In this document: positions 1 through 50,517 of the stretch, piece after piece
Layout of the letters: each line of letters opens with the position of its first letter
Position numbering within the stretch: position 1 is the first letter of the stretch
IMG/VR virus record: IMGVR_UViG_3300044737_000122
Span: 1-50,517 of that record
DNA from: a virus
Reading direction: 5' to 3' (one strand)
DNA length: 50,517 nt
The notes under the pieces: generated by a model
What the model was told of the DNA's origin: nothing
Database searches by the model: none
Seen by the model: the letters and a program-made list of their open reading frames with translations, nothing else
Program-made: the position numbers and the translations under genes

Positions 1-255
1 TCACGAATCCAGCTGAAATTCCATCTGCCGCTCGCGCTCGGCCTCGGCCTTGTTCGCTTCGGGATTTTCCTGCGGATCCGCCCGGCACGGCTTTATTTCG
101 TAATCCTGATCCAGCACCGGCCGCGGATGCGGCTTTTCCTCATCAGAGACCACGTCGACCACCAGCCCGCTGCGCTGGGCGAGCTTCCAGACGTCGGCCT
201 CGGTCGGATAGGCCTTGCTCAGCTTGGCCTCATTGCAGAACAGCGCATAGGGCAT
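1..255 (-). CDS. Hypothetical protein, Bradyrhizobium type
   Basis: An 84-residue soluble protein beginning MPYALF and ending at the TGA at the window edge. The open frame continues further upstream, but the ATG at 255 gives the form I recall from short conserved proteins of Bradyrhizobium and relatives; that recollection is the main reason the flank is placed in Nitrobacteraceae. The central part (AYPTEADVWKLAQRSGLVV) looks like a small helical fold and the tail is Glu/Ala rich and probably disordered. No catalytic motif is visible and its function is unknown. It is read away from the small membrane-protein genes to its right. Confidence 0.7.
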   Translation of the reverse strand: MPYALFCNEAKLSKAYPTEADVWKLAQRSGLVVDVVSDEEKPHPRPVLDQDYEIKPCRADPQENPEANKAEAERERQMEFQLDS

Positions 256-421
256 CGGATCGCTCCGCCAAAAGAGCTTAACGCGGAAGGTGGGTTTGGG
301 TTTCAAGGCGGGGCCGCCGGCAGTTCGGGGCAGTGGGCCCTGAGTCGTAAACGAGGTGTGAATCCCGCAAAAAATATCGTGCGAGACTCTTTTGCTAGAA
401 TCGCCCGATGTTTTGCGGGCC

Positions 422-529
422 ATGAGAACGACCCTCACAACCCCCGGCGACCGGGTGCACCTCGCGCTCACCGTCGCGCTGCTGGCGGCCTGCGCGGCCA
501 ATCTGCTGCTGGTCTGCGCGTGGCTTTAG
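422..529 (+). CDS. Possible 35-residue membrane peptide
   Basis: A short frame opening MRTTLTTPGD and continuing into a very hydrophobic helix (ALTVALLAACAANLLLVCAWL). It would be a single-pass inner-membrane peptide. No convincing ribosome binding site lies upstream, and its stop overlaps by 4 nt the stop of the better-supported gene on the other strand. It could be chance; function unknown. Confidence 0.35.
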   Translation: MRTTLTTPGDRVHLALTVALLAACAANLLLVCAWL

Positions 530-666
530 CGGGTTAGATAACCCGCGATCCCGCAGATGAGGAGGATCGGGACGGCTGTCGTCAGCAGCCGCCAAATCAT
601 CCGGTCATACTTGGCCAGCGGCTCGGGCGTCTGCCCGGTCATGAATTCATGGAGTAGGTGAGACAC
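526..666 (-). CDS. Small single-pass membrane protein
   Basis: A 46-residue protein with GTG start (VSHLLHEFMTGQTPEPLAKY...), preceded by GGAGGG five nt upstream, which fixes the start. Residues 23 to 43 (MIWRLLTTAVPILLICGIAGYL as a region) form one transmembrane helix, so the protein is probably an inner-membrane peptide with a short cytoplasmic N-terminus. Similar tiny membrane proteins occur in Bradyrhizobium genomes (recollection, not a search). No role is known. Its stop codon overlaps the stop of the small convergent frame at 422..529. Confidence 0.6.
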   Translation of the reverse strand: MSHLLHEFMTGQTPEPLAKYDRMIWRLLTTAVPILLICGIAGYLTR

Positions 667-1087
667 GGCAGCCCTCCGTGGTGAGGAGGCCAATAGAATC
701 TGCTTCGCGATTCGCCGTCAAGAGTCCCGTCGCTATCTCGTCAGGATGATGCGAGGGCGATTTCTCTAATTATCTAACCGAAAAAGCGCTCTTGGTTTTG
801 AGCGCCGCGACGCGGCCGGCTTGCTCAGAGAATTCGCCGCGCTGCAGGCGCGGCGTAGCGGGCTTAAGAATTTCAGTACGCCACGATGCTTTCCAATTCT
901 CGCCGTATTACTATTCGATCCTTGAACCGTCGATATTCGCCGAGTGGGGACTCAAATCAAAGCGAATACTCGTCGTGGGGTGTTCCGCGTAAAAAATCAG
1001 TCAGCCATCAGGCCTTCGCAGGCAACGATGACTCATGCCCACAGCTTGGATGCCCAGATTTTGGGAAACAGGTCTCGGGAGAGGACG
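667..1087. other. Non-coding stretch with one hairpin
   Basis: No credible gene is seen. A hairpin GCGCTC - 8 nt - GAGCGC at 786..805 is followed, on the minus strand, by a T-run, so it could be a weak leftward terminator, although no leftward gene is recognised to its right before 1236. The remainder shows no repeat or RNA gene that I can support. Confidence 0.4.
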
Positions 1088-1189
1088 ATGAAGGATGCCA
1101 CCAAAAAGGCAGCCTCGGGTGCGCTCGCGCAAATTCTGGCGGTGATGGCCATGCTCGTCATCGCCGGCGTTGTGTTTTACGCGCGGTGA
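1088..1189 (+). CDS. Small membrane protein, 33 residues
   Basis: The frame MKDATKKAASGALAQILAVM... ends FYAR. Its first 14 residues are amphipathic and Lys/Ala rich; the rest is one hydrophobic helix (ILAVMAMLVIAGVVFY), giving a single-pass peptide. A purine-rich GGGAGAGGACG precedes the ATG and serves as ribosome binding site. It lies alone in a non-coding stretch. Function unknown; size and layout resemble the other tiny membrane proteins of this flank. Confidence 0.5.
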   Translation: MKDATKKAASGALAQILAVMAMLVIAGVVFYAR

Positions 1190-1235
1190 GTGACGACCGT
1201 CAGACTGCGGGGTGGCTTAAGCCCGCGCAGGACGC

Positions 1236-1690
1236 GTTAGAGCCTCTTGGCGCGCGGCACCACAACGGGCTTCTCCTTCTGTTTTGCTCGTCGTGCGCCT
1301 TGCAAGGGTCGCTGTGATGTCTCTGCCGCGCGCGGCGCCCAGAACAGATCTTCGATATTTGAAGAGCGTGCCGATCCGCAAAGGCTTGCAGATCGATTCC
1401 ATCCAGCAGGTTTTGCGGTAAGACGACGCCCACCTTGAGGTCGCTCAACTTGACGGCGACGGCCTCAAGCTCGTCTTGCCAAGTGCGAAGCGCTTCGACA
1501 GGGAGTCGTCCCTGCGCGCCTCGTGCAATTCGCCGTCCCCGTTCTCCACCAGTTTGTAGAGGTTGGTCAGCTTCCGCTCGATCTGGCCTTTGTAGCCGAC
1601 GAGCACTTGCCGTTCCTGTGATTGGCGCGCCGAGAGAGTGTCGACGTTTCACCGACAATCAGCAAGGATCTCCGCGACGCGGCTCGCCGT
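1236..1690 (-). pseudogene. Decayed gene, possibly serine-recombinase C-terminus
   Basis: The minus strand reads as pieces of one protein in different frames. At about 1640 to 1480 one frame gives QERQVLVGYKGQIERKLTNL and then VENGDGELHEAR, typical of the helical C-terminal part of large serine recombinases. Near 1490 the sense continues in another frame (WQDELEAVAVKLSDLKVGVV), and near 1340 in a third (FWAPRAAETSQRPLQ, ending in a stop near 1236). At least two frameshifts are needed, and no catalytic N-terminus is present. The recombinase assignment is tentative; that it is a decayed gene is better supported. Confidence 0.4.
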
Positions 1691-1905
1691 AAGCACGTTC
1701 TCCACAACGGTTTCGAGCTCCATGCCAACCGTCAGTTCCGGACCGGCGAGCGGGTGACGCTGACGGCGCTCGCGACGGCCACCGGGGTGAACCGAGTCAC
1801 TAAGCTGATCAGCTGATCAGTAATCTACACAAAAAATAGTAGTATACATCTCTATCGTAGCATGTTACTACCTATGCTTGTATTAGCTATTTTGTCGGCT
1901 CTTCA
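1691..1905. other. AT-rich non-coding stretch
   Basis: Local base composition is much more AT-rich than its surroundings from about 1815 to 1905, suggesting a promoter or an old insertion junction. It begins with a 16-bp perfect palindrome (listed separately). No gene or RNA is recognised. Confidence 0.4.
1805..1820. repeat. Perfect 16-bp palindrome
   Basis: CTGATCAGCTGATCAG equals its own reverse complement and is also a tandem duplication of an 8-bp palindrome. It borders the AT-rich stretch in front of the tandem-repeat gene, so an operator is possible; chance cannot be excluded. Confidence 0.5.
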
Positions 1906-2568
1906 TTGGCGATGTCGGGTTTGCGATGCGCCGGCCTCAGGACTCGAGAGGAGAGAGCGATAGCAAAAGAGAATAGCACTCGTTCCACTCCGAAGCGGGG
2001 TGCCTTCCCGACCCCTAGAAGCGTAGTGGCCGACGCTACACCCTACGAGCCCGAAAAACCCGACCAATCCGGCTTTGCGGCCGACCAGCCGAGATCGGAA
2101 TCATACTCTCCGGAAGAAGCTGGCCGTTCAGGTACTGGGACAGGAGGAATAGCTATGAGTGATGCAGGTTCGGCGGGCTATGTGGGAATCGCCGGTACGC
2201 CACCGCCGCCCTCGGGCACTGCCGCCGGCTCGCAGGCCGGCGCCGGCAAGGTGGAGACCGCCGGTACGCCACCGCCGCCCTCGGGCACTGCCGCCGGCTC
2301 CCATGCCGGCGCGAGCAAGGTGGGAACCGCCGGTACGCCACCGCCGCCCTCGGGCGCCACCGCCGCGGGCTCGCAGGCCGGCGCGGGCTATGTGGGAACC
2401 GCCGGTACGCCACCGCCGCCGTCGGGCGCCACCGCCGCCGGCTCGCGGGCCGGCGCGGGCAAGGTGGGAACCGCCGATACGCCACCGCCGCCCTCGGGCG
2501 CCACCGCCGCCGGCTCGCAGGCCGGCCCGGGCTATGTGGGAACCGCCGGTACGCCACCGCCCAAGTGA
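1906..2568 (+). CDS. Pro/Gly/Ala tandem-repeat protein
   Basis: Low-complexity protein with no recognised domain. The N-terminal part carries the motif KRGAFPTPRSVVADATPY, closely matching the N-terminus of the next gene (KRGALPTPRSVLAAARP). From residue ~90 come five 23-24-residue repeats of the type GTAGTPPPPSGATAAGSQAG plus a partial sixth, ending TPPPK. The start is uncertain: the frame opens at 1906; an SD-like AGGAG at 1949 precedes an ATA codon at 1960 where an ATG would fit; an in-frame ATG at 2155 has a strong GGAGG seven nt upstream. The product may be an extended cell-surface or linker protein; its role is unknown. Confidence 0.55.
   Translation: MAMSGLRCAGLRTREERAIAKENSTRSTPKRGAFPTPRSVVADATPYEPEKPDQSGFAADQPRSESYSPEEAGRSGTGTGGIAMSDAGSAGYVGIAGTPPPPSGTAAGSQAGAGKVETAGTPPPPSGTAAGSHAGASKVGTAGTPPPPSGATAAGSQAGAGYVGTAGTPPPPSGATAAGSRAGAGKVGTADTPPPPSGATAAGSQAGPGYVGTAGTPPPK
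2176..2565 (+). repeat. In-frame tandem repeat, 69/72-bp units
   Basis: Five full units and a partial sixth encode GTAGTPPPPSG(A)TAAGSQAG-type peptides. Units differ by one Ala codon (69 versus 72 bp) and by small substitutions alternating GAGK/GAGY endings, as expected of slipped-strand expansion. All reading frames stay open here because of the composition, which explains overlapping spurious frames. Confidence 0.85.
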
Positions 2569-2677
2569 GATCTGTCGAAATAAATGATCGAGCGGCCTGA
2601 TCCCGGGAGCGGGAAGGGGGCCCCTCGAGATGTAGATGGCTCAGCTTTCGCCTGATTGTCAAAAGGAGTAAGACGCG

Positions 2678-4372
2678 ATGCCAGATACGATTGACGCTCC
2701 GAAACGCGGTGCCTTGCCCACCCCGCGGTCCGTATTGGCGGCGGCGAGACCTCATGTCGCCGATGCCCTATTGGGTGCACCGGCCGAATACATCGTCATC
2801 CCACCGCAGCCCTCGATGTGGGGCAACGACGTGCACAGCGACTGCGTGACGGCGGAGGAAGCCTTTGCGAAGGCCTGCTATCAGCCGGAGATTTTCATCA
2901 CCGACGTCGAGGTCATCAACTGGGCGACGCGCCACGGGGTCCTTGAAGGCGCCTATATCAACCAGGTGCTCGACTGGATGGTGCATGACGGCTTTCATCA
3001 GGACGGCCAGACCTACAACGATGGCGGCAAGCTATCGGTCAATTGGACCAATGCCAGCATCCTCAAGGATGCGATTTCGCGAGGGCCAGTGAAGCTCGGC
3101 ATCGCCGCCGATCAGGTTCAGACTGCTTACCGGCGACATAATGGCTGGTTCGGGACGGGATTTCACGCCGACGCCAATGAGGATCACAGCGTCGCGCTCT
3201 GCGGCTACGGCAGCATGTCCTGGCTGGCGCGGCAGCTCGGCGTCTCGGTACCGTCCGGGGTGAATGGCAACGCGCAGGGCTATGCCCTGTTCACCTGGGA
3301 CACGATCGGCATCATCGACGAGCCGTCGATGCGGGCGATCACGCACGAGGCGTGGCTCAGGGTGCCGACAACGGTCATCGTGGCCGCGCAGGGTGTCCGC
3401 ATCCATGTCTGCGCCCGTGGCGGCGACGGTGCCGTGTGGCACAGGTGGCAGACGGCTCCCAACAATGGCTGGAGCAATTGGTATTCGCTGGGCGGCTGGG
3501 TCGACTTGATCAAGGTCGCGACGAACCAGGACGGGCGCCTCGAGATCTTCGCGCGCGGCGGCGACGGCGCCGTCTGGCACAATTGGGAAGTGAGCCCCGG
3601 CGGCGGCTGGAGCGGCTGGTACTCGATGGGCGGCTGGATCGACCGGCTGGACGTGGTCAAGAACGCCGATGGCCGCCTCGAGATCTTCGCGCGCGGCGGT
3701 GATGGCGCCCTCTGGCATATGTGGCAGACCGCTCCCAACAACGGCTGGAGCGGCTGGTACTCGCTCGGCGGCTGGATCGATATGCTTGACGTGGCCCGAA
3801 ACGCCGACGGCCGGCTCGAGATCTTCGCGCGCGGCGGCGACGGCGCTGTCTGGCATATGTGGCAGACGGCTCCGAACAACGGCTGGAGCGGCTGGTACTC
3901 GCTCGGCGGCTGGATCGATATGCTTGACATGGCCCGCAACGCCGATGGCCGTCTCGAGATCTTCGCGCGCGGCGGCGACGGTGCGCTCTGGCACATGTGG
4001 CAGACCGCTCCCAACAATGGCTGGAGCGGCTGGTACTCGATGGGCGGCTGGATCGATATGCTGGACCTCGGCAGAAATGCGGATGGCCGCCTCGAGATCT
4101 TCGCGCGGGGCGGCGATGGTGCCGTCTGGCATATATGGCAGACCGCACCCAGCAACGGCTGGAGCGGCTGGTACTCACTCGGCGGCTGGATCGACCTGCT
4201 CAAGGTCTCTTCGAACGACGATGGCCGCATGGAGATCTTCGCGCGCGGCGGCGACGGCGCCGTCTGGAATATGTGGCAGACGGCTCCCAGCAATGGCTGG
4301 AGCGGGTGGAACTCGCTCGGCGGCTGGATCGATATTCTGGAGGTATGGCCCGAGGCCCCCGGGAATCCGTAA
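2678..4372 (+). CDS. Papain-like protein fused to PLL-type repeats
   Basis: A 564-residue protein with SD AAGGAG before its ATG. Residues ~35 to 235 resemble a C1 (papain-like) peptidase domain: C56 in SDCVTAEEAF as nucleophile and H170 in NEDHSVALCGYG as general base. Residues ~240 to 557 carry seven copies of a ~45-residue unit (GRLEIFARGGDGAVWHMWQT ... GWSGWYSLGGWID), the pattern of PLL/tectonin-type propeller lectins that bind glycans. No signal peptide is visible, but the N-terminal KRGALPTPRSVL motif is shared with the preceding gene and might be a targeting signal. It is probably surface-acting or exported; protease activity is inferred, not shown. Unrelated to the prophage. Confidence 0.85.
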   Translation: MPDTIDAPKRGALPTPRSVLAAARPHVADALLGAPAEYIVIPPQPSMWGNDVHSDCVTAEEAFAKACYQPEIFITDVEVINWATRHGVLEGAYINQVLDWMVHDGFHQDGQTYNDGGKLSVNWTNASILKDAISRGPVKLGIAADQVQTAYRRHNGWFGTGFHADANEDHSVALCGYGSMSWLARQLGVSVPSGVNGNAQGYALFTWDTIGIIDEPSMRAITHEAWLRVPTTVIVAAQGVRIHVCARGGDGAVWHRWQTAPNNGWSNWYSLGGWVDLIKVATNQDGRLEIFARGGDGAVWHNWEVSPGGGWSGWYSMGGWIDRLDVVKNADGRLEIFARGGDGALWHMWQTAPNNGWSGWYSLGGWIDMLDVARNADGRLEIFARGGDGAVWHMWQTAPNNGWSGWYSLGGWIDMLDMARNADGRLEIFARGGDGALWHMWQTAPNNGWSGWYSMGGWIDMLDLGRNADGRLEIFARGGDGAVWHIWQTAPSNGWSGWYSLGGWIDLLKVSSNDDGRMEIFARGGDGAVWNMWQTAPSNGWSGWNSLGGWIDILEVWPEAPGNP

Positions 4373-4501
4373 GCCGAAGGCGGGCAGAGAACATTGGCCG
4401 CGCGGCTATCAATTACAGGCGCGCTGCACTCACATAGCATCTAATTGCGTTGTTGGCATCGTTTGGTCGCAGGACGACAAGCGCTCGGCTTGAGACGTTA
4501 G

Positions 4502-4603
4502 CTCCGCATCGCGACACGGATCGACGTGGTCGAACTGATCGAGCTTGGCAAGGCCATCGGATTTGACGCCGCCGACATGGTACGCAAGTTGTCCCGGCGC
4601 TGA
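4502..4603 (+). pseudogene. C-terminal fragment of an XRE-type regulator
   Basis: Between an in-frame stop at 4499 and the TGA at 4601 the + strand encodes LRIATRIDVVELIELGKAIG followed by FDAADMVRKLSRR. This matches the end of rhizobial XRE-family regulators, just after the helix-turn-helix (family knowledge). The DNA-binding part is missing, so this is a remnant, ending 16 nt from the tRNA gene; it suggests an earlier insertion or deletion at this tRNA. Confidence 0.45.
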
Positions 4604-4619
4604 TTGCGCGGATGATAGC

Positions 4620-4694
4620 TGGTGCCGGTTGAGAGGATTGAACTCCCGACCTTCGGTTTACAAAACCGCTGCTCTACCGCTGAGCTAAACCGGC
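4620..4694 (-). tRNA. tRNA-Thr(UGU)
   Basis: The minus strand begins GCCGGTTTAGCTCAGCGG and ends with AACCGGC followed by ACCA. A 7-bp acceptor stem (GCCGGTT/AACCGGC), a TTTGTAA anticodon loop giving UGU, and a GTTCAATCC-type T-loop are all present, with CCA encoded. It reads codon ACA. Its 3' end faces left, away from the prophage. No second copy of its 3' half is seen in the window. Confidence 0.93.
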
Positions 4695-4733
4695 AAACTC
4701 AATGTTTTCAATCGGTTGATTGAGAACAAAAAG

Positions 4734-4755
4734 TTTTTGTCTCTTTTTTGTCTCT
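4734..4755. repeat. Tandem 11-bp repeat beside the tRNA
   Basis: TTTTTGTCTCT occurs twice back to back (4734..4744 and 4745..4755). The first copy also forms an inverted repeat with GAGAACAAAAA just left of it. Such arrangements can be integrase arm sites or transcription signals; neither is shown. Confidence 0.6.
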
Positions 4756-4774
4756 GGTGCGCGTGGCCCCGCTA

Positions 4775-4806
4775 TAACAAAAGAACCCTCCCCGGTGAAG
4801 GGGAGG
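4775..4806 (-). terminator. Leftward rho-independent terminator
   Basis: Perfect 7-bp stem CCTCCCC/GGGGAGG (4787..4806) with a 6-nt loop; on the minus strand it is followed by TTCTTTTGTTAT. It would end leftward transcripts from the two small genes at 4864 and 5139 and shields the tRNA. Confidence 0.65.
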
Positions 4807-4863
4807 TAGTGGGCCGAGGACGGGAGGAGTCCGCGGGAAAGCATGTGGCGCGACTTGTCGTTC

Positions 4864-5070
4864 CTAAGCGCTCGTGACGCGATCGGGAGGCTTGAGGAGA
4901 ACAGGGTCAAGCTCGTCCGGTGGCTTGGAATAGAGGAAGTTGCGGAGCACGGCCAAGCGGTCAAGCCACGCATCAACGCACCTCTGGCTACAGAACGCAT
5001 GGCCCTTACAGTGGCGACGGGTGAGGCCGAACGGACCTTTGCAGGCCGGGTTGTAACAACGTAGCTTCAT
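4864..5070 (-). CDS. Small zinc-finger-like protein
   Basis: A 68-residue protein starting MKLRCYNPACKGPFGLTRRH. Four cysteines as C5-x4-C10 and C20...C-type pairs (CKGHAFCSQRCVDAW) suggest a treble-clef or FCS-type zinc fold in the first 36 residues; the C-terminal half is basic and Pro rich. Such proteins are common in phages and islands and may bind nucleic acid. It lies downstream of the XRE regulator in the same direction and upstream of the terminator at 4775. Partner and function are unknown. Confidence 0.6.
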   Translation of the reverse strand: MKLRCYNPACKGPFGLTRRHCKGHAFCSQRCVDAWLDRLAVLRNFLYSKPPDELDPVLLKPPDRVTSA

Positions 5071-5138
5071 GGCGAACCTCCTTGTAAGAACGGGTTCGCT
5101 CCTTATTTTACCACGCGCTCCTTCACCTAGATTTCAGG

Positions 5139-5507
5139 TTATCCACTCTGGTCGGCAATGGCCGTCACGACGCCTACAATCGTGTTGCGTAGCCGCTTGT
5201 TCGTTATCTTCTGAAACGACTGCACGAGGCGCAGGGCATCGCGCTCGGCAATCAGCATGAGCGGGGAGAGCTTCCCGGTGTGCGGCTTGGTGTCGGTGTA
5301 GAACGCGGTAATGGGTACTTTGAGCGTGTGGGCGATCTTGAGGAGACGGCCCGCGCCCACGCGGTTCGCGCCCTTCTCGTACTTCTGAATCTGCTGGAAC
5401 GTGACGCCGAGCTTCTCGCCTAGCTGCGTCTGCGACATGTTGGCGGCGATGCGATGCAAGCGGATACTCGCGCCAACTATTAAGTCGTCAGGGTCGATGC
5501 GCTTCAT
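5139..5507 (-). CDS. XRE-family transcriptional regulator
   Basis: A 122-residue DNA-binding protein. Residues 10 to 68 form a Cro/CI-type helix-turn-helix (SIRLHRIAANMSQTQLGEKL, then GVTFQQIQKYEKGANR), the form typical of rhizobial XRE regulators. The ATG at 5507 is chosen because GGAGG lies 8 nt upstream; the frame could open earlier. The C-terminal 50 residues (ALRLVQSFQKITNKRLRNTI) are helical and probably mediate dimerisation. It is the nearest candidate for an element repressor, facing leftward and divergent from the resolvase gene at 5721, but its operators are not identified. Confidence 0.8.
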   Translation of the reverse strand: MKRIDPDDLIVGASIRLHRIAANMSQTQLGEKLGVTFQQIQKYEKGANRVGAGRLLKIAHTLKVPITAFYTDTKPHTGKLSPLMLIAERDALRLVQSFQKITNKRLRNTIVGVVTAIADQSG

Positions 5508-5720
5508 GTCTGCAACCTCCGTGGAGTCCCGGAGGTACAACATAATTCTTGAGTTGTGTTGCGCCTATAAAGCCTTGTATTTGCTAAGGATTTGATAAAC
5601 TACCTGTGTGAGTTCCCGCGCCACCCTACAACCCGTTTTATGGCGTAACGACGCGGTATTCCCGCAATTCGCGCATCGAGAACGCATCCCCCTTGCAAAT
5701 ATCAAGAATTTTGTCTGCGT

Positions 5721-6368
5721 ATGAACGTCTACGGATACGCCCGCGTGAGCACCACCGGGCAAGAACTCGATGGCCAGCTAGTGCAGCTGCAAGAGGCCGG
5801 ATGCGTCCGTATCTTCCAAGAGAAGGTTAGCGGGGCCAAAAGCGATAGGGCCGAATTAAGAAGGCTCCTGCGCGTTCTGCGTGAGGGGGACTTGGTGGTG
5901 GTGACGCGGCTCGACCGTCTGGCGCGCTCCACGCTGGATCTTCTGCGCTTCCTGGCGGCGGTCAATGACAAGCGTGCTGCATTCCGCTCAATCAACGAAG
6001 CCTGGGCCGATACCACTACCGCCTTCGGCCGCTTCCTTGTCGTCGTCCTAGGCGGGGTAGCGGAGTTTGAACGCGAGCTAATCCTGGCGCGTACCGCTGA
6101 AGGCAGGCGGCTTGCGGTGGCTCGTGGGGTGCGCCTAGGGCGTAAGCCCAAGCTCGATGCAGAGCAGCGCCGGGACGCCTGCACACGCAAGCTCGCTGGC
6201 GAGGATGTCGCGTCTATTGCGCGGTCATACAACGTCTGCGGCGCTACGATTTCGAGGATTCAATGTTGTAACTCTCTCAGCGAGTCCGCGCGGCTCGTTG
6301 TACCTGCGGCTCCTTTGGAAGATGAAACACAAGCGCGACGCGGCGTGACCCGCAGCGCGGGCATTTGA
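5721..6368 (+). CDS. Serine recombinase, resolvase/invertase type
   Basis: The first 140 residues form a complete small serine recombinase domain: R8 and nucleophile S10 in YARVS, then R66/R69 in TRLDRLARST, a GxxxEFER helix and a Hin/Pin-like helix-turn-helix (KLAGEDVASIARSYNVCGAT). It should bind short inverted sites and catalyse resolution or inversion. The reading frame continues about 35 residues past the normal end (from CNSLSESARL) and overlaps the opposing zinc-ribbon gene by 92 bp, so the tail has probably been acquired by loss of the original stop. No invertible segment flanked by its sites was recognised. Confidence 0.85.
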   Translation: MNVYGYARVSTTGQELDGQLVQLQEAGCVRIFQEKVSGAKSDRAELRRLLRVLREGDLVVVTRLDRLARSTLDLLRFLAAVNDKRAAFRSINEAWADTTTAFGRFLVVVLGGVAEFERELILARTAEGRRLAVARGVRLGRKPKLDAEQRRDACTRKLAGEDVASIARSYNVCGATISRIQCCNSLSESARLVVPAAPLEDETQARRGVTRSAGI

Positions 6369-6549
6369 GACGAGAGGCCAGATCGCTAAGAGGGAACGGT
6401 GCTCCTGGCGTCCAGACCAGCGTTCTCAAGTCTAGGTCGTATTGGTAGACGCATGCGCGGATCGAGCGCATGCCGTCGTTGTTTCCGAACGCGCACCGCG
6501 CCGTGATCCGCCAGCCGAGCTGCCAAGCCTCGCCGATCGTCTCCACCAT
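6277..6549 (-). CDS. Zinc-ribbon hypothetical protein with LexA box
   Basis: A ~90-residue protein, starting MVETIGEAWQLGW and containing CPRCGSRRVALVF near the C-terminus; one CxxC plus upstream cysteines could bind zinc. I recall the overall pattern (AW..GWR....RC....G..S...C.Y...LD..TLVW) from a widespread but uncharacterised rhizobial family, often found on plasmids and islands. An earlier ATG at 6564 exists, but the LexA-like box at 6559..6573 overlaps it, so 6549 is preferred. Expression may rise with DNA damage. It runs convergently into the tail of the resolvase gene. Confidence 0.6.
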   Translation of the reverse strand: MVETIGEAWQLGWRITARCAFGNNDGMRSIRACVYQYDLDLRTLVWTPGAPFPLSDLASRLKCPRCGSRRVALVFHLPKEPQVQRAARTR

Positions 6550-6558
6550 GGCAAACGA

Positions 6559-6573
6559 GAACATTTAGAGAAC
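6559..6573. promoter_or_regulatory. Alphaproteobacterial LexA (SOS) box
   Basis: GAAC-N7-GAAC on the + strand (GTTC-N7-GTTC on the minus) matches the known alphaproteobacterial LexA site exactly. It sits between the zinc-ribbon gene and the rightward gene at 6678, nearest the former. Confidence 0.6.
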
Positions 6574-6677
6574 ATTCGGTCAAGGGTAAAGCACGTGAGA
6601 ATATCAAAAGACCTTTGACATGCGGTTATGATGCGAGTATCGCTATTTACTCCACTTAAGCCGCGAAGGAGGCGAAC

Positions 6678-7082
6678 ATGCGCATTACGGTACGCGGCTG
6701 GGGCCGCGATCTCGGCGAGACCGTCATTCTTTCTGAGGATTTGGAGAGCGCCGATGAGGCTCCCGGAACATACAGCAAGGGCAAGCTGTACAAGAAGGTG
6801 TTGGAACCCGAAAACAAGCGCAGAACCAAGGTGCGGATTTCGTCCGGGATCGAAGTCCGGCTCGGCGGCAGTTACTTGATGCATGTGGAGCTCTCGAGAC
6901 GGGAGATTTCGCGCCTCTTCTTCGAGACGCACAATGGCGCGATGGTTCGCATGATTAATTCGTTCATCGACGAAGAGGATCGCGAGGACGAACTACGCAG
7001 GCTGCAAGAGCGTATCGAGCGGCGCAAGCGCTTCGCCGAGGCGATCGCCGCCGCGAACGCGGAGGCGGGCGATCCGTCCTAG
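6678..7082 (+). CDS. Hypothetical protein, 134 residues
   Basis: Starts MRITVRGWGRDLGETVIL with GGAGG seven nt upstream. The first ~90 residues look like a beta-rich domain (KVRISSGIEVRLGGSYLMHV); the C-terminal 45 residues are a charged coiled-coil-like helix (DREDELRRLQERIERRKRF). No catalytic motif is visible. It begins a short rightward run (this gene, a ligase fragment, and the gene at 7200). I believe relatives exist in Bradyrhizobium but cannot name the family. Confidence 0.65.
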   Translation: MRITVRGWGRDLGETVILSEDLESADEAPGTYSKGKLYKKVLEPENKRRTKVRISSGIEVRLGGSYLMHVELSRREISRLFFETHNGAMVRMINSFIDEEDREDELRRLQERIERRKRFAEAIAAANAEAGDPS

Positions 7083-7187
7083 GTGCGCAAGGACCTGCCG
7101 TATGAAAGCGGCCGCTCGAAGCGGTGGATCAAGATCAAGAATCCCGATAGCCCGGCGATGAAGCGCGTTGAGGACGGCACATTCTAG
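7083..7187 (+). pseudogene. C-terminal scrap of an ATP-dependent DNA ligase
   Basis: Directly after the stop of the preceding gene, the frame reads VRKDLPYESGRSKRWIKIKN then PDSPAMKRVEDGTF. The YxSGRSxxWxKxKNP signature is motif V of ATP-dependent ligases of the LigD type, which are abundant in Bradyrhizobium. Everything before motif V is absent, so this 34-codon piece is a relic brought in by rearrangement. Confidence 0.65.
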
Positions 7188-7199
7188 GACTGTGACGCA

Positions 7200-7391
7200 A
7201 TGTATTACTGGATAGCAATTCTCGAAGAATCCAAAGAAAAACCAGATCACATTAGTCGAATGACGTTGGATGAGGTGCTAGCTCTCGGCCGGCAGGCAAT
7301 CGCCGACGGGCACCAAGTGTTGGAAGTGAGTGGGCCGAACGGTCGGGTTTGGACCGGGCAGGAGCTCACGGACCTGCTTGCGCGAAGCTAA
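7200..7391 (+). CDS. Small hypothetical protein, 63 residues
   Basis: MYYWIAILEESKEKPDHISR... ending TGQELTDLLARS. It is soluble with mixed helix and strand and ends in a short acidic/hydrophobic helix. AGGA ten nt upstream is a weak ribosome binding site. It follows the ligase scrap by 12 nt and could be cotranscribed with the gene at 6678. Family not recognised. Confidence 0.5.
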   Translation: MYYWIAILEESKEKPDHISRMTLDEVLALGRQAIADGHQVLEVSGPNGRVWTGQELTDLLARS

Positions 7392-7865
7392 TCGTTCTTG
7401 CACGGGCAGGTGCGCGTCCATCCGAAGACGTTGTAGCTATAGCCTCTTCCCTGGCAGCCAGAGCAATCCTTCTCAGGATCGCCGTTGAACGCACCATTGA
7501 GGTGCGTTCTCTGCTCGGGGCCGTTATTCGAGTCGATGCGCATATCTTCTATCTATAAAACTATTACTATTATTAGGACCTGTGGATATGGGGAAAACTG
7601 AATTCCGCGTGAACCTGTAACGTCGCCTTGTTCGACCACGTGGTGGGGATAGCACTCGAACAAGAAGTGAGTAGCGAGATTGTGCGACGCTTCCTGGCGG
7701 CTACTCCCAATTTGTCCCCGCGCTATCCCCAACTACTATCCCCACCTGCCTCTCTCTACAGAGCCTCCGCTATCCCCATGTTATCCCCACCTCGAAGGCA
7801 GGTATCTTTCTTGTAGTGTCGCGATATGTTCAGCGGGAACCTACTCAAGGGATGGAGGGCTGAAA
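7392..7865. other. Non-coding block with origin-like TATCCCCA cluster
   Basis: No gene seen. An AT-rich segment (7541..7576) is followed by TATCCACA (7581..7588, reverse), TATCCCCA reversed at 7644..7651 and four direct TATCCCCA copies at 7724, 7737, 7771 and 7782. These resemble DnaA boxes (TTATCCACA) or plasmid iterons next to an unwinding element. Origin function is inference; the same octamer occurs singly at about 31831 and 40927. Confidence 0.45.
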
Positions 7866-8387
7866 ATGGTTGATACCGGCATCGGCGAAAAGGAGCGCGT
7901 GCAAATCCTTCTCGCCGAATACACCAGTTTGCGTTCCGAGATCAACGCGAGGATGACCAGCGTTTACACCGTTGCGTCGTTCACTGCTGGAATCGTGATC
8001 TGGCTACTGCAGCAGCAAGCAGGGAGCCTCTATCTCGGGCTCGCTGCGGCAGGTATCGGACTAACGCTTTGTGCATGGGCGCTCATGAGGGATTTGGTCC
8101 GAACGGCGCTGCGGGTCCGAGAAATAGAAGCAGAAGTGAATCGGCGGGCGGGCGAGCGCCTTTTGGTTTGGGAAACCGAATGGGGTGGACAAACCAGCTC
8201 CCTTTGGGGTGGTCGGCTTCTGAGAAAGGCGCTTCACTTGAATCGTCCGCCCTACACAGGTGAAGTCTCGAAGTGAGACAGTCACAAGCGATCCCCACCT
8301 TACCACCTCACGGGCAGGGTGCTGGGTCTCAAGCGTCTACAAGATAATGCCTGCTGCCCAGCGACCCGCCCACGAGATTGTGCGACG
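7675..8387. repeat. 15-bp direct repeats flanking a membrane-protein gene
   Basis: CGAGATTGTGCGACG occurs at 7675..7689 and at 8373..8387, bracketing the small membrane-protein gene and the TATCCCCA cluster. The spacing (698 bp) and position at the junction between mosaic flank and phage genes suggest an insertion footprint, but no recombinase site is proven. Confidence 0.5.
7866..8276 (+). CDS. Two-helix membrane protein, SLATT/effector-like
   Basis: A 136-residue protein. GGAGGG seven nt before the ATG at 7866 fixes the start, although the frame is open further upstream. Residues ~15 to 30 (LLAEYTSLRSEINARM) form a conserved-looking helix; two transmembrane helices follow (VASFTAGIVIWLL and LGLAAAGIGLTLCAWAL), then a charged cytoplasmic part. 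The LLAEYxxLRxEI pattern with paired helices is shared by small membrane proteins seen beside defence genes; that link is recollection only. Pore-forming effector or structural membrane peptide are both possible. It is bounded by 15-bp direct repeats. Confidence 0.6.
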   Translation: MVDTGIGEKERVQILLAEYTSLRSEINARMTSVYTVASFTAGIVIWLLQQQAGSLYLGLAAAGIGLTLCAWALMRDLVRTALRVREIEAEVNRRAGERLLVWETEWGGQTSSLWGGRLLRKALHLNRPPYTGEVSK

Positions 8388-8389
8388 TA

Positions 8390-8620
8390 TCAGGCGTGGT
8401 CGCGCGTGTTCTCCGGCTTCCAACCCATGACCTTGAATTTCAAGAAATCCCCAACCTGCGCCGCAACCTCGCAGTTCTCCTTGTCCTTTCCGTAAGTCGT
8501 CACTTGCTCGACGCCTCCGCGACCAACACGGCGGGCAATAATGATAACCTGGTCGTACCCATATTTGTGAGCCACTAGCTCGGCCGCTTCTACTGGAATT
8601 GGTTTTGTCTCCATATGCAT
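8390..8620 (-). CDS. Small phage hypothetical protein
   Basis: A 76-residue protein, MHMETKPIPVEAAELVAHKY..., with a core YGYDQVIIIARRV followed by TTYGKDKENCEVAAQVGDFL and a Trp near the end (MGWKPE). This layout is common among short phage and plasmid proteins of unknown role in Proteobacteria. Two in-frame ATGs (8620, 8614) compete; neither has a good ribosome binding site. It is the leftmost gene of the phage early block and lies 10 nt downstream of the gene at 8631. Confidence 0.65.
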   Translation of the reverse strand: MHMETKPIPVEAAELVAHKYGYDQVIIIARRVGRGGVEQVTTYGKDKENCEVAAQVGDFLKFKVMGWKPENTRDHA

Positions 8621-8630
8621 TGTGTGAGGC

Positions 8631-8795
8631 TTAGCTAGTAGGCTTCTTGGGTCTTATCGGCTCCATGGTGTCGGGGTCTACGCCCAGCAGGACGAGGCCG
8701 ATACGGTGCGTGACCACTTCGCGGTGCTCCTCGGAGCAAAAGCCGCCGATATAGGTCTGAATGGTGTCCTGCTTTTCACATCCGATGATGCACAT
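8631..8795 (-). CDS. Small Cys-containing phage protein, 54 residues
   Basis: Reads MCIIGCEKQDTIQTYIGGFC then SEEHREVVTHRIGLVL and ends KKPTS. Three cysteines and a histidine (C2, C6, C20, H24 or H32) could form a zinc site. It fills the gap between the HerA-like ATPase and the gene at 8390, in the same direction and with tight spacing, which supports it being real despite the lack of a clear SD. No family is recognised. Confidence 0.55.
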   Translation of the reverse strand: MCIIGCEKQDTIQTYIGGFCSEEHREVVTHRIGLVLLGVDPDTMEPIRPKKPTS

Positions 8796-8835
8796 AAGTG
8801 TTCGTCAATGGGTCGCGCAACCGATTGTGCGGCCG

Positions 8836-10431
8836 TTAGATGAATAAGAAGTCGGCGGCCTTCCATGACCCGTCCTCATGGACGATCAGTCCCTTTGATC
8901 GAGCCATACTCTTGGCTTTGATGTAGCCGGAGCTGAGTGGTGAGTACTGGCTTTTCTCTGCGAGCGTGATGTCATCGAGACTGGCTGTCTCCAGGAGCGG
9001 GCCTAGCACTCGCTGCTCGGGGCCGGAAAGAACACTCAGAATGAACCGATGTAGCTGCTCTTGCGTGAGCACCTCAGGTGCAGTGTTAGCCCTTGATCGA
9101 CCAGAAGGGGTAAGCTCCAGGCCATCCACGTAACCGGCGGTGCGACACATACTTAGCGCCTTGATGAACCCGGATGATTTGACACTGTATTTTGCACATG
9201 CAGCGACGAGGGGAAGCTCTCTAGGTACATTCGCGTACTCAAGCATCGCGATGGCGTCGATGATGCGCATTTCTGGGCCGGTGATGTTATCAGAGGCGAC
9301 GGGGTTTACCTCAGGCGCAGCGCGCGGCTGCGGAGAAGGCCTCGCCGGCGCGGCGACCTTTTGTGCAATTCGCACTGGTTGCTGGCGAAGTGCTGAAATG
9401 GCGCTGGTGATGGGCGCCAAGGCCTGCTCAAGTCGGGCTAGCTGCCCTTCTTTGAGGACCGGCACTTCAACAGTCTTGATCTTCTCTTGCGGGATTTTCT
9501 GGATCGGGCGGTTTCTGAGTTGTGTCGTAAGGTCTTTTACTTGCTGCTTCAATTCAGCAACGGTCCTAGCCTCTTGCTCGGCTTCTGCGGGAAGGTCCGC
9601 CAGTTCCCCAAGAACGCGCTTGATGGCGCTTGTTGGTGGTACGGTCCGCGTGAGCGCGCGGGAGCCGGCTTTGGGATGCGTGGTGGCGACTGGTCCGATC
9701 GTCACGCGGGTGACTTCGTCAGAGATAGCCGGCCCGAACGCATAGAATTCCCCAGGCTTGAGGGCGCGCAAGGAAAGCATCTGCTCGCGGGACATAAAGC
9801 CAAGCTCATCGCCTGCGCGCTTCATGTCGATGTCCTGTGTGGCTCGGCCGATCAGTTTGTTGTTGCACTCTGCGGCAGCATCCTTGTTGAGCTTCGAGAT
9901 ACGTTGAGTGGCAAGCACAGCACAGTAGCCCCGCTTCCTGCCGAGCGCAGCTAAACCGATCACCGCATCCATCGCCTCGCTCTGTCCTTTCTCGGGCGCG
10001 TAGGTGTGGGCCTCGTCGATCACGACGATGCAGGGGTGCCAAAGCTCCTTAGGTGCGTTAATTAAGGCGTCGAGGAACAGCCGCACGAAACGCTTACGCT
10101 CCTGCGGGTGCAGCTCGTATAGGTCGATGATCGCCGACACCTTAAGCTCCAGCAATTTCCGGGCGAGTAGGGCGGCGCTGCGTGGCTCCGCGGGCGTGTC
10201 GCCGTCTTTGCCGGCGAGTATGAAGTCGTGCTTCTCCCGTAGCGTCGAGAACTCGCCCTCAGAGTCGATAACGATCTGCTGCACCTTGCCGTGAGTCTGC
10301 TCGAGGAGCCGGCGGAGCGCCCAAGATTTGCCGCCGCCGGAGTTGGCCTGGACGAGCAAGCGGCTCTCGATGAGCTTTGACAAGTCGATACTGGTGTTGT
10401 CGTTCAGCTTTATTTTTGTGTCGTCCGCCAT
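8836..10431 (-). CDS. HerA-like DNA translocase ATPase
   Basis: A 531-residue protein with a FtsK/HerA (DUF87-like) ATPase domain: Walker A QANSGGGKSW at residues 28 to 37, Walker B CIVVIDEAH near 133 to 141 and a sensor LATQRISK near 175. Residues ~280 to 395 are a coiled-coil and Pro/Ala linker; the last ~130 residues contain two winged-helix-like repeats (both with SSGFIKA/SSGYIKA), probably binding DNA. Phage HerA-type proteins are thought to act in DNA processing or packaging-like translocation. It follows SSB by exactly TAG-CGT-ATG and has no SD, so translation is probably by reinitiation. Confidence 0.85.
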   Translation of the reverse strand: MADDTKIKLNDNTSIDLSKLIESRLLVQANSGGGKSWALRRLLEQTHGKVQQIVIDSEGEFSTLREKHDFILAGKDGDTPAEPRSAALLARKLLELKVSAIIDLYELHPQERKRFVRLFLDALINAPKELWHPCIVVIDEAHTYAPEKGQSEAMDAVIGLAALGRKRGYCAVLATQRISKLNKDAAAECNNKLIGRATQDIDMKRAGDELGFMSREQMLSLRALKPGEFYAFGPAISDEVTRVTIGPVATTHPKAGSRALTRTVPPTSAIKRVLGELADLPAEAEQEARTVAELKQQVKDLTTQLRNRPIQKIPQEKIKTVEVPVLKEGQLARLEQALAPITSAISALRQQPVRIAQKVAAPARPSPQPRAAPEVNPVASDNITGPEMRIIDAIAMLEYANVPRELPLVAACAKYSVKSSGFIKALSMCRTAGYVDGLELTPSGRSRANTAPEVLTQEQLHRFILSVLSGPEQRVLGPLLETASLDDITLAEKSQYSPLSSGYIKAKSMARSKGLIVHEDGSWKAADFLFI

Positions 10432-10434
10432 ACG

Positions 10435-10911
10435 CTAGAAGGGAATGTCGTCGGGATTGATGTCCTCTTCCGGGTAGGGGATAGGCGCTGCGCTCGCTGT
10501 GGGCTCGCCAGAACCGCGTTCGGACGGGGGGCGCTGGTCTGTATCATCCTCGGGCGCAACGTCCTTTGTAGGCCCGTTTACGGTGCCTGGGCGTGGGCCA
10601 AACTGGACGCGATCGGCGATGATCTCCGTGCGGTATTGCTTGCCCTTCTCCGTGGTTTCCCACGAGCGCGTCTGAATACGCCCTTCGATGTGGGCGATGC
10701 TGCCTTTCTTCAAATATTGGGCGCAGCTCTCGGCCTGCTTACCGTAGACGACGATGTTGTGATACTCGGGCACATCCACCTTCTTGTCGTCTTTTTTAAC
10801 GGTGCGGTTGGTAGCGATGCCGAAGGTTGCCACTGAGCCGCCGCTGGTAAGAGCCTTGAGCTCAGGATCGCGAGTAAGGTTGCCGAGCAAGAGAACTTTG
10901 TTGAGATTCAT
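10435..10911 (-). CDS. ssb: Single-stranded DNA-binding protein
   Basis: A 158-residue SSB with an OB fold in residues 1 to 110 (MNLNKVLLLGNLTRDPELK, FGIATNR, EYHNIVVYGKQAE, GSIAHIEGRIQTRSWE) and a disordered acidic tail ending DINPDDIPF, the usual partner-binding tip. It coats ssDNA during phage replication or recombination and may also protect transferred single strands. It sits between the YopX genes and the HerA-like ATPase in the early operon. Start is 3 nt after the stop of the upstream YopX gene, pointing to coupled translation. Confidence 0.93.
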   Translation of the reverse strand: MNLNKVLLLGNLTRDPELKALTSGGSVATFGIATNRTVKKDDKKVDVPEYHNIVVYGKQAESCAQYLKKGSIAHIEGRIQTRSWETTEKGKQYRTEIIADRVQFGPRPGTVNGPTKDVAPEDDTDQRPPSERGSGEPTASAAPIPYPEEDINPDDIPF

Positions 10912-10914
10912 AAA

Positions 10915-11319
10915 TTATTGATTAGCTAGTAGCTCCGGGTTCTCGTAGATGTTGCCGATGACTTCCATGCGCCACTTCTCTCCTTGGTCGTTTACCATCC
11001 AACCGTAGTCCCACTTATTTGACTTGTCGTTTGGGTTTGTAAACCACCAAGTACCATCCTCGTACTCGACCAACCAAACCTGCTCGTCGCGTGGCTCCTT
11101 GCATATATCCCCCTCATATATCTCCTTGCCGTTCTTGTCCTTGAGGCCGGACCACTCGCCCCAGTGGGTGAGTTGAGAGTAAAGACGCGGGTCTGATACC
11201 GTCCCAAACAATCCAATATGGTCCGCTCTCTCGGCTCCTTCTTCGCTGGGGTGCAGCGTAAACAGCCACCACTGCTGACGCTCTACATCCCACGCTCTGA
11301 TTTTGATTTGTCGCATCAT
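10915..11319 (-). CDS. YopX-family protein
   Basis: A 134-residue YopX-type protein: it opens QIKIRAWDVERQQWW, has GEWSGLKDKNGKEIYEGDIC in the middle and ends EVIGNIYENPELL. These three blocks define the family, widespread in phages of many hosts; function unknown although involvement in early replication is often guessed. It partly duplicates its upstream neighbour and overlaps it by 4 nt (ATGA-type overlap), so the pair is translationally coupled. Confidence 0.85.
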   Translation of the reverse strand: MMRQIKIRAWDVERQQWWLFTLHPSEEGAERADHIGLFGTVSDPRLYSQLTHWGEWSGLKDKNGKEIYEGDICKEPRDEQVWLVEYEDGTWWFTNPNDKSNKWDYGWMVNDQGEKWRMEVIGNIYENPELLANQ

Positions 11320-11660
11320 GCCGTCTTGCGCTTAGCTAATAATTCCGGGTTTTCGAACACATTCCCGATGATCTCGTAGAGCGTCTTCTTCGGGAGTTGC
11401 GGATGCCAGCGGTAGTCCTGCCACTGCACTACAGCGCGCGCGTTTCCGTTGATGGCGACGATGTGGCCCTCGAAGACCTCGCGGCGCTTCTTGTCCCGAA
11501 ATCCGGTGAACTGGACTAGCGCTTGCGGCACACGCTGCACGCCTTCGCCGTCGAGGATGCGGAATACCTCGCCCTTATCGGTAAAGCTGATCGCGCGGAC
11601 CTCGCGCATCTTGTCGTCGGCCCAAGCGCGGAATTTTATCGGGCGGTCACTATTCTTCAT
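11316..11660 (-). CDS. YopX-family protein, second copy
   Basis: A 114-residue paralogue of the downstream YopX protein: RPIKFRAWADDKMREV at the N-terminus, TGFRDKKRREVFEGHIVAIN in the middle and EIIGNVFENPELLAKRKTA at the end. The ATG at 11660 (MKNSDRP) is preferred to 11672. The start overlaps the end of the RecA-like NTPase gene by 11 nt. The two YopX copies share the end motif but are divergent in the centre, so the duplication is old or the genes were acquired separately. Confidence 0.82.
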   Translation of the reverse strand: MKNSDRPIKFRAWADDKMREVRAISFTDKGEVFRILDGEGVQRVPQALVQFTGFRDKKRREVFEGHIVAINGNARAVVQWQDYRWHPQLPKKTLYEIIGNVFENPELLAKRKTA

Positions 11661-12666
11661 AACCGGGTGCACCTTGAGCGGCTAAAGCGGCTTCCTCCTC
11701 GGCTGTGAGCTCGCCGGTTGACGGATCGGCGGGTTTAGGGTCGGCAGCGGGAGCCGGCGCGGCTGCCTTGGGCGGCATCGCCTTCACCTGCTCCTCTAGG
11801 CGAGCGAGGATCGCGTCAGCATTCTCCACCTTGGCACCGTCCAGCTGAGTGCGGCCGATGATGCTCTTGCGAATGGCCTCTTGCGTCGTCACGTCGGCCC
11901 CGAGCAGCTTGAGGCAGTGGAGTATCTTCGCCTTCTTGCGATTGATCTCTTCGGGCGGCGCCTCCTTGCCTGAGTTGAGCCACGCGAGTATGCGCTCGCC
12001 CACCTTTTCGTCCGGCGTAAATATCTCGTCCTTGAAGAGGTTGGTGCGGTCCTTGCTGGCGCGCGCGTTGTGCGCCTGGTCGATGTCGAAGAAGATCGTA
12101 AACTCGTACTCCATGCCTTCCCGTTGGACCGGAGCCATGCCGAGCTTGACGGGGCGGGACTTTCTGTTGCCCCTGCTGTCGGTGTACTCCTCGAGCTCAT
12201 ACTGCTGCTTGCTGCGCGTGGTGGCGATGATGTGCGCAGGGGAGTTGAGCATCGCTCCCACAAGCATGCGGTGCTGTGGCGTAAGGTCGGCCCAGACCGT
12301 GTAGGAGTTCTTCGCCGACTTGCCGAGCTTGTCGGCCTGATCGAGGATGCCGCCTTCGTCGCTCCATGCGTGGCTCAAGCTGTCGATGATGATGGTATCG
12401 TAGCCGGCCTCCTCGGCGGCATGGATCGCCTCGACATACCGCTCGGGCTTGTACGGCGGCTGAAGCGATATGATGTCGTACTCAAAAAGGTCCGCATAGA
12501 GATCGCCCGAGCCCCGCTCGGTGTCGATCATTACTATGCGGCCGGTGGGGGTTATGCCCTTGGCGAGCTTCAGCGAGCTCATTGTCTTGCCAGCGCCCGA
12601 TGGGCCGGCGAGTCCGAGACGCAGCTTAGCTTTCGTGCGCTCGGCCTTCCGAATTTCTACAGTCAT
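11650..12666 (-). CDS. AAA_24-type RecA-like NTPase
   Basis: A 338-residue phage nucleotide-binding protein. Walker A GPSGAGKTMS at residues ~20 to 29, acidic MIDTERGSGD after strand 2, Walker B TIIIDSLSHAW near 95, and a RecA-like ATTRSK sensor. The C-terminal ~100 residues are Ala/Pro/Glu rich with helices (NADAILARLEEQVKAM). This family (AAA_24, often beside SSB or ERF/RecT-type genes) is thought to act as a recombinase or recombination mediator. It heads the early operon that continues through YopX, SSB and HerA. A candidate promoter lies 180 nt upstream. Confidence 0.85.
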   Translation of the reverse strand: MTVEIRKAERTKAKLRLGLAGPSGAGKTMSSLKLAKGITPTGRIVMIDTERGSGDLYADLFEYDIISLQPPYKPERYVEAIHAAEEAGYDTIIIDSLSHAWSDEGGILDQADKLGKSAKNSYTVWADLTPQHRMLVGAMLNSPAHIIATTRSKQQYELEEYTDSRGNRKSRPVKLGMAPVQREGMEYEFTIFFDIDQAHNARASKDRTNLFKDEIFTPDEKVGERILAWLNSGKEAPPEEINRKKAKILHCLKLLGADVTTQEAIRKSIIGRTQLDGAKVENADAILARLEEQVKAMPPKAAAPAPAADPKPADPSTGELTAEEEAALAAQGAPGYEE

Positions 12667-12684
12667 ACATGATTGCGGCCCCTG

Positions 12685-12792
12685 CTATGGATTAAAGAGG
12701 TCGCGGCTAAAACGATAATGTGTGGCACCCCAAATCTCCGGCTCCAGGCGCTTAACTTCCTTAGGTGGAGGGGGACTAGTCTCCCTGATCAC
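12685..12792 (-). CDS. Possible small phage protein
   Basis: The minus strand from ~12825 to 12685 is open and reads like protein (SWFLKPPRLQVVIRETSPPP, then EVKRLEPEIWGATHYRFSRD). No ATG is available; GTG at 12792 would give 35 residues, and an upstream stop is at about 12840. The sense is reasonable but the start is not, so this may be a frame-damaged gene. It lies between the candidate promoter at 12847 and the NTPase gene. Confidence 0.3.
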   Translation of the reverse strand: MIRETSPPPPKEVKRLEPEIWGATHYRFSRDLFNP

Positions 12793-12846
12793 TACCTGGA
12801 GGCGCGGAGGCTTGAGGAACCACGAAACCCTGTCGAACTACCGTTC

Positions 12847-12872
12847 ATCATACCATGACGAGCGGTCGTCAA
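12847..12872 (-). promoter_or_regulatory. Candidate early promoter with shared motif
   Basis: On the minus strand TTGACG (12867..12872), then 14 nt, then an extended -10 TGGTATGAT (TATGAT at 12847..12852). The block TTGACGACCG-TCGT recurs at 40.9 kb in front of another leftward operon. Faces the AAA_24/YopX/SSB/HerA genes; the short spacer is compensated by the TG extension. Confidence 0.5.
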
Positions 12873-12972
12873 CTAACCCGGTGTGGATAGTGGCCGGGCC
12901 GGAGCACTGTCCAAAACTGCATTGGAGTGATAGTTAGCGGGGACAACTGCGGCGGCAGACAAGAGGTTGATG

Positions 12973-13845
12973 ATGTCCCGAAAAGCTCCGAGCGACGAAG
13001 AGCAAAAGACCAAGGCGAAGTTGCTTAAAGAATACCGGAAGCTCCTCGATGCTTCTGGTGCGAACGAGATGTCGATCAAACCTTTTCTCGATGCCAATCC
13101 TAGCTTCATACCGACTCCATGGCTTTTAAATCACCATCTTCACTTCGGCGTGATCCTTCCGCAGTTCCAAATTTCTGCGGGCATCACAACCGACTATGTG
13201 TACCTGACGAAGAGTTCAACCACTTGGTGGTGCGTTTTCGTGGAGTTCGAAAGCCCTACTGGACGCTTTTTTACAAACAGCAACACTGTGACTACTCATA
13301 GCGATCTGACTCGGGGGCTGAACCAAATCGACACCTGGCGCGATTATTTGAAAAAGCACAAGGAGGCGTTCCTTAGTCAGCTAGACCCCCTGCGCGTACC
13401 TATGAACAACAATCCGGTCGACTTCCGTTATGTGCTGGTTATGGGTCGGCGCGCGGAGTTCGAGAATTCGCCGAAGAAGGTCGCTCGCTATTCCGACTAT
13501 GAGACCGGCGTAAAGCATGCCGATGTTAGAGTGATGACTTATGACGCTGTGGCGTCGGATTTCGAGTCTCTTCCGCTAGAGAAGCGACATACGATGAAGC
13601 GGGTAGGAAACATGCTTGCCTTCGAACGGTACGATCCTGAGCAGAACGGCGAGAATCTATGGGACTATCTTACTAAGGATCAATTGAAATTATCGCCTTC
13701 GCAGATCGACGCTGCGCGAGCTAGTGGCGTTCTCATCGATGATTGGCTGGAAGGAAAGAAGCTTACGAATTGGGGCCGAGACGTAGCGGGGAGTAGAAGG
13801 AGTATCCGCTCGATCCTCAAGTCGGTAAAGAAACCTCATCCCTAG
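12973..13845 (+). CDS. Shedu-like nuclease (DUF4263), defence moron
   Basis: A 290-residue protein with the Shedu (SduA, DUF4263) pattern: FLDANPSFIPTPW near residues 38 to 50; a PD-(D/E)xK-type core with D74 (TTDYVYL), E91/E93 (CVFVEFESPTG) and Q118 (GLNQIDTWRDYL); and the VLVMGRR strand at 144 to 150 followed by RVMTYD. Shedu proteins are single-gene antiphage nucleases that nick DNA. It points against the surrounding phage genes, and its stop overlaps the stop of the opposing 43-residue gene. AGAGG 6 nt before the ATG at 12973 supports this start; ATG at 12970 is possible. Probably protects the lysogen from other phages. Confidence 0.75.
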   Translation: MSRKAPSDEEQKTKAKLLKEYRKLLDASGANEMSIKPFLDANPSFIPTPWLLNHHLHFGVILPQFQISAGITTDYVYLTKSSTTWWCVFVEFESPTGRFFTNSNTVTTHSDLTRGLNQIDTWRDYLKKHKEAFLSQLDPLRVPMNNNPVDFRYVLVMGRRAEFENSPKKVARYSDYETGVKHADVRVMTYDAVASDFESLPLEKRHTMKRVGNMLAFERYDPEQNGENLWDYLTKDQLKLSPSQIDAARASGVLIDDWLEGKKLTNWGRDVAGSRRSIRSILKSVKKPHP

Positions 13846-13973
13846 CGGGTGACTTTTTTCCCGGCGCGTACCTGGCGCATGTGCTCCTTCAGCGCCTCCT
13901 TGGAGCCGAGTTTCCTGCGGAGGTTTTTAGCGCGCTTCTTGCCGAGCGCCACGGCGCCTGGGTCTTTGTGCAT
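13842..13973 (-). CDS. Small basic protein, 43 residues
   Basis: MHKDPGAVALGKKRAKNLRR, then KLGSKEALKEHMRQ, ending KKVTR. Very rich in Lys/Arg, so it probably binds nucleic acid. It starts 9 nt after the HEPN gene, in the same direction, and converges on the Shedu gene with a 4-nt overlap of stop codons. Similar tiny basic proteins are common in phages; whether it belongs to the HEPN gene as a partner is open. Confidence 0.5.
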   Translation of the reverse strand: MHKDPGAVALGKKRAKNLRRKLGSKEALKEHMRQVRAGKKVTR

Positions 13974-13982
13974 ATCGAAATG

Positions 13983-15440
13983 TTAGCACGAGTTTTGGCT
14001 GGCATCTTCGTTTAGGATCGGCCGGTTCTTGTACGTAGGCGTCCGGTTGTTCCCGCTCCAAGAGAGTAGTTTCAGAAGCATCCGCTCAACAATCGTCTCC
14101 AGTCGACGTATTTCGCAGATAACCTTTTCGATCGGCACCTCGCCTCTTCTGTGAGTAAGGTGGTTTCGTACGCCAACCATGCTGCTGAGACCCGTCGCGC
14201 CACCAATATCGGTCACATCGATCTCCAGAGCACTGAGGTGTCGCGTGATGCGGTACATTAGCGGGACTCTCTGAAGTTCGCTCCGCTTTGCAAGAACCAA
14301 ATCGATCTGGGCCGGAGTCTTGCCCATCTCTTCCAATGCCGGGCGCATAACCTCCCAGAGCTTGCTCAGTTCGGAACGAGTAAGCGGTTGATCCTCGGGA
14401 TTGCGCTCGTCGAGTGAGGACAGAAGCTTCTCAAGTGTAAAGAAGAGTGTCGTAAACCTGTCCTCAACGAACCGGCTTGATTGCGCCCATATGTAGTACA
14501 GCATCGGAAGACGTAGATCGAAACCCTCAGCGGTCCGGCTGTTGTAGCCGGTCAACGCTTCATTCAGGAAGGCGCGGATATCCCTAGGGCTGAGTACTAA
14601 ATCTTCCCAGTCCGGAGCTTCATCGTCGCCGGTTCGGACCTGACGATAAGATTGGAGGACTTCCTCACCGTCTGAGTAGGCGCACGTGAACCAGCTGATG
14701 TAGGTCTTCGACAGGAAGCTCATCAAGAGGCATAACTTATCAACGAGGGCAGTGGAATCTTCGAGGAATGCGACTCCGTCACGTTCCGTTTCAAAGGCAT
14801 CCAGTACCCCGATCGAGAATAGTTGCGCTTGGGCTGTCTCCCGGGGAGCGTAGGCCTTGGCCCGCGGATAGTCCCCGTACACGAAATGCGGCACTGTAGA
14901 AACCTGATCGCGCGTTGCATCCAGGGGCAGGGCGGGATCGGGATGCCAGACCGATATCTCTCCCGTGTATCTAAGCGTCTGCGAGGCATGAACCAGCCAA
15001 AGGTCCGATGGTCCTGTGAGCAGGAATGTTACCTCTCGTCTTTTCACCGTGGCAGGCGAATTGAACTTTGTTCTGATATCGACGCGGTCGATTGAGAAGC
15101 GACCAAGCACCTGCTGAATTGTCGACTGTTCGTCCTTGGCGAACATACGCTCGGTAATCCGATGGAGCCGGACGCCTTCGCAAGTTATTGTTTCGCGCTC
15201 CTTGGAGGCATTACGGAGGCTACATGCGCCCCGCTCGGCCCGAAAGAACGCCTCGAGGGCGCGATACTCGGCGCTCGTCCCGCGTATTATTCCAGCAGGC
15301 GGATGATCATTTATCAGCGAATAGGTAACCTCAATCGAGAGTGGGGGTGTCTCACGATCCCCAGCTCGGAAAATACCTGCAAACGTACTCGTTTTAGAGT
15401 ACGGCGTGGAAGGTAAAAGGTCTCTATCGTCTGTCGGCAT
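13983..15440 (-). CDS. HEPN-domain protein, ApeA-like
   Basis: A 485-residue protein. The C-terminal third has the HEPN ribonuclease signature R425-N-H-L-T-H430 (Rx4H) within VRNHLTHRRG, followed by the long final helix (IEKVICEIRRLETIVERMLL). The N-terminal ~300 residues form a large beta-rich sensor-like region without recognised motif. This layout (big N-terminal domain plus terminal HEPN) is that of ApeA-type abortive-infection proteins, in which HEPN cleaves tRNA after phage triggering. Assignment is by motif and layout. It lies between holin and the Shedu gene, in phage orientation, and could be expressed in lysogens or late. Confidence 0.65.
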   Translation of the reverse strand: MPTDDRDLLPSTPYSKTSTFAGIFRAGDRETPPLSIEVTYSLINDHPPAGIIRGTSAEYRALEAFFRAERGACSLRNASKERETITCEGVRLHRITERMFAKDEQSTIQQVLGRFSIDRVDIRTKFNSPATVKRREVTFLLTGPSDLWLVHASQTLRYTGEISVWHPDPALPLDATRDQVSTVPHFVYGDYPRAKAYAPRETAQAQLFSIGVLDAFETERDGVAFLEDSTALVDKLCLLMSFLSKTYISWFTCAYSDGEEVLQSYRQVRTGDDEAPDWEDLVLSPRDIRAFLNEALTGYNSRTAEGFDLRLPMLYYIWAQSSRFVEDRFTTLFFTLEKLLSSLDERNPEDQPLTRSELSKLWEVMRPALEEMGKTPAQIDLVLAKRSELQRVPLMYRITRHLSALEIDVTDIGGATGLSSMVGVRNHLTHRRGEVPIEKVICEIRRLETIVERMLLKLLSWSGNNRTPTYKNRPILNEDASQNSC

Positions 15441-15476
15441 CTTCGCCTCTAGCGAATCGGCCCGAGGATAATACCG

Positions 15477-15767
15477 CTATTCTCCAATGTTTGCGGCCTT
15501 CCTGCGCTTCCAAAACAGCGTGTAGCTGCCGTGCGCCAACAGGAACGCGACGAACGTCTCGACGAGCGTCTGAAGGATGCTCGAGACAACATTCGGATCG
15601 ACCGGGGAGCCGGTCGTGGCGCTGACGGCGATGACGCCAGCAAGCGAGAAGAGCGCTAGGACGACGCGCTTAGACGAGGTGCTCTCCATCGGTGAGAGCC
15701 ACTTGACCACGGCCATGACCAAGTTGAGAACGAACGGCGAGAGGGCTAGCAAAATTGCTGTAAGCAT
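15477..15767 (-). CDS. Holin-like membrane protein
   Basis: A 96-residue protein with three likely membrane segments: MLTAILLALSPFVLNLVMAV (1 to 20), VVLALFSLAGVIAVSA (35 to 50) and LVETFVAFLLAHGSYTLFW (67 to 86), ending in a basic tail KRRKAANIGE. Size, topology and position beside the M23 endolysin and XhlA-like gene support a holin that opens the inner membrane for lysis. TAAAAT lies 8 nt before the ATG, so its mRNA may be leaderless. Confidence 0.75.
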   Translation of the reverse strand: MLTAILLALSPFVLNLVMAVVKWLSPMESTSSKRVVLALFSLAGVIAVSATTGSPVDPNVVSSILQTLVETFVAFLLAHGSYTLFWKRRKAANIGE

Positions 15768-15775
15768 AGGTGTGT

Positions 15776-15781
15776 ATTTTA
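15776..15781 (-). promoter_or_regulatory. -10 hexamer abutting the holin start
   Basis: TAAAAT on the minus strand, 8 nt before the holin ATG at 15767; no SD between. One of nine such cases (see findings). Confidence 0.4.
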
Positions 15782-15831
15782 TGAATAACTGTGCGGCGCC
15801 CGGGGCAGCCGCCCTTAAAGCGTAGCACGGC

Positions 15832-16434
15832 CTAGAGGCCGGTCAGGTAGTACCTGGCAAGCCGAACGGCATTGGAAATAAGCAGCGGCAGGCCCGCTTG
15901 TTCGATCGCGTACTCCCAGCTGTAGCAGAGCGCGGGATTGTAGCTGCCGGTCGCGTCGTTTTGGTCGAGCTTCCTACCCTGAGCGTCGATGCGATACAGG
16001 CCGATGTGGGTGTGCGGCCCGGTCGAGAAGCCCGTATTGTCCGCGATCATGAGCACCTGGCCGCGCTGTAGGGGCGCGTTCTCTTTCACGAGGATCTTCT
16101 TGGCATGGCACAGGAAGATGCGCGCGTGGCAGACCTTGTCCCCAACCAGCACGGGGTCGTCGGAGACGAGGCTTATCTGGTTGCCGCCGCCGTTGGCCTC
16201 GTAAGATATGCCCTCGACGTGGAAGCCTTCAACCGGGCAGTAGACCGGGAAGGTGGTCTGGTATGCGATATCGCCCGCGCGGCCGACATTGGCGTCAACG
16301 CCATTGTGGCACTTGAAGTTGGGATCATTGAACTGAGCCGAGTAGGCGGGGTTCGAGTTGCCCCATTGCTGCGTAACGACGAAGGGCTTGAATGGGAACG
16401 ATATCCGTAGCGGCTTGGGCGCGGGTTTGTACAT
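15832..16434 (-). CDS. M23 metallopeptidase endolysin
   Basis: A 200-residue LytM/lysostaphin-type zinc peptidase. Ligands are H43 and D47 in CHNGVDANVG and H143 in HTHIGLY, with H103/H141 as likely catalytic partners. These enzymes cut peptide cross-links in peptidoglycan. No signal peptide is present, so export would depend on the holin. A second hydrophobic C-terminal helix (LPLLISNAVRLARYYL) may bind membrane. It lies between holin and the XhlA-like gene, forming a three-gene lysis cassette. Confidence 0.85.
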   Translation of the reverse strand: MYKPAPKPLRISFPFKPFVVTQQWGNSNPAYSAQFNDPNFKCHNGVDANVGRAGDIAYQTTFPVYCPVEGFHVEGISYEANGGGNQISLVSDDPVLVGDKVCHARIFLCHAKKILVKENAPLQRGQVLMIADNTGFSTGPHTHIGLYRIDAQGRKLDQNDATGSYNPALCYSWEYAIEQAGLPLLISNAVRLARYYLTGL

Positions 16435-16435
16435 C

Positions 16436-16714
16436 TTAGTGAAAGAAAGCCAATAAAATTCCGATAATCGTCAAGCCCAAGCCCACGACGCTGAAAGCGA
16501 TGCTGATGGCAAAGCGCCACGTCCGGGCGGAAGACTGCATGTCGCCCGTCGTCGTCTCGAGAAGGCGGATGCGCTTCTCATGGTCCTCGTTTTTGATCTG
16601 AGCGGCCTCGGTCAGTTTGCCAATGTCCTTGCTGACGTTGCTCATACGCTCATTGAGCGTGACTAGAAGGTCATGGTCAGTCTGGTACTGATCTAGCTCT
16701 CGCGGCTCGGACAT
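16436..16714 (-). CDS. XhlA-like tail-anchored lysis protein
   Basis: A 92-residue protein with an acidic N-terminus, a coiled coil (residues ~18 to 55, LNERMSNVSKDIGKLTEAAQ) and one C-terminal transmembrane helix (ISIAFSVVGLGLTIIGILLA). This is the plan of XhlA/haemolysin-type phage proteins that assist holins. It ends one nt before the endolysin start. TACAAT with TG extension lies 10 nt before the ATG. Confidence 0.7.
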   Translation of the reverse strand: MSEPRELDQYQTDHDLLVTLNERMSNVSKDIGKLTEAAQIKNEDHEKRIRLLETTTGDMQSSARTWRFAISIAFSVVGLGLTIIGILLAFFH

Positions 16715-16724
16715 ATATGCCTAG

Positions 16725-16733
16725 ATTGTACCA
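16725..16733 (-). promoter_or_regulatory. Extended -10 abutting the XhlA-like gene
   Basis: TGGTACAAT on the minus strand ends 10 nt before the ATG at 16714; transcription would begin at or within a few nt of the start codon. Confidence 0.45.
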
Positions 16734-16765
16734 CCCGGTGAAAACGGGCTTCATTCAATCCACAG

Positions 16766-17362
16766 CTAGCGGTCGATGATGCGGGTATAGATCGTGTTGG
16801 TGAAGCTGCCGATCGAGACTACGTCGTCCGGCTCTGCCTGAATGGTCGTGGAGATGTCATCCGCCGAGACGCTCGAGTACAAAGACGTGCCGTTAATCGT
16901 CACGCTGCCTTGGTTGGTTGAGAATCCCTGGATCAGCTGCGGCGCATAGCAGGTCGTAGTCGAGAAAGCGCGTGAGATGAGCCCGGATACGAGCGCGCCG
17001 TTCTTGGGCCGCCAGATGCGGGTCGTGCTCGTGGCGATGCCGATCTTGCGCGATATCGTGCCGGCCGATGTGGAGATAGCTCCGTTGGTGTCGCTCAGGT
17101 AATAGGTCGCGCCGGAGGTGAGCCCGGTCTTCTCCGAAATAATATGCGAGACGTTCACTTCGATGGGATTGTTGAGGGTCGAGGCACCTATGGCGAATCC
17201 GATGAAGTTGATGCGGTAGGCCCATGCGGAGGCCGACGCCTTCATCACCTTGCCCGTCGAGAGGTCGAGGGCCACCGCGTCGCCTGCGCTTATGGTCTCG
17301 CCCGCGGTGAGGCTCGGGGTAAACTCGTCGGCTTTGATGTCGGAGCCGGTGGTGATGGACAT
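16766..17362 (-). CDS. Virion surface/tail protein, DUF2190-like repeats
   Basis: A 198-residue beta-rich, Ser/Thr/Gly-rich protein. The first half (AGETISAGDAVALDLSTGKV, then GFAIGASTLNNPIEV, ATYYLSDTNGAISTSAG) has the pattern of small decoration or tail-fibre domains built of beta-sandwiches with repeated xGDAVxL strands; the second half is less typical. It is probably a tail tip or fibre-associated component. Starts TAG-CGT-ATG after the upstream gene and has no SD. Confidence 0.55.
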   Translation of the reverse strand: MSITTGSDIKADEFTPSLTAGETISAGDAVALDLSTGKVMKASASAWAYRINFIGFAIGASTLNNPIEVNVSHIISEKTGLTSGATYYLSDTNGAISTSAGTISRKIGIATSTTRIWRPKNGALVSGLISRAFSTTTCYAPQLIQGFSTNQGSVTINGTSLYSSVSADDISTTIQAEPDDVVSIGSFTNTIYTRIIDR

Positions 17363-17365
17363 ACG

Positions 17366-17941
17366 CTAGGAGGCATTGACGTTAATGGTAATGGAGACGG
17401 TCATCGCTTCGCTGCTGCTCTTCGTCCATCCGCCCGTCAGCGCCCGGTTGAAGAGCTGTCCGGAGTTGGCGACGGACGTGCCGTCGATAAAGAGGCCGAA
17501 CTCGTTGTACGTGCCGCTGGTGTCGGCCTTGCTGAAAAAGAAGTCGAGGCCGGCCTGGTTGCTGCTGTGCGTGCGCCGGGCATAAAGCTTTCGCTTTACC
17601 TCCGTGCCCAGCTGGGTGTCGGACGAGGCGGGAGCCGCGCTGCCGCTCCCTAGCGCGCCGTAATTGATGGCTCCGGTGTAGGTCGTCTCGCCGATCAGCA
17701 ATCCGGCAAGCACCGAGCGGCCGGTCAGGACGACTAGATTATGTGTCAAGAACTGCCGCACGGGGCAGAGCGTTTCGAGCTCCTCCAGCAAGGAAGCATA
17801 TAGCGGCTCGGGCACGTCGTGGGCCGTTCCCAGGACGTCGTTTATCTCGCGCGCGCGGTCGCTGGACAGCTCAAAATTGCGGAAGAGAAGAGAGCCCCTG
17901 AGCGCGCAATCGTCGGCGAGTGGCTGGGTAGCTGCTTGCAT
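17366..17941 (-). CDS. Tail fibre-type structural protein
   Basis: A 191-residue protein. The C-terminal ~120 residues carry GALGSGSAAPASSDTQLGTE followed by VKRKLYARRTHS, a motif of phage tail/fibre proteins that is also present in the 27208 gene. Gly, Ser and Thr rich beta strands end TVSITINVNAS. The N-terminus (FRNFELSSDRAREINDVLGT) is helical and may dock on the tail hub. TACCAT with TGC extension ends 9 nt before the ATG. Confidence 0.55.
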   Translation of the reverse strand: MQAATQPLADDCALRGSLLFRNFELSSDRAREINDVLGTAHDVPEPLYASLLEELETLCPVRQFLTHNLVVLTGRSVLAGLLIGETTYTGAINYGALGSGSAAPASSDTQLGTEVKRKLYARRTHSSNQAGLDFFFSKADTSGTYNEFGLFIDGTSVANSGQLFNRALTGGWTKSSSEAMTVSITINVNAS

Positions 17942-17950
17942 ACACGCCTA

Positions 17951-17959
17951 ATGGTAGCA
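17951..17959 (-). promoter_or_regulatory. Extended -10 abutting gene 17366
   Basis: TGCTACCAT on the minus strand ends 9 nt before the ATG at 17941 with no SD in between. Confidence 0.4.
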
Positions 17960-17965
17960 CGGGCG

Positions 17966-19447
17966 CTAGGCCCACTCGCTCATGTTCCACACGCCGGTGG
18001 GGCTGCCCGAGGTGTACTTGAAGGGGGGCGTGTAGTTGGTCTTCGTAGGTGCATTGTCGAGCGTCACGCACAGGTCGCTGAAGCCCTCTATGGTGTAGAT
18101 CACGTCCGTGTCCGATACCTCGCCCTCGTCGCTCGCCAGCGACTCCAGGAACTCCTGCACGCCGGCAAGCCTCCCGCCGAAGCGCACCTCGTAGCCGTAC
18201 TCGGTCGAGCCGGTCCCGGCATCCTCTGTCAGCGATATGTTGACCTCCTGGACAAGGAACGTCGTCGCGCTCGCAATGCCATGGGTTGCCAGCGTCACTG
18301 TCAGCACCTGGCCGGGTTCAAAGACCGAGCCCGCGGTCAGGAGCGACGTGCGCGTCACGAAGACGCCGTTGACCAGCGGGTCCGCAAATTCCTCGAGCTC
18401 CCGCACGGCGCGCGTCCACGCCTCGTCCTTGGTGGTGATGCTCGTGTCCTTGATCGTGTACTCGTAGGTGCCGTCCCCGCCGTCGAGCGCGGCAAAGAAG
18501 GCGATCGACGGCGTGTCGGTCGCCTTTGTGATAATGGGGACGCGGCCGTAGTAGACGATGACGATGCTGTCGGGCGTGCCGCCGCCAACCGGCGTCGATT
18601 GGGAGCTGGTCAACCGGAACGACTGTCCCGTGAACGAATAGACGAATACGTCCGTGTCGCGCTCGTTAACGTCGAGCGAGAACTGCTTTGATACGCCGTT
18701 TATGGATATCGAGACGACCTCGGACGGCTTGAGCCCGAGCTCCCAGGAGCGCGTCGCCCCGTCGCCCGTAAAGGTCTCGGTGGTCGTGTTGGCGTCCTGC
18801 TCGCCATCGCCATTGCCGATCACGATGACGGAGTTGCGGACCTGTGCGGTGTCGTAGGAGATGTTGACTGCCTCATAGTTGCGCGAGCTCTCGGTGATCG
18901 CCTCCGGCGCCGCGGTCGCGGTAGTTGACGTAAAGAAGAGGTTCTTCTGGTAGTCGACGTACCAGACGTAGCCCGTGAGCTTCTGGAGCTTTTCAAAGCA
19001 CTTGCGCAGGGAGATGTGATCGAAGGTGATGGAGTCGATGGTCGGGCCGGTGGCCACGTTCGAGACGGTAAAGCCGTAGGCGGCGTCGAGGTACGTGCCG
19101 GCGAGGTCCGCCACGATGTCATGGAGCGTCTGGTTCGCGTACGCCCGGCGCGCGATCTTGTTGTTGAATATCCAGCTATAGTCCGAGGCCTCCACGTCGT
19201 AGACGAAGAGCTGGCCGGCGCCCACCTCGGTCGACTGGACGCGGGTGATGTAGCCGCCGAAGAGGAACCGGCTGCCGTCCTTGAAGACGATCTCCGCTCC
19301 CTCCTGCGGCGCGGCGCCGCCGGGCAGGGAGGTAAGCTGGAGGTTCATTACGCTCGATTTGTTCTGCACGAGCTCGCGTATGCGCGCCGAGTTCGTCTTG
19401 TAGCGCGGCAGATAGTTGGTCCCCGCTATGGTGAGGGTCTTTGACAT
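17966..19447 (-). CDS. Tail hub / baseplate-like protein
   Basis: A 493-residue protein located immediately after the tape measure, the usual place of the distal-tail or tail-hub protein. The N-terminus (SKTLTIAGTNYLPRYKTNSA) and segments such as ADLAGTYLDAAYGF and LQKLTGYVWYVDYQKNLFF match the beta-barrel hub proteins (gpD/gp27-like) that bind phage tails. The C-terminal part is Asp/Glu rich (SLASDEGEVSDTDVIYTIEG). It starts 2 nt after the tape-measure stop. Receptor-binding function is possible but not shown. Confidence 0.65.
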   Translation of the reverse strand: MSKTLTIAGTNYLPRYKTNSARIRELVQNKSSVMNLQLTSLPGGAAPQEGAEIVFKDGSRFLFGGYITRVQSTEVGAGQLFVYDVEASDYSWIFNNKIARRAYANQTLHDIVADLAGTYLDAAYGFTVSNVATGPTIDSITFDHISLRKCFEKLQKLTGYVWYVDYQKNLFFTSTTATAAPEAITESSRNYEAVNISYDTAQVRNSVIVIGNGDGEQDANTTTETFTGDGATRSWELGLKPSEVVSISINGVSKQFSLDVNERDTDVFVYSFTGQSFRLTSSQSTPVGGGTPDSIVIVYYGRVPIITKATDTPSIAFFAALDGGDGTYEYTIKDTSITTKDEAWTRAVRELEEFADPLVNGVFVTRTSLLTAGSVFEPGQVLTVTLATHGIASATTFLVQEVNISLTEDAGTGSTEYGYEVRFGGRLAGVQEFLESLASDEGEVSDTDVIYTIEGFSDLCVTLDNAPTKTNYTPPFKYTSGSPTGVWNMSEWA

Positions 19448-19449
19448 GG

Positions 19450-20916
19450 TTAGACGGTGGCGAGCTTATGCCCGCGGCTCACATCGCGGAGCGCCTCCTC
19501 TATCTGCCGGCGCAGATAGTTGGCGTCCTCGCGGTTGCGTACGGTCGGGTTATTGATGACGACGGAGTAGGTGGTCTGGCCGCCCGCGCTCCGGCCCGCC
19601 GGCACGATGCGCTCCCCGCCGTGCGCCAGTATGGGCACCGCGGTTCCTATGGCGCCCGGCACGATGCCCCCATGCTCGAAGCGCGGGAGCTTGACCTCGG
19701 CGGCCAGCGGGATGTTGATGCCGAAGCTCTTGCCGCCTACGCCGGGTGCCCAGTCGGGTATCGAGAAATGTATCTTGTTAAGGGCGCCCAAAATGACGTT
19801 GACCGCCTTTACCCAGCTGTTCGCCCATGCCTCCGCGATCCCGATGAGGAAGTTCACCCCGGCTGCGAAGACGCCCTTGATGCCCTCCCAGATGGCCCCG
19901 AGCTTTTCCTTTACGAGCGCCCAGTTGTTCACCACCCACAGGATGCCGGCCACCATGCCGCCGATGATCGCGCCGCCTATGATGTAGGGCGCCAGCGCCA
20001 CGGCGAGGGCAAAGAAGGCCGGAATCACGGTAGTGAAGATCGTGACGGCCAACCCGATGAGCGCCGGCGTGAGCGCGCCCGCTATCGCCCCCGCGACTAT
20101 GTAAAGGACGGCCTGGTGCTGCTGTAGCCATCCCACAAGGTTGGCGGTGTTTTCCGACCACTCGATCACCTTCTCGATTACCGGGAGCATGGCCGCGATA
20201 AACTGGGTCAGGAGCGGCAAGAGCTTGGTGCCCACCGTTTCCAGCAGGTTCTGGAACGTGACGTGGAAGGCCGCCATCTGCCCTTGGAACGTCTGCGAGA
20301 AGCCTTGCGCCTGGCCGGCCACCTTCGTTTGCAGCTCGTCGAGCGCCTGCATGGGCGTCAGGGTGTCGCTGATCTCGATGCCGTAAAGCTTCAGGGCGCG
20401 CTGGTTGCCGGACATCACGAGGCTGATGAGCTTCTGCGACTCCGAGAGCTGTATGCCCTTTGCGCGCGCGAGGTCCATCGCAAGCGTGTTGAGCTTGATG
20501 GCCTGGCTGAGGTCGCCGGTGCGCTGGAAGAGGGACGCGATCGAGTTCGCTGCCTCCTCGTCGTCAAAGCCGAGTTTCACCGCGGCTGCCGCGGCGGCAA
20601 GTATGCCAGCGCGCGCGTCCGTTCCCTTCTTTCCCATCGTGGCGAGCGTCGCACCAAAGCGCGCCATCTCGACCTCGGCACTGGAGGCGGCCTTGACCGC
20701 CATCACCCCGAACGCGCCGATAGCCGTGGCGGCCCCGGCGATACCCACGGCGATCGCGGTGGAGGCGGTCTTGGCATTGTCGAAGTTCGTCGCCATCTTG
20801 CCGACCGACGTTCCGACGTTCTTAAAAACGGCCGTAGCCTCGTCGCGGGCCTTGATGACTATCGAGAGCTCCTGGTTGTCGCCGCCGAATGAGGTCATGC
20901 CCCCATTATCACCCAT
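19450..20916 (-). CDS. Tail tape measure protein
   Basis: A 488-residue protein starting at the G-T frameshift product's end (8-nt overlap). Helical N-terminus with KARDEATAVFKNVGTSVGKM typical of tape measures, then long alternating hydrophobic segments (AIAVGIAGAATAIGAFGVMA; LIGLAVTIFTTVIPAFFALA; IIGGAIIGGMVAGILWVV). The C-terminus has a Gly-rich GGIVPGAIG ... GGERIVPAG repeat and ends in a coiled coil. It is short for a siphovirus: at about 0.15 nm per residue it predicts a tail near 73 nm (inference). MTSFGG at 20898 is an alternative start. Confidence 0.85.
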   Translation of the reverse strand: MGDNGGMTSFGGDNQELSIVIKARDEATAVFKNVGTSVGKMATNFDNAKTASTAIAVGIAGAATAIGAFGVMAVKAASSAEVEMARFGATLATMGKKGTDARAGILAAAAAAVKLGFDDEEAANSIASLFQRTGDLSQAIKLNTLAMDLARAKGIQLSESQKLISLVMSGNQRALKLYGIEISDTLTPMQALDELQTKVAGQAQGFSQTFQGQMAAFHVTFQNLLETVGTKLLPLLTQFIAAMLPVIEKVIEWSENTANLVGWLQQHQAVLYIVAGAIAGALTPALIGLAVTIFTTVIPAFFALAVALAPYIIGGAIIGGMVAGILWVVNNWALVKEKLGAIWEGIKGVFAAGVNFLIGIAEAWANSWVKAVNVILGALNKIHFSIPDWAPGVGGKSFGINIPLAAEVKLPRFEHGGIVPGAIGTAVPILAHGGERIVPAGRSAGGQTTYSVVINNPTVRNREDANYLRRQIEEALRDVSRGHKLATV

Positions 20917-21399
20917 GTTTCGGCTGCCTGCCCGCCCGCTCCTCGTTGCGGTGGTCTATCTCCCACTTGCGCAGAAGCGCCTCGATCACCCAGGTGGGCT
21001 GCGCCAGGTAGGTGTCGTAATCCCAATGCATCCGCTCGCACACGGCGACAATGACCATCTCGTCGCGCACTTGACCGGATGCGTAGGCGGCTACCGCGCC
21101 CGCTATTTTTTTTTAGGGTCGATGAGCCCGGTAACGAGCGCGCTCAGCTCGGTAAACTCCACGATGGGCAGGTTGAGTACGGCCTCGAGGATCTTGTCGG
21201 GGTCTTCGATGTCGTCAAACTTGGTGATGACGATCTTGAACGCGGAGTTGTTCGCAGTGATCTGCTGATCAAGATCGCTCTTGCCGTCTTCCTTGCGGCC
21301 TGCAATGGCCGCTATCTGCTGCGCCTCGCGGCCTGTAATGTAGTCGTACATCACGATGGCATGGGAGCCGACGGTTACGTTCTTGGTGGGACGTTCCAT
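20909..21399 (-). CDS. Tail assembly chaperone G-T fusion (-1 frameshift)
   Basis: The G frame ends DPKKK-stop in a run of nine A. Slipping back one base there continues as IAGAVAAYASGQVRDEMVIV then WDYDTYLAQPTWVIEALLRK and stops at 20909..20911. The extension is 65 residues (about 163 in total) and is clearly coding. This is the lambda G/G-T arrangement: G and G-T coat the tape measure during tail assembly at a fixed ratio set by frameshifting. The T part overlaps the tape-measure start by 8 nt. Confidence 0.85.
21103..21399 (-). CDS. Tail assembly chaperone G
   Basis: A 98-residue protein (MERPTKNVTVGSHAIVMYDY..., ending LVTGLIDPKKK) lying directly between the tail tube and tape-measure genes, the position of lambda gpG. 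It is the shorter product of the pair made with the G-T fusion. Mostly helical; residues REAQQIAAIAGRK and EFTELSALVTGLI look like helices that bind the tape measure. It starts 3 nt after the tail-tube stop. Confidence 0.8.
   Translation of the reverse strand: MERPTKNVTVGSHAIVMYDYITGREAQQIAAIAGRKEDGKSDLDQQITANNSAFKIVITKFDDIEDPDKILEAVLNLPIVEFTELSALVTGLIDPKKK
21106..21114 (-). other. Slippery A9 frameshift site
   Basis: Nine consecutive A on the minus strand read as three Lys codons before the TAG of gene G. An A-AAA-AAA slippery run permits a -1 shift into the T frame. A downstream structure that might stimulate shifting was not assessed. Confidence 0.8.
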
Positions 21400-21401
21400 A
21401 C

Positions 21402-22406
21402 TTAGGCTTTGTCGTACACGTGGGTAGAGGCGTTGTTGACGTTGTTGATGACGACCGCGGTAAGCTCCACATCGGTCGCGTCGTATTCCACGGTAAATTC
21501 CTGATTAAGCACTAGGAGGCCGTCGAGATTGTGTTCGATGGGAGGGGCGGTGAGGACCAGGCGGCCCAGCTTGAAGGTGATCGTCTCCAGCGAAGACGCG
21601 CCGATGAGGGAGCCGGTAAAGCTCACGATGAGCGCGTTCTTGGTGTTGGCGCGGTACTTGGCGAGCTCGGTCGTGTCGGAGAAGTGCAGCGAGTAGCTCC
21701 CGGTGATCTCTAAGCGTCCGTTTACGAGATTGCCCGCGGTTATCGTGTTGGCGCCCGAGAGGAATGCCTCGTCGAGCAGCACGTTGTTCTTGAGGTTGAG
21801 CTTGAACGACTTGAGCGGCGTAGCGCTGGCGCTGGCTGCGTTGGACACCGAGGTCCCGAACTTCGCCTTGTACTGGTGGTAGGCGAACTGGGTCTCCTGC
21901 GTGTAGCTCTCCGAGAGGGTATCGGTGCCCGGGAACTGGCCGATGAGGTCGAGCGTGCATTTTGCATAATCATCGCTCACCTCGAAGTTAAGCGCGTTGC
22001 ATACCGTGTTGAGGTAGGTCGCCGTCTCGATCGCGCCGGCCTTCGTGGTCAGCGTCGCGGTGCGCGGCGTCGAGTTGGTGTTATTGATGGTGAAGGTGTG
22101 GGTGTAGGCGCTGTCCGATATCGTCGAGGACGACACGCTGCCCATGGCGAGCGCGAGCGCGTACGGCATCGTCTTTACGTCGGGTACGAAGCCGATCGAC
22201 CCCTGCGCGTACTTGCGCTTTATCATCGAGTTGGAGGAAATGTTGCGGATGCCGCGCGCCGCATTGAACATCGACTTTTCCGCGATGCCCTGCATCGAGT
22301 AGTCAGTCCAGGGGAAGTAGACCGTCTCCGCGACGGACACGCCGGGCGCCGCGGCGCTCTCGATGCCCAGCCCGACCGCAACCTGCGTACCTGAAGTTTT
22401 CGCCAT
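21402..22406 (-). CDS. Major tail tube protein
   Basis: A 334-residue beta-rich protein with few charged segments and Ser/Thr-rich strands (GSVSSSTISDSAYTHTFTIN, SYSLHFSDTTELAKY, NALIVSFTGSLIGASSLETI). Position directly before the G/G-T chaperones and size match siphovirus/Mu-type tail tube proteins with an added N-terminal half. It assembles into the hollow tube through which DNA passes. No SD precedes the ATG; the upstream stop and a TAATTTTAT stretch lie just before it. Confidence 0.75.
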   Translation of the reverse strand: MAKTSGTQVAVGLGIESAAAPGVSVAETVYFPWTDYSMQGIAEKSMFNAARGIRNISSNSMIKRKYAQGSIGFVPDVKTMPYALALAMGSVSSSTISDSAYTHTFTINNTNSTPRTATLTTKAGAIETATYLNTVCNALNFEVSDDYAKCTLDLIGQFPGTDTLSESYTQETQFAYHQYKAKFGTSVSNAASASATPLKSFKLNLKNNVLLDEAFLSGANTITAGNLVNGRLEITGSYSLHFSDTTELAKYRANTKNALIVSFTGSLIGASSLETITFKLGRLVLTAPPIEHNLDGLLVLNQEFTVEYDATDVELTAVVINNVNNASTHVYDKA

Positions 22407-22412
22407 ATAAAA

Positions 22413-22589
22413 TTAGTTAGTAGGTAACTGCCTGCCTCCTTTCCTCTCCGGCACCATCGAAATCTCCGGCTCCTGCAATATGCGCGCCTGTGCCTCCGTG
22501 TCTTCGGGCAGCTCGCGCGCCTCGCCGGCACTGATCCCCCAGTTGAGACTGGGGAAGCTGATTGACTTGGAAGATATCACCTGGGCCAT
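22413..22589 (-). CDS. Small virion-associated protein, 58 residues
   Basis: MAQVISSKSISFPSLNWGIS, then AGEARELPEDTEAQ, ending RQLPTN. It lies between the tail terminator-like gene (22601) and tail tube, all leftward. The N-terminal half looks like an extended structural peptide. TAGAAT lies 8 nt before the ATG. Family not recognised, but spacing and codon sense support it as a gene. Confidence 0.6.
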   Translation of the reverse strand: MAQVISSKSISFPSLNWGISAGEARELPEDTEAQARILQEPEISMVPERKGGRQLPTN

Positions 22590-22597
22590 ATGCGCTT

Positions 22598-22603
22598 ATT
22601 CTA
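22598..22603 (-). promoter_or_regulatory. -10 hexamer abutting gene 22413
   Basis: TAGAAT on the minus strand ends 8 nt before the ATG at 22589; no SD is present. Confidence 0.35.
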
Positions 22604-23101
22604 CCGCACTTGCGAGAACGTGCAGACAAAGTCCACCCGCGCCTCGATCGTCCACTCCTCTGGCGTTCGCCCTTTAAGCGTGGTCCCGTAGTCGACGCGC
22701 GTGACGCTGCCCAAGTCGGTGCGCAGGTTCTTGGCCTCGTCCAGGACGATATTAGAGCGCAGAATGCCCAGAATTGACTCGTCCTTGAGTGTGTAGTCGG
22801 CATTGCGGCCCTCCACGATGTCGTACAGGGTGGAGACCCCCGCGACGGCCTTGGCGATGTTCTCCTCTGTGGATAAGTCCTTGCGCACATCGGTGATTAT
22901 TGTGATCGACATGCCTATCGCGTGCTGGTCCTCAGCGTTGGTCATCGCGCTCGCGCGCGTGTCCCGCTTGGAGATTATCGCGCACGGCAGGCTGCTGCCC
23001 GGCACGCGCAAGGGCTCGCCCTGGTAGTACGTCTGGATCGCCGATGTGTTCGCCTTCAGCAGGTCGATGTATTTCTGGATGACCGGGTCGATGTATTTCA
23101 T
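22601..23101 (-). CDS. Tail terminator / completion-like protein
   Basis: A 166-residue protein (MKYIDPVIQKYIDLLKANTS...; ...VDYGTTLKGRTPEEWTIEAR; VDFVCTFSQVR). The helix-rich start and beta-rich end, the size, and the location between the virion morphogenesis protein and tail tube match tail terminator or neck-type proteins of siphoviruses. Start follows the upstream stop as TAG-CAT-ATG with no SD, indicating coupled translation. Confidence 0.55.
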   Translation of the reverse strand: MKYIDPVIQKYIDLLKANTSAIQTYYQGEPLRVPGSSLPCAIISKRDTRASAMTNAEDQHAIGMSITIITDVRKDLSTEENIAKAVAGVSTLYDIVEGRNADYTLKDESILGILRSNIVLDEAKNLRTDLGSVTRVDYGTTLKGRTPEEWTIEARVDFVCTFSQVR

Positions 23102-23104
23102 ATG

Positions 23105-23566
23105 CTAGCGGCGCATGGCCTCGCGGACAAATTCTTGGAAGTAGCGAACGATCGTCACTCTCTGGTTCTGCCCGAGAGCCATCATCACGCGACGCGGCAG
23201 GCGGAAGCTGCGCGCGCGGTTGCTCTGATGATATTTGAAGTACTCAGCCGTGTTGTACACGACCGCCTGGTCGCTCTGAACGATCGAGGCAAAGCTGTTC
23301 TGCATCCGGCCGGTGCGTATAAGCGGCCCCCCGAAAAAGCCGCGGCGCGCCTTCTCGGCGACGGTAGCCGGCGAGAGGCGTTTCCATCTCTCCCCAATCG
23401 CCGCGCCTTGGGTGGCGAACACGTCCTTGGAAAAGGTTTTCTTGAGGTAGTAGACCGAGTTCTCGAACGGCTGCCGGTAATCCTTCAAAGACGTGCCCAT
23501 ACCGATGAGCACGCGAGAGAGCTCCTTCTCGCCCTCGATGGTCCATTGCAGGTGAAAGTTCGCCAT
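23105..23566 (-). CDS. Phage virion morphogenesis protein, HK97 gp10 / Mu G type
   Basis: A 153-residue protein with GERWKRLSPATVAEKARRGF then GPLIRTGRMQNSFASIV, the family signature (W..l...T...K......pL..tG.L..s). It ends with basic helices (RRVMMALGQNQRVTIVRYFQ). Such proteins join head completion to the tail (neck or tail completion). Position between the gp36-like connector and the tail terminator is standard. Confidence 0.8.
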   Translation of the reverse strand: MANFHLQWTIEGEKELSRVLIGMGTSLKDYRQPFENSVYYLKKTFSKDVFATQGAAIGERWKRLSPATVAEKARRGFFGGPLIRTGRMQNSFASIVQSDQAVVYNTAEYFKYHQSNRARSFRLPRRVMMALGQNQRVTIVRYFQEFVREAMRR

Positions 23567-23571
23567 ACATA

Positions 23572-24474
23572 TTAAAATCTGTCATCCATCGCGAAATTGG
23601 CCGCGTCAGTGTCCTCGTCGTTGGGATAACCGGCGAGCACGTCGGTGCCGGTCTGCCGGCCGAGTTCCGTCCCATCGACGCCGATGAGGAGCTGCTTACC
23701 GTTTTGGATAGCCTTGAGGATCGCGCGGGCCTCGCCCAGCCACTTGCCGCCCTGGCCATCGGCGCCAAACTCCTCGTAGTCGATGTATCCTGCTGCCAAA
23801 AGCTCGCAGAGATGGGAGACGAGGGGAGGGACCTCACTAAGGGGCAAGGTATACCGTGAGAGGAGGGCGCTGTTGATCTCGTTTTCAGCCTGTTTGCGCT
23901 TCATCTCCATCCGAAAATCGGAGTAGAGCGAGTTGCCTGCAAGTCCGGCATGCTTGCGGATCGCCCAGAGCGAGGCGTATCGCGTCGTTTCGTCCGCCAG
24001 CGCCGCCTCCGAGTCTCCTATCGCGGTCTCCTCTGATGTCTCGGAGTTGTAGTACGTGGCCTTGAAGTACGTCGCCGTGTTGCCTGAATATTCGAATACC
24101 GTTCCCTGTGGATCGTCGACCTGGATGTCTTTCGGGCTTCCGTCGCCAGTCAACTCCACATACACGCCGCCTGCGCTGGTCGAGCCGTAGAACTTGCGCT
24201 GATTGAAGCGATACAGCGTTACGGGCTCGTCCTTCTGGTGATTGAACTTGAGCGTGCCGACGCTGATCTCCTGCGGGTCCGATACGGCATCATCGATCTG
24301 CTGGAGCTCCGCCAATTCGCTGCCTTCGCGGCCGATAACGACAAAGTCGGCCTCGGCGAAGCCGTCGCTGTTCTCGACTGAAAGCGCGACGCTCGAGCCT
24401 GCCGCGGCATCCGCCGAAAGGCGCGTCGTCTGCGTCTTTATAAACGGCTCGGTGACGGCAAGGAGTGTTCGCAT
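23572..24474 (-). CDS. Connector protein, C-terminal gp36/DUF1320-like
   Basis: A 300-residue protein of two parts. Residues 1 to ~170 are beta rich (TTRLSADAAAGSSVALSVEN, DFVVIGREGSE, KDEPVTLYRFNQRKFY) and look like a virion surface domain; residues ~170 to 300 are helical (RYASLWAIRKHAGLAGNSLY, AENEINSALLSRYTLPLSEV, PLVSHLCELLAAGYIDYEE), typical of Mu gp36/DUF1320 head-tail connector subunits. The fusion of the two is less usual. It follows the 18-residue-repeat gene. Confidence 0.6.
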   Translation of the reverse strand: MRTLLAVTEPFIKTQTTRLSADAAAGSSVALSVENSDGFAEADFVVIGREGSELAELQQIDDAVSDPQEISVGTLKFNHQKDEPVTLYRFNQRKFYGSTSAGGVYVELTGDGSPKDIQVDDPQGTVFEYSGNTATYFKATYYNSETSEETAIGDSEAALADETTRYASLWAIRKHAGLAGNSLYSDFRMEMKRKQAENEINSALLSRYTLPLSEVPPLVSHLCELLAAGYIDYEEFGADGQGGKWLGEARAILKAIQNGKQLLIGVDGTELGRQTGTDVLAGYPNDEDTDAANFAMDDRF

Positions 24475-24476
24475 AG

Positions 24477-25919
24477 TTAGAGGATTGTTTTAGTCTGCTC
24501 CGTCGTGAGTTTCGCGGGCTGATCCTGCTCCTTTGATTTTAGCACGGTCGCATCCGGACGCGCGCTAAGGACTGTGGACGCCGACTTCTGCACAATCGCC
24601 GCGGCGCCCTGAGCGACGGAAAGCAGGATGGTGACGCCCTTATGCACCGCGGTCTTGGCATGCGTTAGCAGGCTGTCGGCCAGCGTAATCGTCTCGTCGA
24701 GGACCTTGATGAACTGGCGGGAGAACTGGTCGGAAAGCCTCAAAACTTCGTCCAGGACGAGGGCGGCGGCCCGGGTAAGGGTATCCGCCATGCTGAGCGT
24801 TTCCGTCAGCGTGCGGCCGGCCTGGCGCGTCAGGGCGTCGGTATGAGTCAGCGTCTCGGAAAGGGCCCGGGCGGCCTGCCGGATGAGGGTATCGGCGAGG
24901 GTAAGGACCTCTGAAAAGGCGCGGGCACTCTGGCGCACCATACTGTCTGTGAAGGTCAAGGTGTCGGACAGAATCTTGCCCGGCCCCCGCGTCAGCGTAT
25001 CCGAAAGGGTGACGGCCTCGCTCAGTATCCTGGCCGCCTGATACAGGAGGGTATCGGCATAGGCGATCGTCTCGTTGAGCACCTTCGTGAGAGCGCGATC
25101 GAGCGTATCCGTGTGCGTGATGATCTCGGACAAGAGCTTGCCGGCGCCACGGACGAGCGTGTCGCTGAGATTCACGGTGTCGGAAAGCACCTTGCCCGCC
25201 TGCTTGAGGAGCGTATCGCTAAACGTCACAATCTCCGTGTAGGCCCGCGTAATCTGGCGGATGCAGGTGTCGGCGAGCGTGACCGTTTCCGCAAAGACGG
25301 CGCTGATGGCGCGCTCAATTGTGTCGCTGAGGGTCAGCACTTCCTCGAGCATCTTCTGAAAGAAGGACGAGATCGTGACGCTGTCAGTAAAAGTTACCGT
25401 CTCGACAAGGGCCGTGGCGAGAGAGCGCAGGAGCGTGTCCGTGTAGGTGATGGTCTCCAGGCAGAGCTTTCCTATGTCGCGCAGGAGCGCGTCGGTCAGC
25501 GTTATCGTCTCGGAAAGGACCTTGCCGCCCTGATTGGAGAGAGTATCGGTCCAGGTGACCGTATCGCTGAAGATCCTCGCAACCTGCGCAAGGCGCGTAT
25601 CACTAAGGATCACCGTCTCGCTGAGCGCGCGCGCAACGTCGCGGATGACCGTATCGGTATGCGTGATGATCTCCGAGCATTCGCGGCCCATGTCGCGGAG
25701 AAAAGCCTCGGAGAGTGTCACGGTCTCGGAAAGCAGCTTGCCGGCGCCGCGGATCAAAGTATCGGTATGGGTGATGGTGTCGCTGAAAATGCGCGCACTT
25801 TGCCGCAACATCGTATCGCTGAGAGTGATCGTGTCACTCAGGATTTGAGAATAGGCATAGGTCCCCCGGACGGGCCGGATGAGCGGCTTAAAATGTTGCG
25901 CTCTTCCAAGTCGGGCCAT
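24477..25919 (-). CDS. 18-residue-repeat structural protein
   Basis: A 480-residue protein made almost entirely (residues ~24 to 410) of about 22 tandem 18-residue units with the pattern (I/L)LSxTxTLxDTLxRxxxK, e.g. ILSDTITLSDTMLRQSAR and VLSETITLTDALLRDIGK; one unit has 20 residues. Thr/Ser and Leu positions repeat at fixed spacing, so a beta-solenoid or fibrous rod is likely. The end (TLLSVAQGAAAIVQKSASTV) differs. It sits between a glycine-rich adhesin-like gene and the connector gene, implying a virion fibre or whisker. Function is inferred from position only. TACAAT is 6 nt before the ATG. Confidence 0.65.
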   Translation of the reverse strand: MARLGRAQHFKPLIRPVRGTYAYSQILSDTITLSDTMLRQSARIFSDTITHTDTLIRGAGKLLSETVTLSEAFLRDMGRECSEIITHTDTVIRDVARALSETVILSDTRLAQVARIFSDTVTWTDTLSNQGGKVLSETITLTDALLRDIGKLCLETITYTDTLLRSLATALVETVTFTDSVTISSFFQKMLEEVLTLSDTIERAISAVFAETVTLADTCIRQITRAYTEIVTFSDTLLKQAGKVLSDTVNLSDTLVRGAGKLLSEIITHTDTLDRALTKVLNETIAYADTLLYQAARILSEAVTLSDTLTRGPGKILSDTLTFTDSMVRQSARAFSEVLTLADTLIRQAARALSETLTHTDALTRQAGRTLTETLSMADTLTRAAALVLDEVLRLSDQFSRQFIKVLDETITLADSLLTHAKTAVHKGVTILLSVAQGAAAIVQKSASTVLSARPDATVLKSKEQDQPAKLTTEQTKTIL

Positions 25920-25925
25920 GGCTTC

Positions 25926-25931
25926 ATTGTA
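25926..25931 (-). promoter_or_regulatory. -10 hexamer abutting the repeat-protein gene
   Basis: TACAAT on the minus strand ends 6 nt before the ATG at 25919, too close for a leader with SD. Confidence 0.45.
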
Positions 25932-25934
25932 CGC

Positions 25935-26684
25935 CTAGTAAGAGCTTGCACGGTGTACCGCCTGCGGCACTCGATAGTATCTCGGGCTGAGCGACGACAC
26001 GGTGTAGGTGATCTGAACGCGGCCGGCCGCGCCATCACCTCCCTTCGTGAAAGGGGTTGCTCTGGTGCCTCCGCCTCCGCCGCCCGAACCGGGCGCGATA
26101 CCATTCGAGCCGTCTATGCTCGGATTGCCGCCAGCGCCTCCGACAGCGCCGTTCGTGGTCCCGGCCGTACCGCCAGCGCCACCCGTGGTGAGAGTGGGCG
26201 TGCCACCCGTTCCGCCGTCGGTCGTGTCACCGCCGCTACCGCCTCCGCCGCCGCCTTCCGCTCCTCCTGTCGTACCAGGCGTGCCGCCCGTTCCCCCGCT
26301 GCGCTTTACATCCCCGACGCCCGAGGCGGCTAAGCCACCAGCGCCTCCCGCCGGTCCCGAGGCAGCACCTGCATCGCCTCCGCTACCTGCCTTGGCGAGC
26401 GCAGTCGCGGCATCGATGAAATTTGAATCACCGCCGCCTCCTCCAGCGGAGGCCGCCGATGAATTTCCTCCCGCGCCAACGGTGTAAGAGTAGCTGTTGC
26501 CAGGAACGACAACGATTGTCTTCTTTGAATAACCGCCACCTCCGCCTCCGGCGCCCGCGCGCGTAGAACTGCTAGAGCCACCTCCACCTCCGCCTCCTCC
26601 CCAAAGCTCCACTACAACCGAAGTGACCCCCGCCGGAGCGATCCAGCTAGAGGTCCCCGGTGTGTTGAAGGTGTCGACGGCCAT
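25935..26684 (-). CDS. Glycine-rich adhesin-like protein
   Basis: A 249-residue protein. Opening FNTPGTSSWIAPAGVTSVVV followed by ELWGGGGGGGGSS is the glycine-rich domain start seen in phage and bacterial adhesins; the middle ~170 residues are Gly tracts separated by Ala, Ser and Thr (as in T-even gp38-type polyglycine sandwiches), ending in the strand GGDGAAGRVQITYTVSSL. The C-terminus (RYYRVPQAVHRASSY) may cap it. A host-recognition role is likely. GGAGG lies 14 nt upstream of the ATG, rather far. Confidence 0.7.
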   Translation of the reverse strand: MAVDTFNTPGTSSWIAPAGVTSVVVELWGGGGGGGGSSSSTRAGAGGGGGGYSKKTIVVVPGNSYSYTVGAGGNSSAASAGGGGGDSNFIDAATALAKAGSGGDAGAASGPAGGAGGLAASGVGDVKRSGGTGGTPGTTGGAEGGGGGGSGGDTTDGGTGGTPTLTTGGAGGTAGTTNGAVGGAGGNPSIDGSNGIAPGSGGGGGGTRATPFTKGGDGAAGRVQITYTVSSLSPRYYRVPQAVHRASSY

Positions 26685-26691
26685 ACATGCG

Positions 26692-27201
26692 TTAGACCTC
26701 CACGATCATGTAGCAGTAAGCGTTTACGGCGGCGCCCGCGGTCACGCGTATTCTCGCGAACTTGCTAACCTGGATGACAGGCTCGCAGCCGAGCGGGAAT
26801 TGCTTCACGTATTGGTTGGTAGGCGCGATGAGCTGCGCATCGAACATGCGCACAGCCGTTATGGAGCCTTCGCTAGAAGAGGTGTAGCCGGTCGAGGTCG
26901 TGCCTACCGGGATGAGGTTCGTTGTAGGATCACCGCCCGCGAGCGCCGCGGCATCTAGCTTGGTGATGTCGTTCGCTACAGATGCGGTCACGGTGGCGGC
27001 AACGTCAGTCTCTAGGAGCTCGCATTTAATCGGCGTCGCGGCTGCTGCACCGTCGAAGCTGATCCCCCATTCCTTGATCCTGATCGTGTTAGTCGCGCTC
27101 GCCTTTATCTGGAGAAGGGTCTTGATCGACGTGCCGGTCGTTACCACGGCCTGCGCGGCCGTGGTCGGCATCGGCCCGTTTGCGATAAGGTACTGGGCCA
27201 T
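26692..27201 (-). CDS. Virion structural protein, 169 residues
   Basis: A beta-rich, Ala/Thr-rich protein (MAQYLIANGPMPTTAAQAVV..., TLLQIKASATNTIRIKEWGI, RIRVTAGAAVNAYCYMIVEV). This ASA-xNxIxIxEWGI pattern is known from uncharacterised phage structural genes downstream of capsid genes. It lies in a leftward run with the next gene 6 nt away. Tail fibre or decoration role is plausible. Confidence 0.55.
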   Translation of the reverse strand: MAQYLIANGPMPTTAAQAVVTTGTSIKTLLQIKASATNTIRIKEWGISFDGAAAATPIKCELLETDVAATVTASVANDITKLDAAALAGGDPTTNLIPVGTTSTGYTSSSEGSITAVRMFDAQLIAPTNQYVKQFPLGCEPVIQVSKFARIRVTAGAAVNAYCYMIVEV

Positions 27202-27207
27202 AGGTCA

Positions 27208-27837
27208 TTAGGCGGCCTTAATCTTCCAAGTGAGCTGAAGGGTATCGCCCGATATCACGTTGATGGCGGAGAACACCTGGCGCGCGATCATCGTGCCGTT
27301 GGTGTCGGCGTTGAAGACGCCCGACTCGGTCACGGCGATGGTGCCGGTGAACGTGATGGTGCCGACAAGCTGCGCCGTGTCGTTGGTGACGGTCGTGGTG
27401 ACGCGCGAGGCCGTGACTGAGGCGGTTGCGAGCGCATGCACGCCCGAGTCGGCCGAGCCGTCGGCGGCCTTGCCCGTCTGAAGGGCTGTGTCCGACACGC
27501 TTGCGGCGGTCGTTCCGGTGCCGATACCGATCGAGGTGAAGGCCGCCGCAGCGCCCGATCCGTTAATGCGGGAGGCGGCGCCGGCGCGGCCCGCGTCGGT
27601 GATGAGATTGCGGCCGTCCTTGGCGGCGGTCCAATAGCCGAGCAAGGGCGCGATGAGGCCGGCGTAGGGGCTGTTGATCCAGCGGGGCGAGAGCCATCCC
27701 GCCTTCATCAGCCGGACGCACAGGGCATTCTCCTGGAAGATGGGCTTAACGCGGCCGTTCGCGTCGCAGTGGACGATCTCGACGTTGGCGTCGAGCGGTA
27801 TCGAGCCCGCGAACTGCATCTTTGTTTTGGGAATCAT
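27208..27837 (-). CDS. Virion structural protein, fibre-like
   Basis: A 209-residue protein. The N-terminal ~70 residues (QFAGSIPLDANVEIVHCDAN, FQENALCVRLMKAGWLSPRW) are followed by SIGIGTGTTAASVSDTALQT, the fibre motif also seen in the 17366 gene, and strands TLVGTITFTGTIAVTESGVF. The shared motif suggests two proteins of the same tail/fibre family in one phage. It is read leftward with no SD. Confidence 0.55.
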   Translation of the reverse strand: MIPKTKMQFAGSIPLDANVEIVHCDANGRVKPIFQENALCVRLMKAGWLSPRWINSPYAGLIAPLLGYWTAAKDGRNLITDAGRAGAASRINGSGAAAAFTSIGIGTGTTAASVSDTALQTGKAADGSADSGVHALATASVTASRVTTTVTNDTAQLVGTITFTGTIAVTESGVFNADTNGTMIARQVFSAINVISGDTLQLTWKIKAA

Positions 27838-27848
27838 ATGTTGCGGAG

Positions 27849-28145
27849 TTAGCCAGTAATTGTCATGCCCACGATCTCCTGGATGGTTTGATCTGCCTGC
27901 GCGTCCTGCGCAGCGAACTCGGCAGAAGCCTCCTGGGTTGCCGTGTCCTTGACGAACGCTGCAAGCACGGCCGAAAGCTCGCCCTCCACCTGCTCGGGCG
28001 TCGTATCGAGCGGGAAGCCGTGGCGCTGCGTTGTGATGACCGCGCCGTCAGCGCTTTCGATATTGAACTGCACGGACAGCAGGTTCTCGCCCGTATCCTG
28101 CACAGTCAGCTTGTCCGCACTGAGAATTCTTATGGAGTAGTTCAT
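27849..28145 (-). CDS. Hypothetical phage protein, 98 residues
   Basis: MNYSIRILSADKLTVQDTGE then NLLSVQFNIESADGAVITTQ, ending QTIQEIVGMTITG. A short beta domain and an amphipathic helix. Acidic Glu/Gln-rich C-terminal region. Position between head and tail structural genes suggests a small virion or assembly protein; the family is not recognised. Confidence 0.6.
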   Translation of the reverse strand: MNYSIRILSADKLTVQDTGENLLSVQFNIESADGAVITTQRHGFPLDTTPEQVEGELSAVLAAFVKDTATQEASAEFAAQDAQADQTIQEIVGMTITG

Positions 28146-28156
28146 GGGTGGAATGA

Positions 28157-28609
28157 CTAGAGGTTAGCGGACGGGTCCTCGGCCGGCGCTGCATCGGCAG
28201 GCGCGCGGTTTGCCTCGATGAGGTCAACCAAGCTCGCCTTGGTGCTCGCAGCCTGGACCGCCTCCGAGGCTATGCCCTCGTTGGCAGCGATGGCTTCAAG
28301 CTCCTCGCGCGTCATGCGCTCGGACACCTTGGGCGTCACATCCACTGTCTCCGTAGGCGCGGAATCCGCACTAGGAGCGTCAATAGAGGGCTCGCCCGAG
28401 TCCTCAGTCGTCCCGCCGGCTACCGGCTCGGCTGGGGCTTCCTGAGGCGTTACAGGGGCAGGGGCCTCTGCCACCTCAGGCTTGTCGTTGCCGATTACGC
28501 CGAGCTGGAAGAGCGTCGATGCCTGCTCATCGGATAGCTCGATCCTGTCGCCGCGATGGTACTCCTTATGGTCGTGGTTGAGGTTGCTATAAACGTAGTA
28601 CTTGCTCAT
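28157..28609 (-). CDS. Hypothetical phage protein with Pro/Ala/Glu linker
   Basis: A 150-residue protein. Residues 1 to 42 (MSKYYVYSNLNHDHKEYHRG; RIELSDEQASTLFQLGVI) match a small phage domain in which a short beta-hairpin is followed by SDEQAxxLxxLGVI. The middle (PEVAEAPAPVTPQEAPAEPV) is a disordered linker, and the end (MTREELEAIAANEGI, LVDLIEANR) looks like a SAP/LEM-type helical motif. TAAAAT is 9 nt before the ATG. Confidence 0.65.
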   Translation of the reverse strand: MSKYYVYSNLNHDHKEYHRGDRIELSDEQASTLFQLGVIGNDKPEVAEAPAPVTPQEAPAEPVAGGTTEDSGEPSIDAPSADSAPTETVDVTPKVSERMTREELEAIAANEGIASEAVQAASTKASLVDLIEANRAPADAAPAEDPSANL

Positions 28610-28618
28610 AGGTCGTTG

Positions 28619-28624
28619 ATTTTA
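28619..28624 (-). promoter_or_regulatory. -10 hexamer abutting gene 28157
   Basis: TAAAAT on the minus strand ends 9 nt before the ATG at 28609. It overlaps the stop region of the upstream gene. Confidence 0.35.
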
Positions 28625-29158
28625 GTCGGATAGAACGTACTCGACGTAGACGTTGAGCTTGCCAGCCGTGAGAGCTTCTACCGCGACCGTCGCGGTGATC
28701 TCGCGCACCGCAGTCGTCTTGATGTATGACGCCGCCTTGCGGGCCGCATCGAGGATGGCGCTGTCGCCTGCCACGGTCGCCTCGGCATACGAGCCCGGCA
28801 GGCATCCGTGCAGGCCTGCGTCCCATACGTTGCTCGCATTGCTGATGGCGATGGCGGCCGTGAGGTCCCCGGCACCCTCGATCTTCAGCGCGATGGTTGC
28901 TGCGTCGGTCGCTGACGTGAAGGTGGTCACTACGTCGACCCAGGCGTTCGTGACGATGGCCTTAGAAGGCAGGTATACGCCCAAGCCGTGCGCGGCGATG
29001 GTCGTGCTGGCGGTTCCTGAGCTGTCGGTAGTCGCAGTATCGAACGTGGCGACTGCCAGCTCCCGTACGACCGTGCCCTTGCGCTTGGTGCGCGTAATGC
29101 CGGACTTGTTCTTGATGATGAACTCAGGCGCGGTCTGCCTGACGCTTTTTATTCCCAT
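28622..29158 (-). CDS. Head-associated structural protein
   Basis: A 178-residue protein (MGIKSVRQTAPEFIIKNKSG..., ELAVATFDTATTDSSGTAST, NAWVDVVTTFTSATDAATIA, NVYVEYVLSD). Thr/Ala-rich beta strands resemble small capsid accessory or head-fibre proteins. Because it is the first gene after the major capsid gene and the hairpin at 29173, its expression may be adjusted relative to capsid. Precise role unknown. Confidence 0.6.
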   Translation of the reverse strand: MGIKSVRQTAPEFIIKNKSGITRTKRKGTVVRELAVATFDTATTDSSGTASTTIAAHGLGVYLPSKAIVTNAWVDVVTTFTSATDAATIALKIEGAGDLTAAIAISNASNVWDAGLHGCLPGSYAEATVAGDSAILDAARKAASYIKTTAVREITATVAVEALTAGKLNVYVEYVLSD

Positions 29159-29172
29159 ATGTGGTGAGTTAT

Positions 29173-29211
29173 GCGCCGTGGGGTCCGCGGGGATTCCGCG
29201 GACCTTGGCGC
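29173..29211. other. Strong intergenic hairpin after the capsid gene
   Basis: Perfect 9-bp stem GGTCCGCGG/CCGCGGACC with loop GGATT, extended by GCGCC/GGCGC outer pairs. On the leftward mRNA it is not followed by a U-run, so it may stabilise the capsid message or attenuate rather than end transcription. Confidence 0.7.
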
Positions 29212-29220
29212 GCTAATAAC

Positions 29221-30153
29221 TTAGGCGACTGCGTTCTTGATGAGGTATCCGGCGGCGGCGGAGACGAGCTGGAGATCGTAATAGTTATCGCCCACGCGAA
29301 CGTAGGTGCCCTTGCGATCCTCCTCATCAGAGCCGCGCAGGCGCTCTACCTTGCGGGTCTTCCACTGGTAGTTAAGGCCGAGCGTGATCATCTTTTGGCC
29401 GACGCGCGGGTTGATGTAGGCGAGGACGATGTCCTTGCCCCAGATGTAGCCCATGGCGTCGGTCTGACCCTCCTTGGCGGTGTTCTTGCCGGCGGCACCG
29501 ATGAGGACGCGGTCAACGCCTATGAGAGACGCGAGCAGGTCCTCGGTGATGACGCCCTTCTGCGAGTACTTGACGCGCTCGAGGAAGTCAGGATGGTTCT
29601 TAATCTTGTCCCACACCTGCTTGCCTATGATGGCAGTGTTCGGGCGCTGGAAGATGGAAGCGTGCACGGTCTGCATGCCGGTCTCGATAACGCCGAACGG
29701 GTCGGAGTTATCGTAGTCGCTGAACTGCGCGCTGCCCGACAGCGTGATGTTCTGGGTCATGACGCTGGTCGAGGTGAGCATCGTTGCGAGCTCCACCTCC
29801 TTGTTGATCATGTGCATCTCGGTGACGTTCTCGGTCGCATCGACGTACGGGTCGAGCGGCGGGACTGCATTGTCCGCATCCTCGTCCGTTACGAACTGCT
29901 TGAGCGAGTGGTCTTCCGCGAAGTACGGAAGGCCGGTCGTCAGCGAGAGCGTTACCTCGTTGGAAGGTGCACCCGAGGCGCGCTTGTTCTCCGGATTGCG
30001 GAAGCGGCCCTTGTCATAGATGAAGTGCTTGCCAGACTGCTTAGAGACGGGCATCGCGGGAAAGATCGAATCCGCGATGTACGTGTCGTTGCTGTAACCG
30101 ATAGAGATGTTGCTCAGTACCGGGTCGACGCCTTGATAACGATTGGTAGACAT
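29221..30153 (-). CDS. Major capsid protein
   Basis: A 310-residue protein with the HK97-type pattern of the Mu T/E family: NISIGYSNDTYIADSIFPAM near the start, then a long helix and NTAIIGKQVWDKIKNHPDFL, VDRVLIGAAGKNTAKEGQTD and WGKDIVLAYINPRVGQKMIT. It is complete, lies between decoration and accessory head genes, and follows a Mu I-like protease. It forms the icosahedral shell. A strong hairpin (29173) follows the stop. No SD; the ATG comes after CCAATTACTTT. Confidence 0.88.
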   Translation of the reverse strand: MSTNRYQGVDPVLSNISIGYSNDTYIADSIFPAMPVSKQSGKHFIYDKGRFRNPENKRASGAPSNEVTLSLTTGLPYFAEDHSLKQFVTDEDADNAVPPLDPYVDATENVTEMHMINKEVELATMLTSTSVMTQNITLSGSAQFSDYDNSDPFGVIETGMQTVHASIFQRPNTAIIGKQVWDKIKNHPDFLERVKYSQKGVITEDLLASLIGVDRVLIGAAGKNTAKEGQTDAMGYIWGKDIVLAYINPRVGQKMITLGLNYQWKTRKVERLRGSDEEDRKGTYVRVGDNYYDLQLVSAAAGYLIKNAVA

Positions 30154-30178
30154 AAAGTAATTGGATAGAAGCTAATGA

Positions 30179-30544
30179 CTAAGCAGAGAGCGTGTAGATG
30201 CCGAGCTGCACCTCGATAATGTCGCCGTCGGCCGATGCGGCCTCAAGAGCGACGCCCAGGACCGTGTGATGGTCGGTGGTGGTGGTAACAACCTTGCCGG
30301 CGGTCGTGGCGGTGACCTTCGCGCCTGCGCTGATAGCGGCCGATGCGATGGCCTTCGTGGTGCCGATAAAGCGGTAGGTGCACTGCTCGGTGGCTGCGGC
30401 AGCCATTTGAGCGACGCCCACAATGGCGTCAGAGTTGCTGGTGGCTACGTCGATGCCGGTCGACGTGATTTTGACGACCTGGTAGGCCGTGATGGCGTTG
30501 TCTGCGGTCTTCGACCTCTCGAAGTCGCGTACTGATTGAGACAT
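30179..30544 (-). CDS. Capsid decoration protein, DUF2190-like
   Basis: A 121-residue beta-rich protein: AITAYQVVKITSTGIDVATS, then DAIVGVAQMAAAATEQ and TVLGVALEAASADGDIIEVQ. This repeated GVAxxAAxxG pattern, size and position between protease/scaffold and capsid match the small decoration proteins (DUF2190) that sit on capsid surfaces. No SD is present. Confidence 0.75.
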   Translation of the reverse strand: MSQSVRDFERSKTADNAITAYQVVKITSTGIDVATSNSDAIVGVAQMAAAATEQCTYRFIGTTKAIASAAISAGAKVTATTAGKVVTTTTDHHTVLGVALEAASADGDIIEVQLGIYTLSA

Positions 30545-30563
30545 AAATTAGTGTTGTTAGCGG

Positions 30564-31775
30564 TTAGTTAGATGCTGCGAGCTCTGCGTCGTACTTGGCC
30601 TTGAGTTCGGGCTTCTCGGAGAAGAGCTTCCGGACTGCGTCTGAGTACCCAAGTTTGCCATCCGAGGCGGCGATCATCGCCTTAACCGCGGTGTCAACTT
30701 CCTTCGCGACAGCATCGACGCCGGCACCCTCACTACCGCCGTCGCCGACCTCGCTAAAGATCGATGCGTCGCGCTTGGGCAGGTTGCTCATGAGGTTGAT
30801 GAACTGGTCGCGCTGCTTCTCCGAGAGCGTCTTTACGAAGCTCTCAACTGCGCCCTTCTGCTTGACGCCGAAGTGGCCGTTCTTGTTGGTATCGGAGAAG
30901 ATCATCTTGGTCACAAGCGCGTCGCGCTCGCTGGCCTCGATCTTCTGAAGTGCCTTGGCGCCGTCGTCCGCTGCCTTGCGGAGCGCGTTCACCTCGGCCT
31001 CGGACATGGTAATTACCTTGCCCTTCGGCTCGGCTGCTGCCACAGGCGCCGGGTCGGCCGCGGGTGCCGGATCGGCCGGGACCGGGTCTGCTGCGGGCGC
31101 AGGGTCTGCTGCGGGCTCCTCTATCACGCTTGCGAAAGCCGATTTTTGATCAGCATCCAATTCGTCCTTGTGCTCGCGCACAAAGCTCTTCTCGTCTGCC
31201 GTCAGGTCCTCCGCTTTCTTCGCGAGTATTTCTTTCAAATCCATAGATTGACTAAATTGATTCATAATGCCCGGCTCGCTGAACGCCAGCACGGGTGCCT
31301 CGAGCTCCTTGAAGTACGGCTTGTTGGTGAGCGCGCCGCCCACGAGGACGTTGTGGAACACCTTCCGCGTCTCCGGGTCCTCATACTCCTCGTAGAACTC
31401 GGGCGAGAAGTACTTGAAGGCGTTCTCCTGGAGGAGGCGCGCGCCTTCCTCGGTCCACTCGACGTACGCCCAGAGGCCGTTTACTCCCCGGTCGTACACC
31501 TCCCTGAACCAGCCGATGGCCGGCAGCTCCCCGCCGCTCATGCCGTTGTCGTGACCCGCGGTGATGGGGATGCTGCGGCGGACCTTGTCTTTGAAGTTTT
31601 GTACGAACTCCTTGATGTCGGCCGGCGTAATCTCCATCTCGCCGTACACCGGATGCTGCCACTTGCCCGTCGGGACAACGTGTAGATCACCCGCTTTTTC
31701 AGCAAAGGCCCGGCCCTCGGGGAGGAGGATCGGAAACGCGATTCGCTTTTTGCTATCGTGTCCCTCTTGCTTCAT
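30564..31775 (-). CDS. Mu I-like prohead protease/scaffold
   Basis: A ~403-residue protein. The N-terminal part (IAFPILLPEGRAFAEKAGDL, EITPADIKEFVQNFKDKV, IPITAGHDNGMSGGELPAIG, YFSPEFYEEYEDPE) matches Mu gpI/phage_pRha-type I protease; H in ITAGHDNG and the following Ser/Gly region are plausible active-site parts. A disordered Pro/Ala segment (PAADPAPAADPVPADPAPAA) is followed by a helical C-terminal scaffold. Starts at 31829 (TTG) and 31793 (ATG) are possible; ATG 31775 is chosen because TATGAT ends 6 nt before it, as in neighbouring late genes. Confidence 0.8.
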   Translation of the reverse strand: MKQEGHDSKKRIAFPILLPEGRAFAEKAGDLHVVPTGKWQHPVYGEMEITPADIKEFVQNFKDKVRRSIPITAGHDNGMSGGELPAIGWFREVYDRGVNGLWAYVEWTEEGARLLQENAFKYFSPEFYEEYEDPETRKVFHNVLVGGALTNKPYFKELEAPVLAFSEPGIMNQFSQSMDLKEILAKKAEDLTADEKSFVREHKDELDADQKSAFASVIEEPAADPAPAADPVPADPAPAADPAPVAAAEPKGKVITMSEAEVNALRKAADDGAKALQKIEASERDALVTKMIFSDTNKNGHFGVKQKGAVESFVKTLSEKQRDQFINLMSNLPKRDASIFSEVGDGGSEGAGVDAVAKEVDTAVKAMIAASDGKLGYSDAVRKLFSEKPELKAKYDAELAASN

Positions 31776-31781
31776 GCCTCC

Positions 31782-31787
31782 ATCATA
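31782..31787 (-). promoter_or_regulatory. -10 hexamer abutting the protease start
   Basis: TATGAT on the minus strand ends 6 nt before the ATG at 31775. GGAGG lies only one nt from that ATG, too close to act as SD, consistent with a leaderless start. Confidence 0.4.
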
Positions 31788-31861
31788 CAGCATGTTCACC
31801 GCCGTATTGTCCGAGACCACAAACGGCAATATGGGGATAACAACGTTCGAGGGCTATTGGG

Positions 31862-32821
31862 ATGGCCGGTCAAATGGAAGGGGAGGCACCTCTGGCTGAA
31901 GAAAAGGAGCGCGTACCAACAAATGTGGACGTGGCACTCGTTAGAAAACTGATAAGCGACTTCAGAGCTGCCGACCGCGACGGCATCTCGGTCCAAAAGA
32001 TGGTATCGTTCCTGACGAGTTTCCCGTTCCTTCCTCACTGCGAGGGATTTCTATACCCCGGCACCCTCATCGGGCGCGCTCGGATTAACTCAGGACCATC
32101 GTTGTTTTGTTCGGAGAAGGAACTTTCCTATCATCCCAAGGCGGATGAATGTAAGCGTTATGGACGGGCGTCAACACCGCTACGCGCAGTCTTCTACGGC
32201 AGCATCATGGCTGGGTTGGTCGAGGATCGGGTCCTGACCCTGATGTCCGAAGTAGCGGAAGTATTCAAGAACGGCGCGGATGGCAAATACGATATGCCAT
32301 CGGAGTTCTTCCTGACGGTCGGTACTTGGTCGGTAACCGAAAAAATCACCGTAGCTGAAATGGTGTACGCGCAACGGTTCATCAACGCCTCACCGGAAAT
32401 CAGAAAAGCATTCGAACACTTCATGCGAAGCTTCGCAGGAAAGATCGGCGGCAATGAGTTAGAAGCAACAACCGCGATCTTGGAATTTATTTGCGAAGAG
32501 TTTGCCAATCCACATGTTGCTCGACACGAAGACTACGTAGTCTCGGCCGCTTACGCACAGATGTTGCTTGAAACAACACCGCGCGTACAGGGAATACTTT
32601 ATCCTAGTGTTCGTTCTGACGCCCGAGGCTTCAACGTTGCACTGTATCCATACACCGTCGAGCGGAGCCTCGTACTTATTGAGGCTGCATATTGTCGGGT
32701 CTCCGAAGCTCACACTCCGCGCCCTGTGTTTCAGGTGTTAAAGATAGCTAGCGACTTAGGACCAGTGAACTCGCGTTTCACCTGGGTCGATGTTCCAAGC
32801 AAGGGCGGCCTCCGCGCCTAG
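31862..32821 (+). CDS. RES-domain-like protein, toxin-type moron
   Basis: A 319-residue protein with RES-like blocks: GTLIGRARINSGPSLFC, then YGRASTPLRAVFYGSIMAGL and, near the end, GILYPSVRSDARGFNVALYP. RES domains degrade or ADP-ribosylate NAD(+)-dependent targets and act as toxins or defence effectors (family knowledge). The central helical region and absence of an Xre antitoxin beside it are atypical. It is read opposite to the head operon and is wedged between protease and portal genes; GAGGG lies 10 nt before the ATG. Toxin activity is inference. Confidence 0.6.
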   Translation: MAGQMEGEAPLAEEKERVPTNVDVALVRKLISDFRAADRDGISVQKMVSFLTSFPFLPHCEGFLYPGTLIGRARINSGPSLFCSEKELSYHPKADECKRYGRASTPLRAVFYGSIMAGLVEDRVLTLMSEVAEVFKNGADGKYDMPSEFFLTVGTWSVTEKITVAEMVYAQRFINASPEIRKAFEHFMRSFAGKIGGNELEATTAILEFICEEFANPHVARHEDYVVSAAYAQMLLETTPRVQGILYPSVRSDARGFNVALYPYTVERSLVLIEAAYCRVSEAHTPRPVFQVLKIASDLGPVNSRFTWVDVPSKGGLRA

Positions 32822-32841
32822 GAAGTCAAGCTAATCAGGAC

Positions 32842-35067
32842 TCATTGGCTTCTGCGCTCTTCCCGCTTGTCAGCCTCCTCGCGGGCCGGCGTGCCCTTCT
32901 TGGTTATAGGCGTCTTGGGCTGCATCAAGGCATTGACAACGTCGCCGAAGCGGTCTCGCAGCGATTTTGGAATGCCGCCGATCTTAGGCAGTTCGTCCTC
33001 GTCCTTCTTGATCGCCACCCATATGCCGCGGCAGTTGGAATGGAAGATGGTGTTTTGAGCAAACGGGTCGCTCGTCTCGACGATGCGTCCGTCGATCGAC
33101 AGGCAGTAGTTGCAGGTAGTCAGGTCCAGGAGCTCCGATCGCTGGAGCGCGTGCAGGTCGTCGCCGTTGATGTCAAACACGACGTTGCGGCCATAGTTTA
33201 TGTAGCCGGCCATGAGGATGCTGGAAGCGTCGGAGGTGAGGGCCTCGATGGCTGCGGCAGCCGCGGCGTCCGCCGCTGCAAGCGCCTGAGTGGTTGACGC
33301 GCCCTTGCTCAGCGCCTCGATGTAGGCGTTCTTGCTCTCGCTCGTTATTTGCGTGATCTGCTGGTCGGCTATCGCGGCGGCCCGTATGTCGATCTGCCGG
33401 AGCACGTCCTGCGGGTTTGCAGGCGCGTTGAGCCCGAGCTCCTTGGCGGCGTTGTTCTTGCCGTATAGGAACGCGCTCTGGGCGGCGTTCTTGATGATCC
33501 TCGCCAAGTCGTTCTGCACCTTCAGTGTCGCGTCCTTTATGCCCTCGGTGTCGCCCGCATGCGCGGCCCGGGTGAACGCGGCCATGTACTTGTCGCGGGC
33601 CTCGTGCAGGAGCGCGGCCGTCTCCTTGTCAAACTGGGCCTCCAGCTCGTCGAGCTTGTCCTGGAGGCTCTGGAAGTTGACCTTCTCCTCAGCAAACGTC
33701 AGCGACCGCGATGGCTTAAATTCGGCGAACGCGAGGTACTTTTTTTTTAGGTTACCCTCGCTCATCTCGATGTCATCGGGAGCCTTGGGGTCTTGAGGAG
33801 CAAACGGCGCGATCTTGGGAGCTGGTTTCTCGCGCTTGCCGGTCTCGTCGAACTCAGGGAGATTGAGCGCCTCGCGGAAGTAATCCTCGTCGGCTTCCTG
33901 CGGAGTGACCGCACCCGTGTCCACAAGAGTTTTGTAGGCGTCGGACAGGCCAGCCACGTCCGTACTGGTGATGCCCTCGAAATCCAGGGTCGGATATTCC
34001 TTAACGTTATCGAAGTTGAGGTCTACGAGCTCCTTGATGGCCTGCTTGTTAAAGGTGCTGGCGAAATTACGGGCCACGGCCTCAAGCGACTGCAAGAACA
34101 GGTCTGAGTGGTCCTCGGAGAGGGCGCGGCTACCCGAGGTGCCGGCGGTCGATGCGGCGCCGAGCTCAAGAAAGGCCGCGAGTACCGACTTCATAATCTC
34201 GCGGTTGTGGTGTGCGAGAGAGTTCTGCGGATCGCGCGTCTTGTCAGACTGCATGTCCTTAAAGCCGATCTCATAGTCGTTAGGCTCAACGATGTAGGCA
34301 TGCGAGTTGGCGCGCATGTTCTTGAGGATCGTCTCGGCCTTCGCGACATCGGACGCAGTCGCTTCGCTGGGCAACTTCACATACGGGACGCCCAAGCCCT
34401 GCCGCTCAAAGGCGATGGCGTCGATCTTGTAGATCGTGTTCTTGATAAACCAGTGCTTGTAGGCTGGGCGCAGTATCGACGTGCCCCACCAATTGTCGCC
34501 TTCCATCTCGTTGACGAACACGATGAGCTTGTCGCCCGGTATCTCAACCACCTTACCGGTTGAGGTGTTCTGCGTGATGCCGAACTCGCCTCCCGCAATG
34601 GCCCACTTCTGGATTGAACGCGGCATGCGCGGGGCAAGCTTGTCCCATACGATGCGCGGCGTGCCATCAACGTCGCGTACGGCGAATACCTTCTCGAAGG
34701 GCATCACGCCGAATGGAAGCGACAAGAGCGCTTGGCGCAGGAAGTCGTCGAAAGAAAAATTAGGTGCTTCAAAAAGCGCCTTCGTCACAAAATCCTTTCT
34801 CTCCTGATCGACGGCCTCTTCGCTGGCCGCTTTGACAAACCAGTTCGCCGCTCGCACGGGGAGGGTGACCGCGAGGTATGCGGCGCGCACGGTGCCATCG
34901 GACTTGCGCATCTCGTCGTAGATCGCGATGCCGCGAACGTCCTGAAGTTTGGAGTTGTACTCCTCGCTGATGACTCCATCGAGAATGCGGGTGCCGGTGT
35001 CGCCAAGCTCTACAAGCCCGTCAATTTTTTTAGCGGCTGTGGGTTTCTTGGGCTTGGCGGGTGCCAT
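32842..35067 (-). CDS. Mu-type portal fused to MuF-like minor head protein
   Basis: A 741-residue fusion. Residues ~10 to 440 match the DUF935 (Mu gp29) portal: EEYNSKLQDVRGIAIYDEMR, LPFGVMPFEKVFAV and MEGDNWWGTSILRPAYKHWF. Residues ~470 to 700 are MuF-like, ending with the zinc-like DLTTCNYCLSIDGRIVETSD ... HSNCRGIWVAI block. Portal is the DNA-entry ring of the head; MuF assists assembly. An A9 run lies at the domain junction. The ATG at 35067 (MAPAKPKKPT) is preferred over 35085 because TATCAT ends 8 nt upstream. Confidence 0.85.
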   Translation of the reverse strand: MAPAKPKKPTAAKKIDGLVELGDTGTRILDGVISEEYNSKLQDVRGIAIYDEMRKSDGTVRAAYLAVTLPVRAANWFVKAASEEAVDQERKDFVTKALFEAPNFSFDDFLRQALLSLPFGVMPFEKVFAVRDVDGTPRIVWDKLAPRMPRSIQKWAIAGGEFGITQNTSTGKVVEIPGDKLIVFVNEMEGDNWWGTSILRPAYKHWFIKNTIYKIDAIAFERQGLGVPYVKLPSEATASDVAKAETILKNMRANSHAYIVEPNDYEIGFKDMQSDKTRDPQNSLAHHNREIMKSVLAAFLELGAASTAGTSGSRALSEDHSDLFLQSLEAVARNFASTFNKQAIKELVDLNFDNVKEYPTLDFEGITSTDVAGLSDAYKTLVDTGAVTPQEADEDYFREALNLPEFDETGKREKPAPKIAPFAPQDPKAPDDIEMSEGNLKKKYLAFAEFKPSRSLTFAEEKVNFQSLQDKLDELEAQFDKETAALLHEARDKYMAAFTRAAHAGDTEGIKDATLKVQNDLARIIKNAAQSAFLYGKNNAAKELGLNAPANPQDVLRQIDIRAAAIADQQITQITSESKNAYIEALSKGASTTQALAAADAAAAAAIEALTSDASSILMAGYINYGRNVVFDINGDDLHALQRSELLDLTTCNYCLSIDGRIVETSDPFAQNTIFHSNCRGIWVAIKKDEDELPKIGGIPKSLRDRFGDVVNALMQPKTPITKKGTPAREEADKREERRSQ
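33740..33748 (-). other. A9 run at the portal-MuF junction
   Basis: On the minus strand nine A code for KKK in the linker (EGNLKKKYLAF). A -1 slip would read about 12 new codons and stop, giving a stand-alone ~450-residue portal. Same A9 length as the tail chaperone slip site. Confidence 0.5.
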
Positions 35068-35075
35068 ATGCCGAT

Positions 35076-35084
35076 ATGATAGCA
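35076..35084 (-). promoter_or_regulatory. Extended -10 abutting the portal start
   Basis: TGCTATCAT on the minus strand ends 8 nt before ATG 35067. It lies in the 23-nt gap between terminase and portal genes. Confidence 0.45.
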
Positions 35085-35090
35085 CCCACT

Positions 35091-36716
35091 TTAAAACTGC
35101 TCGTCGAGCAATCCCCCGGTGAGCGTGCTCGAGCGGCGCGCGGGCGGTGGCTCAGGTGGCAGGGCGCTCGTCGATTTGCCAAGCATCCATCGGCGTTGCG
35201 CGAGCATCTTGGCGTCCGGGCAGTGGTCGTCTTCCTTGAGCGGCTTGTCGCTGCCCTTCTGGTAGCGATAGCGCTTGTGCTGCCAGATGGCCTCCTTGAA
35301 CTCCGCGGGGATGCGGTTGAGGCGCCGCGAGAAGTACGCGCGGTAGTTACCGAGCATCTCCTCCTTCTCTGTGCCGAGCCGTTTGCTCTTGTCTTTCTTT
35401 CCGTCCGTGGTGGTGTGCTGGACCGGGCGGCCGAAGGGCACCTCCACGACCGTGCAGCGGAATTGCTCCTTCTCCGGGAGCTCGCGAATGGCCTTGGCGA
35501 TCTCGGCGCGCAGGTCGGCGTTCTCGAAGGGGTGGGAGCCGTCGGCGTACAGCGTCCGCATTTTGTATTTGAGCACGTCGGCCACGATGTCCCGGATAAT
35601 GACGGCGGAGCGCACCTGCGTGTAGATGCCCATTTCGAGCTGGACCAGCACGCCGTCCTTGTGCGCCATCTCAACGTCCCAGGCCGTCATGCCCTGGAAG
35701 CCCCAGTCCAAGCCTCCCGCCACTTCAGCGCCCGGCCGATACTCGTAGCCGGTCAGGTCGGGGATGACGCAGGCATCCACGTCCTCGGGGTCGTTGACCA
35801 TACCCTCTGCCGACGGCCGCAGGCCCATGTACTCCACGTCAAACCAGTCAATCGACGACTTCTCGCGCCAAGCCTGAATGATGTTGTCGACCGGCACCCA
35901 GCCTTCGGGGTCGCCGGTGCGGCCGGTGGCGCGCTTCTTGAGGCCCGCGAGGTCCGGTATCTCGCGGTTGAGCCTCTCGTCGTCCCATATCGCCGGGTCA
36001 AACTCCTTCGTTACGTCGAAGATGTCCCAGGAGAGACGGGTGTAGCCGAGCTCGTCCGCGCGGTCCCACGTCTCCTGGAAGAAGCCGAATATCTTATGAA
36101 AGGTCGAGGTCAGCACCACGAGCGGGTTGTCTGCCGTGTCGACCATCGGGAGCGCGGAGAGGATGATCTCATCTTTGGCCTCGCACGCCTCGTCGATACA
36201 AAGGTCATCGGGGTGAGGGCCGCGTACCTGCTTCTGCGATGCCGCCACGGCGCGGAAGTAATTGCCCTGGTCCGTGCGCGTACGCAGCATGGTGGGCTCC
36301 TTGGGCAGCGCCTCCAGGATCGCGTCGCTGACGAAGATGAACTCGGTAAAGTAGCGGTACACCCCGGTGGCCTGCTCGAGCGAGCCGCCCAGGTTGACGA
36401 TGTTGCGCAGCTTGAGGAACCATCGGACGAAGCCCAATGCGCCGAGCATCTTGCTTTTGCCGCCGCCGCGGGGGCCCTTGATGATGAAGCGGTTGGCGGG
36501 CCGGCCCTGAAGATCCTGCTGGAGCCACAGGCACGCGAATATCAGCCGCAGCTTGCGCGGAAAGAGCATCGACGGGTCGATGAATTTAAGCAGCGATATG
36601 GGCTTCGTGCCGTACCGACGCCGGATGTCCTCGGGACTACTGAGGACTACCTTCTTGAATTTTCGCTGCGCCTCGGAGAGCCTCTGCCTCTGCGATAGCG
36701 GCGGTGAGGATTGCAT
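35091..36716 (-). CDS. Terminase large subunit
   Basis: A 541-residue packaging motor. ATPase: Walker A KGPRGGGKSK (residues ~80 to 89), Walker B LCIDEACEAKDE near 172, then VVLTSTF coupling motif near 200. Nuclease: GLDWGFQGMT near 340 as first acidic motif and YADGSHPFENADLRAE near 390 as second. It cuts and pumps DNA into the prohead through the portal. The start overlaps the end of the small-subunit gene by 80 nt; a later start is possible. Confidence 0.92.
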   Translation of the reverse strand: MQSSPPLSQRQRLSEAQRKFKKVVLSSPEDIRRRYGTKPISLLKFIDPSMLFPRKLRLIFACLWLQQDLQGRPANRFIIKGPRGGGKSKMLGALGFVRWFLKLRNIVNLGGSLEQATGVYRYFTEFIFVSDAILEALPKEPTMLRTRTDQGNYFRAVAASQKQVRGPHPDDLCIDEACEAKDEIILSALPMVDTADNPLVVLTSTFHKIFGFFQETWDRADELGYTRLSWDIFDVTKEFDPAIWDDERLNREIPDLAGLKKRATGRTGDPEGWVPVDNIIQAWREKSSIDWFDVEYMGLRPSAEGMVNDPEDVDACVIPDLTGYEYRPGAEVAGGLDWGFQGMTAWDVEMAHKDGVLVQLEMGIYTQVRSAVIIRDIVADVLKYKMRTLYADGSHPFENADLRAEIAKAIRELPEKEQFRCTVVEVPFGRPVQHTTTDGKKDKSKRLGTEKEEMLGNYRAYFSRRLNRIPAEFKEAIWQHKRYRYQKGSDKPLKEDDHCPDAKMLAQRRWMLGKSTSALPPEPPPARRSSTLTGGLLDEQF

Positions 36717-37251
36717 ACAATTCGTCTTGCCGCTCCTGTGGGAGCGGAGAGAGCAGTTCGCGGATGTCGTCCATGGCGAAGCGCTCTGTTACGTCCTTTG
36801 TCTTGTCGACGATGCGGCCGCGCACCTTGTTGTACTCGTTGATTCCTCGGACCTTCGATTGCAGGTCGTCATCCTGCGTGATGATCTTGGCAAGCTGGCT
36901 GTCGACGATGTCGTCGCGCAGGAGCTCATTGAGCAGCGCTGTGACACGCTCCTGTATCTCAGGTTTTCTAAGAAGCTTGCCCCCTTCAGTCGCGCAGACT
37001 GCGCAGGCGCGGTCATATTCGCTCGGGAGCTTCTTGCGCTTCTTGCGCTTCTTTCCCTTACCCTCGTACTCGGGCTCACGGGACAACTCGTCGAGCTTGT
37101 ACCCGAACGCCTCCGCGTATGATCGCGTTGCGTTGCCGAACATCTCCTGGTTCTTGGTGTAGTACTGGCAGAATGCTTCGCGCTTGAGCCTGAGCTCTTC
37201 CGCCTTTTTGTCCTGTTCGGCCTTAGGAGCGGTCGTCGCTTTCTTCTCCAT
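36637..37251 (-). CDS. Terminase small subunit-like protein
   Basis: A 204-residue protein, MEKKATTAPKAEQDKKAEEL..., with a helix-turn-helix-like region (FCQYYTKNQEMFGNATRSYA EAFGY split around residue 40) and a coiled C-terminal part (LFSPLPQERQDELYAI, AEAEALRGAAKI). Position and size match the DNA-recognition subunit that marks phage DNA for packaging. ATG 37251 is preferred over the GTG at 37269: TACGAT ends 6 nt before it. The KGKKRKKRKK basic stretch may contact DNA. Confidence 0.75.
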   Translation of the reverse strand: MEKKATTAPKAEQDKKAEELRLKREAFCQYYTKNQEMFGNATRSYAEAFGYKLDELSREPEYEGKGKKRKKRKKLPSEYDRACAVCATEGGKLLRKPEIQERVTALLNELLRDDIVDSQLAKIITQDDDLQSKVRGINEYNKVRGRIVDKTKDVTERFAMDDIRELLSPLPQERQDELYAILTAAIAEAEALRGAAKIQEGSPQ

Positions 37252-37257
37252 GAGCTT

Positions 37258-37266
37258 ATCGTAGCA
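37258..37266 (-). promoter_or_regulatory. Extended -10 abutting terminase small subunit
   Basis: TGCTACGAT on the minus strand ends 6 nt before ATG 37251. This would be the promoter of the packaging/head operon. Confidence 0.45.
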
Positions 37267-37342
37267 CACCGGGCCGATCTTGTTTCCCTCACGGTGATGT
37301 GCGTGCTAGTCCGGGGTATTCCGAACGACCAGAATCGCTGCG

Positions 37343-39802
37343 ATGTCTATTACCCGAAACAACCACTACGTCCCGCAATGGTATCAAGCCGGATTTTTTG
37401 AGCCGGGACGTTCAACGCTGGCCTATCTCGACCTGACACCGCCTAAAAAGACTCTCCCAGACGGTCGCGTCATAGTGCAGCGAGGCGTTTGGGATAAGAC
37501 GCCCACTTCAAGGGCCTTTTGCGAAAGGGACCTCTACTCCACGTTCTTCGGCACCACCGTCAACGATGAAATTGAGCGGCGCCTATTTGGCAATATCGAT
37601 GGCCGGGGCTCTAAAGCTGTTAGGGGGTTCGCCGTGGGTGGCGTGCGCGAATGGCATGAGCACTTCCAGACCCTTTTTGAATTTCTTGATGCTCAGAAGC
37701 TTCGCACGCCGAAAGGCCTGGACTGGCTAAAGGCTCGGTACCCCGCTTTATCTCAGAATGAACTTATGTTTGAGATGCAGGGCCTCCGCACGCTGCATTG
37801 CTCGATCTGGGCCGGTGGTGTCCGCGAAATTGTCTCTGCTGAAAAGTCGCACGTAAAGTTCATCATCAGCGACCATCCGGTGACGATGTACAACTACGCT
37901 CTCCCGCCTACGGCGAAGGAATGCGCGTACCCGTTTGATCCCGGAATAGCGTTGAGAGCTTCCCAAACGATTTACCCCCTGGACCGGGATCATTGTTTGA
38001 TCCTCACGAATTTGGAATACGCTAAGGACCCGAACACGAGCGCCCTTCAGAAGAGAACCTTTCCGCGGAATTTCCAACAGTCGCTTGCGCGAACTGACGC
38101 TTTTATTCGCAAACGTAACCTTACCGCTGAGGAGGTTGCGCAAGTCAACTTTGTGATCAAAGCGCGCGCCCGGCGATATCTCGCGGCCGGCCGCAAAGAG
38201 TGGTTTTATCCGGAAAATAGCGTCTCGCAGCCATGGGGTGAACTCCGGAAAGTATTCATCCCTCCGAAAGGCGAGTTGTTTCACTTTGGCGGAGAGATGT
38301 TCGTCAAGTATGCGAGCGGTGACGTTCATTATCAGGACGAGTTCGGCAGAACAGAGAAGCCGCGAGACTTCCTATTAAAGAAAGTGCCGGACAGGCCTCC
38401 GCGTCCTAAGGATGCTTGTGGTTGTGGGTCAGGGAAGCGGTTCAAGGATTGTTGCCAGTCCAAGCCAGAAGCGTTGCGGACGACCTGGACCGAGCGGAGC
38501 ATCCGTGAACGGAACCTTATGCTACGCAACGCGATCGTAAATATCCTAGAGCTTGAGTCGGGAAAGGACTGGGTCCAAATTCGCCGTGAGCTGACCGACG
38601 ACAAGATCAGTGAAATTTACCATCTGTACGAGGGCCTTTGGCCGCTCGAGACTGATTTGCTGGCGCTGTTGCCCAAGCCGGATGGAGCGGCTCGAGCGGT
38701 TTACACGGGCTCGATCCACCCATCATCCATCAACGATTTCGCATTGGCTGCCCCGTTGTACTTTGGGGAGCTGCTCGTGCCGCACCCTTTTATCCACTCC
38801 GGGATAATCAGCAAGGAGTACAGGCCTACTGAACACCCCAAGTCCTACCGTCAGGAATTTCTGAAGGCGGTCATTTGTTTTCTCAACCTAGTGCCGCTCG
38901 TAGAGCTGGGCTTGGTCAACCTCATACCGGACCCGTGCGACTTCGATTACCATCTGCGGAAGGAAATGATGAGCATGGCCAAGGCTCGTGCCGCCACGGT
39001 GCACCTTGATCCCAAGGACGACGCTCGCTTGTACAAACAAATGGAAGAGGATAGCCGGCGCAGCATAATGCTGATGCCGCCCGACGCAATGCGCCGGCAG
39101 CTCCGCGAACTCTCGCCTCATCTGGATGACGAACAGATCGAAGCCACGATGCGCTATAGCCGCCAGGCTATGGAGATGGACCCACTGGCCGTTCTCCAGG
39201 AAGGCTCTCTAGAGGGCGGCAAAGGCGGCGGGCAAATGAACATGTTCAAGCTCGCTCCTAACTTCGAGATGACACTATACTTGGCCAAGGCAACGGGGGC
39301 CTGCATCGTCACCGATAGCCCGCACCGCTGGACCGAGGTTAAGATGGCGATCCGCCAGCGCTTTAAGGCGCCGACACCCGGTCTCGTGCCGTTAGTCACT
39401 GAAATAGAGGGAACGAAGTTCGCTTTTCCGCAAAATGTAGAGGACGTGGTCGCCTGTGCTTTCCAGAATATCGGAGCTGGGTACCCTGACGTATTCCGTG
39501 ACCTCTTTAATTACCTAGTCAAGCTCGAGAGTCGCGATGCTAAGCCGAATCGCGAGGCGCAGCTTGTACGCCGCTTTTCCAAGAGCCATGCCGCGGCCCA
39601 GCGGGCCCTTCATAAGTCGGGCGTTCCCCTAGAATCCGGCCGCATTTCGTGTGTTTTCCCTCCGGGAGGTATACAGGACAACACGGTCAACCGCCTTCTC
39701 TTGATGTCTAGCTCCGAGAGGCATCTGTCCAGCGTACCGATGGCATTTTTCGTCGAGGCGGCGGATGATCTCTCAACTAAAGAAGAACCCAAAGTAACAT
39801 GA
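37343..39802 (+). CDS. DUF4238 protein with internal SEC-C motif, moron
   Basis: An 819-residue protein. It opens RNNHYVPQWYQAGFFEPGRS, the DUF4238 signature (NHYVPQxYLxxF), with ISDHPVTMYN near residue 175; this first half looks like a nuclease-type fold of unknown activity. A SEC-C zinc motif (CGCGSGKRFKDCC) lies near residues 357 to 370; the second half has no recognised domain. It is read against the phage operons, between terminase and early/regulatory genes. DUF4238 genes are frequent in islands; a defence role is inferred from position. No strong SD; ATG at 37343. Confidence 0.65.
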   Translation: MSITRNNHYVPQWYQAGFFEPGRSTLAYLDLTPPKKTLPDGRVIVQRGVWDKTPTSRAFCERDLYSTFFGTTVNDEIERRLFGNIDGRGSKAVRGFAVGGVREWHEHFQTLFEFLDAQKLRTPKGLDWLKARYPALSQNELMFEMQGLRTLHCSIWAGGVREIVSAEKSHVKFIISDHPVTMYNYALPPTAKECAYPFDPGIALRASQTIYPLDRDHCLILTNLEYAKDPNTSALQKRTFPRNFQQSLARTDAFIRKRNLTAEEVAQVNFVIKARARRYLAAGRKEWFYPENSVSQPWGELRKVFIPPKGELFHFGGEMFVKYASGDVHYQDEFGRTEKPRDFLLKKVPDRPPRPKDACGCGSGKRFKDCCQSKPEALRTTWTERSIRERNLMLRNAIVNILELESGKDWVQIRRELTDDKISEIYHLYEGLWPLETDLLALLPKPDGAARAVYTGSIHPSSINDFALAAPLYFGELLVPHPFIHSGIISKEYRPTEHPKSYRQEFLKAVICFLNLVPLVELGLVNLIPDPCDFDYHLRKEMMSMAKARAATVHLDPKDDARLYKQMEEDSRRSIMLMPPDAMRRQLRELSPHLDDEQIEATMRYSRQAMEMDPLAVLQEGSLEGGKGGGQMNMFKLAPNFEMTLYLAKATGACIVTDSPHRWTEVKMAIRQRFKAPTPGLVPLVTEIEGTKFAFPQNVEDVVACAFQNIGAGYPDVFRDLFNYLVKLESRDAKPNREAQLVRRFSKSHAAAQRALHKSGVPLESGRISCVFPPGGIQDNTVNRLLLMSSSERHLSSVPMAFFVEAADDLSTKEEPKVT

Positions 39803-39811
39803 TGAGCCCGG

Positions 39812-40312
39812 CTAGCTACCACCCAAGTAAGCGGCGTAGTTTTCTGCGTCGAAGGCTTTTTCGACCTCAGAGACATCCACATCAAAGTTGCGCGCAATAA
39901 CCTCAGGCTCGATGTTGTGCTCTTGGCTGATCTTGACGCGGCCGTACTGCATGCGCGTGAGCCCTGGTCTCTTATCGCTGAGCGACGCGTACGCCTGGTT
40001 GCCTTCGTTTGGTGCGGTAATTTCGGTATGGGCCCCCTTGCTCGCGCCAGAGAGGGGGCAGTCCTTCTTGTGTCGTCGGCCTTTTGACCCGCACTCTGCG
40101 CAGCCTGGCGCCTTACGAGGTGCTTGTCCCGCCCACGATCGCTGGGCCGGCGTGGGTGCTGGGCGTTCCGGGCGCTCCACAGGTTTCGGAACCTCAATCT
40201 TAGGCTCCGCGCTGGTTGTGATTATCACCTCGGAGAGGACGCGCACTCGCTCGGCACCTTCCTCATAGGCGAGCATGCGGCTGGTCTCGGAGTCGTAGAA
40301 GTAGCGCGTCAT
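39812..40312 (-). CDS. Zinc-motif phage protein, possible regulator
   Basis: A 166-residue protein. The centre has CAECGSKGRRHKKDCPLSGA, a CxxC...C zinc-like knuckle; the linker before it is Pro/Glu rich. The C-terminus (TRMQYGRVKISQEHNIEPEV, then VDVSEVEKAFDAENY) resembles an HTH-like helical segment. It overlaps the upstream 61-residue gene by 4 nt. Location between terminase cargo and TM2 genes and the DNA-binding features suggest a regulator; unverified. Confidence 0.55.
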   Translation of the reverse strand: MTRYFYDSETSRMLAYEEGAERVRVLSEVIITTSAEPKIEVPKPVERPERPAPTPAQRSWAGQAPRKAPGCAECGSKGRRHKKDCPLSGASKGAHTEITAPNEGNQAYASLSDKRPGLTRMQYGRVKISQEHNIEPEVIARNFDVDVSEVEKAFDAENYAAYLGGS

Positions 40313-40494
40313 ATCGTTTGATTCGTGGTGCGCTTCGCCTTCCCGCCCTTCGTGCCTTCCCTTGAAGCGCGTAGCGGATCGTTCGCGAAGTTGCCCGGAT
40401 TGCTGTGCTTACCCTGCGCCCGCCCGCCTCTCGCGGCGATTTCGCGCCTCCGCTCCGGGCTCATTGAAGCGAACCCTTTTTTCTCATGTCCCAT
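40309..40494 (-). CDS. KGG-type stress-induced small protein
   Basis: A 61-residue protein (MGHEKKGFASMSPERRREIA then ARGGRAQGKHSNPGNFANDP). GFASMSxExRREIAxxGG and the NFANDP motif are those of the YciG/KGG family of small stress-associated proteins. Lys/Gly-rich and probably disordered. It is tightly linked with the gene at 39812 (4-nt overlap) and follows the TM2 gene. Confidence 0.75.
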   Translation of the reverse strand: MGHEKKGFASMSPERRREIAARGGRAQGKHSNPGNFANDPLRASREGTKGGKAKRTTNQTI

Positions 40495-40502
40495 ACAGTC
40501 GA

Positions 40503-40853
40503 TTAGTTGTCCCAGCGAATAATCTTGCGCCCCTCGCCGTCGCGGAAGTTACCGCAAAGGATGACGATCCAGTCGATGAAGGCCCACGGGTACGATATCA
40601 GCAGGCCGAATACGCTGAGCGAAAGGAGAAGCTGTATAACGGCGGTCGATGTCTTGCCGACATAAAAGCGGTGGGCGCCACACACGCCAAGGAAGAAGGC
40701 GAGTAGGAACGTTACCAAGCGCGATTTGCTGCTTGCCGGCCGGTAATAGGGCAGACCGTCTTCCACGGTGGTGCGGTCGCCATTGAAGTTGACGGTCGCT
40801 GTGTCGGTGCTCGTATAACGCATGCCCGCGTTGCTGCTCGTCGTCTGATCCAT
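40503..40853 (-). CDS. TM2-domain membrane protein
   Basis: A 116-residue protein. Residues ~40 to 110 form a TM2 domain: two membrane helices separated by a short loop (VTFLLAFFLGVCGAHRFYVG; VIQLLLSLSVFGLLISYPW) with the HRFYVGK signature and WIVILCGNF after. The N-terminal 40 residues are soluble and Thr/Ser rich. Phage TM2 proteins are of unknown role. A promoter-like site lies 38 nt upstream (40891..40915), giving this gene and its two downstream partners their own transcription unit. Confidence 0.8.
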   Translation of the reverse strand: MDQTTSSNAGMRYTSTDTATVNFNGDRTTVEDGLPYYRPASSKSRLVTFLLAFFLGVCGAHRFYVGKTSTAVIQLLLSLSVFGLLISYPWAFIDWIVILCGNFRDGEGRKIIRWDN

Positions 40854-40890
40854 AAAATATTGATTACTAATATTGCCCGAACCTAGCGCC

Positions 40891-40915
40891 AGTATAGCAC
40901 ACGACCGGTCGTCAA
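40891..40915 (-). promoter_or_regulatory. Candidate promoter sharing the 12.85-kb motif
   Basis: On the minus strand TTGACG (40910..40915), 13 nt including the palindrome CGACCGGTCG, then TGCTATACT (TATACT at 40891..40896). The TTGACGACCG-TCGT block matches 12847..12872. The ordinary 17-nt spacing is not met; the palindrome may be an operator. Confidence 0.5.
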
Positions 40916-40939
40916 GAGCTTGAGGTGGGGATAACGGCG

Positions 40940-41251
40940 CTATAAGCCGAGCCGCTGCACGTCGTCAACCGAGCGGACCACGTGGTACAGCGCGCCGGCT
41001 GCCCTGGCTGCGAGCGAGAAGCTTTCCTGCTCGAGAGACATGATGCCGCTCTTTCGCTTCACCTCGAGGAAATACGGGCGGCCCTGATACACGAGGATGA
41101 TGTCGGGTGAGCCCTTGGTGCCAAATCTGACAAAGCTGCCTTTCTTGGTCTCGAACGCTCCTGTGTTGTTGCGCCACCAAAAATGCCGGCGGTAGGTGAG
41201 GTAATCGCAGACCGCCTTCTGTATCTCCCTCTCAAGGGGCTCGGGCGTCAT
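40940..41251 (-). CDS. VRR-NUC nuclease
   Basis: A 103-residue PD-(D/E)xK nuclease: TGAFETKKGSFVRFGTKGSP then DIILVYQGRPYFLEVKRKSG (D, E and K of the core) and EQESFSLAARAAGALYHVVR. VRR-NUC proteins act on branched or 3'-flap DNA; phage versions are stand-alone. The ATG at 41251 (MTPEPLEREIQKAV) is preferred; the frame is open further upstream through the terminator. It lies downstream of the ArdC gene and terminator at 41280. Confidence 0.8.
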   Translation of the reverse strand: MTPEPLEREIQKAVCDYLTYRRHFWWRNNTGAFETKKGSFVRFGTKGSPDIILVYQGRPYFLEVKRKSGIMSLEQESFSLAARAAGALYHVVRSVDDVQRLGL

Positions 41252-41279
41252 GCCCTGATTATCCCATGGAAAGAAAGAA

Positions 41280-41317
41280 GCCCGCCGTAGCGAGCCTCTG
41301 GGGTTCGCTGCGGGGGC
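41280..41317 (-). terminator. Leftward terminator after ardC-like gene
   Basis: Stem of about 16 bp (GCCCGCCGTAGCGAGCC with GGTTCGCTGCGGGGGC, few mismatches), loop TCTGG; on the minus strand followed by TTCTTTCTTTCC. Confidence 0.7.
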
Positions 41318-41354
41318 TTTGATATTTATTCGTAGAGCCAAATATTGCTTTTGT

Positions 41355-42227
41355 TCACTCGGCCGCTTCCAACGTTACCACGGGCTCAGAGAACGCCCGC
41401 AAGTAGTCCGTTGCTTTCGAGGCAAGCGAGGCTGCCGTGAGGATGGCCTTGCTGTCGTTCTTGAGTACCTCAAGCCAGTTGGCAACGTAGCCTGCGTGTC
41501 GTAGCTCGCCTTTCACTTCGAGGTACGCGCACGTCATGGCGGCACCCAGCTCCGCTACTAGCTCCTCAAATGCGTACTCCTTCTCCTGGAAGCGGCTCTT
41601 GAGGTCGCGGTTGAGACGGTCCTTCTGGGCTGTCCAGTGGATATGCTCGTGGCCCCATACCGCGTAGATGTTCTCCGGGTTGAGGAATGCGCCCCGCTCA
41701 GGCATCGCGATGATGTCTTTCGAGGGGATGTAGCAGGCTTTGGGTTCGCCCCAGCAGGTCTGTGCTCCGATCGCGACAAAGAACGCTTCGGCCCGCTCGT
41801 CGCGCTCGTGCTCGGGCAAGTCGGGTGGGGGGTCTTTGCTCGCCAACCCGTCGCATTGCGCGACGTTAAAGACGTTGAACTGGCGCATGAAGGGCACCAA
41901 CCGCTCGTCTTCTGTCCCGGCGTTCCTGATCGTCCGATTGACGTAGATAATGCCGGTCGAACGTTCGCCCTTGCGGACCTGCCCACCTGCATCCTGGCAT
42001 TGCTTGTAGGTGAGCCATTCTGCCGAGGCGTACTGCTTCTCCTGCCGCTCACTCCAGAGCATGAGCACGTTGAGTCCGGAGTAGGGCCGTCCTGTCACGG
42101 CGTTGACCGGCATGATGCCGCCGCGCCGGTTGGTCTTCCATGGTTTAAGCCATGGTGGCGGGTTGCCTGCTTCAATCTCGCGGATGATCTCGTTCGTTAC
42201 CCGGTCATAGAGCTCCTGCACGGACAT
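41355..42227 (-). CDS. ArdC-type antirestriction protein with zincin domain
   Basis: A 290-residue protein. The N-terminal DUF1738 (ssDNA-binding) part reads YDRVTNEIIREIEAGNPPPW, PVNAVTGRPYSGLNVLML and GGQVRKGERSTGIIYVNRT; the C-terminal zincin has HEHIH at 193 to 197 and EELVAELGAA at 221 to 230, giving the HExxH plus Glu zinc site. ArdC proteins enter with conjugating DNA and protect ssDNA or block restriction. ATG 42227 has AGGAGG five to ten nt upstream; TACAAT at 42256 is a likely -10. Strong SD contrasts with late genes. Confidence 0.82.
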   Translation of the reverse strand: MSVQELYDRVTNEIIREIEAGNPPPWLKPWKTNRRGGIMPVNAVTGRPYSGLNVLMLWSERQEKQYASAEWLTYKQCQDAGGQVRKGERSTGIIYVNRTIRNAGTEDERLVPFMRQFNVFNVAQCDGLASKDPPPDLPEHERDERAEAFFVAIGAQTCWGEPKACYIPSKDIIAMPERGAFLNPENIYAVWGHEHIHWTAQKDRLNRDLKSRFQEKEYAFEELVAELGAAMTCAYLEVKGELRHAGYVANWLEVLKNDSKAILTAASLASKATDYLRAFSEPVVTLEAAE

Positions 42228-42255
42228 GGAAACCTCCTGTGCTTGTCCGTGCTTA

Positions 42256-42261
42256 ATTGTA
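42256..42261 (-). promoter_or_regulatory. -10 of the ardC-like gene
   Basis: TACAAT on the minus strand preceded by GCGG; 28 nt lie between it and the ATG, room for a leader with SD AGGAGG. A downstream-facing terminator overlaps the region upstream. Confidence 0.4.
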
Positions 42262-42270
42262 CCGCGCAAA

Positions 42271-42293
42271 AAGAAAGGCCCCCGAAGGGGCCC
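42271..42293 (-). terminator. Leftward terminator after the methyltransferase
   Basis: GGCCCC - CGAA-type loop - GGGGCC stem with TTTCTTTTT after it on the minus strand. Ends the methyltransferase transcript before the ardC-like promoter. Confidence 0.8.
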
Positions 42294-42300
42294 GTTGATG

Positions 42301-42918
42301 TTAGGAGCGGGTCGCCGACAGTCGCGACCTAGCAATCGTGATGTACTCTGGATCGCGCTCCACACCGATGTAGCGCCTGCCAAGCTGTTTCGCCGCAACG
42401 GCCGTTGTTCCCGATCCTAGGAACGGATCGAGTATTGTGTCGCCCGGAGATGTGAAGCTGTCGACACACCACTTCATTACCTGGAGTGCTTTCTGAGTCG
42501 GATGAGCTACGCGCTCCTCCCTGCTGTCCCTTACAAATCCCCGCCACCTGCTGTTGAATACTTGGGCTACCTTGTCGAAGGATGTCCATGCAAGCTCGCA
42601 ATCAGCAAAGCATCCCGTAGCAAGACCATCATTTTTCCACCAGACCAACCAGCATCGAGACGAGGGAAGGTAGTGAGAAAAATAGTTGCCGCCCCAAATG
42701 ATCTGTTTGCGACTGACGCGCCGCATTTCGTCAAAGTAATCTTTTGAAGGTATGGCAACGTCCCAAGCTTTGCGAGTGAATTGCCGGCCGCCCCTACCGA
42801 TAAACCCTTGCCGACCGATGTTAATACCGTAAGGAGGATCGGTGATGACGATTTCTACGCTCTTGTCGGGCATGCGTCTAAGAACGTTAAGACAGTCGTC
42901 TTGAATTATTCTGCTCAT
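42301..42918 (-). CDS. Orphan DNA adenine/N4-cytosine methyltransferase, beta class
   Basis: A 205-residue amino-methyltransferase: catalytic DPPY at 27 to 30 (VITDPPYGI) comes before the SAM-binding DPFLGSGTT at 164 to 172, the beta-class order, with target-recognition region between (WGGNYFSHYLPSSRCWLVWW). HPTQKALQVM is also typical. No restriction enzyme lies beside it, so it probably protects phage DNA or regulates. ATG 42918 is preferred (GGAG eight nt upstream); a 7-bp hairpin can hide that SD. Confidence 0.88.
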   Translation of the reverse strand: MSRIIQDDCLNVLRRMPDKSVEIVITDPPYGINIGRQGFIGRGGRQFTRKAWDVAIPSKDYFDEMRRVSRKQIIWGGNYFSHYLPSSRCWLVWWKNDGLATGCFADCELAWTSFDKVAQVFNSRWRGFVRDSREERVAHPTQKALQVMKWCVDSFTSPGDTILDPFLGSGTTAVAAKQLGRRYIGVERDPEYITIARSRLSATRS

Positions 42919-42923
42919 GTCGA

Positions 42924-42943
42924 GTGCTCCGTTGAAGGAGCAC
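42924..42943 (-). promoter_or_regulatory. Hairpin covering the methyltransferase SD
   Basis: GTGCTCC - GTTGAA - GGAGCAC, 7-bp perfect stem. On the minus-strand mRNA the downstream arm contains GGAG eight nt before the start codon, so folding would reduce initiation. Confidence 0.55.
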
Positions 42944-43066
42944 CCCAACTACAGCCGTTTTTTCAGGTGATCATCGTTCGCTCTGCACCGCTATGTCCGC
43001 ATCCGTTGTTATGCATGGCGCTCTGTTGCTCTATCTTTTTTCATCACGTTTTGTTTCTGTGCGCGC

Positions 43067-43513
43067 ATGATCTACCGGGTGAAAACGCGCAAGGGATATT
43101 GGGAGGAACGCGAGAGCTATCGCGATCCTGTGACGGGCAAGCCGCGCTCTCGCCTCGTCCGCTATCTTGGCAAGCTTGGAGAAATAGACTGGAAGGCCAC
43201 GCTTCAAGGCGACCCCGAGGACCGCGCTATGGCCGCTGCTGAGAGAGCCGCAGAGAAGGCGGGGGCACTAGAGACACGGCCCGAGAGACAGCCTACAGCG
43301 CTTCCTCAGGGCCTCCACTCGGGGCCAGTAGACCCCATGCCAATCGAGAAGGCGCCATCGGCTAATCATCGAGCTGCTCAAAGTGCGCCAGCCGAGCAAG
43401 ATCAGGAAACTGCGCCGGCAGAGCCCGCTGGTCCCGCGCCCGACGAAGCAGCTGCGTCAGAAACTGAGCACGAGCCTGGCGCTGCTCAAGGGTCAGACGC
43501 CTCTTCCTCATAA
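43067..43513 (+). CDS. Hypothetical protein with Ala/Glu/Pro tail
   Basis: A 148-residue protein. Residues 1 to 45 (MIYRVKTRKGYWEERESYRD, SRLVRYLGKLGEIDW) form a small conserved-looking motif (RxRxLxYLGKLGxIDW) known from transposon/plasmid proteins; residues ~60 to 148 are disordered (AAERAAEKAGALETRPERQP). It diverges from the methyltransferase gene. A hairpin at 43537 follows. No clear SD. Confidence 0.5.
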   Translation: MIYRVKTRKGYWEERESYRDPVTGKPRSRLVRYLGKLGEIDWKATLQGDPEDRAMAAAERAAEKAGALETRPERQPTALPQGLHSGPVDPMPIEKAPSANHRAAQSAPAEQDQETAPAEPAGPAPDEAAASETEHEPGAAQGSDASSS

Positions 43514-43536
43514 CTCAATGCTATCACGCAAAAGAA

Positions 43537-43558
43537 CAGGCCCCGATTCCGGGGCCTG
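43537..43558 (-). terminator. Terminator between convergent genes
   Basis: CAGGCCCC - 6 nt - GGGGCCTG stem; minus strand continues TTCTTTTGC. It ends the leftward primase-like transcript and, less well, the rightward gene at 43067. Confidence 0.7.
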
Positions 43559-43569
43559 GTCGAGCATAT

Positions 43570-44163
43570 TCAGGCTCGTTTCTGAAGCGGCACGACGTTC
43601 GTGGGGAAAAATCCTTTCGGGGGACAGCGTGCCTCTGTCACTCCGATGTAGCCGAGCAGGGTGCCGGTCTCGTCGCGGATCGGTACTGCTACCGTGCCGC
43701 GCATGATGCCCTTGCCGGCGTAGCCGATGCCGAGCTTGGACGCTTCTTCCGGGTCGAAGCCAGCCGCCACAACAGCGGGGTTCTCCGCCTCAAGATAATC
43801 GAGGGGCTTCAAACCTTGCTGCTGCGGGGCTGGGGGATCGTCGGGAACTGTAACTGGTGCACGGTGCACTCGTTCACTAGTTACATTCCCGATCCGAAAT
43901 GCGGCCTCAATTTGTCGGCCGGCGTCTGCCAGCGAACATTTCTGTGTATGACCCCACAATGCGATGAGGTCGCCGCCAATGCCCTGCGAAAAGCAATAAA
44001 ACAGACCCTTCGCCGGGGTGATGACCAAGGCGCGCGGGCCTCCGGTCTGACAAGCGGGACACGGCCCGCGAAACTGAGCGCCGCTCTTGGTGAGCTGAAG
44101 GCCGAGCGACTGCGCGGCTTCCTCGATCGTCACGCGCTCCTTGATCACTTGGAAATCCGCCAT
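43570..44163 (-). CDS. CHC2-type primase-like protein, truncated core
   Basis: A 197-residue protein. Zinc region: CPACQTGG (C35, C38) and YCFSQGIGGDLIALW (C57), a DnaG CHC2 pattern in which the usual fourth ligand is Gln60, so zinc binding may be lost. The C-terminal ~60 residues (LGIGYAGKGIMRGTVAVPIR, ETGTLLGYIGVTEARCPPKG) match the start of the DnaG catalytic domain but the TOPRIM part is absent. It may act as a primase-associated or regulatory protein. ATG 44163 has GGAGG eight nt upstream. Confidence 0.6.
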   Translation of the reverse strand: MADFQVIKERVTIEEAAQSLGLQLTKSGAQFRGPCPACQTGGPRALVITPAKGLFYCFSQGIGGDLIALWGHTQKCSLADAGRQIEAAFRIGNVTSERVHRAPVTVPDDPPAPQQQGLKPLDYLEAENPAVVAAGFDPEEASKLGIGYAGKGIMRGTVAVPIRDETGTLLGYIGVTEARCPPKGFFPTNVVPLQKRA

Positions 44164-44191
44164 GTGGACAGCCTCCGTTTGTACGTCCACA
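44163..44191. promoter_or_regulatory. Inverted repeat around the primase-like start
   Basis: TGTGGAC - 15 nt - GTCCACA; the SD GGAGG lies in the loop and one arm touches the start codon. Possible operator or translation control. Confidence 0.45.
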
Positions 44192-44344
44192 GGCAATGAT
44201 ACCATGGGGTCGGAAGCGGTTCGGATGTGGGCGCGGTTGCTTGGAACCCAGAGACTGCGACGAACACTTCCACAAAGTTTCGACTCTCTCTACCTGGTCC
44301 AAGCACCGGCCCCTGCATCTGAGCGGGAGAAAGAGAGTTTTCAA

Positions 44345-44557
44345 ATGGCACAGGGCAATGCGCCTGTCGCAAAGTTCCGGGTAGGCTATGTCACGGCAGC
44401 AGTGTGGCAGAACGACAAGCACTTCAACGTCGTGCTGTCCAAAGCCTACAAGGATGGCGAGGAGTGGAAGGATACCGACCAGCTCGGCCACGGCGACCTA
44501 CTTAACGCCGCCAAGGTCCTGGAGCGCGCCGAAGGCTGGATTGCCGAACAGTTCTGA
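44345..44557 (+). CDS. Small conserved hypothetical, 70 residues
   Basis: MAQGNAPVAKFRVGYVTAAV then HFNVVLSKAYKDGEEWKDTD, ending LERAEGWIAEQF. I recognise this pattern (KFRxGxVxAxxW ... YKDGxEWKxTxxLxxxDLxxAxxVLxxAxxWI) as a frequent mobile-element/plasmid family (DUF of unknown role). It reads rightward, SD-like GGGAG upstream, and ends into a strong terminator at 44571. Confidence 0.75.
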   Translation: MAQGNAPVAKFRVGYVTAAVWQNDKHFNVVLSKAYKDGEEWKDTDQLGHGDLLNAAKVLERAEGWIAEQF

Positions 44558-44570
44558 ACGCGGAATGAGA

Positions 44571-44593
44571 AAACCCGGCATCACGCCGGGTTT
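44571..44593. terminator. Bidirectional terminator
   Basis: AAACCCGGC - ATCAC - GCCGGGTTT, perfect 9-bp stem, followed on the + strand by CCTTCTT and preceded by GAGAA on the minus side. Ends the gene at 44345; overlaps the last codons of the opposing small gene. Confidence 0.8.
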
Positions 44594-44733
44594 CCTTCTT
44601 GCTCAGGCTTTGGTCTGCGGCTCCACGTCTTTCTTACGGGCGCGCCGCCGAGGATCTTCTCAAGCTCCGCCTCGCTCTCCTTGATGTTCTTCACCAGCTC
44701 GTTGATGCGGTCTACTTTCGCTTGGTCGTACAT
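44581..44733 (-). CDS. Small coiled-coil protein
   Basis: A 50-residue peptide, MYDQAKVDRINELVKNIKES..., with a coiled coil (EAELEKILGG) and basic end. It overlaps the 3' end of the Replic_Relax gene by 74 nt in another frame, and its stop lies within the terminator stem. Similar short coiled peptides end plasmid operons; support is moderate. Confidence 0.4.
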   Translation of the reverse strand: MYDQAKVDRINELVKNIKESEAELEKILGGAPVRKTWSRRPKPEQEGNPA

Positions 44734-45583
44734 TAAGCATCTCCATGAGGTTGAGCGCGCCGTCTGCACCCTGCCACGGCACGAACAGATTTGTTGTCGG
44801 CAGGGGTTTTGGATGAATGGTCGTCGCGTAGAACCGCTTGCTGTACGTGCCCGCAAAGAGGTCGAGCATGCTCTGTATGTCGGGGCGCGTGGTGATGAAC
44901 AGCACGCTCGGGGGCACGCGGAAGCCAAAATGGGTTTCGTAGGTCCTTGAGGAAAAATACTCGCGGTAGCGCTCCACCTTGCTCTTGAGGCTTTGGCGGG
45001 CGTTCTGGCTGATAACGGGCTCGGTGCCGCGGTCTACCTCGATATGGAGGAACAAGGTCTGCTCCCCGTCCGTAAAGCCTCTGGTGATGTCAGGCTCTAG
45101 GGTCGGGCTCATGGAGATGCGGAACGGGTAGGGCGCTTTTCTGGTGCTCTCTGGGCAGCGATCGTCGGCCAGGATGGCATCCGGCCCTTTCACCTGGATG
45201 GGGGCGCGGTCGAGCAAAAACTCAATCTCGCTTCGCAGGAGCCGGTGCTTGTAGTGATCATTGCCGCCCTGGGTGTAGATGTCGCCGTGCTTGGCCAACA
45301 GGGCGCGACCGCGCGGCTTTAGCTCGAAGACGTAAAAGGCGTTGCGGGGGATGTAGGCCAGCTTCTCCTCGCGCGGCAGGTCGGGCAGACCGATGTAGTG
45401 ACCCCTCGCAAGCAGCGTGAGCGCCTTGCGCGTGCCCTGGTACTTTCCGAGCGCGTGATAGATGAAGCTCGACGGCAGGAGGTCGTAGCGGGCCAAGAGC
45501 TTGAGGATATCCAGCTCACGCGCTGAACCGGCCGTGTCGTAGGTCGGCGTGCCGATAGTTTTATACGCTGAGTGTCGCTCCAT
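44660..45583 (-). CDS. Replic_Relax-like protein
   Basis: A 307-residue protein. N-terminal winged-helix region (ELDILKLLARYDLLPSSFIY; GKYQGTRKALTLLARGHYI) is followed by a PD-(D/E)xK-like core: TLEPDITRGF, LFLHIEVDRGTEPV and a Lys in QSLKSKVERYREYF. This is the pattern of the replication-relaxation family of plasmids and conjugative elements, thought to nick or relax DNA. It directly follows the TraD/VirD4-like ATPase gene. The ATG at 45583 is used; a 12-bp palindrome covers it. The C-terminal ~25 residues lose family sense where the frame overlaps the next gene. Confidence 0.65.
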   Translation of the reverse strand: MERHSAYKTIGTPTYDTAGSARELDILKLLARYDLLPSSFIYHALGKYQGTRKALTLLARGHYIGLPDLPREEKLAYIPRNAFYVFELKPRGRALLAKHGDIYTQGGNDHYKHRLLRSEIEFLLDRAPIQVKGPDAILADDRCPESTRKAPYPFRISMSPTLEPDITRGFTDGEQTLFLHIEVDRGTEPVISQNARQSLKSKVERYREYFSSRTYETHFGFRVPPSVLFITTRPDIQSMLDLFAGTYSKRFYATTIHPKPLPTTNLFVPWQGADGALNLMEMLNVRPSESRPHQRAGEEHQGERGGA

Positions 45584-45589
45584 ATGGAG
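45578..45589. promoter_or_regulatory. 12-bp palindrome over the Replic_Relax start
   Basis: CTCCATATGGAG, perfect palindrome, spans the start codon of the Replic_Relax-like gene. Possible autoregulatory operator. Confidence 0.5.
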
Positions 45590-45603
45590 TGTATACGCGC
45601 AGG

Positions 45604-45656
45604 CCCGCAAAAAAGGTACGTGCGGGAAGGGGCGCAGAGTAAGCGCTGTTGCGCTT
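45604..45656. other. Two hairpins between ATPase and Replic_Relax genes
   Basis: CCCGC - 13 nt - GCGGG (45604..45626) and AAGCGC - TGTT - GCGCTT (45641..45656). They lie in the 86-nt gap between two co-directional genes and are not followed by a U-run. A structured leader or nick-site element is possible. Confidence 0.5.
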
Positions 45657-45669
45657 CCACTAAACTATA

Positions 45670-47715
45670 TCACCGATTTTTTTCAGTTAAGGGTAGATCG
45701 TCGTTCTCAACCGTGCGGGAAGCAGGCTTGTAGGGATGGACAAACGCGAGCCGCTCGCGCATCACAGCGTAGTCATCTCGTTCCATTTGCGGCTCGTGGT
45801 CGAATTCAAGTTTTTTCACCGGCAGGTCGAACTCTTTTTTTCGGGTCGTTATATGCACAGACCCTACATCGTGGCAGCGCGACTTGATGCCAGCTTGCTC
45901 GAGTGCCGCGACCACGCCGGGGATAAAACCGCCCGATTGCTTGAGATGGTGGTGCGCTATGGTCATGCCGATCTTGGATGAGCGGGCCTTCTCCAAGATG
46001 TCGGCAAATATCTCGTCGCGTGCGATGTAGTCCTGGGCCTCGTCTATCACTACAAACACAGGCGGGCCGGGATGGTCCGTGCGTTCGCTGGCGAGTTGGT
46101 CTATGAGCGCAATGACGAGACGGCCTAGGAGCGCGCCGGCTTCTTTGCCAAACGCGCGTCGGCTCGTGTCCACGAGAAGCACCTTTCCGCCGCGCTGTAT
46201 CTCGCGCATGTCCAGCGCGAAGCTGTCGGCATTGAGCATTTTCAGGAACGGCCCGTCGCGGAACTCCGCCAAAAAATCCATCAATCTCTGCTCGATGCCG
46301 CCGCTGGTAAGCGCCGCCACGCCCCTGCGGGTGTGCAAAAACCACTTGCGGGTTACGTCGTCCAGGCGGTCAGGATTGAGACCCGCCGGAAGCTTGTCTT
46401 TGGGCGTTAGCATCAACTCCGAGAGACTGTAGAGCGTAGGGTTAGTCATGCTGTAGGCGGCGTTCACGTAATGGCGCAGAACGCCCATTTGCAATTTGCT
46501 CGCCTCAGTCAGTCCGGCAAGCATGTACACAAGCAGCGGCACGCCTTGCGCTTTGGGCAGCTTGAACGGGTTGAGCGGAAAAATTGCATCGGCATCAATG
46601 AGGATGAGGTGGCCGTCTAGAGGTTGACCTGCGGCAAAATCCTTGAGCGTGCGCATCTCGCGGACCAGACGTTTGCTGTCTACCACGAAAAGCGAGCATT
46701 CCTCCCGAGCTACGCGGGCGAGGTCATCCTTGATGAAGTGCCTCAAAAATGTAGTTTTGCCCGAGCCGTTATCGCCCATGCACCAATGATGGGTAAAGCG
46801 CATCTCGTCGGTAAAAGGCTGGAAGGGGATGGCGATGTTAAACAGCTCTCGGAACGCTGGGATCAGATAGAGCTCCAAAACGTCCTCGCCTTTATACTGC
46901 ACGGGCCAAACTCCCGTCACGGCGTATCCGGCGCCGTATTTTTCGCGGACCGTCTTGCATAAGCCGCGTGCTTTCAGTTCTGGCGTGCAGAACGGCGCGA
47001 GCACATCAACGATAGTTTGGCCAACAGGGATAAGCTGCGAGGCCGGTACCTTCCATGGCGTCGGCTGCTCACTAGGCCGCGGTAGATGGCGGAGAAACGC
47101 GAGGATGCTCTGCGTAAGCGCCTTGGTAATGAGGTCGTAGTCGAAGAGCTGTGAAGCCAACGCAAGGGGCCGTAGGTACTCAATATCCATATCAATATTG
47201 AAACCGAGCGGGATGGGCTTGTCGGGCTCGTAGGGTTGGAGCGGTTCAGCCGGCCTGAAGTCCGGTTCCGTATCTAAGTAAAAGAACAGCGCACGAAAAC
47301 GATGGAGGGTCTCCGGGTCAAAGACGAAGCCTTCCCGTAGAATCGCGAGCTCAATATCAGGTCGCCAGTCGGCAAAGACTTCCTCCGGCATTGGCAAAGG
47401 GCGGGCCGCTATATCGTACAGACGCTTGTATTCGTCATATGTCTCTCGCGTCTGTCGGTAGATGTCGGCGATGTATGCAGCGCGCTCGTCTGCCGTTTCT
47501 TTGGCCTTCGTGTGATGAATGTAGAATGCGTATGCTATTAAACCGGCGCCTACCAATATGCCTGATACAAGCACGATCCGCATGAGGGAGCCGAAAAACA
47601 CCTCAATAGAAGCGATGTTTTTGTCGACTGCCATTGAGGCGATAGGGATCAGGATGCAGATCACCACCGCCCAGCCGAGCAGCTTCTCGCTCGCTGGTAA
47701 ATTCCCGTCGGCCAC
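45670..47715 (-). CDS. Membrane-anchored TraD/VirD4-like ATPase
   Basis: A 681-residue protein. Two N-terminal transmembrane helices (about residues 12 to 30 and 44 to 65) are followed by a long linker and a FtsK/VirD4 type ATPase: Walker A MGDNGSGKTTF near 312 to 322, Walker B VFVVIDEAQDY near 552 to 562, and ARSSKIGMTIAHHHLKQSGG as arginine/sensor region. Such proteins couple DNA to a conjugation channel or pump it across the envelope. No VirB-type channel genes are seen. It lies 23 nt after a P-loop-less ATPase-like gene, and before Replic_Relax. Packaging-motor assistance is an alternative. Confidence 0.75.
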   Translation of the reverse strand: MADGNLPASEKLLGWAVVICILIPIASMAVDKNIASIEVFFGSLMRIVLVSGILVGAGLIAYAFYIHHTKAKETADERAAYIADIYRQTRETYDEYKRLYDIAARPLPMPEEVFADWRPDIELAILREGFVFDPETLHRFRALFFYLDTEPDFRPAEPLQPYEPDKPIPLGFNIDMDIEYLRPLALASQLFDYDLITKALTQSILAFLRHLPRPSEQPTPWKVPASQLIPVGQTIVDVLAPFCTPELKARGLCKTVREKYGAGYAVTGVWPVQYKGEDVLELYLIPAFRELFNIAIPFQPFTDEMRFTHHWCMGDNGSGKTTFLRHFIKDDLARVAREECSLFVVDSKRLVREMRTLKDFAAGQPLDGHLILIDADAIFPLNPFKLPKAQGVPLLVYMLAGLTEASKLQMGVLRHYVNAAYSMTNPTLYSLSELMLTPKDKLPAGLNPDRLDDVTRKWFLHTRRGVAALTSGGIEQRLMDFLAEFRDGPFLKMLNADSFALDMREIQRGGKVLLVDTSRRAFGKEAGALLGRLVIALIDQLASERTDHPGPPVFVVIDEAQDYIARDEIFADILEKARSSKIGMTIAHHHLKQSGGFIPGVVAALEQAGIKSRCHDVGSVHITTRKKEFDLPVKKLEFDHEPQMERDDYAVMRERLAFVHPYKPASRTVENDDLPLTEKNR

Positions 47716-47738
47716 GCTCCCCTCCCGTTTCGCGCACT

Positions 47739-48509
47739 CTAGCTGGCCATCCTGTCCTGGACAAATTCCGTGTGGCCGATCACGCCGGGAACCAGGCCGG
47801 CGTACTGCGCTAGGACCAGCGCATCCTCATGGGAGCATCCCGCGCCCTCCTTGTGCTCAATCTGCAAGACGGCCTGCCTAAGCCGGGGCGGGAGCTCGGC
47901 CAAAAAGTTAACGGCGACGGCGAGGCGGCTCTGGCGGATGAAGAGCGTGTGTAAAGGACACAGATAAAAGCCACCGTCAGAGACAACGATTTGTCCTTTA
48001 TGCTGCTGCATCAAAAACAGAGCCAGCGCGAGCGCCTGCTTGTCTCCCAACTGGGCACGGTCAATCCGCGCTACCACCGTGCCGTCGAAATCGAATTGCC
48101 TACCACTACAGAAGATGTCCTTGAGCGTCGGAAAAAAGAGCAGGGCGTCCACTGCCGCCAACGCTTCGGCTTGAGCGGGGTCTTTGGGGTTGCCTGTGAG
48201 CTTGTCCAAGCGTGTAGTGGTAACGAGCATGCGGGCGAGGGCGCGTTTGCCGTTACGCACGGTAAGGGTGCTCTCTCCGCCCGGATCGGCAGCGTAGATG
48301 ATGTCAGCGACGGCCACGGCGCGCTCGGGCGTGATCCCGATAAGGGGATTGAAGTGGTGCTTGTGCGGGTCGAACACGCGAACCCGCTTCGTAAGAAAAA
48401 TGTCCGGCGTGTCGCCGATGTAGAGAAAAGGTGGAGCCGCGTGGTCGCGGAGCCAGTCGGTAGTGTCGGCGATGCCGAGGTGTAATGAGTTCATGCGGTC
48501 AGCGGCCAT
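47739..48509 (-). CDS. ATPase-like protein without P-loop
   Basis: A 256-residue protein. Segments VRVFDPHKHHFNPLIGITPE, VVARIDRAQLGDKQALALAL and HTLFIRQSRLAVAVNFLAEL follow the order of strands in VirD4/HerA type ATPases, and the end (LPPRLRQAVLQIEHKEGAGC) looks like the C-terminal region of the following ATPase, but no GxxxxGK(T/S) is present. It may be a structural partner of the TraD-like protein, or a decayed copy. ATG 48509 (MAADRM) or 48494; frame open further upstream. TATAAT at 48583 gives a possible promoter. Confidence 0.55.
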   Translation of the reverse strand: MAADRMNSLHLGIADTTDWLRDHAAPPFLYIGDTPDIFLTKRVRVFDPHKHHFNPLIGITPERAVAVADIIYAADPGGESTLTVRNGKRALARMLVTTTRLDKLTGNPKDPAQAEALAAVDALLFFPTLKDIFCSGRQFDFDGTVVARIDRAQLGDKQALALALFLMQQHKGQIVVSDGGFYLCPLHTLFIRQSRLAVAVNFLAELPPRLRQAVLQIEHKEGAGCSHEDALVLAQYAGLVPGVIGHTEFVQDRMAS

Positions 48510-48582
48510 GTGCCACGTCGGGCCTCGCGCTTCCAAGGGTTGGCGTGGGGACCGTGACCGCAAATAAGATCGGTCCGCTGTA

Positions 48583-48588
48583 ATTATA
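48583..48588 (-). promoter_or_regulatory. Consensus -10 TATAAT before the ATPase-like gene
   Basis: TATAAT on the minus strand (in CGATATAATTACAGC), about 74 nt before ATG 48509. No good -35 at 17 nt; TTGCGC lies 21 nt upstream. Confidence 0.45.
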
Positions 48589-48720
48589 TCGTGGAATAGT
48601 CGCGCTCGAGCGCAACAGGCCGCCGTACTGGGCAGTAGTGGCGGCGTTGCTGTTCGTTGACGGCTGCGAAACAGCCAATATGTCGGACGGTGTACCGCTG
48701 GTCTGATTGTAGCATGCCGA

Positions 48721-48755
48721 CGCACAAGCCGCCGCGTGATGCGGCGGCTTGTGCG
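48721..48755. repeat. Perfect 15-bp hairpin
   Basis: CGCACAAGCCGCCGC - GTGAT - GCGGCGGCTTGTGCG. Strongest stem in the window. A-rich sequence follows on the + strand, so no terminator U-run exists on either strand. Confidence 0.85.
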
Positions 48756-48797
48756 AAAAAGAAAGGCCACGAGCTCTCGATACTCACGACCACGGCA

Positions 48798-48810
48798 ATT
48801 GTAACACAAT
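48798..48810. promoter_or_regulatory. 13-bp operator-like palindrome
   Basis: ATTGT-AAC-ACAAT, a perfect 5-bp dyad inside the structured block; plausible repressor or excisionase site. Confidence 0.4.
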
Positions 48811-48830
48811 GGCTGTAGTGGGTAATTGTG

Positions 48831-48980
48831 CCCGCCAACTGTCCGTCGTGAGCGTAAGCGACGACCCAATACGCTGAGGCCAAGCAAAATTTTTTGCGCC
48901 GTGCCCTTAAGCCCGCGTGTCTATTAGACCAAGGGTCAGGGTATTGGGTCGTGGCTGAGCCACGCGGACAGTTGTGCGGG
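48831..48980. repeat. 150-bp imperfect inverted repeat with nested hairpins
   Basis: Arm 1 is 48831..48872 and arm 2 is 48941..48980. Outer blocks CCCGC-CAACTGTCCG pair with CGGACAGTTG-TGCGGG (one extra base), inner blocks CGACCCAATAC pair with GTATTGGGTCG (48862..48872, 48941..48951). Between outer and inner blocks each arm has its own hairpin: CGTCG...CGACG in arm 1 and CGTGGCT-G-AGCCACG in arm 2. The 68-nt centre contains GCAAAA-TT-TTTTGC. Confidence 0.85.
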
Positions 48981-49055
48981 AAATGTAAGCCCTGTCGCGT
49001 TTTATCGCGCAGGTATTAATCGCAACGTAGATGAGAGAGCGGATGCGACACTATA

Positions 49056-49084
49056 AACCCCGGTCTCCGTGAGGAGCCGGGGTT
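49056..49084 (-). terminator. Hairpin downstream of the excisionase-like gene
   Basis: AACCCCGG - 13 nt including CTCC/GGAG - CCGGGGTT. Positioned 35 nt after the stop of the leftward gene at 49119; the U-run is weak, so termination is probable rather than certain. Confidence 0.6.
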
Positions 49085-49118
49085 CTAGTAACGGCCCACC
49101 TGGTTAGGGGGTGAGGCG

Positions 49119-49295
49119 TTAGCGGGTGGAGATAAGTCTCTCGACTTGCTCTCGCTTGTAGTAGACGCGGGACGCTCGGCCGTTTGGTTTGATAGGCGTG
49201 AGCAGTTCCGCTTTCTCCCATCGCTGGAAGGTAGTGTTGGTAACTTCGACTCCTAGCTTCCGAACATCATTTCGGGTCATCAGTTCTTTCGACAT
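49119..49295 (-). CDS. Excisionase / MerR-type DNA-binding protein
   Basis: A 58-residue helix-turn-helix protein: MSKELMTRNDVRKLGVEVTN, TTFQRWEKAELLTPIKPNGR, then a wing ASRVYYKREQVERLIS. The layout is of winged excisionases (Xis/AlpA/MerR-like) which bend DNA beside integrase genes. ATG 49295 is chosen because GGAG lies 8 nt upstream; 49301 is possible. It is 100 nt downstream of the integrase and just upstream of the structured block, where its binding sites might lie. Confidence 0.75.
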   Translation of the reverse strand: MSKELMTRNDVRKLGVEVTNTTFQRWEKAELLTPIKPNGRASRVYYKREQVERLISTR

Positions 49296-49395
49296 CGGCA
49301 TGGCTCCATGAGTTGGAGGCAGGCCGTGTCGCAAGTTCTAGCGACGAGTGGAGGTTAGCGATGTGGTGGCGTCAGTCAATGCCACAAAGCGCACT

Positions 49396-50517
49396 CTAGG
49401 CGGCTTCCCTGAGAGCCGGCGCAACGAGCGACTGTAGGAACATCTCCCAATTCTCCATCGCCTCGCGCATTTCGGGCTGATAGGTCCACATATCGTATAC
49501 CTCCTCCATTTCGGTTCGGGAGGAAATGTGGTTGACCAAGCGCTCGGCAATGTCCGGACGGACCTTTAGGCGCCCGAGGTTGGTGCGGAACGTGCGGCGC
49601 AAGTCGTGCAGGGTCCAGGGCGCAATGCGGGCGATCTTGTCGAGCGCCTTTTTGCACTTGCTCCACCCGCTAAACGGTAACTCCGAGCCTACGGCTTGGA
49701 ACAGTAGCTCGCTGGGACGGTCCTGCCGTATCCGCCGGGCGAGTATTTCCCGCGCCATCGGTCCCACGGGGAACGTGTGTTCCAAGTGATTCTTGGTGAG
49801 TTCCCCCGGTAGGGTGACGCACTGTTGATTGTCCGAATAGTAGCGGTCGGCGAGGGCGGCGGTCTCGCCGCGCCGCTGCCCCATCAAGATCAGCAACCGG
49901 ACGATCTCGGGGAAGTCGCCCTCCATCTCAAACGTCGCCAGCCAGACCTTGCGCAGTTCCTCGTCGGTCAGGACGCGCTTGCGGCGCTTTGGTTTGGCAA
50001 GCTGGATACCCTCGAGCGGGTTGACCGCGATGTACTGCCGGCGTTTTGCCCACCGGAAAAAGGTCCGGGACACGGCCTGCGCGTGGTGAAGTTCGCTCGG
50101 CGTGCCGACCAACTCGTCAGTGATAGCGGTGAGCATATGGGTGGTGATGCCGCTCATCCGCTTGTTTGCAAGCACGGGCAGGTAATGCCGCTCCAAAATG
50201 TTTTTGTAGCCCCGCTGGGTGCTAGGCTTCTTGGTGGCGATATGGGTCTTCTTAAACGCCGTATACGCCTCCTCAAACGACACCCGGCCGCTGGACGGCT
50301 GTGGGGTCGCAAGCAGGCGTTTCGCCTCTGTACGTGCATCCTGGAGCGTCACAGCGGGATAGTGGCCGATGCTTATGAGCTGGCGATCGGCGCCCCGCAT
50401 GACGATCCAAGTGCGACGGTTCTTGCCAACTCGGATGCCGAACGCAGGCGTCGTCCGGTCAAAGTATTTGCCGGGCGCCAGTGAACGGACGGTGAGATCG
50501 GTGAGCTTCGTCTGCAA
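49396..50517 (-). CDS. int: Tyrosine integrase (partial at window end)
   Basis: At least 373 residues; the frame reaches the window edge, starting there with TTG, so the true start is probably a few codons beyond. N-terminal DUF4102-type region (TDLTVRSLAPGKYFDRTTPA; IGHYPAVTLQDARTEAK), core-binding helices (~80 to 165) and a catalytic domain with R215 (GQRRGE), K242, H304/R307 (LHDLRRTF), H330 and Y341 (EVYDMWTY). It catalyses site-specific integration and excision with the neighbouring Xis-like protein. The spacing of H330 and Y341 is normal. Its usual target is a tRNA 3' end; no attR is in the window. Confidence 0.9.
   Translation of the reverse strand: MQTKLTDLTVRSLAPGKYFDRTTPAFGIRVGKNRRTWIVMRGADRQLISIGHYPAVTLQDARTEAKRLLATPQPSSGRVSFEEAYTAFKKTHIATKKPSTQRGYKNILERHYLPVLANKRMSGITTHMLTAITDELVGTPSELHHAQAVSRTFFRWAKRRQYIAVNPLEGIQLAKPKRRKRVLTDEELRKVWLATFEMEGDFPEIVRLLILMGQRRGETAALADRYYSDNQQCVTLPGELTKNHLEHTFPVGPMAREILARRIRQDRPSELLFQAVGSELPFSGWSKCKKALDKIARIAPWTLHDLRRTFRTNLGRLKVRPDIAERLVNHISSRTEMEEVYDMWTYQPEMREAMENWEMFLQSLVAPALREAA

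Follow-up and report, generated by a model that had tools for sequence, protein, structure and literature searches.

A conjugation-type gene block beside the integrase of diverse temperate tailed phages

Mobilizable elements are recognised by the joint presence of a relaxase and a coupling protein. Among the closest described systems are the MOBC modules (CloDF13 MobB/MobC; pAD1 TraX), whose likeness to the locus reported here is one of architecture: their relaxase is of the PD-(D/E)XK type, carrying a winged helix at the N terminus in TraX, and CloDF13 has an own membrane-anchored coupling protein besides (PMC12857230, PMC7431656). The phage gene set differs from these modules in its tailed-phage setting, a predicted pseudo-ATPase, a CHC2 protein, a leader RNA and a nested repeat, and its nicking activity is putative. 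Streptococcal IME_Class_8 elements join VirD4 and a PF13814 relaxase beside an integrase (PMC5357655), but that integrase is of the serine type and capsid genes are absent, whereas a tyrosine integrase and full phage structural genes are found here. The Thermus element ICEth1, which lacks a T4SS, unites an integrase, a nuclease, the membrane-located FtsK/HerA-type ATPase TdtA and a PF01555 methyltransferase (PMC5365140); its ATPase and nuclease are of the HerA/NurA families, and the element has no capsid genes and demonstrably donates DNA, which here would be a possibility by analogy.

Tailed phages with a Replic_Relax protein have been described in the Bacillus siphoviruses Novomoskovsk, Bolokhovo and Izhevsk, the first two of which also encode an FtsK/SpoIIIE protein, and these genes were read as remnants of plasmid functions (PMC9658697, PMC7685451). 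The proteins of our locus likewise belong to or lean towards conjugation families, as the first-pass annotation had proposed, but its statement that siphoviruses are not known to carry such families as a group goes too far in view of the Bacillus phages (PMC9658697). A tblastn search of 50,697 phage records gave no match for the ATPase or PARTNER of our locus or for the Replic_Relax protein of a related phage.

Gene content and synteny of the block

The window, that is, the whole 50,517-nt stretch analysed, carries on its minus strand, between 43570 and 50517, genes for an integrase, a protein here called PARTNER, a VirD4-like ATPase, a Replic_Relax protein and a CHC2 zinc-finger protein. The features of this region and its surroundings are as follows.

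49396-50517, minus strand: tyrosine integrase (Arm-DNA-bind_3, Phage_integrase; phrog_1 2.5e-48), first gene of the block
49119-49334, minus strand: small MerR-type HTH protein, probable excisionase/regulator (PF13411 7.7e-5; phrog_66 excisionase 2e-5)
48836-48974, no strand assigned: nested inverted repeat, outer arms CAACTGTCCG/CGGACAGTTG
within 48862-48951, no strand assigned: inner arms of the nested repeat, CGACCCAATAC/GTATTGGGTCG
48583-48588, minus strand: TATAAT, probable -10 box of the PARTNER operon (TAnAAT-like box in relatives)
48494-48562, minus strand: structured leader RNA with P1, P2 and P3 (covariance model R2)
47739-48494, minus strand: PARTNER, predicted VirB4/VirD4 fold without P-loop (AlphaFold, Foldseek, residue conservation)
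45670-47715, minus strand: VirD4/TraG-like membrane-anchored P-loop ATPase (motifs, profile matches of relatives)
44660-45583, minus strand: Replic_Relax protein, MOBC-type relaxase candidate (PF13814, phrog_9381, AlphaFold, Foldseek)
43570-44163, minus strand: CHC2 zinc finger/TOPRIM-N-like protein, partial primase (Zn_ribbon_DnaG PF01807 1.2e-8; phrog_47 DNA primase 5.6e-15)
42301-42948, minus strand: N4/N6 DNA methyltransferase outside the conserved block (N6_N4_Mtase PF01555 6.9e-26)
41355-42230, minus strand: ArdC-like protein (ArdcN 4.3e-39 and MPTase-PolyVal 5.7e-44)
40940-41341, minus strand: VRR-NUC-like nuclease close to the terminase (phrog_93 endonuclease 1.2e-17)

The conjugation-type gene set noticed at first pass is real, every gene it named being an open reading frame at or near its reported position, and its placement between the terminase (35091-36716) and the integrase (49396-50517) of a tailed prophage was confirmed by matches to TerL, the integrase and structural genes, with a Mu-like portal, a protease, a major head protein and a tape measure all detected. 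The window further holds SSB, AAA_24 and HerA-like ATPase genes related to recombination, and its VRR-NUC-like nuclease is shared with G001 and G006.

A search for the same gene order in other prophages was successful: Int-PARTNER-VirD4-Replic_Relax-CHC2 recurs in ten other IMG/VR phage contigs (a count that includes the short contig L051, where Replic_Relax went undetected), with the integrase adjoining the module in every block-architecture phage and the CHC2 gene, for which the start best matching relatives is 44163 within a longest open reading frame beginning at 44205, always next in line as the conserved final gene. Seven further contigs show a second architecture, in which the ATPase and Replic_Relax genes are adjacent and PARTNER lies elsewhere, so that about 18 very different phages carry the module in total. 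The block proteins of other contigs share about 20-60% identity with those of the window, and the order is kept in phages with no detectable likeness to one another in terminase, portal and head proteins, which argues for a core function and not an occasional extra. Judged by gene content and order, the block is a phage core module; an unrelated ICE inserted into the prophage with its own ends, the alternative raised at first pass, is ruled out by the synteny across many phages. ArdC and the methyltransferase, counted initially as members of the cassette, are not conserved companions; ArdC occurs in only three of the contigs examined (the window, G001 and G002), and the distribution of the two among these contigs rules them out as core members.

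Motor, pseudo-ATPase and relaxase candidate

The VirD4-like ATPase has two N-terminal hydrophobic segments (12-30 and 47-65), a Walker A motif GDNGSGKT at 314-321 and a Walker B motif VVIDEAQ with D558/E559, which bears out its description as a membrane-anchored ATPase, and the GK[T/S] and DE residues together with R578 are invariant across 12 relatives. N-terminal membrane segments and RecA-like Walker A/B motifs are present in the ATPases of the window, G001, G002, G004, G008 and Sulfitobacter; the ATPase open reading frames of G005, G006 and G009 have no membrane segment. Curated T4CP profiles gave no match over cut-off to the window ATPase, and the protein is therefore called no more than VirD4-like. 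Its relatives match TrwB_AAD_bind (1.2e-8), TraG-D_C (3.5e-6) and T4SS-DNA_transf (4e-4) and score on T4CP families equal to or better than on HerA. The profile searches suggested at first pass thus had a mixed outcome, the Replic_Relax protein exceeding the PF13814 cut-off and the window ATPase staying under all cut-offs while its relatives reach T4CP families.

The conserved start of PARTNER is 48494 and not 48509. The initial view of it as an ATPase-like protein without a P-loop was upheld, as the canonical motif is present in 0/19 relatives, and in its Walker B region the Asp is kept and the Glu is gone (D-[FG]-G-F-Y). The AlphaFold model (pLDDT 93.6) matched 4ag5 VirB4 in Foldseek (E 4.1e-4, prob 1.00), and the best 40 matches listed were all T4SS ATPases. 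Since the hhalign comparison with the VirD4-like profile is weak (probability 1.1, E 0.047), the kinship of PARTNER to the VirD4-like ATPase is one of fold. In the overall fold of the ATPase domain it resembles VirB4/VirD4 T4SS ATPases (TM about 0.45-0.58 by query length) but is a stand-alone protein of about 250 residues without Walker A and the Walker-B Glu, and, although similar in fold, it does not qualify as a functional P-loop VirB4. PARTNER is therefore predicted to be a pseudo-ATPase of VirB4/VirD4 fold.

The Replic_Relax protein of the window matches PF13814 (1.4e-7, 32.3 bits against a cut-off of 25.3), a family exceeding its cut-off in 5/10 contigs tested, and phrog_9381 'replication initiation by nicking' (2e-9). 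Its AlphaFold model (pLDDT 80.5) found FokI as best Foldseek match, at an E of only 5.9e-3, then a MarR wHTH, with weak structural likeness to Shedu, Card1 and Cap4, and H113, D165, E182 and E188 are invariant in 13 sequences. These data give moderate support to a predicted winged helix with a PD-(D/E)XK-like nuclease, an arrangement that MOBC relaxases share. Replic_Relax proteins are scored as MobC (MOBC) relaxases and co-occur with VirD4 coupling proteins in streptococcal IMEs (PMC5357655).

Two conserved non-coding elements

A leader RNA precedes PARTNER in 20/20 contigs and covaries, as seen from a manual alignment with base-pair counts. Its internal loop is of the CUCUA/AAAUA type (CCCGA in the window) and its 3' end is the PARTNER start codon, at which no Shine-Dalgarno sequence was found. 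All 20 matches of covariance model R2 within 567 kb stand before PARTNER genes, the window, itself a seed member, scoring E 4e-6. A plain descriptor scan was near chance genome-wide (75 matches against 53 in one control), so the specificity of the leader was judged by covariance models only. Rfam matched one tRNA only in the window at gathering thresholds, leaving the leader unmatched, and a permissive Rfam search of three related loci found nothing at the leader. The leader shows strong covariation and is a previously undescribed structured RNA. Most of 18 phages have a TAnAAT-like box about 26-31 nt upstream of the leader stem; a promoter consensus scan requiring a -35 box too gave no match.

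The nested inverted repeat lies between the integrase and PARTNER in 11/11 block-architecture phages, its arms differing in sequence and yet staying complementary. Its fold z in the window is -8.9, and the operon-opposite strand folds better in 11/11 phages. A coarse-step genome-wide structure scan did not clearly single out the leader RNA or the repeat. The repeat is a candidate for an origin, as nick site or as single-strand origin, or for a structured RNA on the plus strand; apart from it, no convincing oriT-like direct repeats were found in the window. A role as attP is unlikely because the repeat lies intact on the inner side of the integrase in integrated forms, and its location is compatible with an accessory attachment site.

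Possible roles of the block

The gene set belongs to the conserved core of about 18 very different phages, which therefore probably apply conjugation-type machinery to the processing of their own DNA. We assign the highest probability, roughly 0.4, to the reading that the core (leader RNA, PARTNER, VirD4-like ATPase, Replic_Relax and CHC2, beside the integrase) is a relaxosome-type module that acts on temperate-phage DNA and starts nick-initiated replication. After excision, Replic_Relax would nick the circular phage genome at a site close to the nested inverted repeat; the nicked strand would be moved or stripped by the VirD4-like ring, for which PARTNER would be an inactive subunit or a regulator, the CHC2 protein would aid priming of the displaced strand, and the rolling-circle-like replication thus started would feed the terminase, with the leader RNA setting the dose of PARTNER. 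The placement of the block between integrase and terminase, the lack of any DnaB_C match in the 17 module phages searched and the CHC2 gene speak for DNA replication no less than for transfer. The order conserved in 11 contigs, the second architecture, in which ATPase and Replic_Relax still adjoin, the constant CHC2/primase-like neighbour, the PHROG nicking label with the predicted wHTH and PD-(D/E)XK-like fold, and the repeat beside the operon are consistent with this reading, and relaxases such as ICEBs1 MobT double as replication initiators in mobile elements (PMC5357655). Against it, the ATPase is membrane-anchored in several members, which fits export better, and recombination genes of other kinds occur in these phages (in the window, SSB, AAA_24 and a HerA-like ATPase). 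Plasmids with the VirD4-Replic_Relax pair, moreover, possess distinct replication genes (NZ_CP081110 has repA/repB, and NZ_AP019788 has replication initiation proteins), so that on them the pair is not required to act as the initiator.

Those plasmids speak for the main rival, a possible though doubtful reading in which the excised prophage behaves as an integrative mobilizable element of CloDF13/IME_Class_8 type, whose relaxase and coupling protein hand the nicked strand to the channel of a conjugative helper element as a second, virion-free route. VirD4, a PF13814/MobC relaxase and an integrase make up IME_Class_8 (PMC5357655), the mobilizable plasmid CloDF13 encodes, besides a MOBC relaxase, a coupling protein of its own with an essential membrane domain (PMC7431656), the ATPase relatives have T4CP-type domains, and ArdC and the methyltransferase would suit entry into a new cell. 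PLSDB 'non-mobilizable' labels were dropped as evidence, since mobilizable CloDF13 bears the same one. The VirB4 mating-pair ATPase (PF03135) was absent from all sequences searched (0/15 and 0/5; 17 phage contigs and two plasmids; a control search was positive in 1/14 genomes), in agreement with the first-pass view that no VirB channel is present. With no VirB4 found, the locus does not class as a conjugative element (T4SS), nor as an integrative mobilizable element, a class without capsid genes, since integrase, relaxase-like and coupling-like genes stand here beside full phage structural genes. A helper-dependent extra would not be expected as a core block in so many phages, and three of these have no membrane segment in the ATPase. 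We know of no CHC2 gene, pseudo-ATPase or leader RNA in MOBC modules, which also counts against mobilization.

A membrane pump that expels phage or host DNA by a route other than a type IV channel, like TdtA in transjugation, is very unlikely: the window and the Mycolicibacterium locus L006 do hold a recombinase, a nuclease-like Replic_Relax, a pump and a PF01555-type methyltransferase as ICEth1 does, but within the phage block conservation does not extend to the methyltransferase, and TdtA is HerA-like and its nuclease NurA-like, which are different families. Equally slim are the chances of a nuclease-translocase immunity or superinfection-exclusion system: the nuclease fold and ring ATPase resemble HerA-nuclease defence pairs and Replic_Relax has its weak likeness to Shedu, Card1 and Cap4, yet the phage core position, the synteny with integrase and CHC2, and ATPase relatives that match T4CP families at least as well as HerA stand against it.

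With a modified relaxase/coupling signature as a core block in many tailed phages, conjugation and phage biology become harder to keep apart; the pseudo-ATPase twin offers a handle on the regulation of ring motors, and the nested inverted repeat provides a concrete origin candidate. It is conceivable, if rather improbable, that temperate tailed phages of this kind form a widespread, undescribed group that spreads in two ways, by virions and by a conjugation-like strand transfer. This transfer would employ a relaxase and an origin of the phages' own and a coupling motor that includes a dedicated dead twin subunit, and a leader RNA of a new class would control it.

The five-gene block and its phages

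The ORFs that the first-pass annotation had assigned to a conjugation-like DNA-transfer cassette are present in the window sequence, which derives from an IMG/VR virus record and also encodes head, portal, terminase and tail genes (profile search), identifying a tailed phage. HMM searches of the window placed Replic_Relax above cut-off and matched CHC2/Zn_ribbon_DnaG, a PF01555 methyltransferase and an ArdC-type protein; for the 681-residue ATPase all P-loop matches were sub-threshold. The core genes after the integrase are:

47739-48494, minus strand, PARTNER (P-loop-less ATPase-like protein)
45670-47715, minus strand, VirD4-like ATPase
44660-45583, minus strand, Replic_Relax
43570-44205, minus strand, CHC2

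Relatives were sought by tblastn and pattern scans, and plasmids, a Mycolicibacterium genome and IMG/VR contigs all yielded some. Iterated profiles across the fetched contigs showed that one gene order recurs in other phages: integrase, PARTNER, VirD4-like ATPase, Replic_Relax and CHC2 follow one another in the window, contigs G001, G002, G004 and G009, and loci L041, L044, L048, L051, L052 and L054, with the integrase inverted in G004 and L041 and Replic_Relax undetected by these profiles in L051 (source contig 11.7 kb). In a second architecture, PARTNER lies elsewhere: G005 and G006 carry integrase, then ATPase, Replic_Relax and CHC2 at one end, and G011-G014 and G016 keep ATPase and Replic_Relax adjacent, at a distance from PARTNER. 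The ATPase went undetected in just two PARTNER contigs, G007 and G015, each possibly a fragment. Profiles of the window's head, portal and terminase proteins gave zero matches across the other contigs; the block is therefore common to phages with differing structural genes, and the alternative of an inserted foreign ICE was accordingly rejected.

Several further loci of these phages were also recorded. Small ORFs opposite in strand to the module occupy the Replic_Relax/CHC2 gap in the window (44345-44557, plus; no match in a Pfam search), G001 (33354-33587, plus), G002 (34171-34395, plus) and G004 (26588-26764, minus). On the window's plus strand, 12967-13845, opposite most phage genes, encodes a Shedu SduA C-terminal domain (PF14082, 1.9e-21) and is likely a defence gene, and 37343-39802, also opposite-strand and adjoining the terminase, encodes an 819-residue DUF4238 protein, probably a moron or defence gene. 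At 8836-12666 (minus), a second pump-like ATPase (DUF87/HerA, Zot-like), which has a close relative in G005, lies with an SSB and an AAA_24 ATPase close by in a separate operon for recombination or replication.

Leader RNA and nested inverted repeat

Two elements accompany PARTNER:

48494-48562, minus strand, structured leader RNA, at the same site in 19 other contigs
48836-48974 in the window, and L004 2335-2463, L005 1610-1807, L048 5226-5364 and L052 7698-7890, nested inverted repeat in the integrase-PARTNER interval, with perfect arms reaching 21 nt among these loci

The leader is a three-helix element immediately 5' of PARTNER, its 3' end 0-12 nt ahead of the start codon, preceded by a TAnAAT-like box and lacking a Shine-Dalgarno sequence. 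Two covariance models were built. A search of 567 kb with R2 returned 20 matches (E <= 1), every one upstream of a PARTNER gene, including matches outside its seed in L053 (1.7e-7), L012 (9.5e-7) and L055 (1e-5) and weak ones in L041, L014, L016 and L048; R1 accounts for the G001 and G002 leaders. Together they place the leader in 20/20 PARTNER contigs, and it was not found in the searched loci without PARTNER. In the model alignment, whose fitting to the covariance model makes these figures lean towards it, 91.6% of cells pair (74.2 +/- 1.7 shuffled, <=55% slid), 11 of 15 pairs show both-sided changes, and the covariation score is 0.508 vs 0.227. The leader matches nothing in Rfam, and no description of this structured RNA was found in the open-access literature. 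In L012 (9435-10004, contig G005), an HNH_3 endonuclease gene lies exactly between leader and PARTNER, resembling a homing insertion.

Between integrase and PARTNER, inner arms of 10-21 nt (often approximately CACGACCCAATG) flank 50-100 nt, and in nine phages a second, outer pair encloses them. This nested repeat occurs in 11/11 block-architecture phages, its arm sequences varying while complementarity is kept. In phages of the second architecture, the region upstream of PARTNER yielded no such repeat. Fold z-scores range from -4.9 to -14.8 (nine members). Folding is better on the strand opposite the operon in all 11, which hints at transcription as RNA from that strand and may instead be an effect of base composition. 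The repeat is probably not the crossover site, because it lies inside the prophage in integrated forms. A hairpin leading into a T-run at 48765-48791 (minus), between repeat and leader and with TACAAT-like boxes around, is possibly a short terminated RNA.

Proteins of the block

The predicted PARTNER structure (pLDDT 93.6) has as its best 40 PDB matches (Foldseek) the T4SS ATPases VirB4, TrwB and Cag-beta. Across 19 sequences none has a P-loop, 10 retain a shortened G-x(1-3)-K-[ST], and all keep the aspartate of Walker B but have the next glutamate substituted; PARTNER is best read as a pseudo-ATPase. In the VirD4-like ATPase, the Walker residues and Arg578 are invariant among 12 relatives. 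N-terminal membrane segments occur in the ATPases of the window, G001, G002, G004, G008 and Sulfitobacter and are absent from the G009, G005 and G006 ORFs, with a separate upstream ORF carrying hydrophobic segments in G005. Since relatives match both T4CP domains (TrwB_AAD_bind, 1.2e-8; TraG-D_C, 3.5e-6) and DUF87 (1.3e-5), "VirD4-like" is used as a descriptive term with no claim of family membership.

For Replic_Relax (pLDDT 80.5), the best PDB match in Foldseek was FokI (E 5.9e-3, probability 0.89), then MarR winged helices, with weak matches to the Shedu, Card1 and Cap4 nucleases. MOBC relaxases in the literature are related to PD-(D/E)XK nucleases, and one of them, TraX, carries a winged helix (PMC12857230); the predicted fold is in line with this and with the scoring of PF13814 as MobC (PMC5357655).

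Replication or mobilization

A relaxase and coupling protein adjoining an integrase are already known from IMEs (PMC5357655), as is Replic_Relax with FtsK-like proteins from Bacillus siphoviruses (PMC9658697); in P1-like phage-plasmids, in contrast to both, relaxase and oriT are nearly always absent (PMC10879196). Open-access papers were searched for the five-gene phage block, the pseudo-ATPase and the nested repeat, and none was found to describe them. Outside the block, L006 (8097-12402, Mycolicibacterium sphagni) and L017 (7358-11603) carry a VirD4-like ATPase, a Replic_Relax-like protein and a methyltransferase consecutively, with recombinase genes near, and VirB4 was not found in the former's genome. 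In G008 (IMGVR_UViG_2898945296_000003), a VirD4-like/Replic_Relax pair lies by two integrases and capsid/terminase-like genes, and looks like a mobilizable element and a capsid-forming satellite, two elements adjacent.

Two main readings of the module were weighed. Searches of the tested module phages detected neither VirB4 nor DnaB_C, and the plasmid relatives encode separate replication genes. Kinship with conjugation families, the membrane anchors of the ATPase and relatives on plasmids speak for putative mobilization via a helper channel, which we consider the less likely of the two. Ranked above it, because of core conservation, position and the presence of CHC2, is the tentative reading (probability 0.42) that, once the phage has excised, the module would start replication of its DNA from a nick or process that DNA.

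Follow-up and report, generated by a model that had tools for sequence, protein, structure and literature searches.

PF13814 describes the MobC relaxase superfamily, and integrative and mobilizable elements (IMEs) pair MobC with VirD4, an excisionase (xis) and an integrase (int); in class 8 of these elements the genes form a compact set with a serine integrase (PMC5357655). MOB_C relaxases are PD-(D/E)XK-like, and TraX of pAD1 has a winged helix-turn-helix; its binding site is a set of five direct repeats lying 70-120 bp from nic (PMC12857230). The nearest known counterparts of the locus described here include pAM373 and pAD1 (oriT2) of Enterococcus, whose MOB_C relaxases belong to the TraX family, and CloDF13 (MobB/MobC, MOB_C), a small bacteriocin plasmid.

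The window, by which we mean the whole stretch of DNA analysed, is a 50,517-bp viral contig that encodes terminase, portal, major head and tail proteins. Like the class 8 IMEs it carries a compact set of VirD4, MobC relaxase, xis and integrase, but its integrase is a tyrosine recombinase and it is a tailed prophage with structural genes. The inverted repeat at 48831-48980, together with its right flank to about 49048, is very probably where the phage's own MOB_C relaxase binds and nicks in cis, a site built like the origin of transfer (oriT) of a MOB_C plasmid.

Gene neighbourhood and relaxase homologue

The minus-strand gene order is integrase, xis, terminator-like stem, the site, orf250, VirD4/FtsK-like ATPase, Replic_Relax, CHC2 primase-like gene, methyltransferase and ArdC. 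The integrase gene begins exactly at the window end, as would be expected of a trimmed prophage. The features flanking the site are as follows.

49396-50517, minus strand: tyrosine integrase
49119-49334, minus strand: excisionase-like (MerR/HTH) gene, upstream of the site
49057-49083, minus strand: terminator-like stem closing the int-xis transcript; a stem stands at the same place in the relatives L004, L005 and L006
48492-48588, minus strand: -10 box (TATAAT) and structured 5' leader RNA of orf250, a separate element, present in 17/17 phages
47739-48494, minus strand: orf250, conserved partner protein with a T4CP-like fold (TrwB/VirB4/Cag-beta) in its predicted structure
45670-47715, minus strand: VirD4/FtsK-like ATPase, candidate coupling protein, matching plasmid proteins named 'type IV secretory system conjugative DNA transfer'
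44660-45610, minus strand: MOB_C-type relaxase homologue (PF13814, Replic_Relax), predicted to have an N-terminal winged helix and a C-terminal PD-(D/E)XK-like fold

A relaxase gene and a VirD4-like coupling gene are thus carried on the same element as the candidate oriT. The relaxase homologue scored 32.3 bits against PF13814 (curated cut-off, 25.3), and six relatives also exceeded the cut-off. Its AF2 model (pLDDT 74) has an N-terminal, MarR-like wHTH (probability about 1); nuclease matches by Foldseek were modest (FokI/MunI, E 0.003-0.02; E 2.9e-3) and support that part of the fold with moderate confidence only. D174 and E191 were invariant in an alignment that included the pAM373 relaxase, and E191 was kept at 90% or more in a wider phage alignment. 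Direct profile comparison (hhalign) of the phage relaxases with the pAM373 relaxase gave no significant similarity; the link between them runs through the PF13814 model and the predicted fold.

The orf250 model (pLDDT 88) matched the structures of VirB4, TrwB and Cag-beta. No Walker A motif and no convincing Pfam match were seen in orf250 (window 47739-48494; L005:2172-2933), and the modelled protein possibly works with the VirD4-like ATPase as a pseudo-ATPase partner. An SSB gene lies at 10435-10911; near it and an AAA_24 protein, a second ATPase, DUF87/HerA-Zot-like, is encoded on the minus strand at 8836-10431. The mating-pore VirB4 gene (PF03135) was absent from 17/17 records, so that transfer would need a helper conjugation system.

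A nested inverted repeat

The initial annotation had described a 150-bp imperfect inverted repeat in which each arm carries its own small hairpin of different sequence. Both points were borne out at 48831-48980, where the arms matched each other with E = 2.8e-6 in a self search of the record. The repeat consists of an outer stem (CCCGCCAACTGTCCG / CGGACAGTTGtGCGGG), two opposed side hairpins that differ in sequence between the arms (left TCGTGAGCGTAAGCGACGA, right TGGCTGAGCCACG), an inner stem (CGACCCAATAC.CTGA / TCAG.GTATTGGGTCG) and a variable tip, and takes a cloverleaf shape when drawn single-stranded. Its parts, all given on the plus strand, are listed here.

48831-48845, plus strand: left arm of the outer stem of the oriT candidate, pairing with 48965-48980, which has one extra T; 16 relatives have an equivalent
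48846-48861, plus strand: left junction segment, bearing a small hairpin of its own; relatives, CloDF13 and Methylomagnum have a hairpin at this place too, unrelated in sequence
48862-48877, plus strand: left arm of the inner stem, which changes on both sides among the relatives and stays paired in every one; its CGACC is complementary to the proposed nick core
48878-48935, plus strand: variable distal (apical) region, 58 nt in the window and 58-250 nt in the relatives measured
48936-48951, plus strand: right arm of the inner stem, aligned with the relatives; its terminal GGTCG is the proposed nick region, with the cut at TTGG/GTCG if CloDF13 is a guide
48952-48964, plus strand: right side hairpin, which reads GGCGTGAGCC in L005, L025 and CloDF13
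48965-48980, plus strand: right arm of the outer stem with a conserved extra T (unpaired in 13/16), then a conserved GCGGAA flank
48996-49048, plus strand: right flank, with a small hairpin (48996-49009) and then a weak 12-bp repeat of two units (49025-49048), in the position taken by 12-13-bp direct repeats in relatives

The 609-nt region that contains the site folded 9 SD better than dinucleotide shuffles (z about -9), and local 150-nt windows gave z of about -3.5 to -4.7 on both strands. A nested-stem finder recovered 22 paired bases in the window. As ten shuffled windows reached up to 20, the window sequence taken by itself is suggestive of a nested repeat and does not prove it; the proof comes from conservation in relatives.

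Three other readings of the repeat were tried and rejected. An attC (integron) site was suggested by AAC/GTT and the extra T, but AAC is not kept (for example in L004) and attC sites are without twin side hairpins. A transposon or REP element does not fit a single copy in the record, and the centre is not palindromic as a protelomerase site would be.

Further structures lie nearby. The perfect 15-bp hairpin and the terminator-like stem reported initially were located at 48721-48755, between the element and the orf250 leader, and at 49057-49083, respectively. For a 13-bp palindrome reported with them, the nearest candidates (GCGCTCGAGCGC near 48602 and CAAAATTTTTTG at 48885) were only approximate. 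In the window no T-run follows the stem of the 48721-48755 hairpin; L004, L005 and L014 have GC-rich hairpins at this position, that of L014 followed by TTTT, and the hairpin is perhaps a degenerate terminator.

Conservation in related phages

Relatives were gathered by an ATPase search, which gave two viral contigs, and then by a growing orf250 alignment, which brought the total to 16. The orf250 alignment found no relatives in genome_contigs, DNA similarity searches of phage and plasmid collections gave no match, and neither did exact pattern scans with the window's own arms. The element was present in 17/17 phages of the orf250 family (the window and 16 relatives). It lies upstream of orf250 in the window, L004, L005, L006, L011, L014, L016, L022, L025 and L026, and elsewhere in L009, L010, L018, L019, L020, L023 and L027. 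The members of this second group that were checked have the int-ATPase-relaxase-primase block at one end of the prophage and, near the opposite end, the element with orf250.

This arrangement bears on attP, the recombination site of the integrase, which had been an initial guess along with oriT. The element does adjoin xis and int in the window. Integration would leave an attP divided, one half at each prophage end, yet in integrated prophages the element is intact; in seven relatives, moreover, it is near the opposite prophage end from int. Because the second-group prophages place the element and orf250 opposite the int block, the element is not tied to one gene neighbour, and attP was discarded as extremely unlikely. 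The same seven relatives count against the oriT reading as well, since in them the element is at the opposite prophage end from the relaxase gene.

A scan of 2.9 million viral contigs with the inner stem only (CGACCCAAT...ATTGGGTCGNGG) gave six matches. Two were already known, two were new and had the full element with the gene module, and two were without the structure and look like chance matches. One new contig (L047) contains int, orf250 and part of the ATPase gene; the other (L049) contains int and the whole orf250-ATPase-relaxase-primase operon.

The stem letters vary between phages and the pairing stays. When the relatives were tested for loss of pairing or for changes without compensation, the stems were found to keep their pairing. 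At inner-stem positions 5-12, 91% of pairs were Watson-Crick, compared with 36% when arms were shuffled among phages, the former figure being an underestimate because the row of L005 was shifted by one base. None of the 501 predicted core pairs (outer and inner stems) was a G.T pair, and direct alignment of the arms gave the same result; the stems had been chosen by eye as well-paired segments, a choice that favours high pairing but not obviously a total absence of G.T. In the rest of the element G.T made up 10.9% of predicted pairs, against 9.6% of predicted pairs in the orf250 leader RNA, which served as a control.

These figures address a further suggestion, that the repeat is the gene of a structured non-coding RNA. 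Strong folding and pairing kept through two-sided changes would suit such a gene. The core stems, however, lack the G.T/G.U pairs that the adjacent leader RNA shows, a search of Rfam gave no match (chance-level matches only at a relaxed threshold), and the same element adjoins transfer genes in MOB_C plasmids. As the stems vary yet stay paired with no G.T in 501 pairs, the 48831-48980 repeat fits a DNA site and not an RNA, and we consider an RNA gene very improbable.

The suggestion of a structured RNA, which failed for the 150-bp repeat, did hold nearby for the 5' leader of orf250 (48492-48588, minus strand). A TATAAT box at 48578-48588 on the minus strand is followed by a leader of about 90 nt that reaches as far as the orf250 start codon. 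This leader has an inner hairpin and a long stem whose end lies beside the ATG, and its share of G.U pairs is RNA-like. The leader had no Rfam family match and is probably a cis-regulatory RNA acting in translation control or antitermination.

Within the core, GGTCG or AGTCG stands in the right arm of the inner stem in 15/17 phages, the remaining two having GGTCA or GCTCG. Direct repeats of 12-13 bp were detected at the family level in the right flank and on that side only; lags 12 (z 6.5) and 13 (z 6.2) were the only ones that clearly stood out. The window's own direct repeats are weak (12/26 matches at lag 12). By analogy, the right-flank repeats of the relatives are like the relaxase-binding repeats of MOB_C oriTs.

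Variation among the elements took several forms. The outer stem and side hairpins are nearly identical between L019:8261-8527 and L023:7540-7817 and the inner stem is completely different; the distal stem-loop seems to have been swapped as a cassette. One inner-stem type is common to L011 and L027, which are otherwise distant. L016:4099-4292 contains another nested inverted repeat, with stems of 8 and 13 bp and about 60 bp away from the first; it is possibly a second site. Putative HNH-type ORFs, recognised by eye, are inserted beside the leader RNA and the oriT-like element in L009:4507-5001 and L006:4283-4681; that of L006 had no Pfam match, and both are possible homing endonucleases.

Comparison with MOB_C plasmids and proposed function

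The same nested repeat was found in six MOB_C-type plasmids, namely pAM373, CloDF13, three more plasmids from enterococci and one from Methylomagnum; in most of them it is adjoined by direct repeats. In pAM373 (typed MOBC) the nested repeat lies between the VirD4-like and Replic_Relax genes; its outer stem measures 18 bp and its inner stem 25 bp, with a side hairpin on the right and about five repeats of 12 bp. Plasmids of E. mundtii and E. hirae have it, with other sequences, also between VirD4-like and Replic_Relax genes, and a further E. faecalis plasmid, with another sequence again, beside its Replic_Relax gene. The pAM373 site, together with oriT2 of pAD1, resembles the phage element in its right-arm side hairpin, in GACC/GGTC in the inner stem and in one-sided direct repeats of about 12 bp. 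It differs in that pAM373 is a plasmid with conjugation genes, its left side hairpin is not evident, its inner stem is longer and its relaxase is too distant for direct detection.

CloDF13 has a cloverleaf at 9650-9783 with both side hairpins. Its right arm (GGTCG-GGCGTGAGCCTGACG, compared with GGTCGTGGCGTGAGCCCGACG in L005 and L025) carries a right hairpin nearly identical to that of these phages (GGTCG-GGCGTGAGCC). We take the CloDF13 nic to be GGGTG/GTCGGG; the string GGGTGGTCGGG occurs once in the CloDF13 record. Unlike the phage element, no 12-bp repeats were noted in this plasmid, and the MobC gene was not recovered from its record. Plasmid pRS11DPr5 of Methylomagnum ishizawai has the full cloverleaf nested repeat beside its PF13814 gene (4058-4158 of L039); it is a plasmid, with no phage structural genes annotated. 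A Methylomagnum plasmid record with a Replic_Relax gene (L038, 5000-9000) also contains ThiF-family, multiubiquitin and DUF6527 genes, a ubiquitin-like system. No such nested repeat was found in the Sulfitobacter plasmid with the nearest relaxase, and the Geobacillus TP-84 and Sulfitobacter regions had no comparable one near the module.

It could also be that a regulator or recombinase binds the two arms as inverted sites, as in a looping operator or an invertible switch, and that the element is no oriT. The element is upstream of the operon promoter in the window and most relatives of the first group (those with the element upstream of orf250), and some inner-stem sequences are common to distant phages. 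Such sites leave unexplained why each arm has a side hairpin of unrelated sequence, why the 12-bp repeats stand on one side only and why MOB_C plasmids have the same layout, and we regard this possibility as very improbable. Judged on sequence and predicted pairing, the best match of the nested repeat is the oriT of MOB_C plasmids. Because these plasmids show the same nested repeat, we settled on the oriT reading; the initial guess of an oriT is strongly supported by this match and by the MOB_C relaxase and T4CP-like genes in the same operon.

In a mostly conjectural working model, Xis and Int would first excise the prophage. The winged-helix domain of the relaxase may then dock on the right-flank repeats, and the two arms of an unwound or supercoiled site may fold into the cloverleaf. 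The PD-(D/E)XK domain would nick one strand at the base of the inner stem, within its conserved GGTCG. By analogy with the CloDF13 nic, this would be the plus strand of the window, at TTGG/GTCG around 48945-48951, and with the nick so placed the xis-int side would leave first and the transfer genes last. The VirD4-like ATPase, with orf250 as its T4CP-fold partner, would pump or couple the freed strand, and ArdC and SSB would protect the DNA. Since no mating-pore gene was found, we propose that the phage may be mobilised by a helper conjugation system, that the nick may start its own rolling-circle replication, or both.

The same DNA site and relaxase might also have phage replication as their sole job, as a plasmid-derived rolling-circle start (plus and/or minus origin) with no conjugal transfer. 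The CHC2 primase-like protein of the operon, the SSB and the lack of a mating-pore VirB4 in the 17 records are in keeping with this, and relaxases, which are multifunctional, are related to replication initiators (PMC5714925). DNA transfer, however, is the typical setting of VirD4/TrwB-like proteins and ArdC, and the compact VirD4-MobC-xis-int layout is that of mobilizable elements (PMC5357655). We consider a role in replication only rather less probable than not.

With the site read as a MOB_C oriT, a widespread temperate tailed phage family would carry a complete MOB_C DNA-processing set (relaxase, coupling ATPase and oriT). That the element spreads both in capsids and by hitchhiking on conjugation is a proposal whose chances we put only slightly short of even. 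The locus ties this phage family to MOB_C mobilisation machinery, making dual-route transfer (capsid and conjugation) or relaxase-started replication possible. The comparison also yields a definition of the MOB_C oriT that apparently had not been set out in the literature consulted: a cloverleaf (outer stem, two side hairpins and an inner stem with a GGTC core) accompanied on one side by repeats of about 12 bp. This definition applies to Enterococcus plasmids, CloDF13 and the phages alike, and could find oriTs missed by similarity searches.
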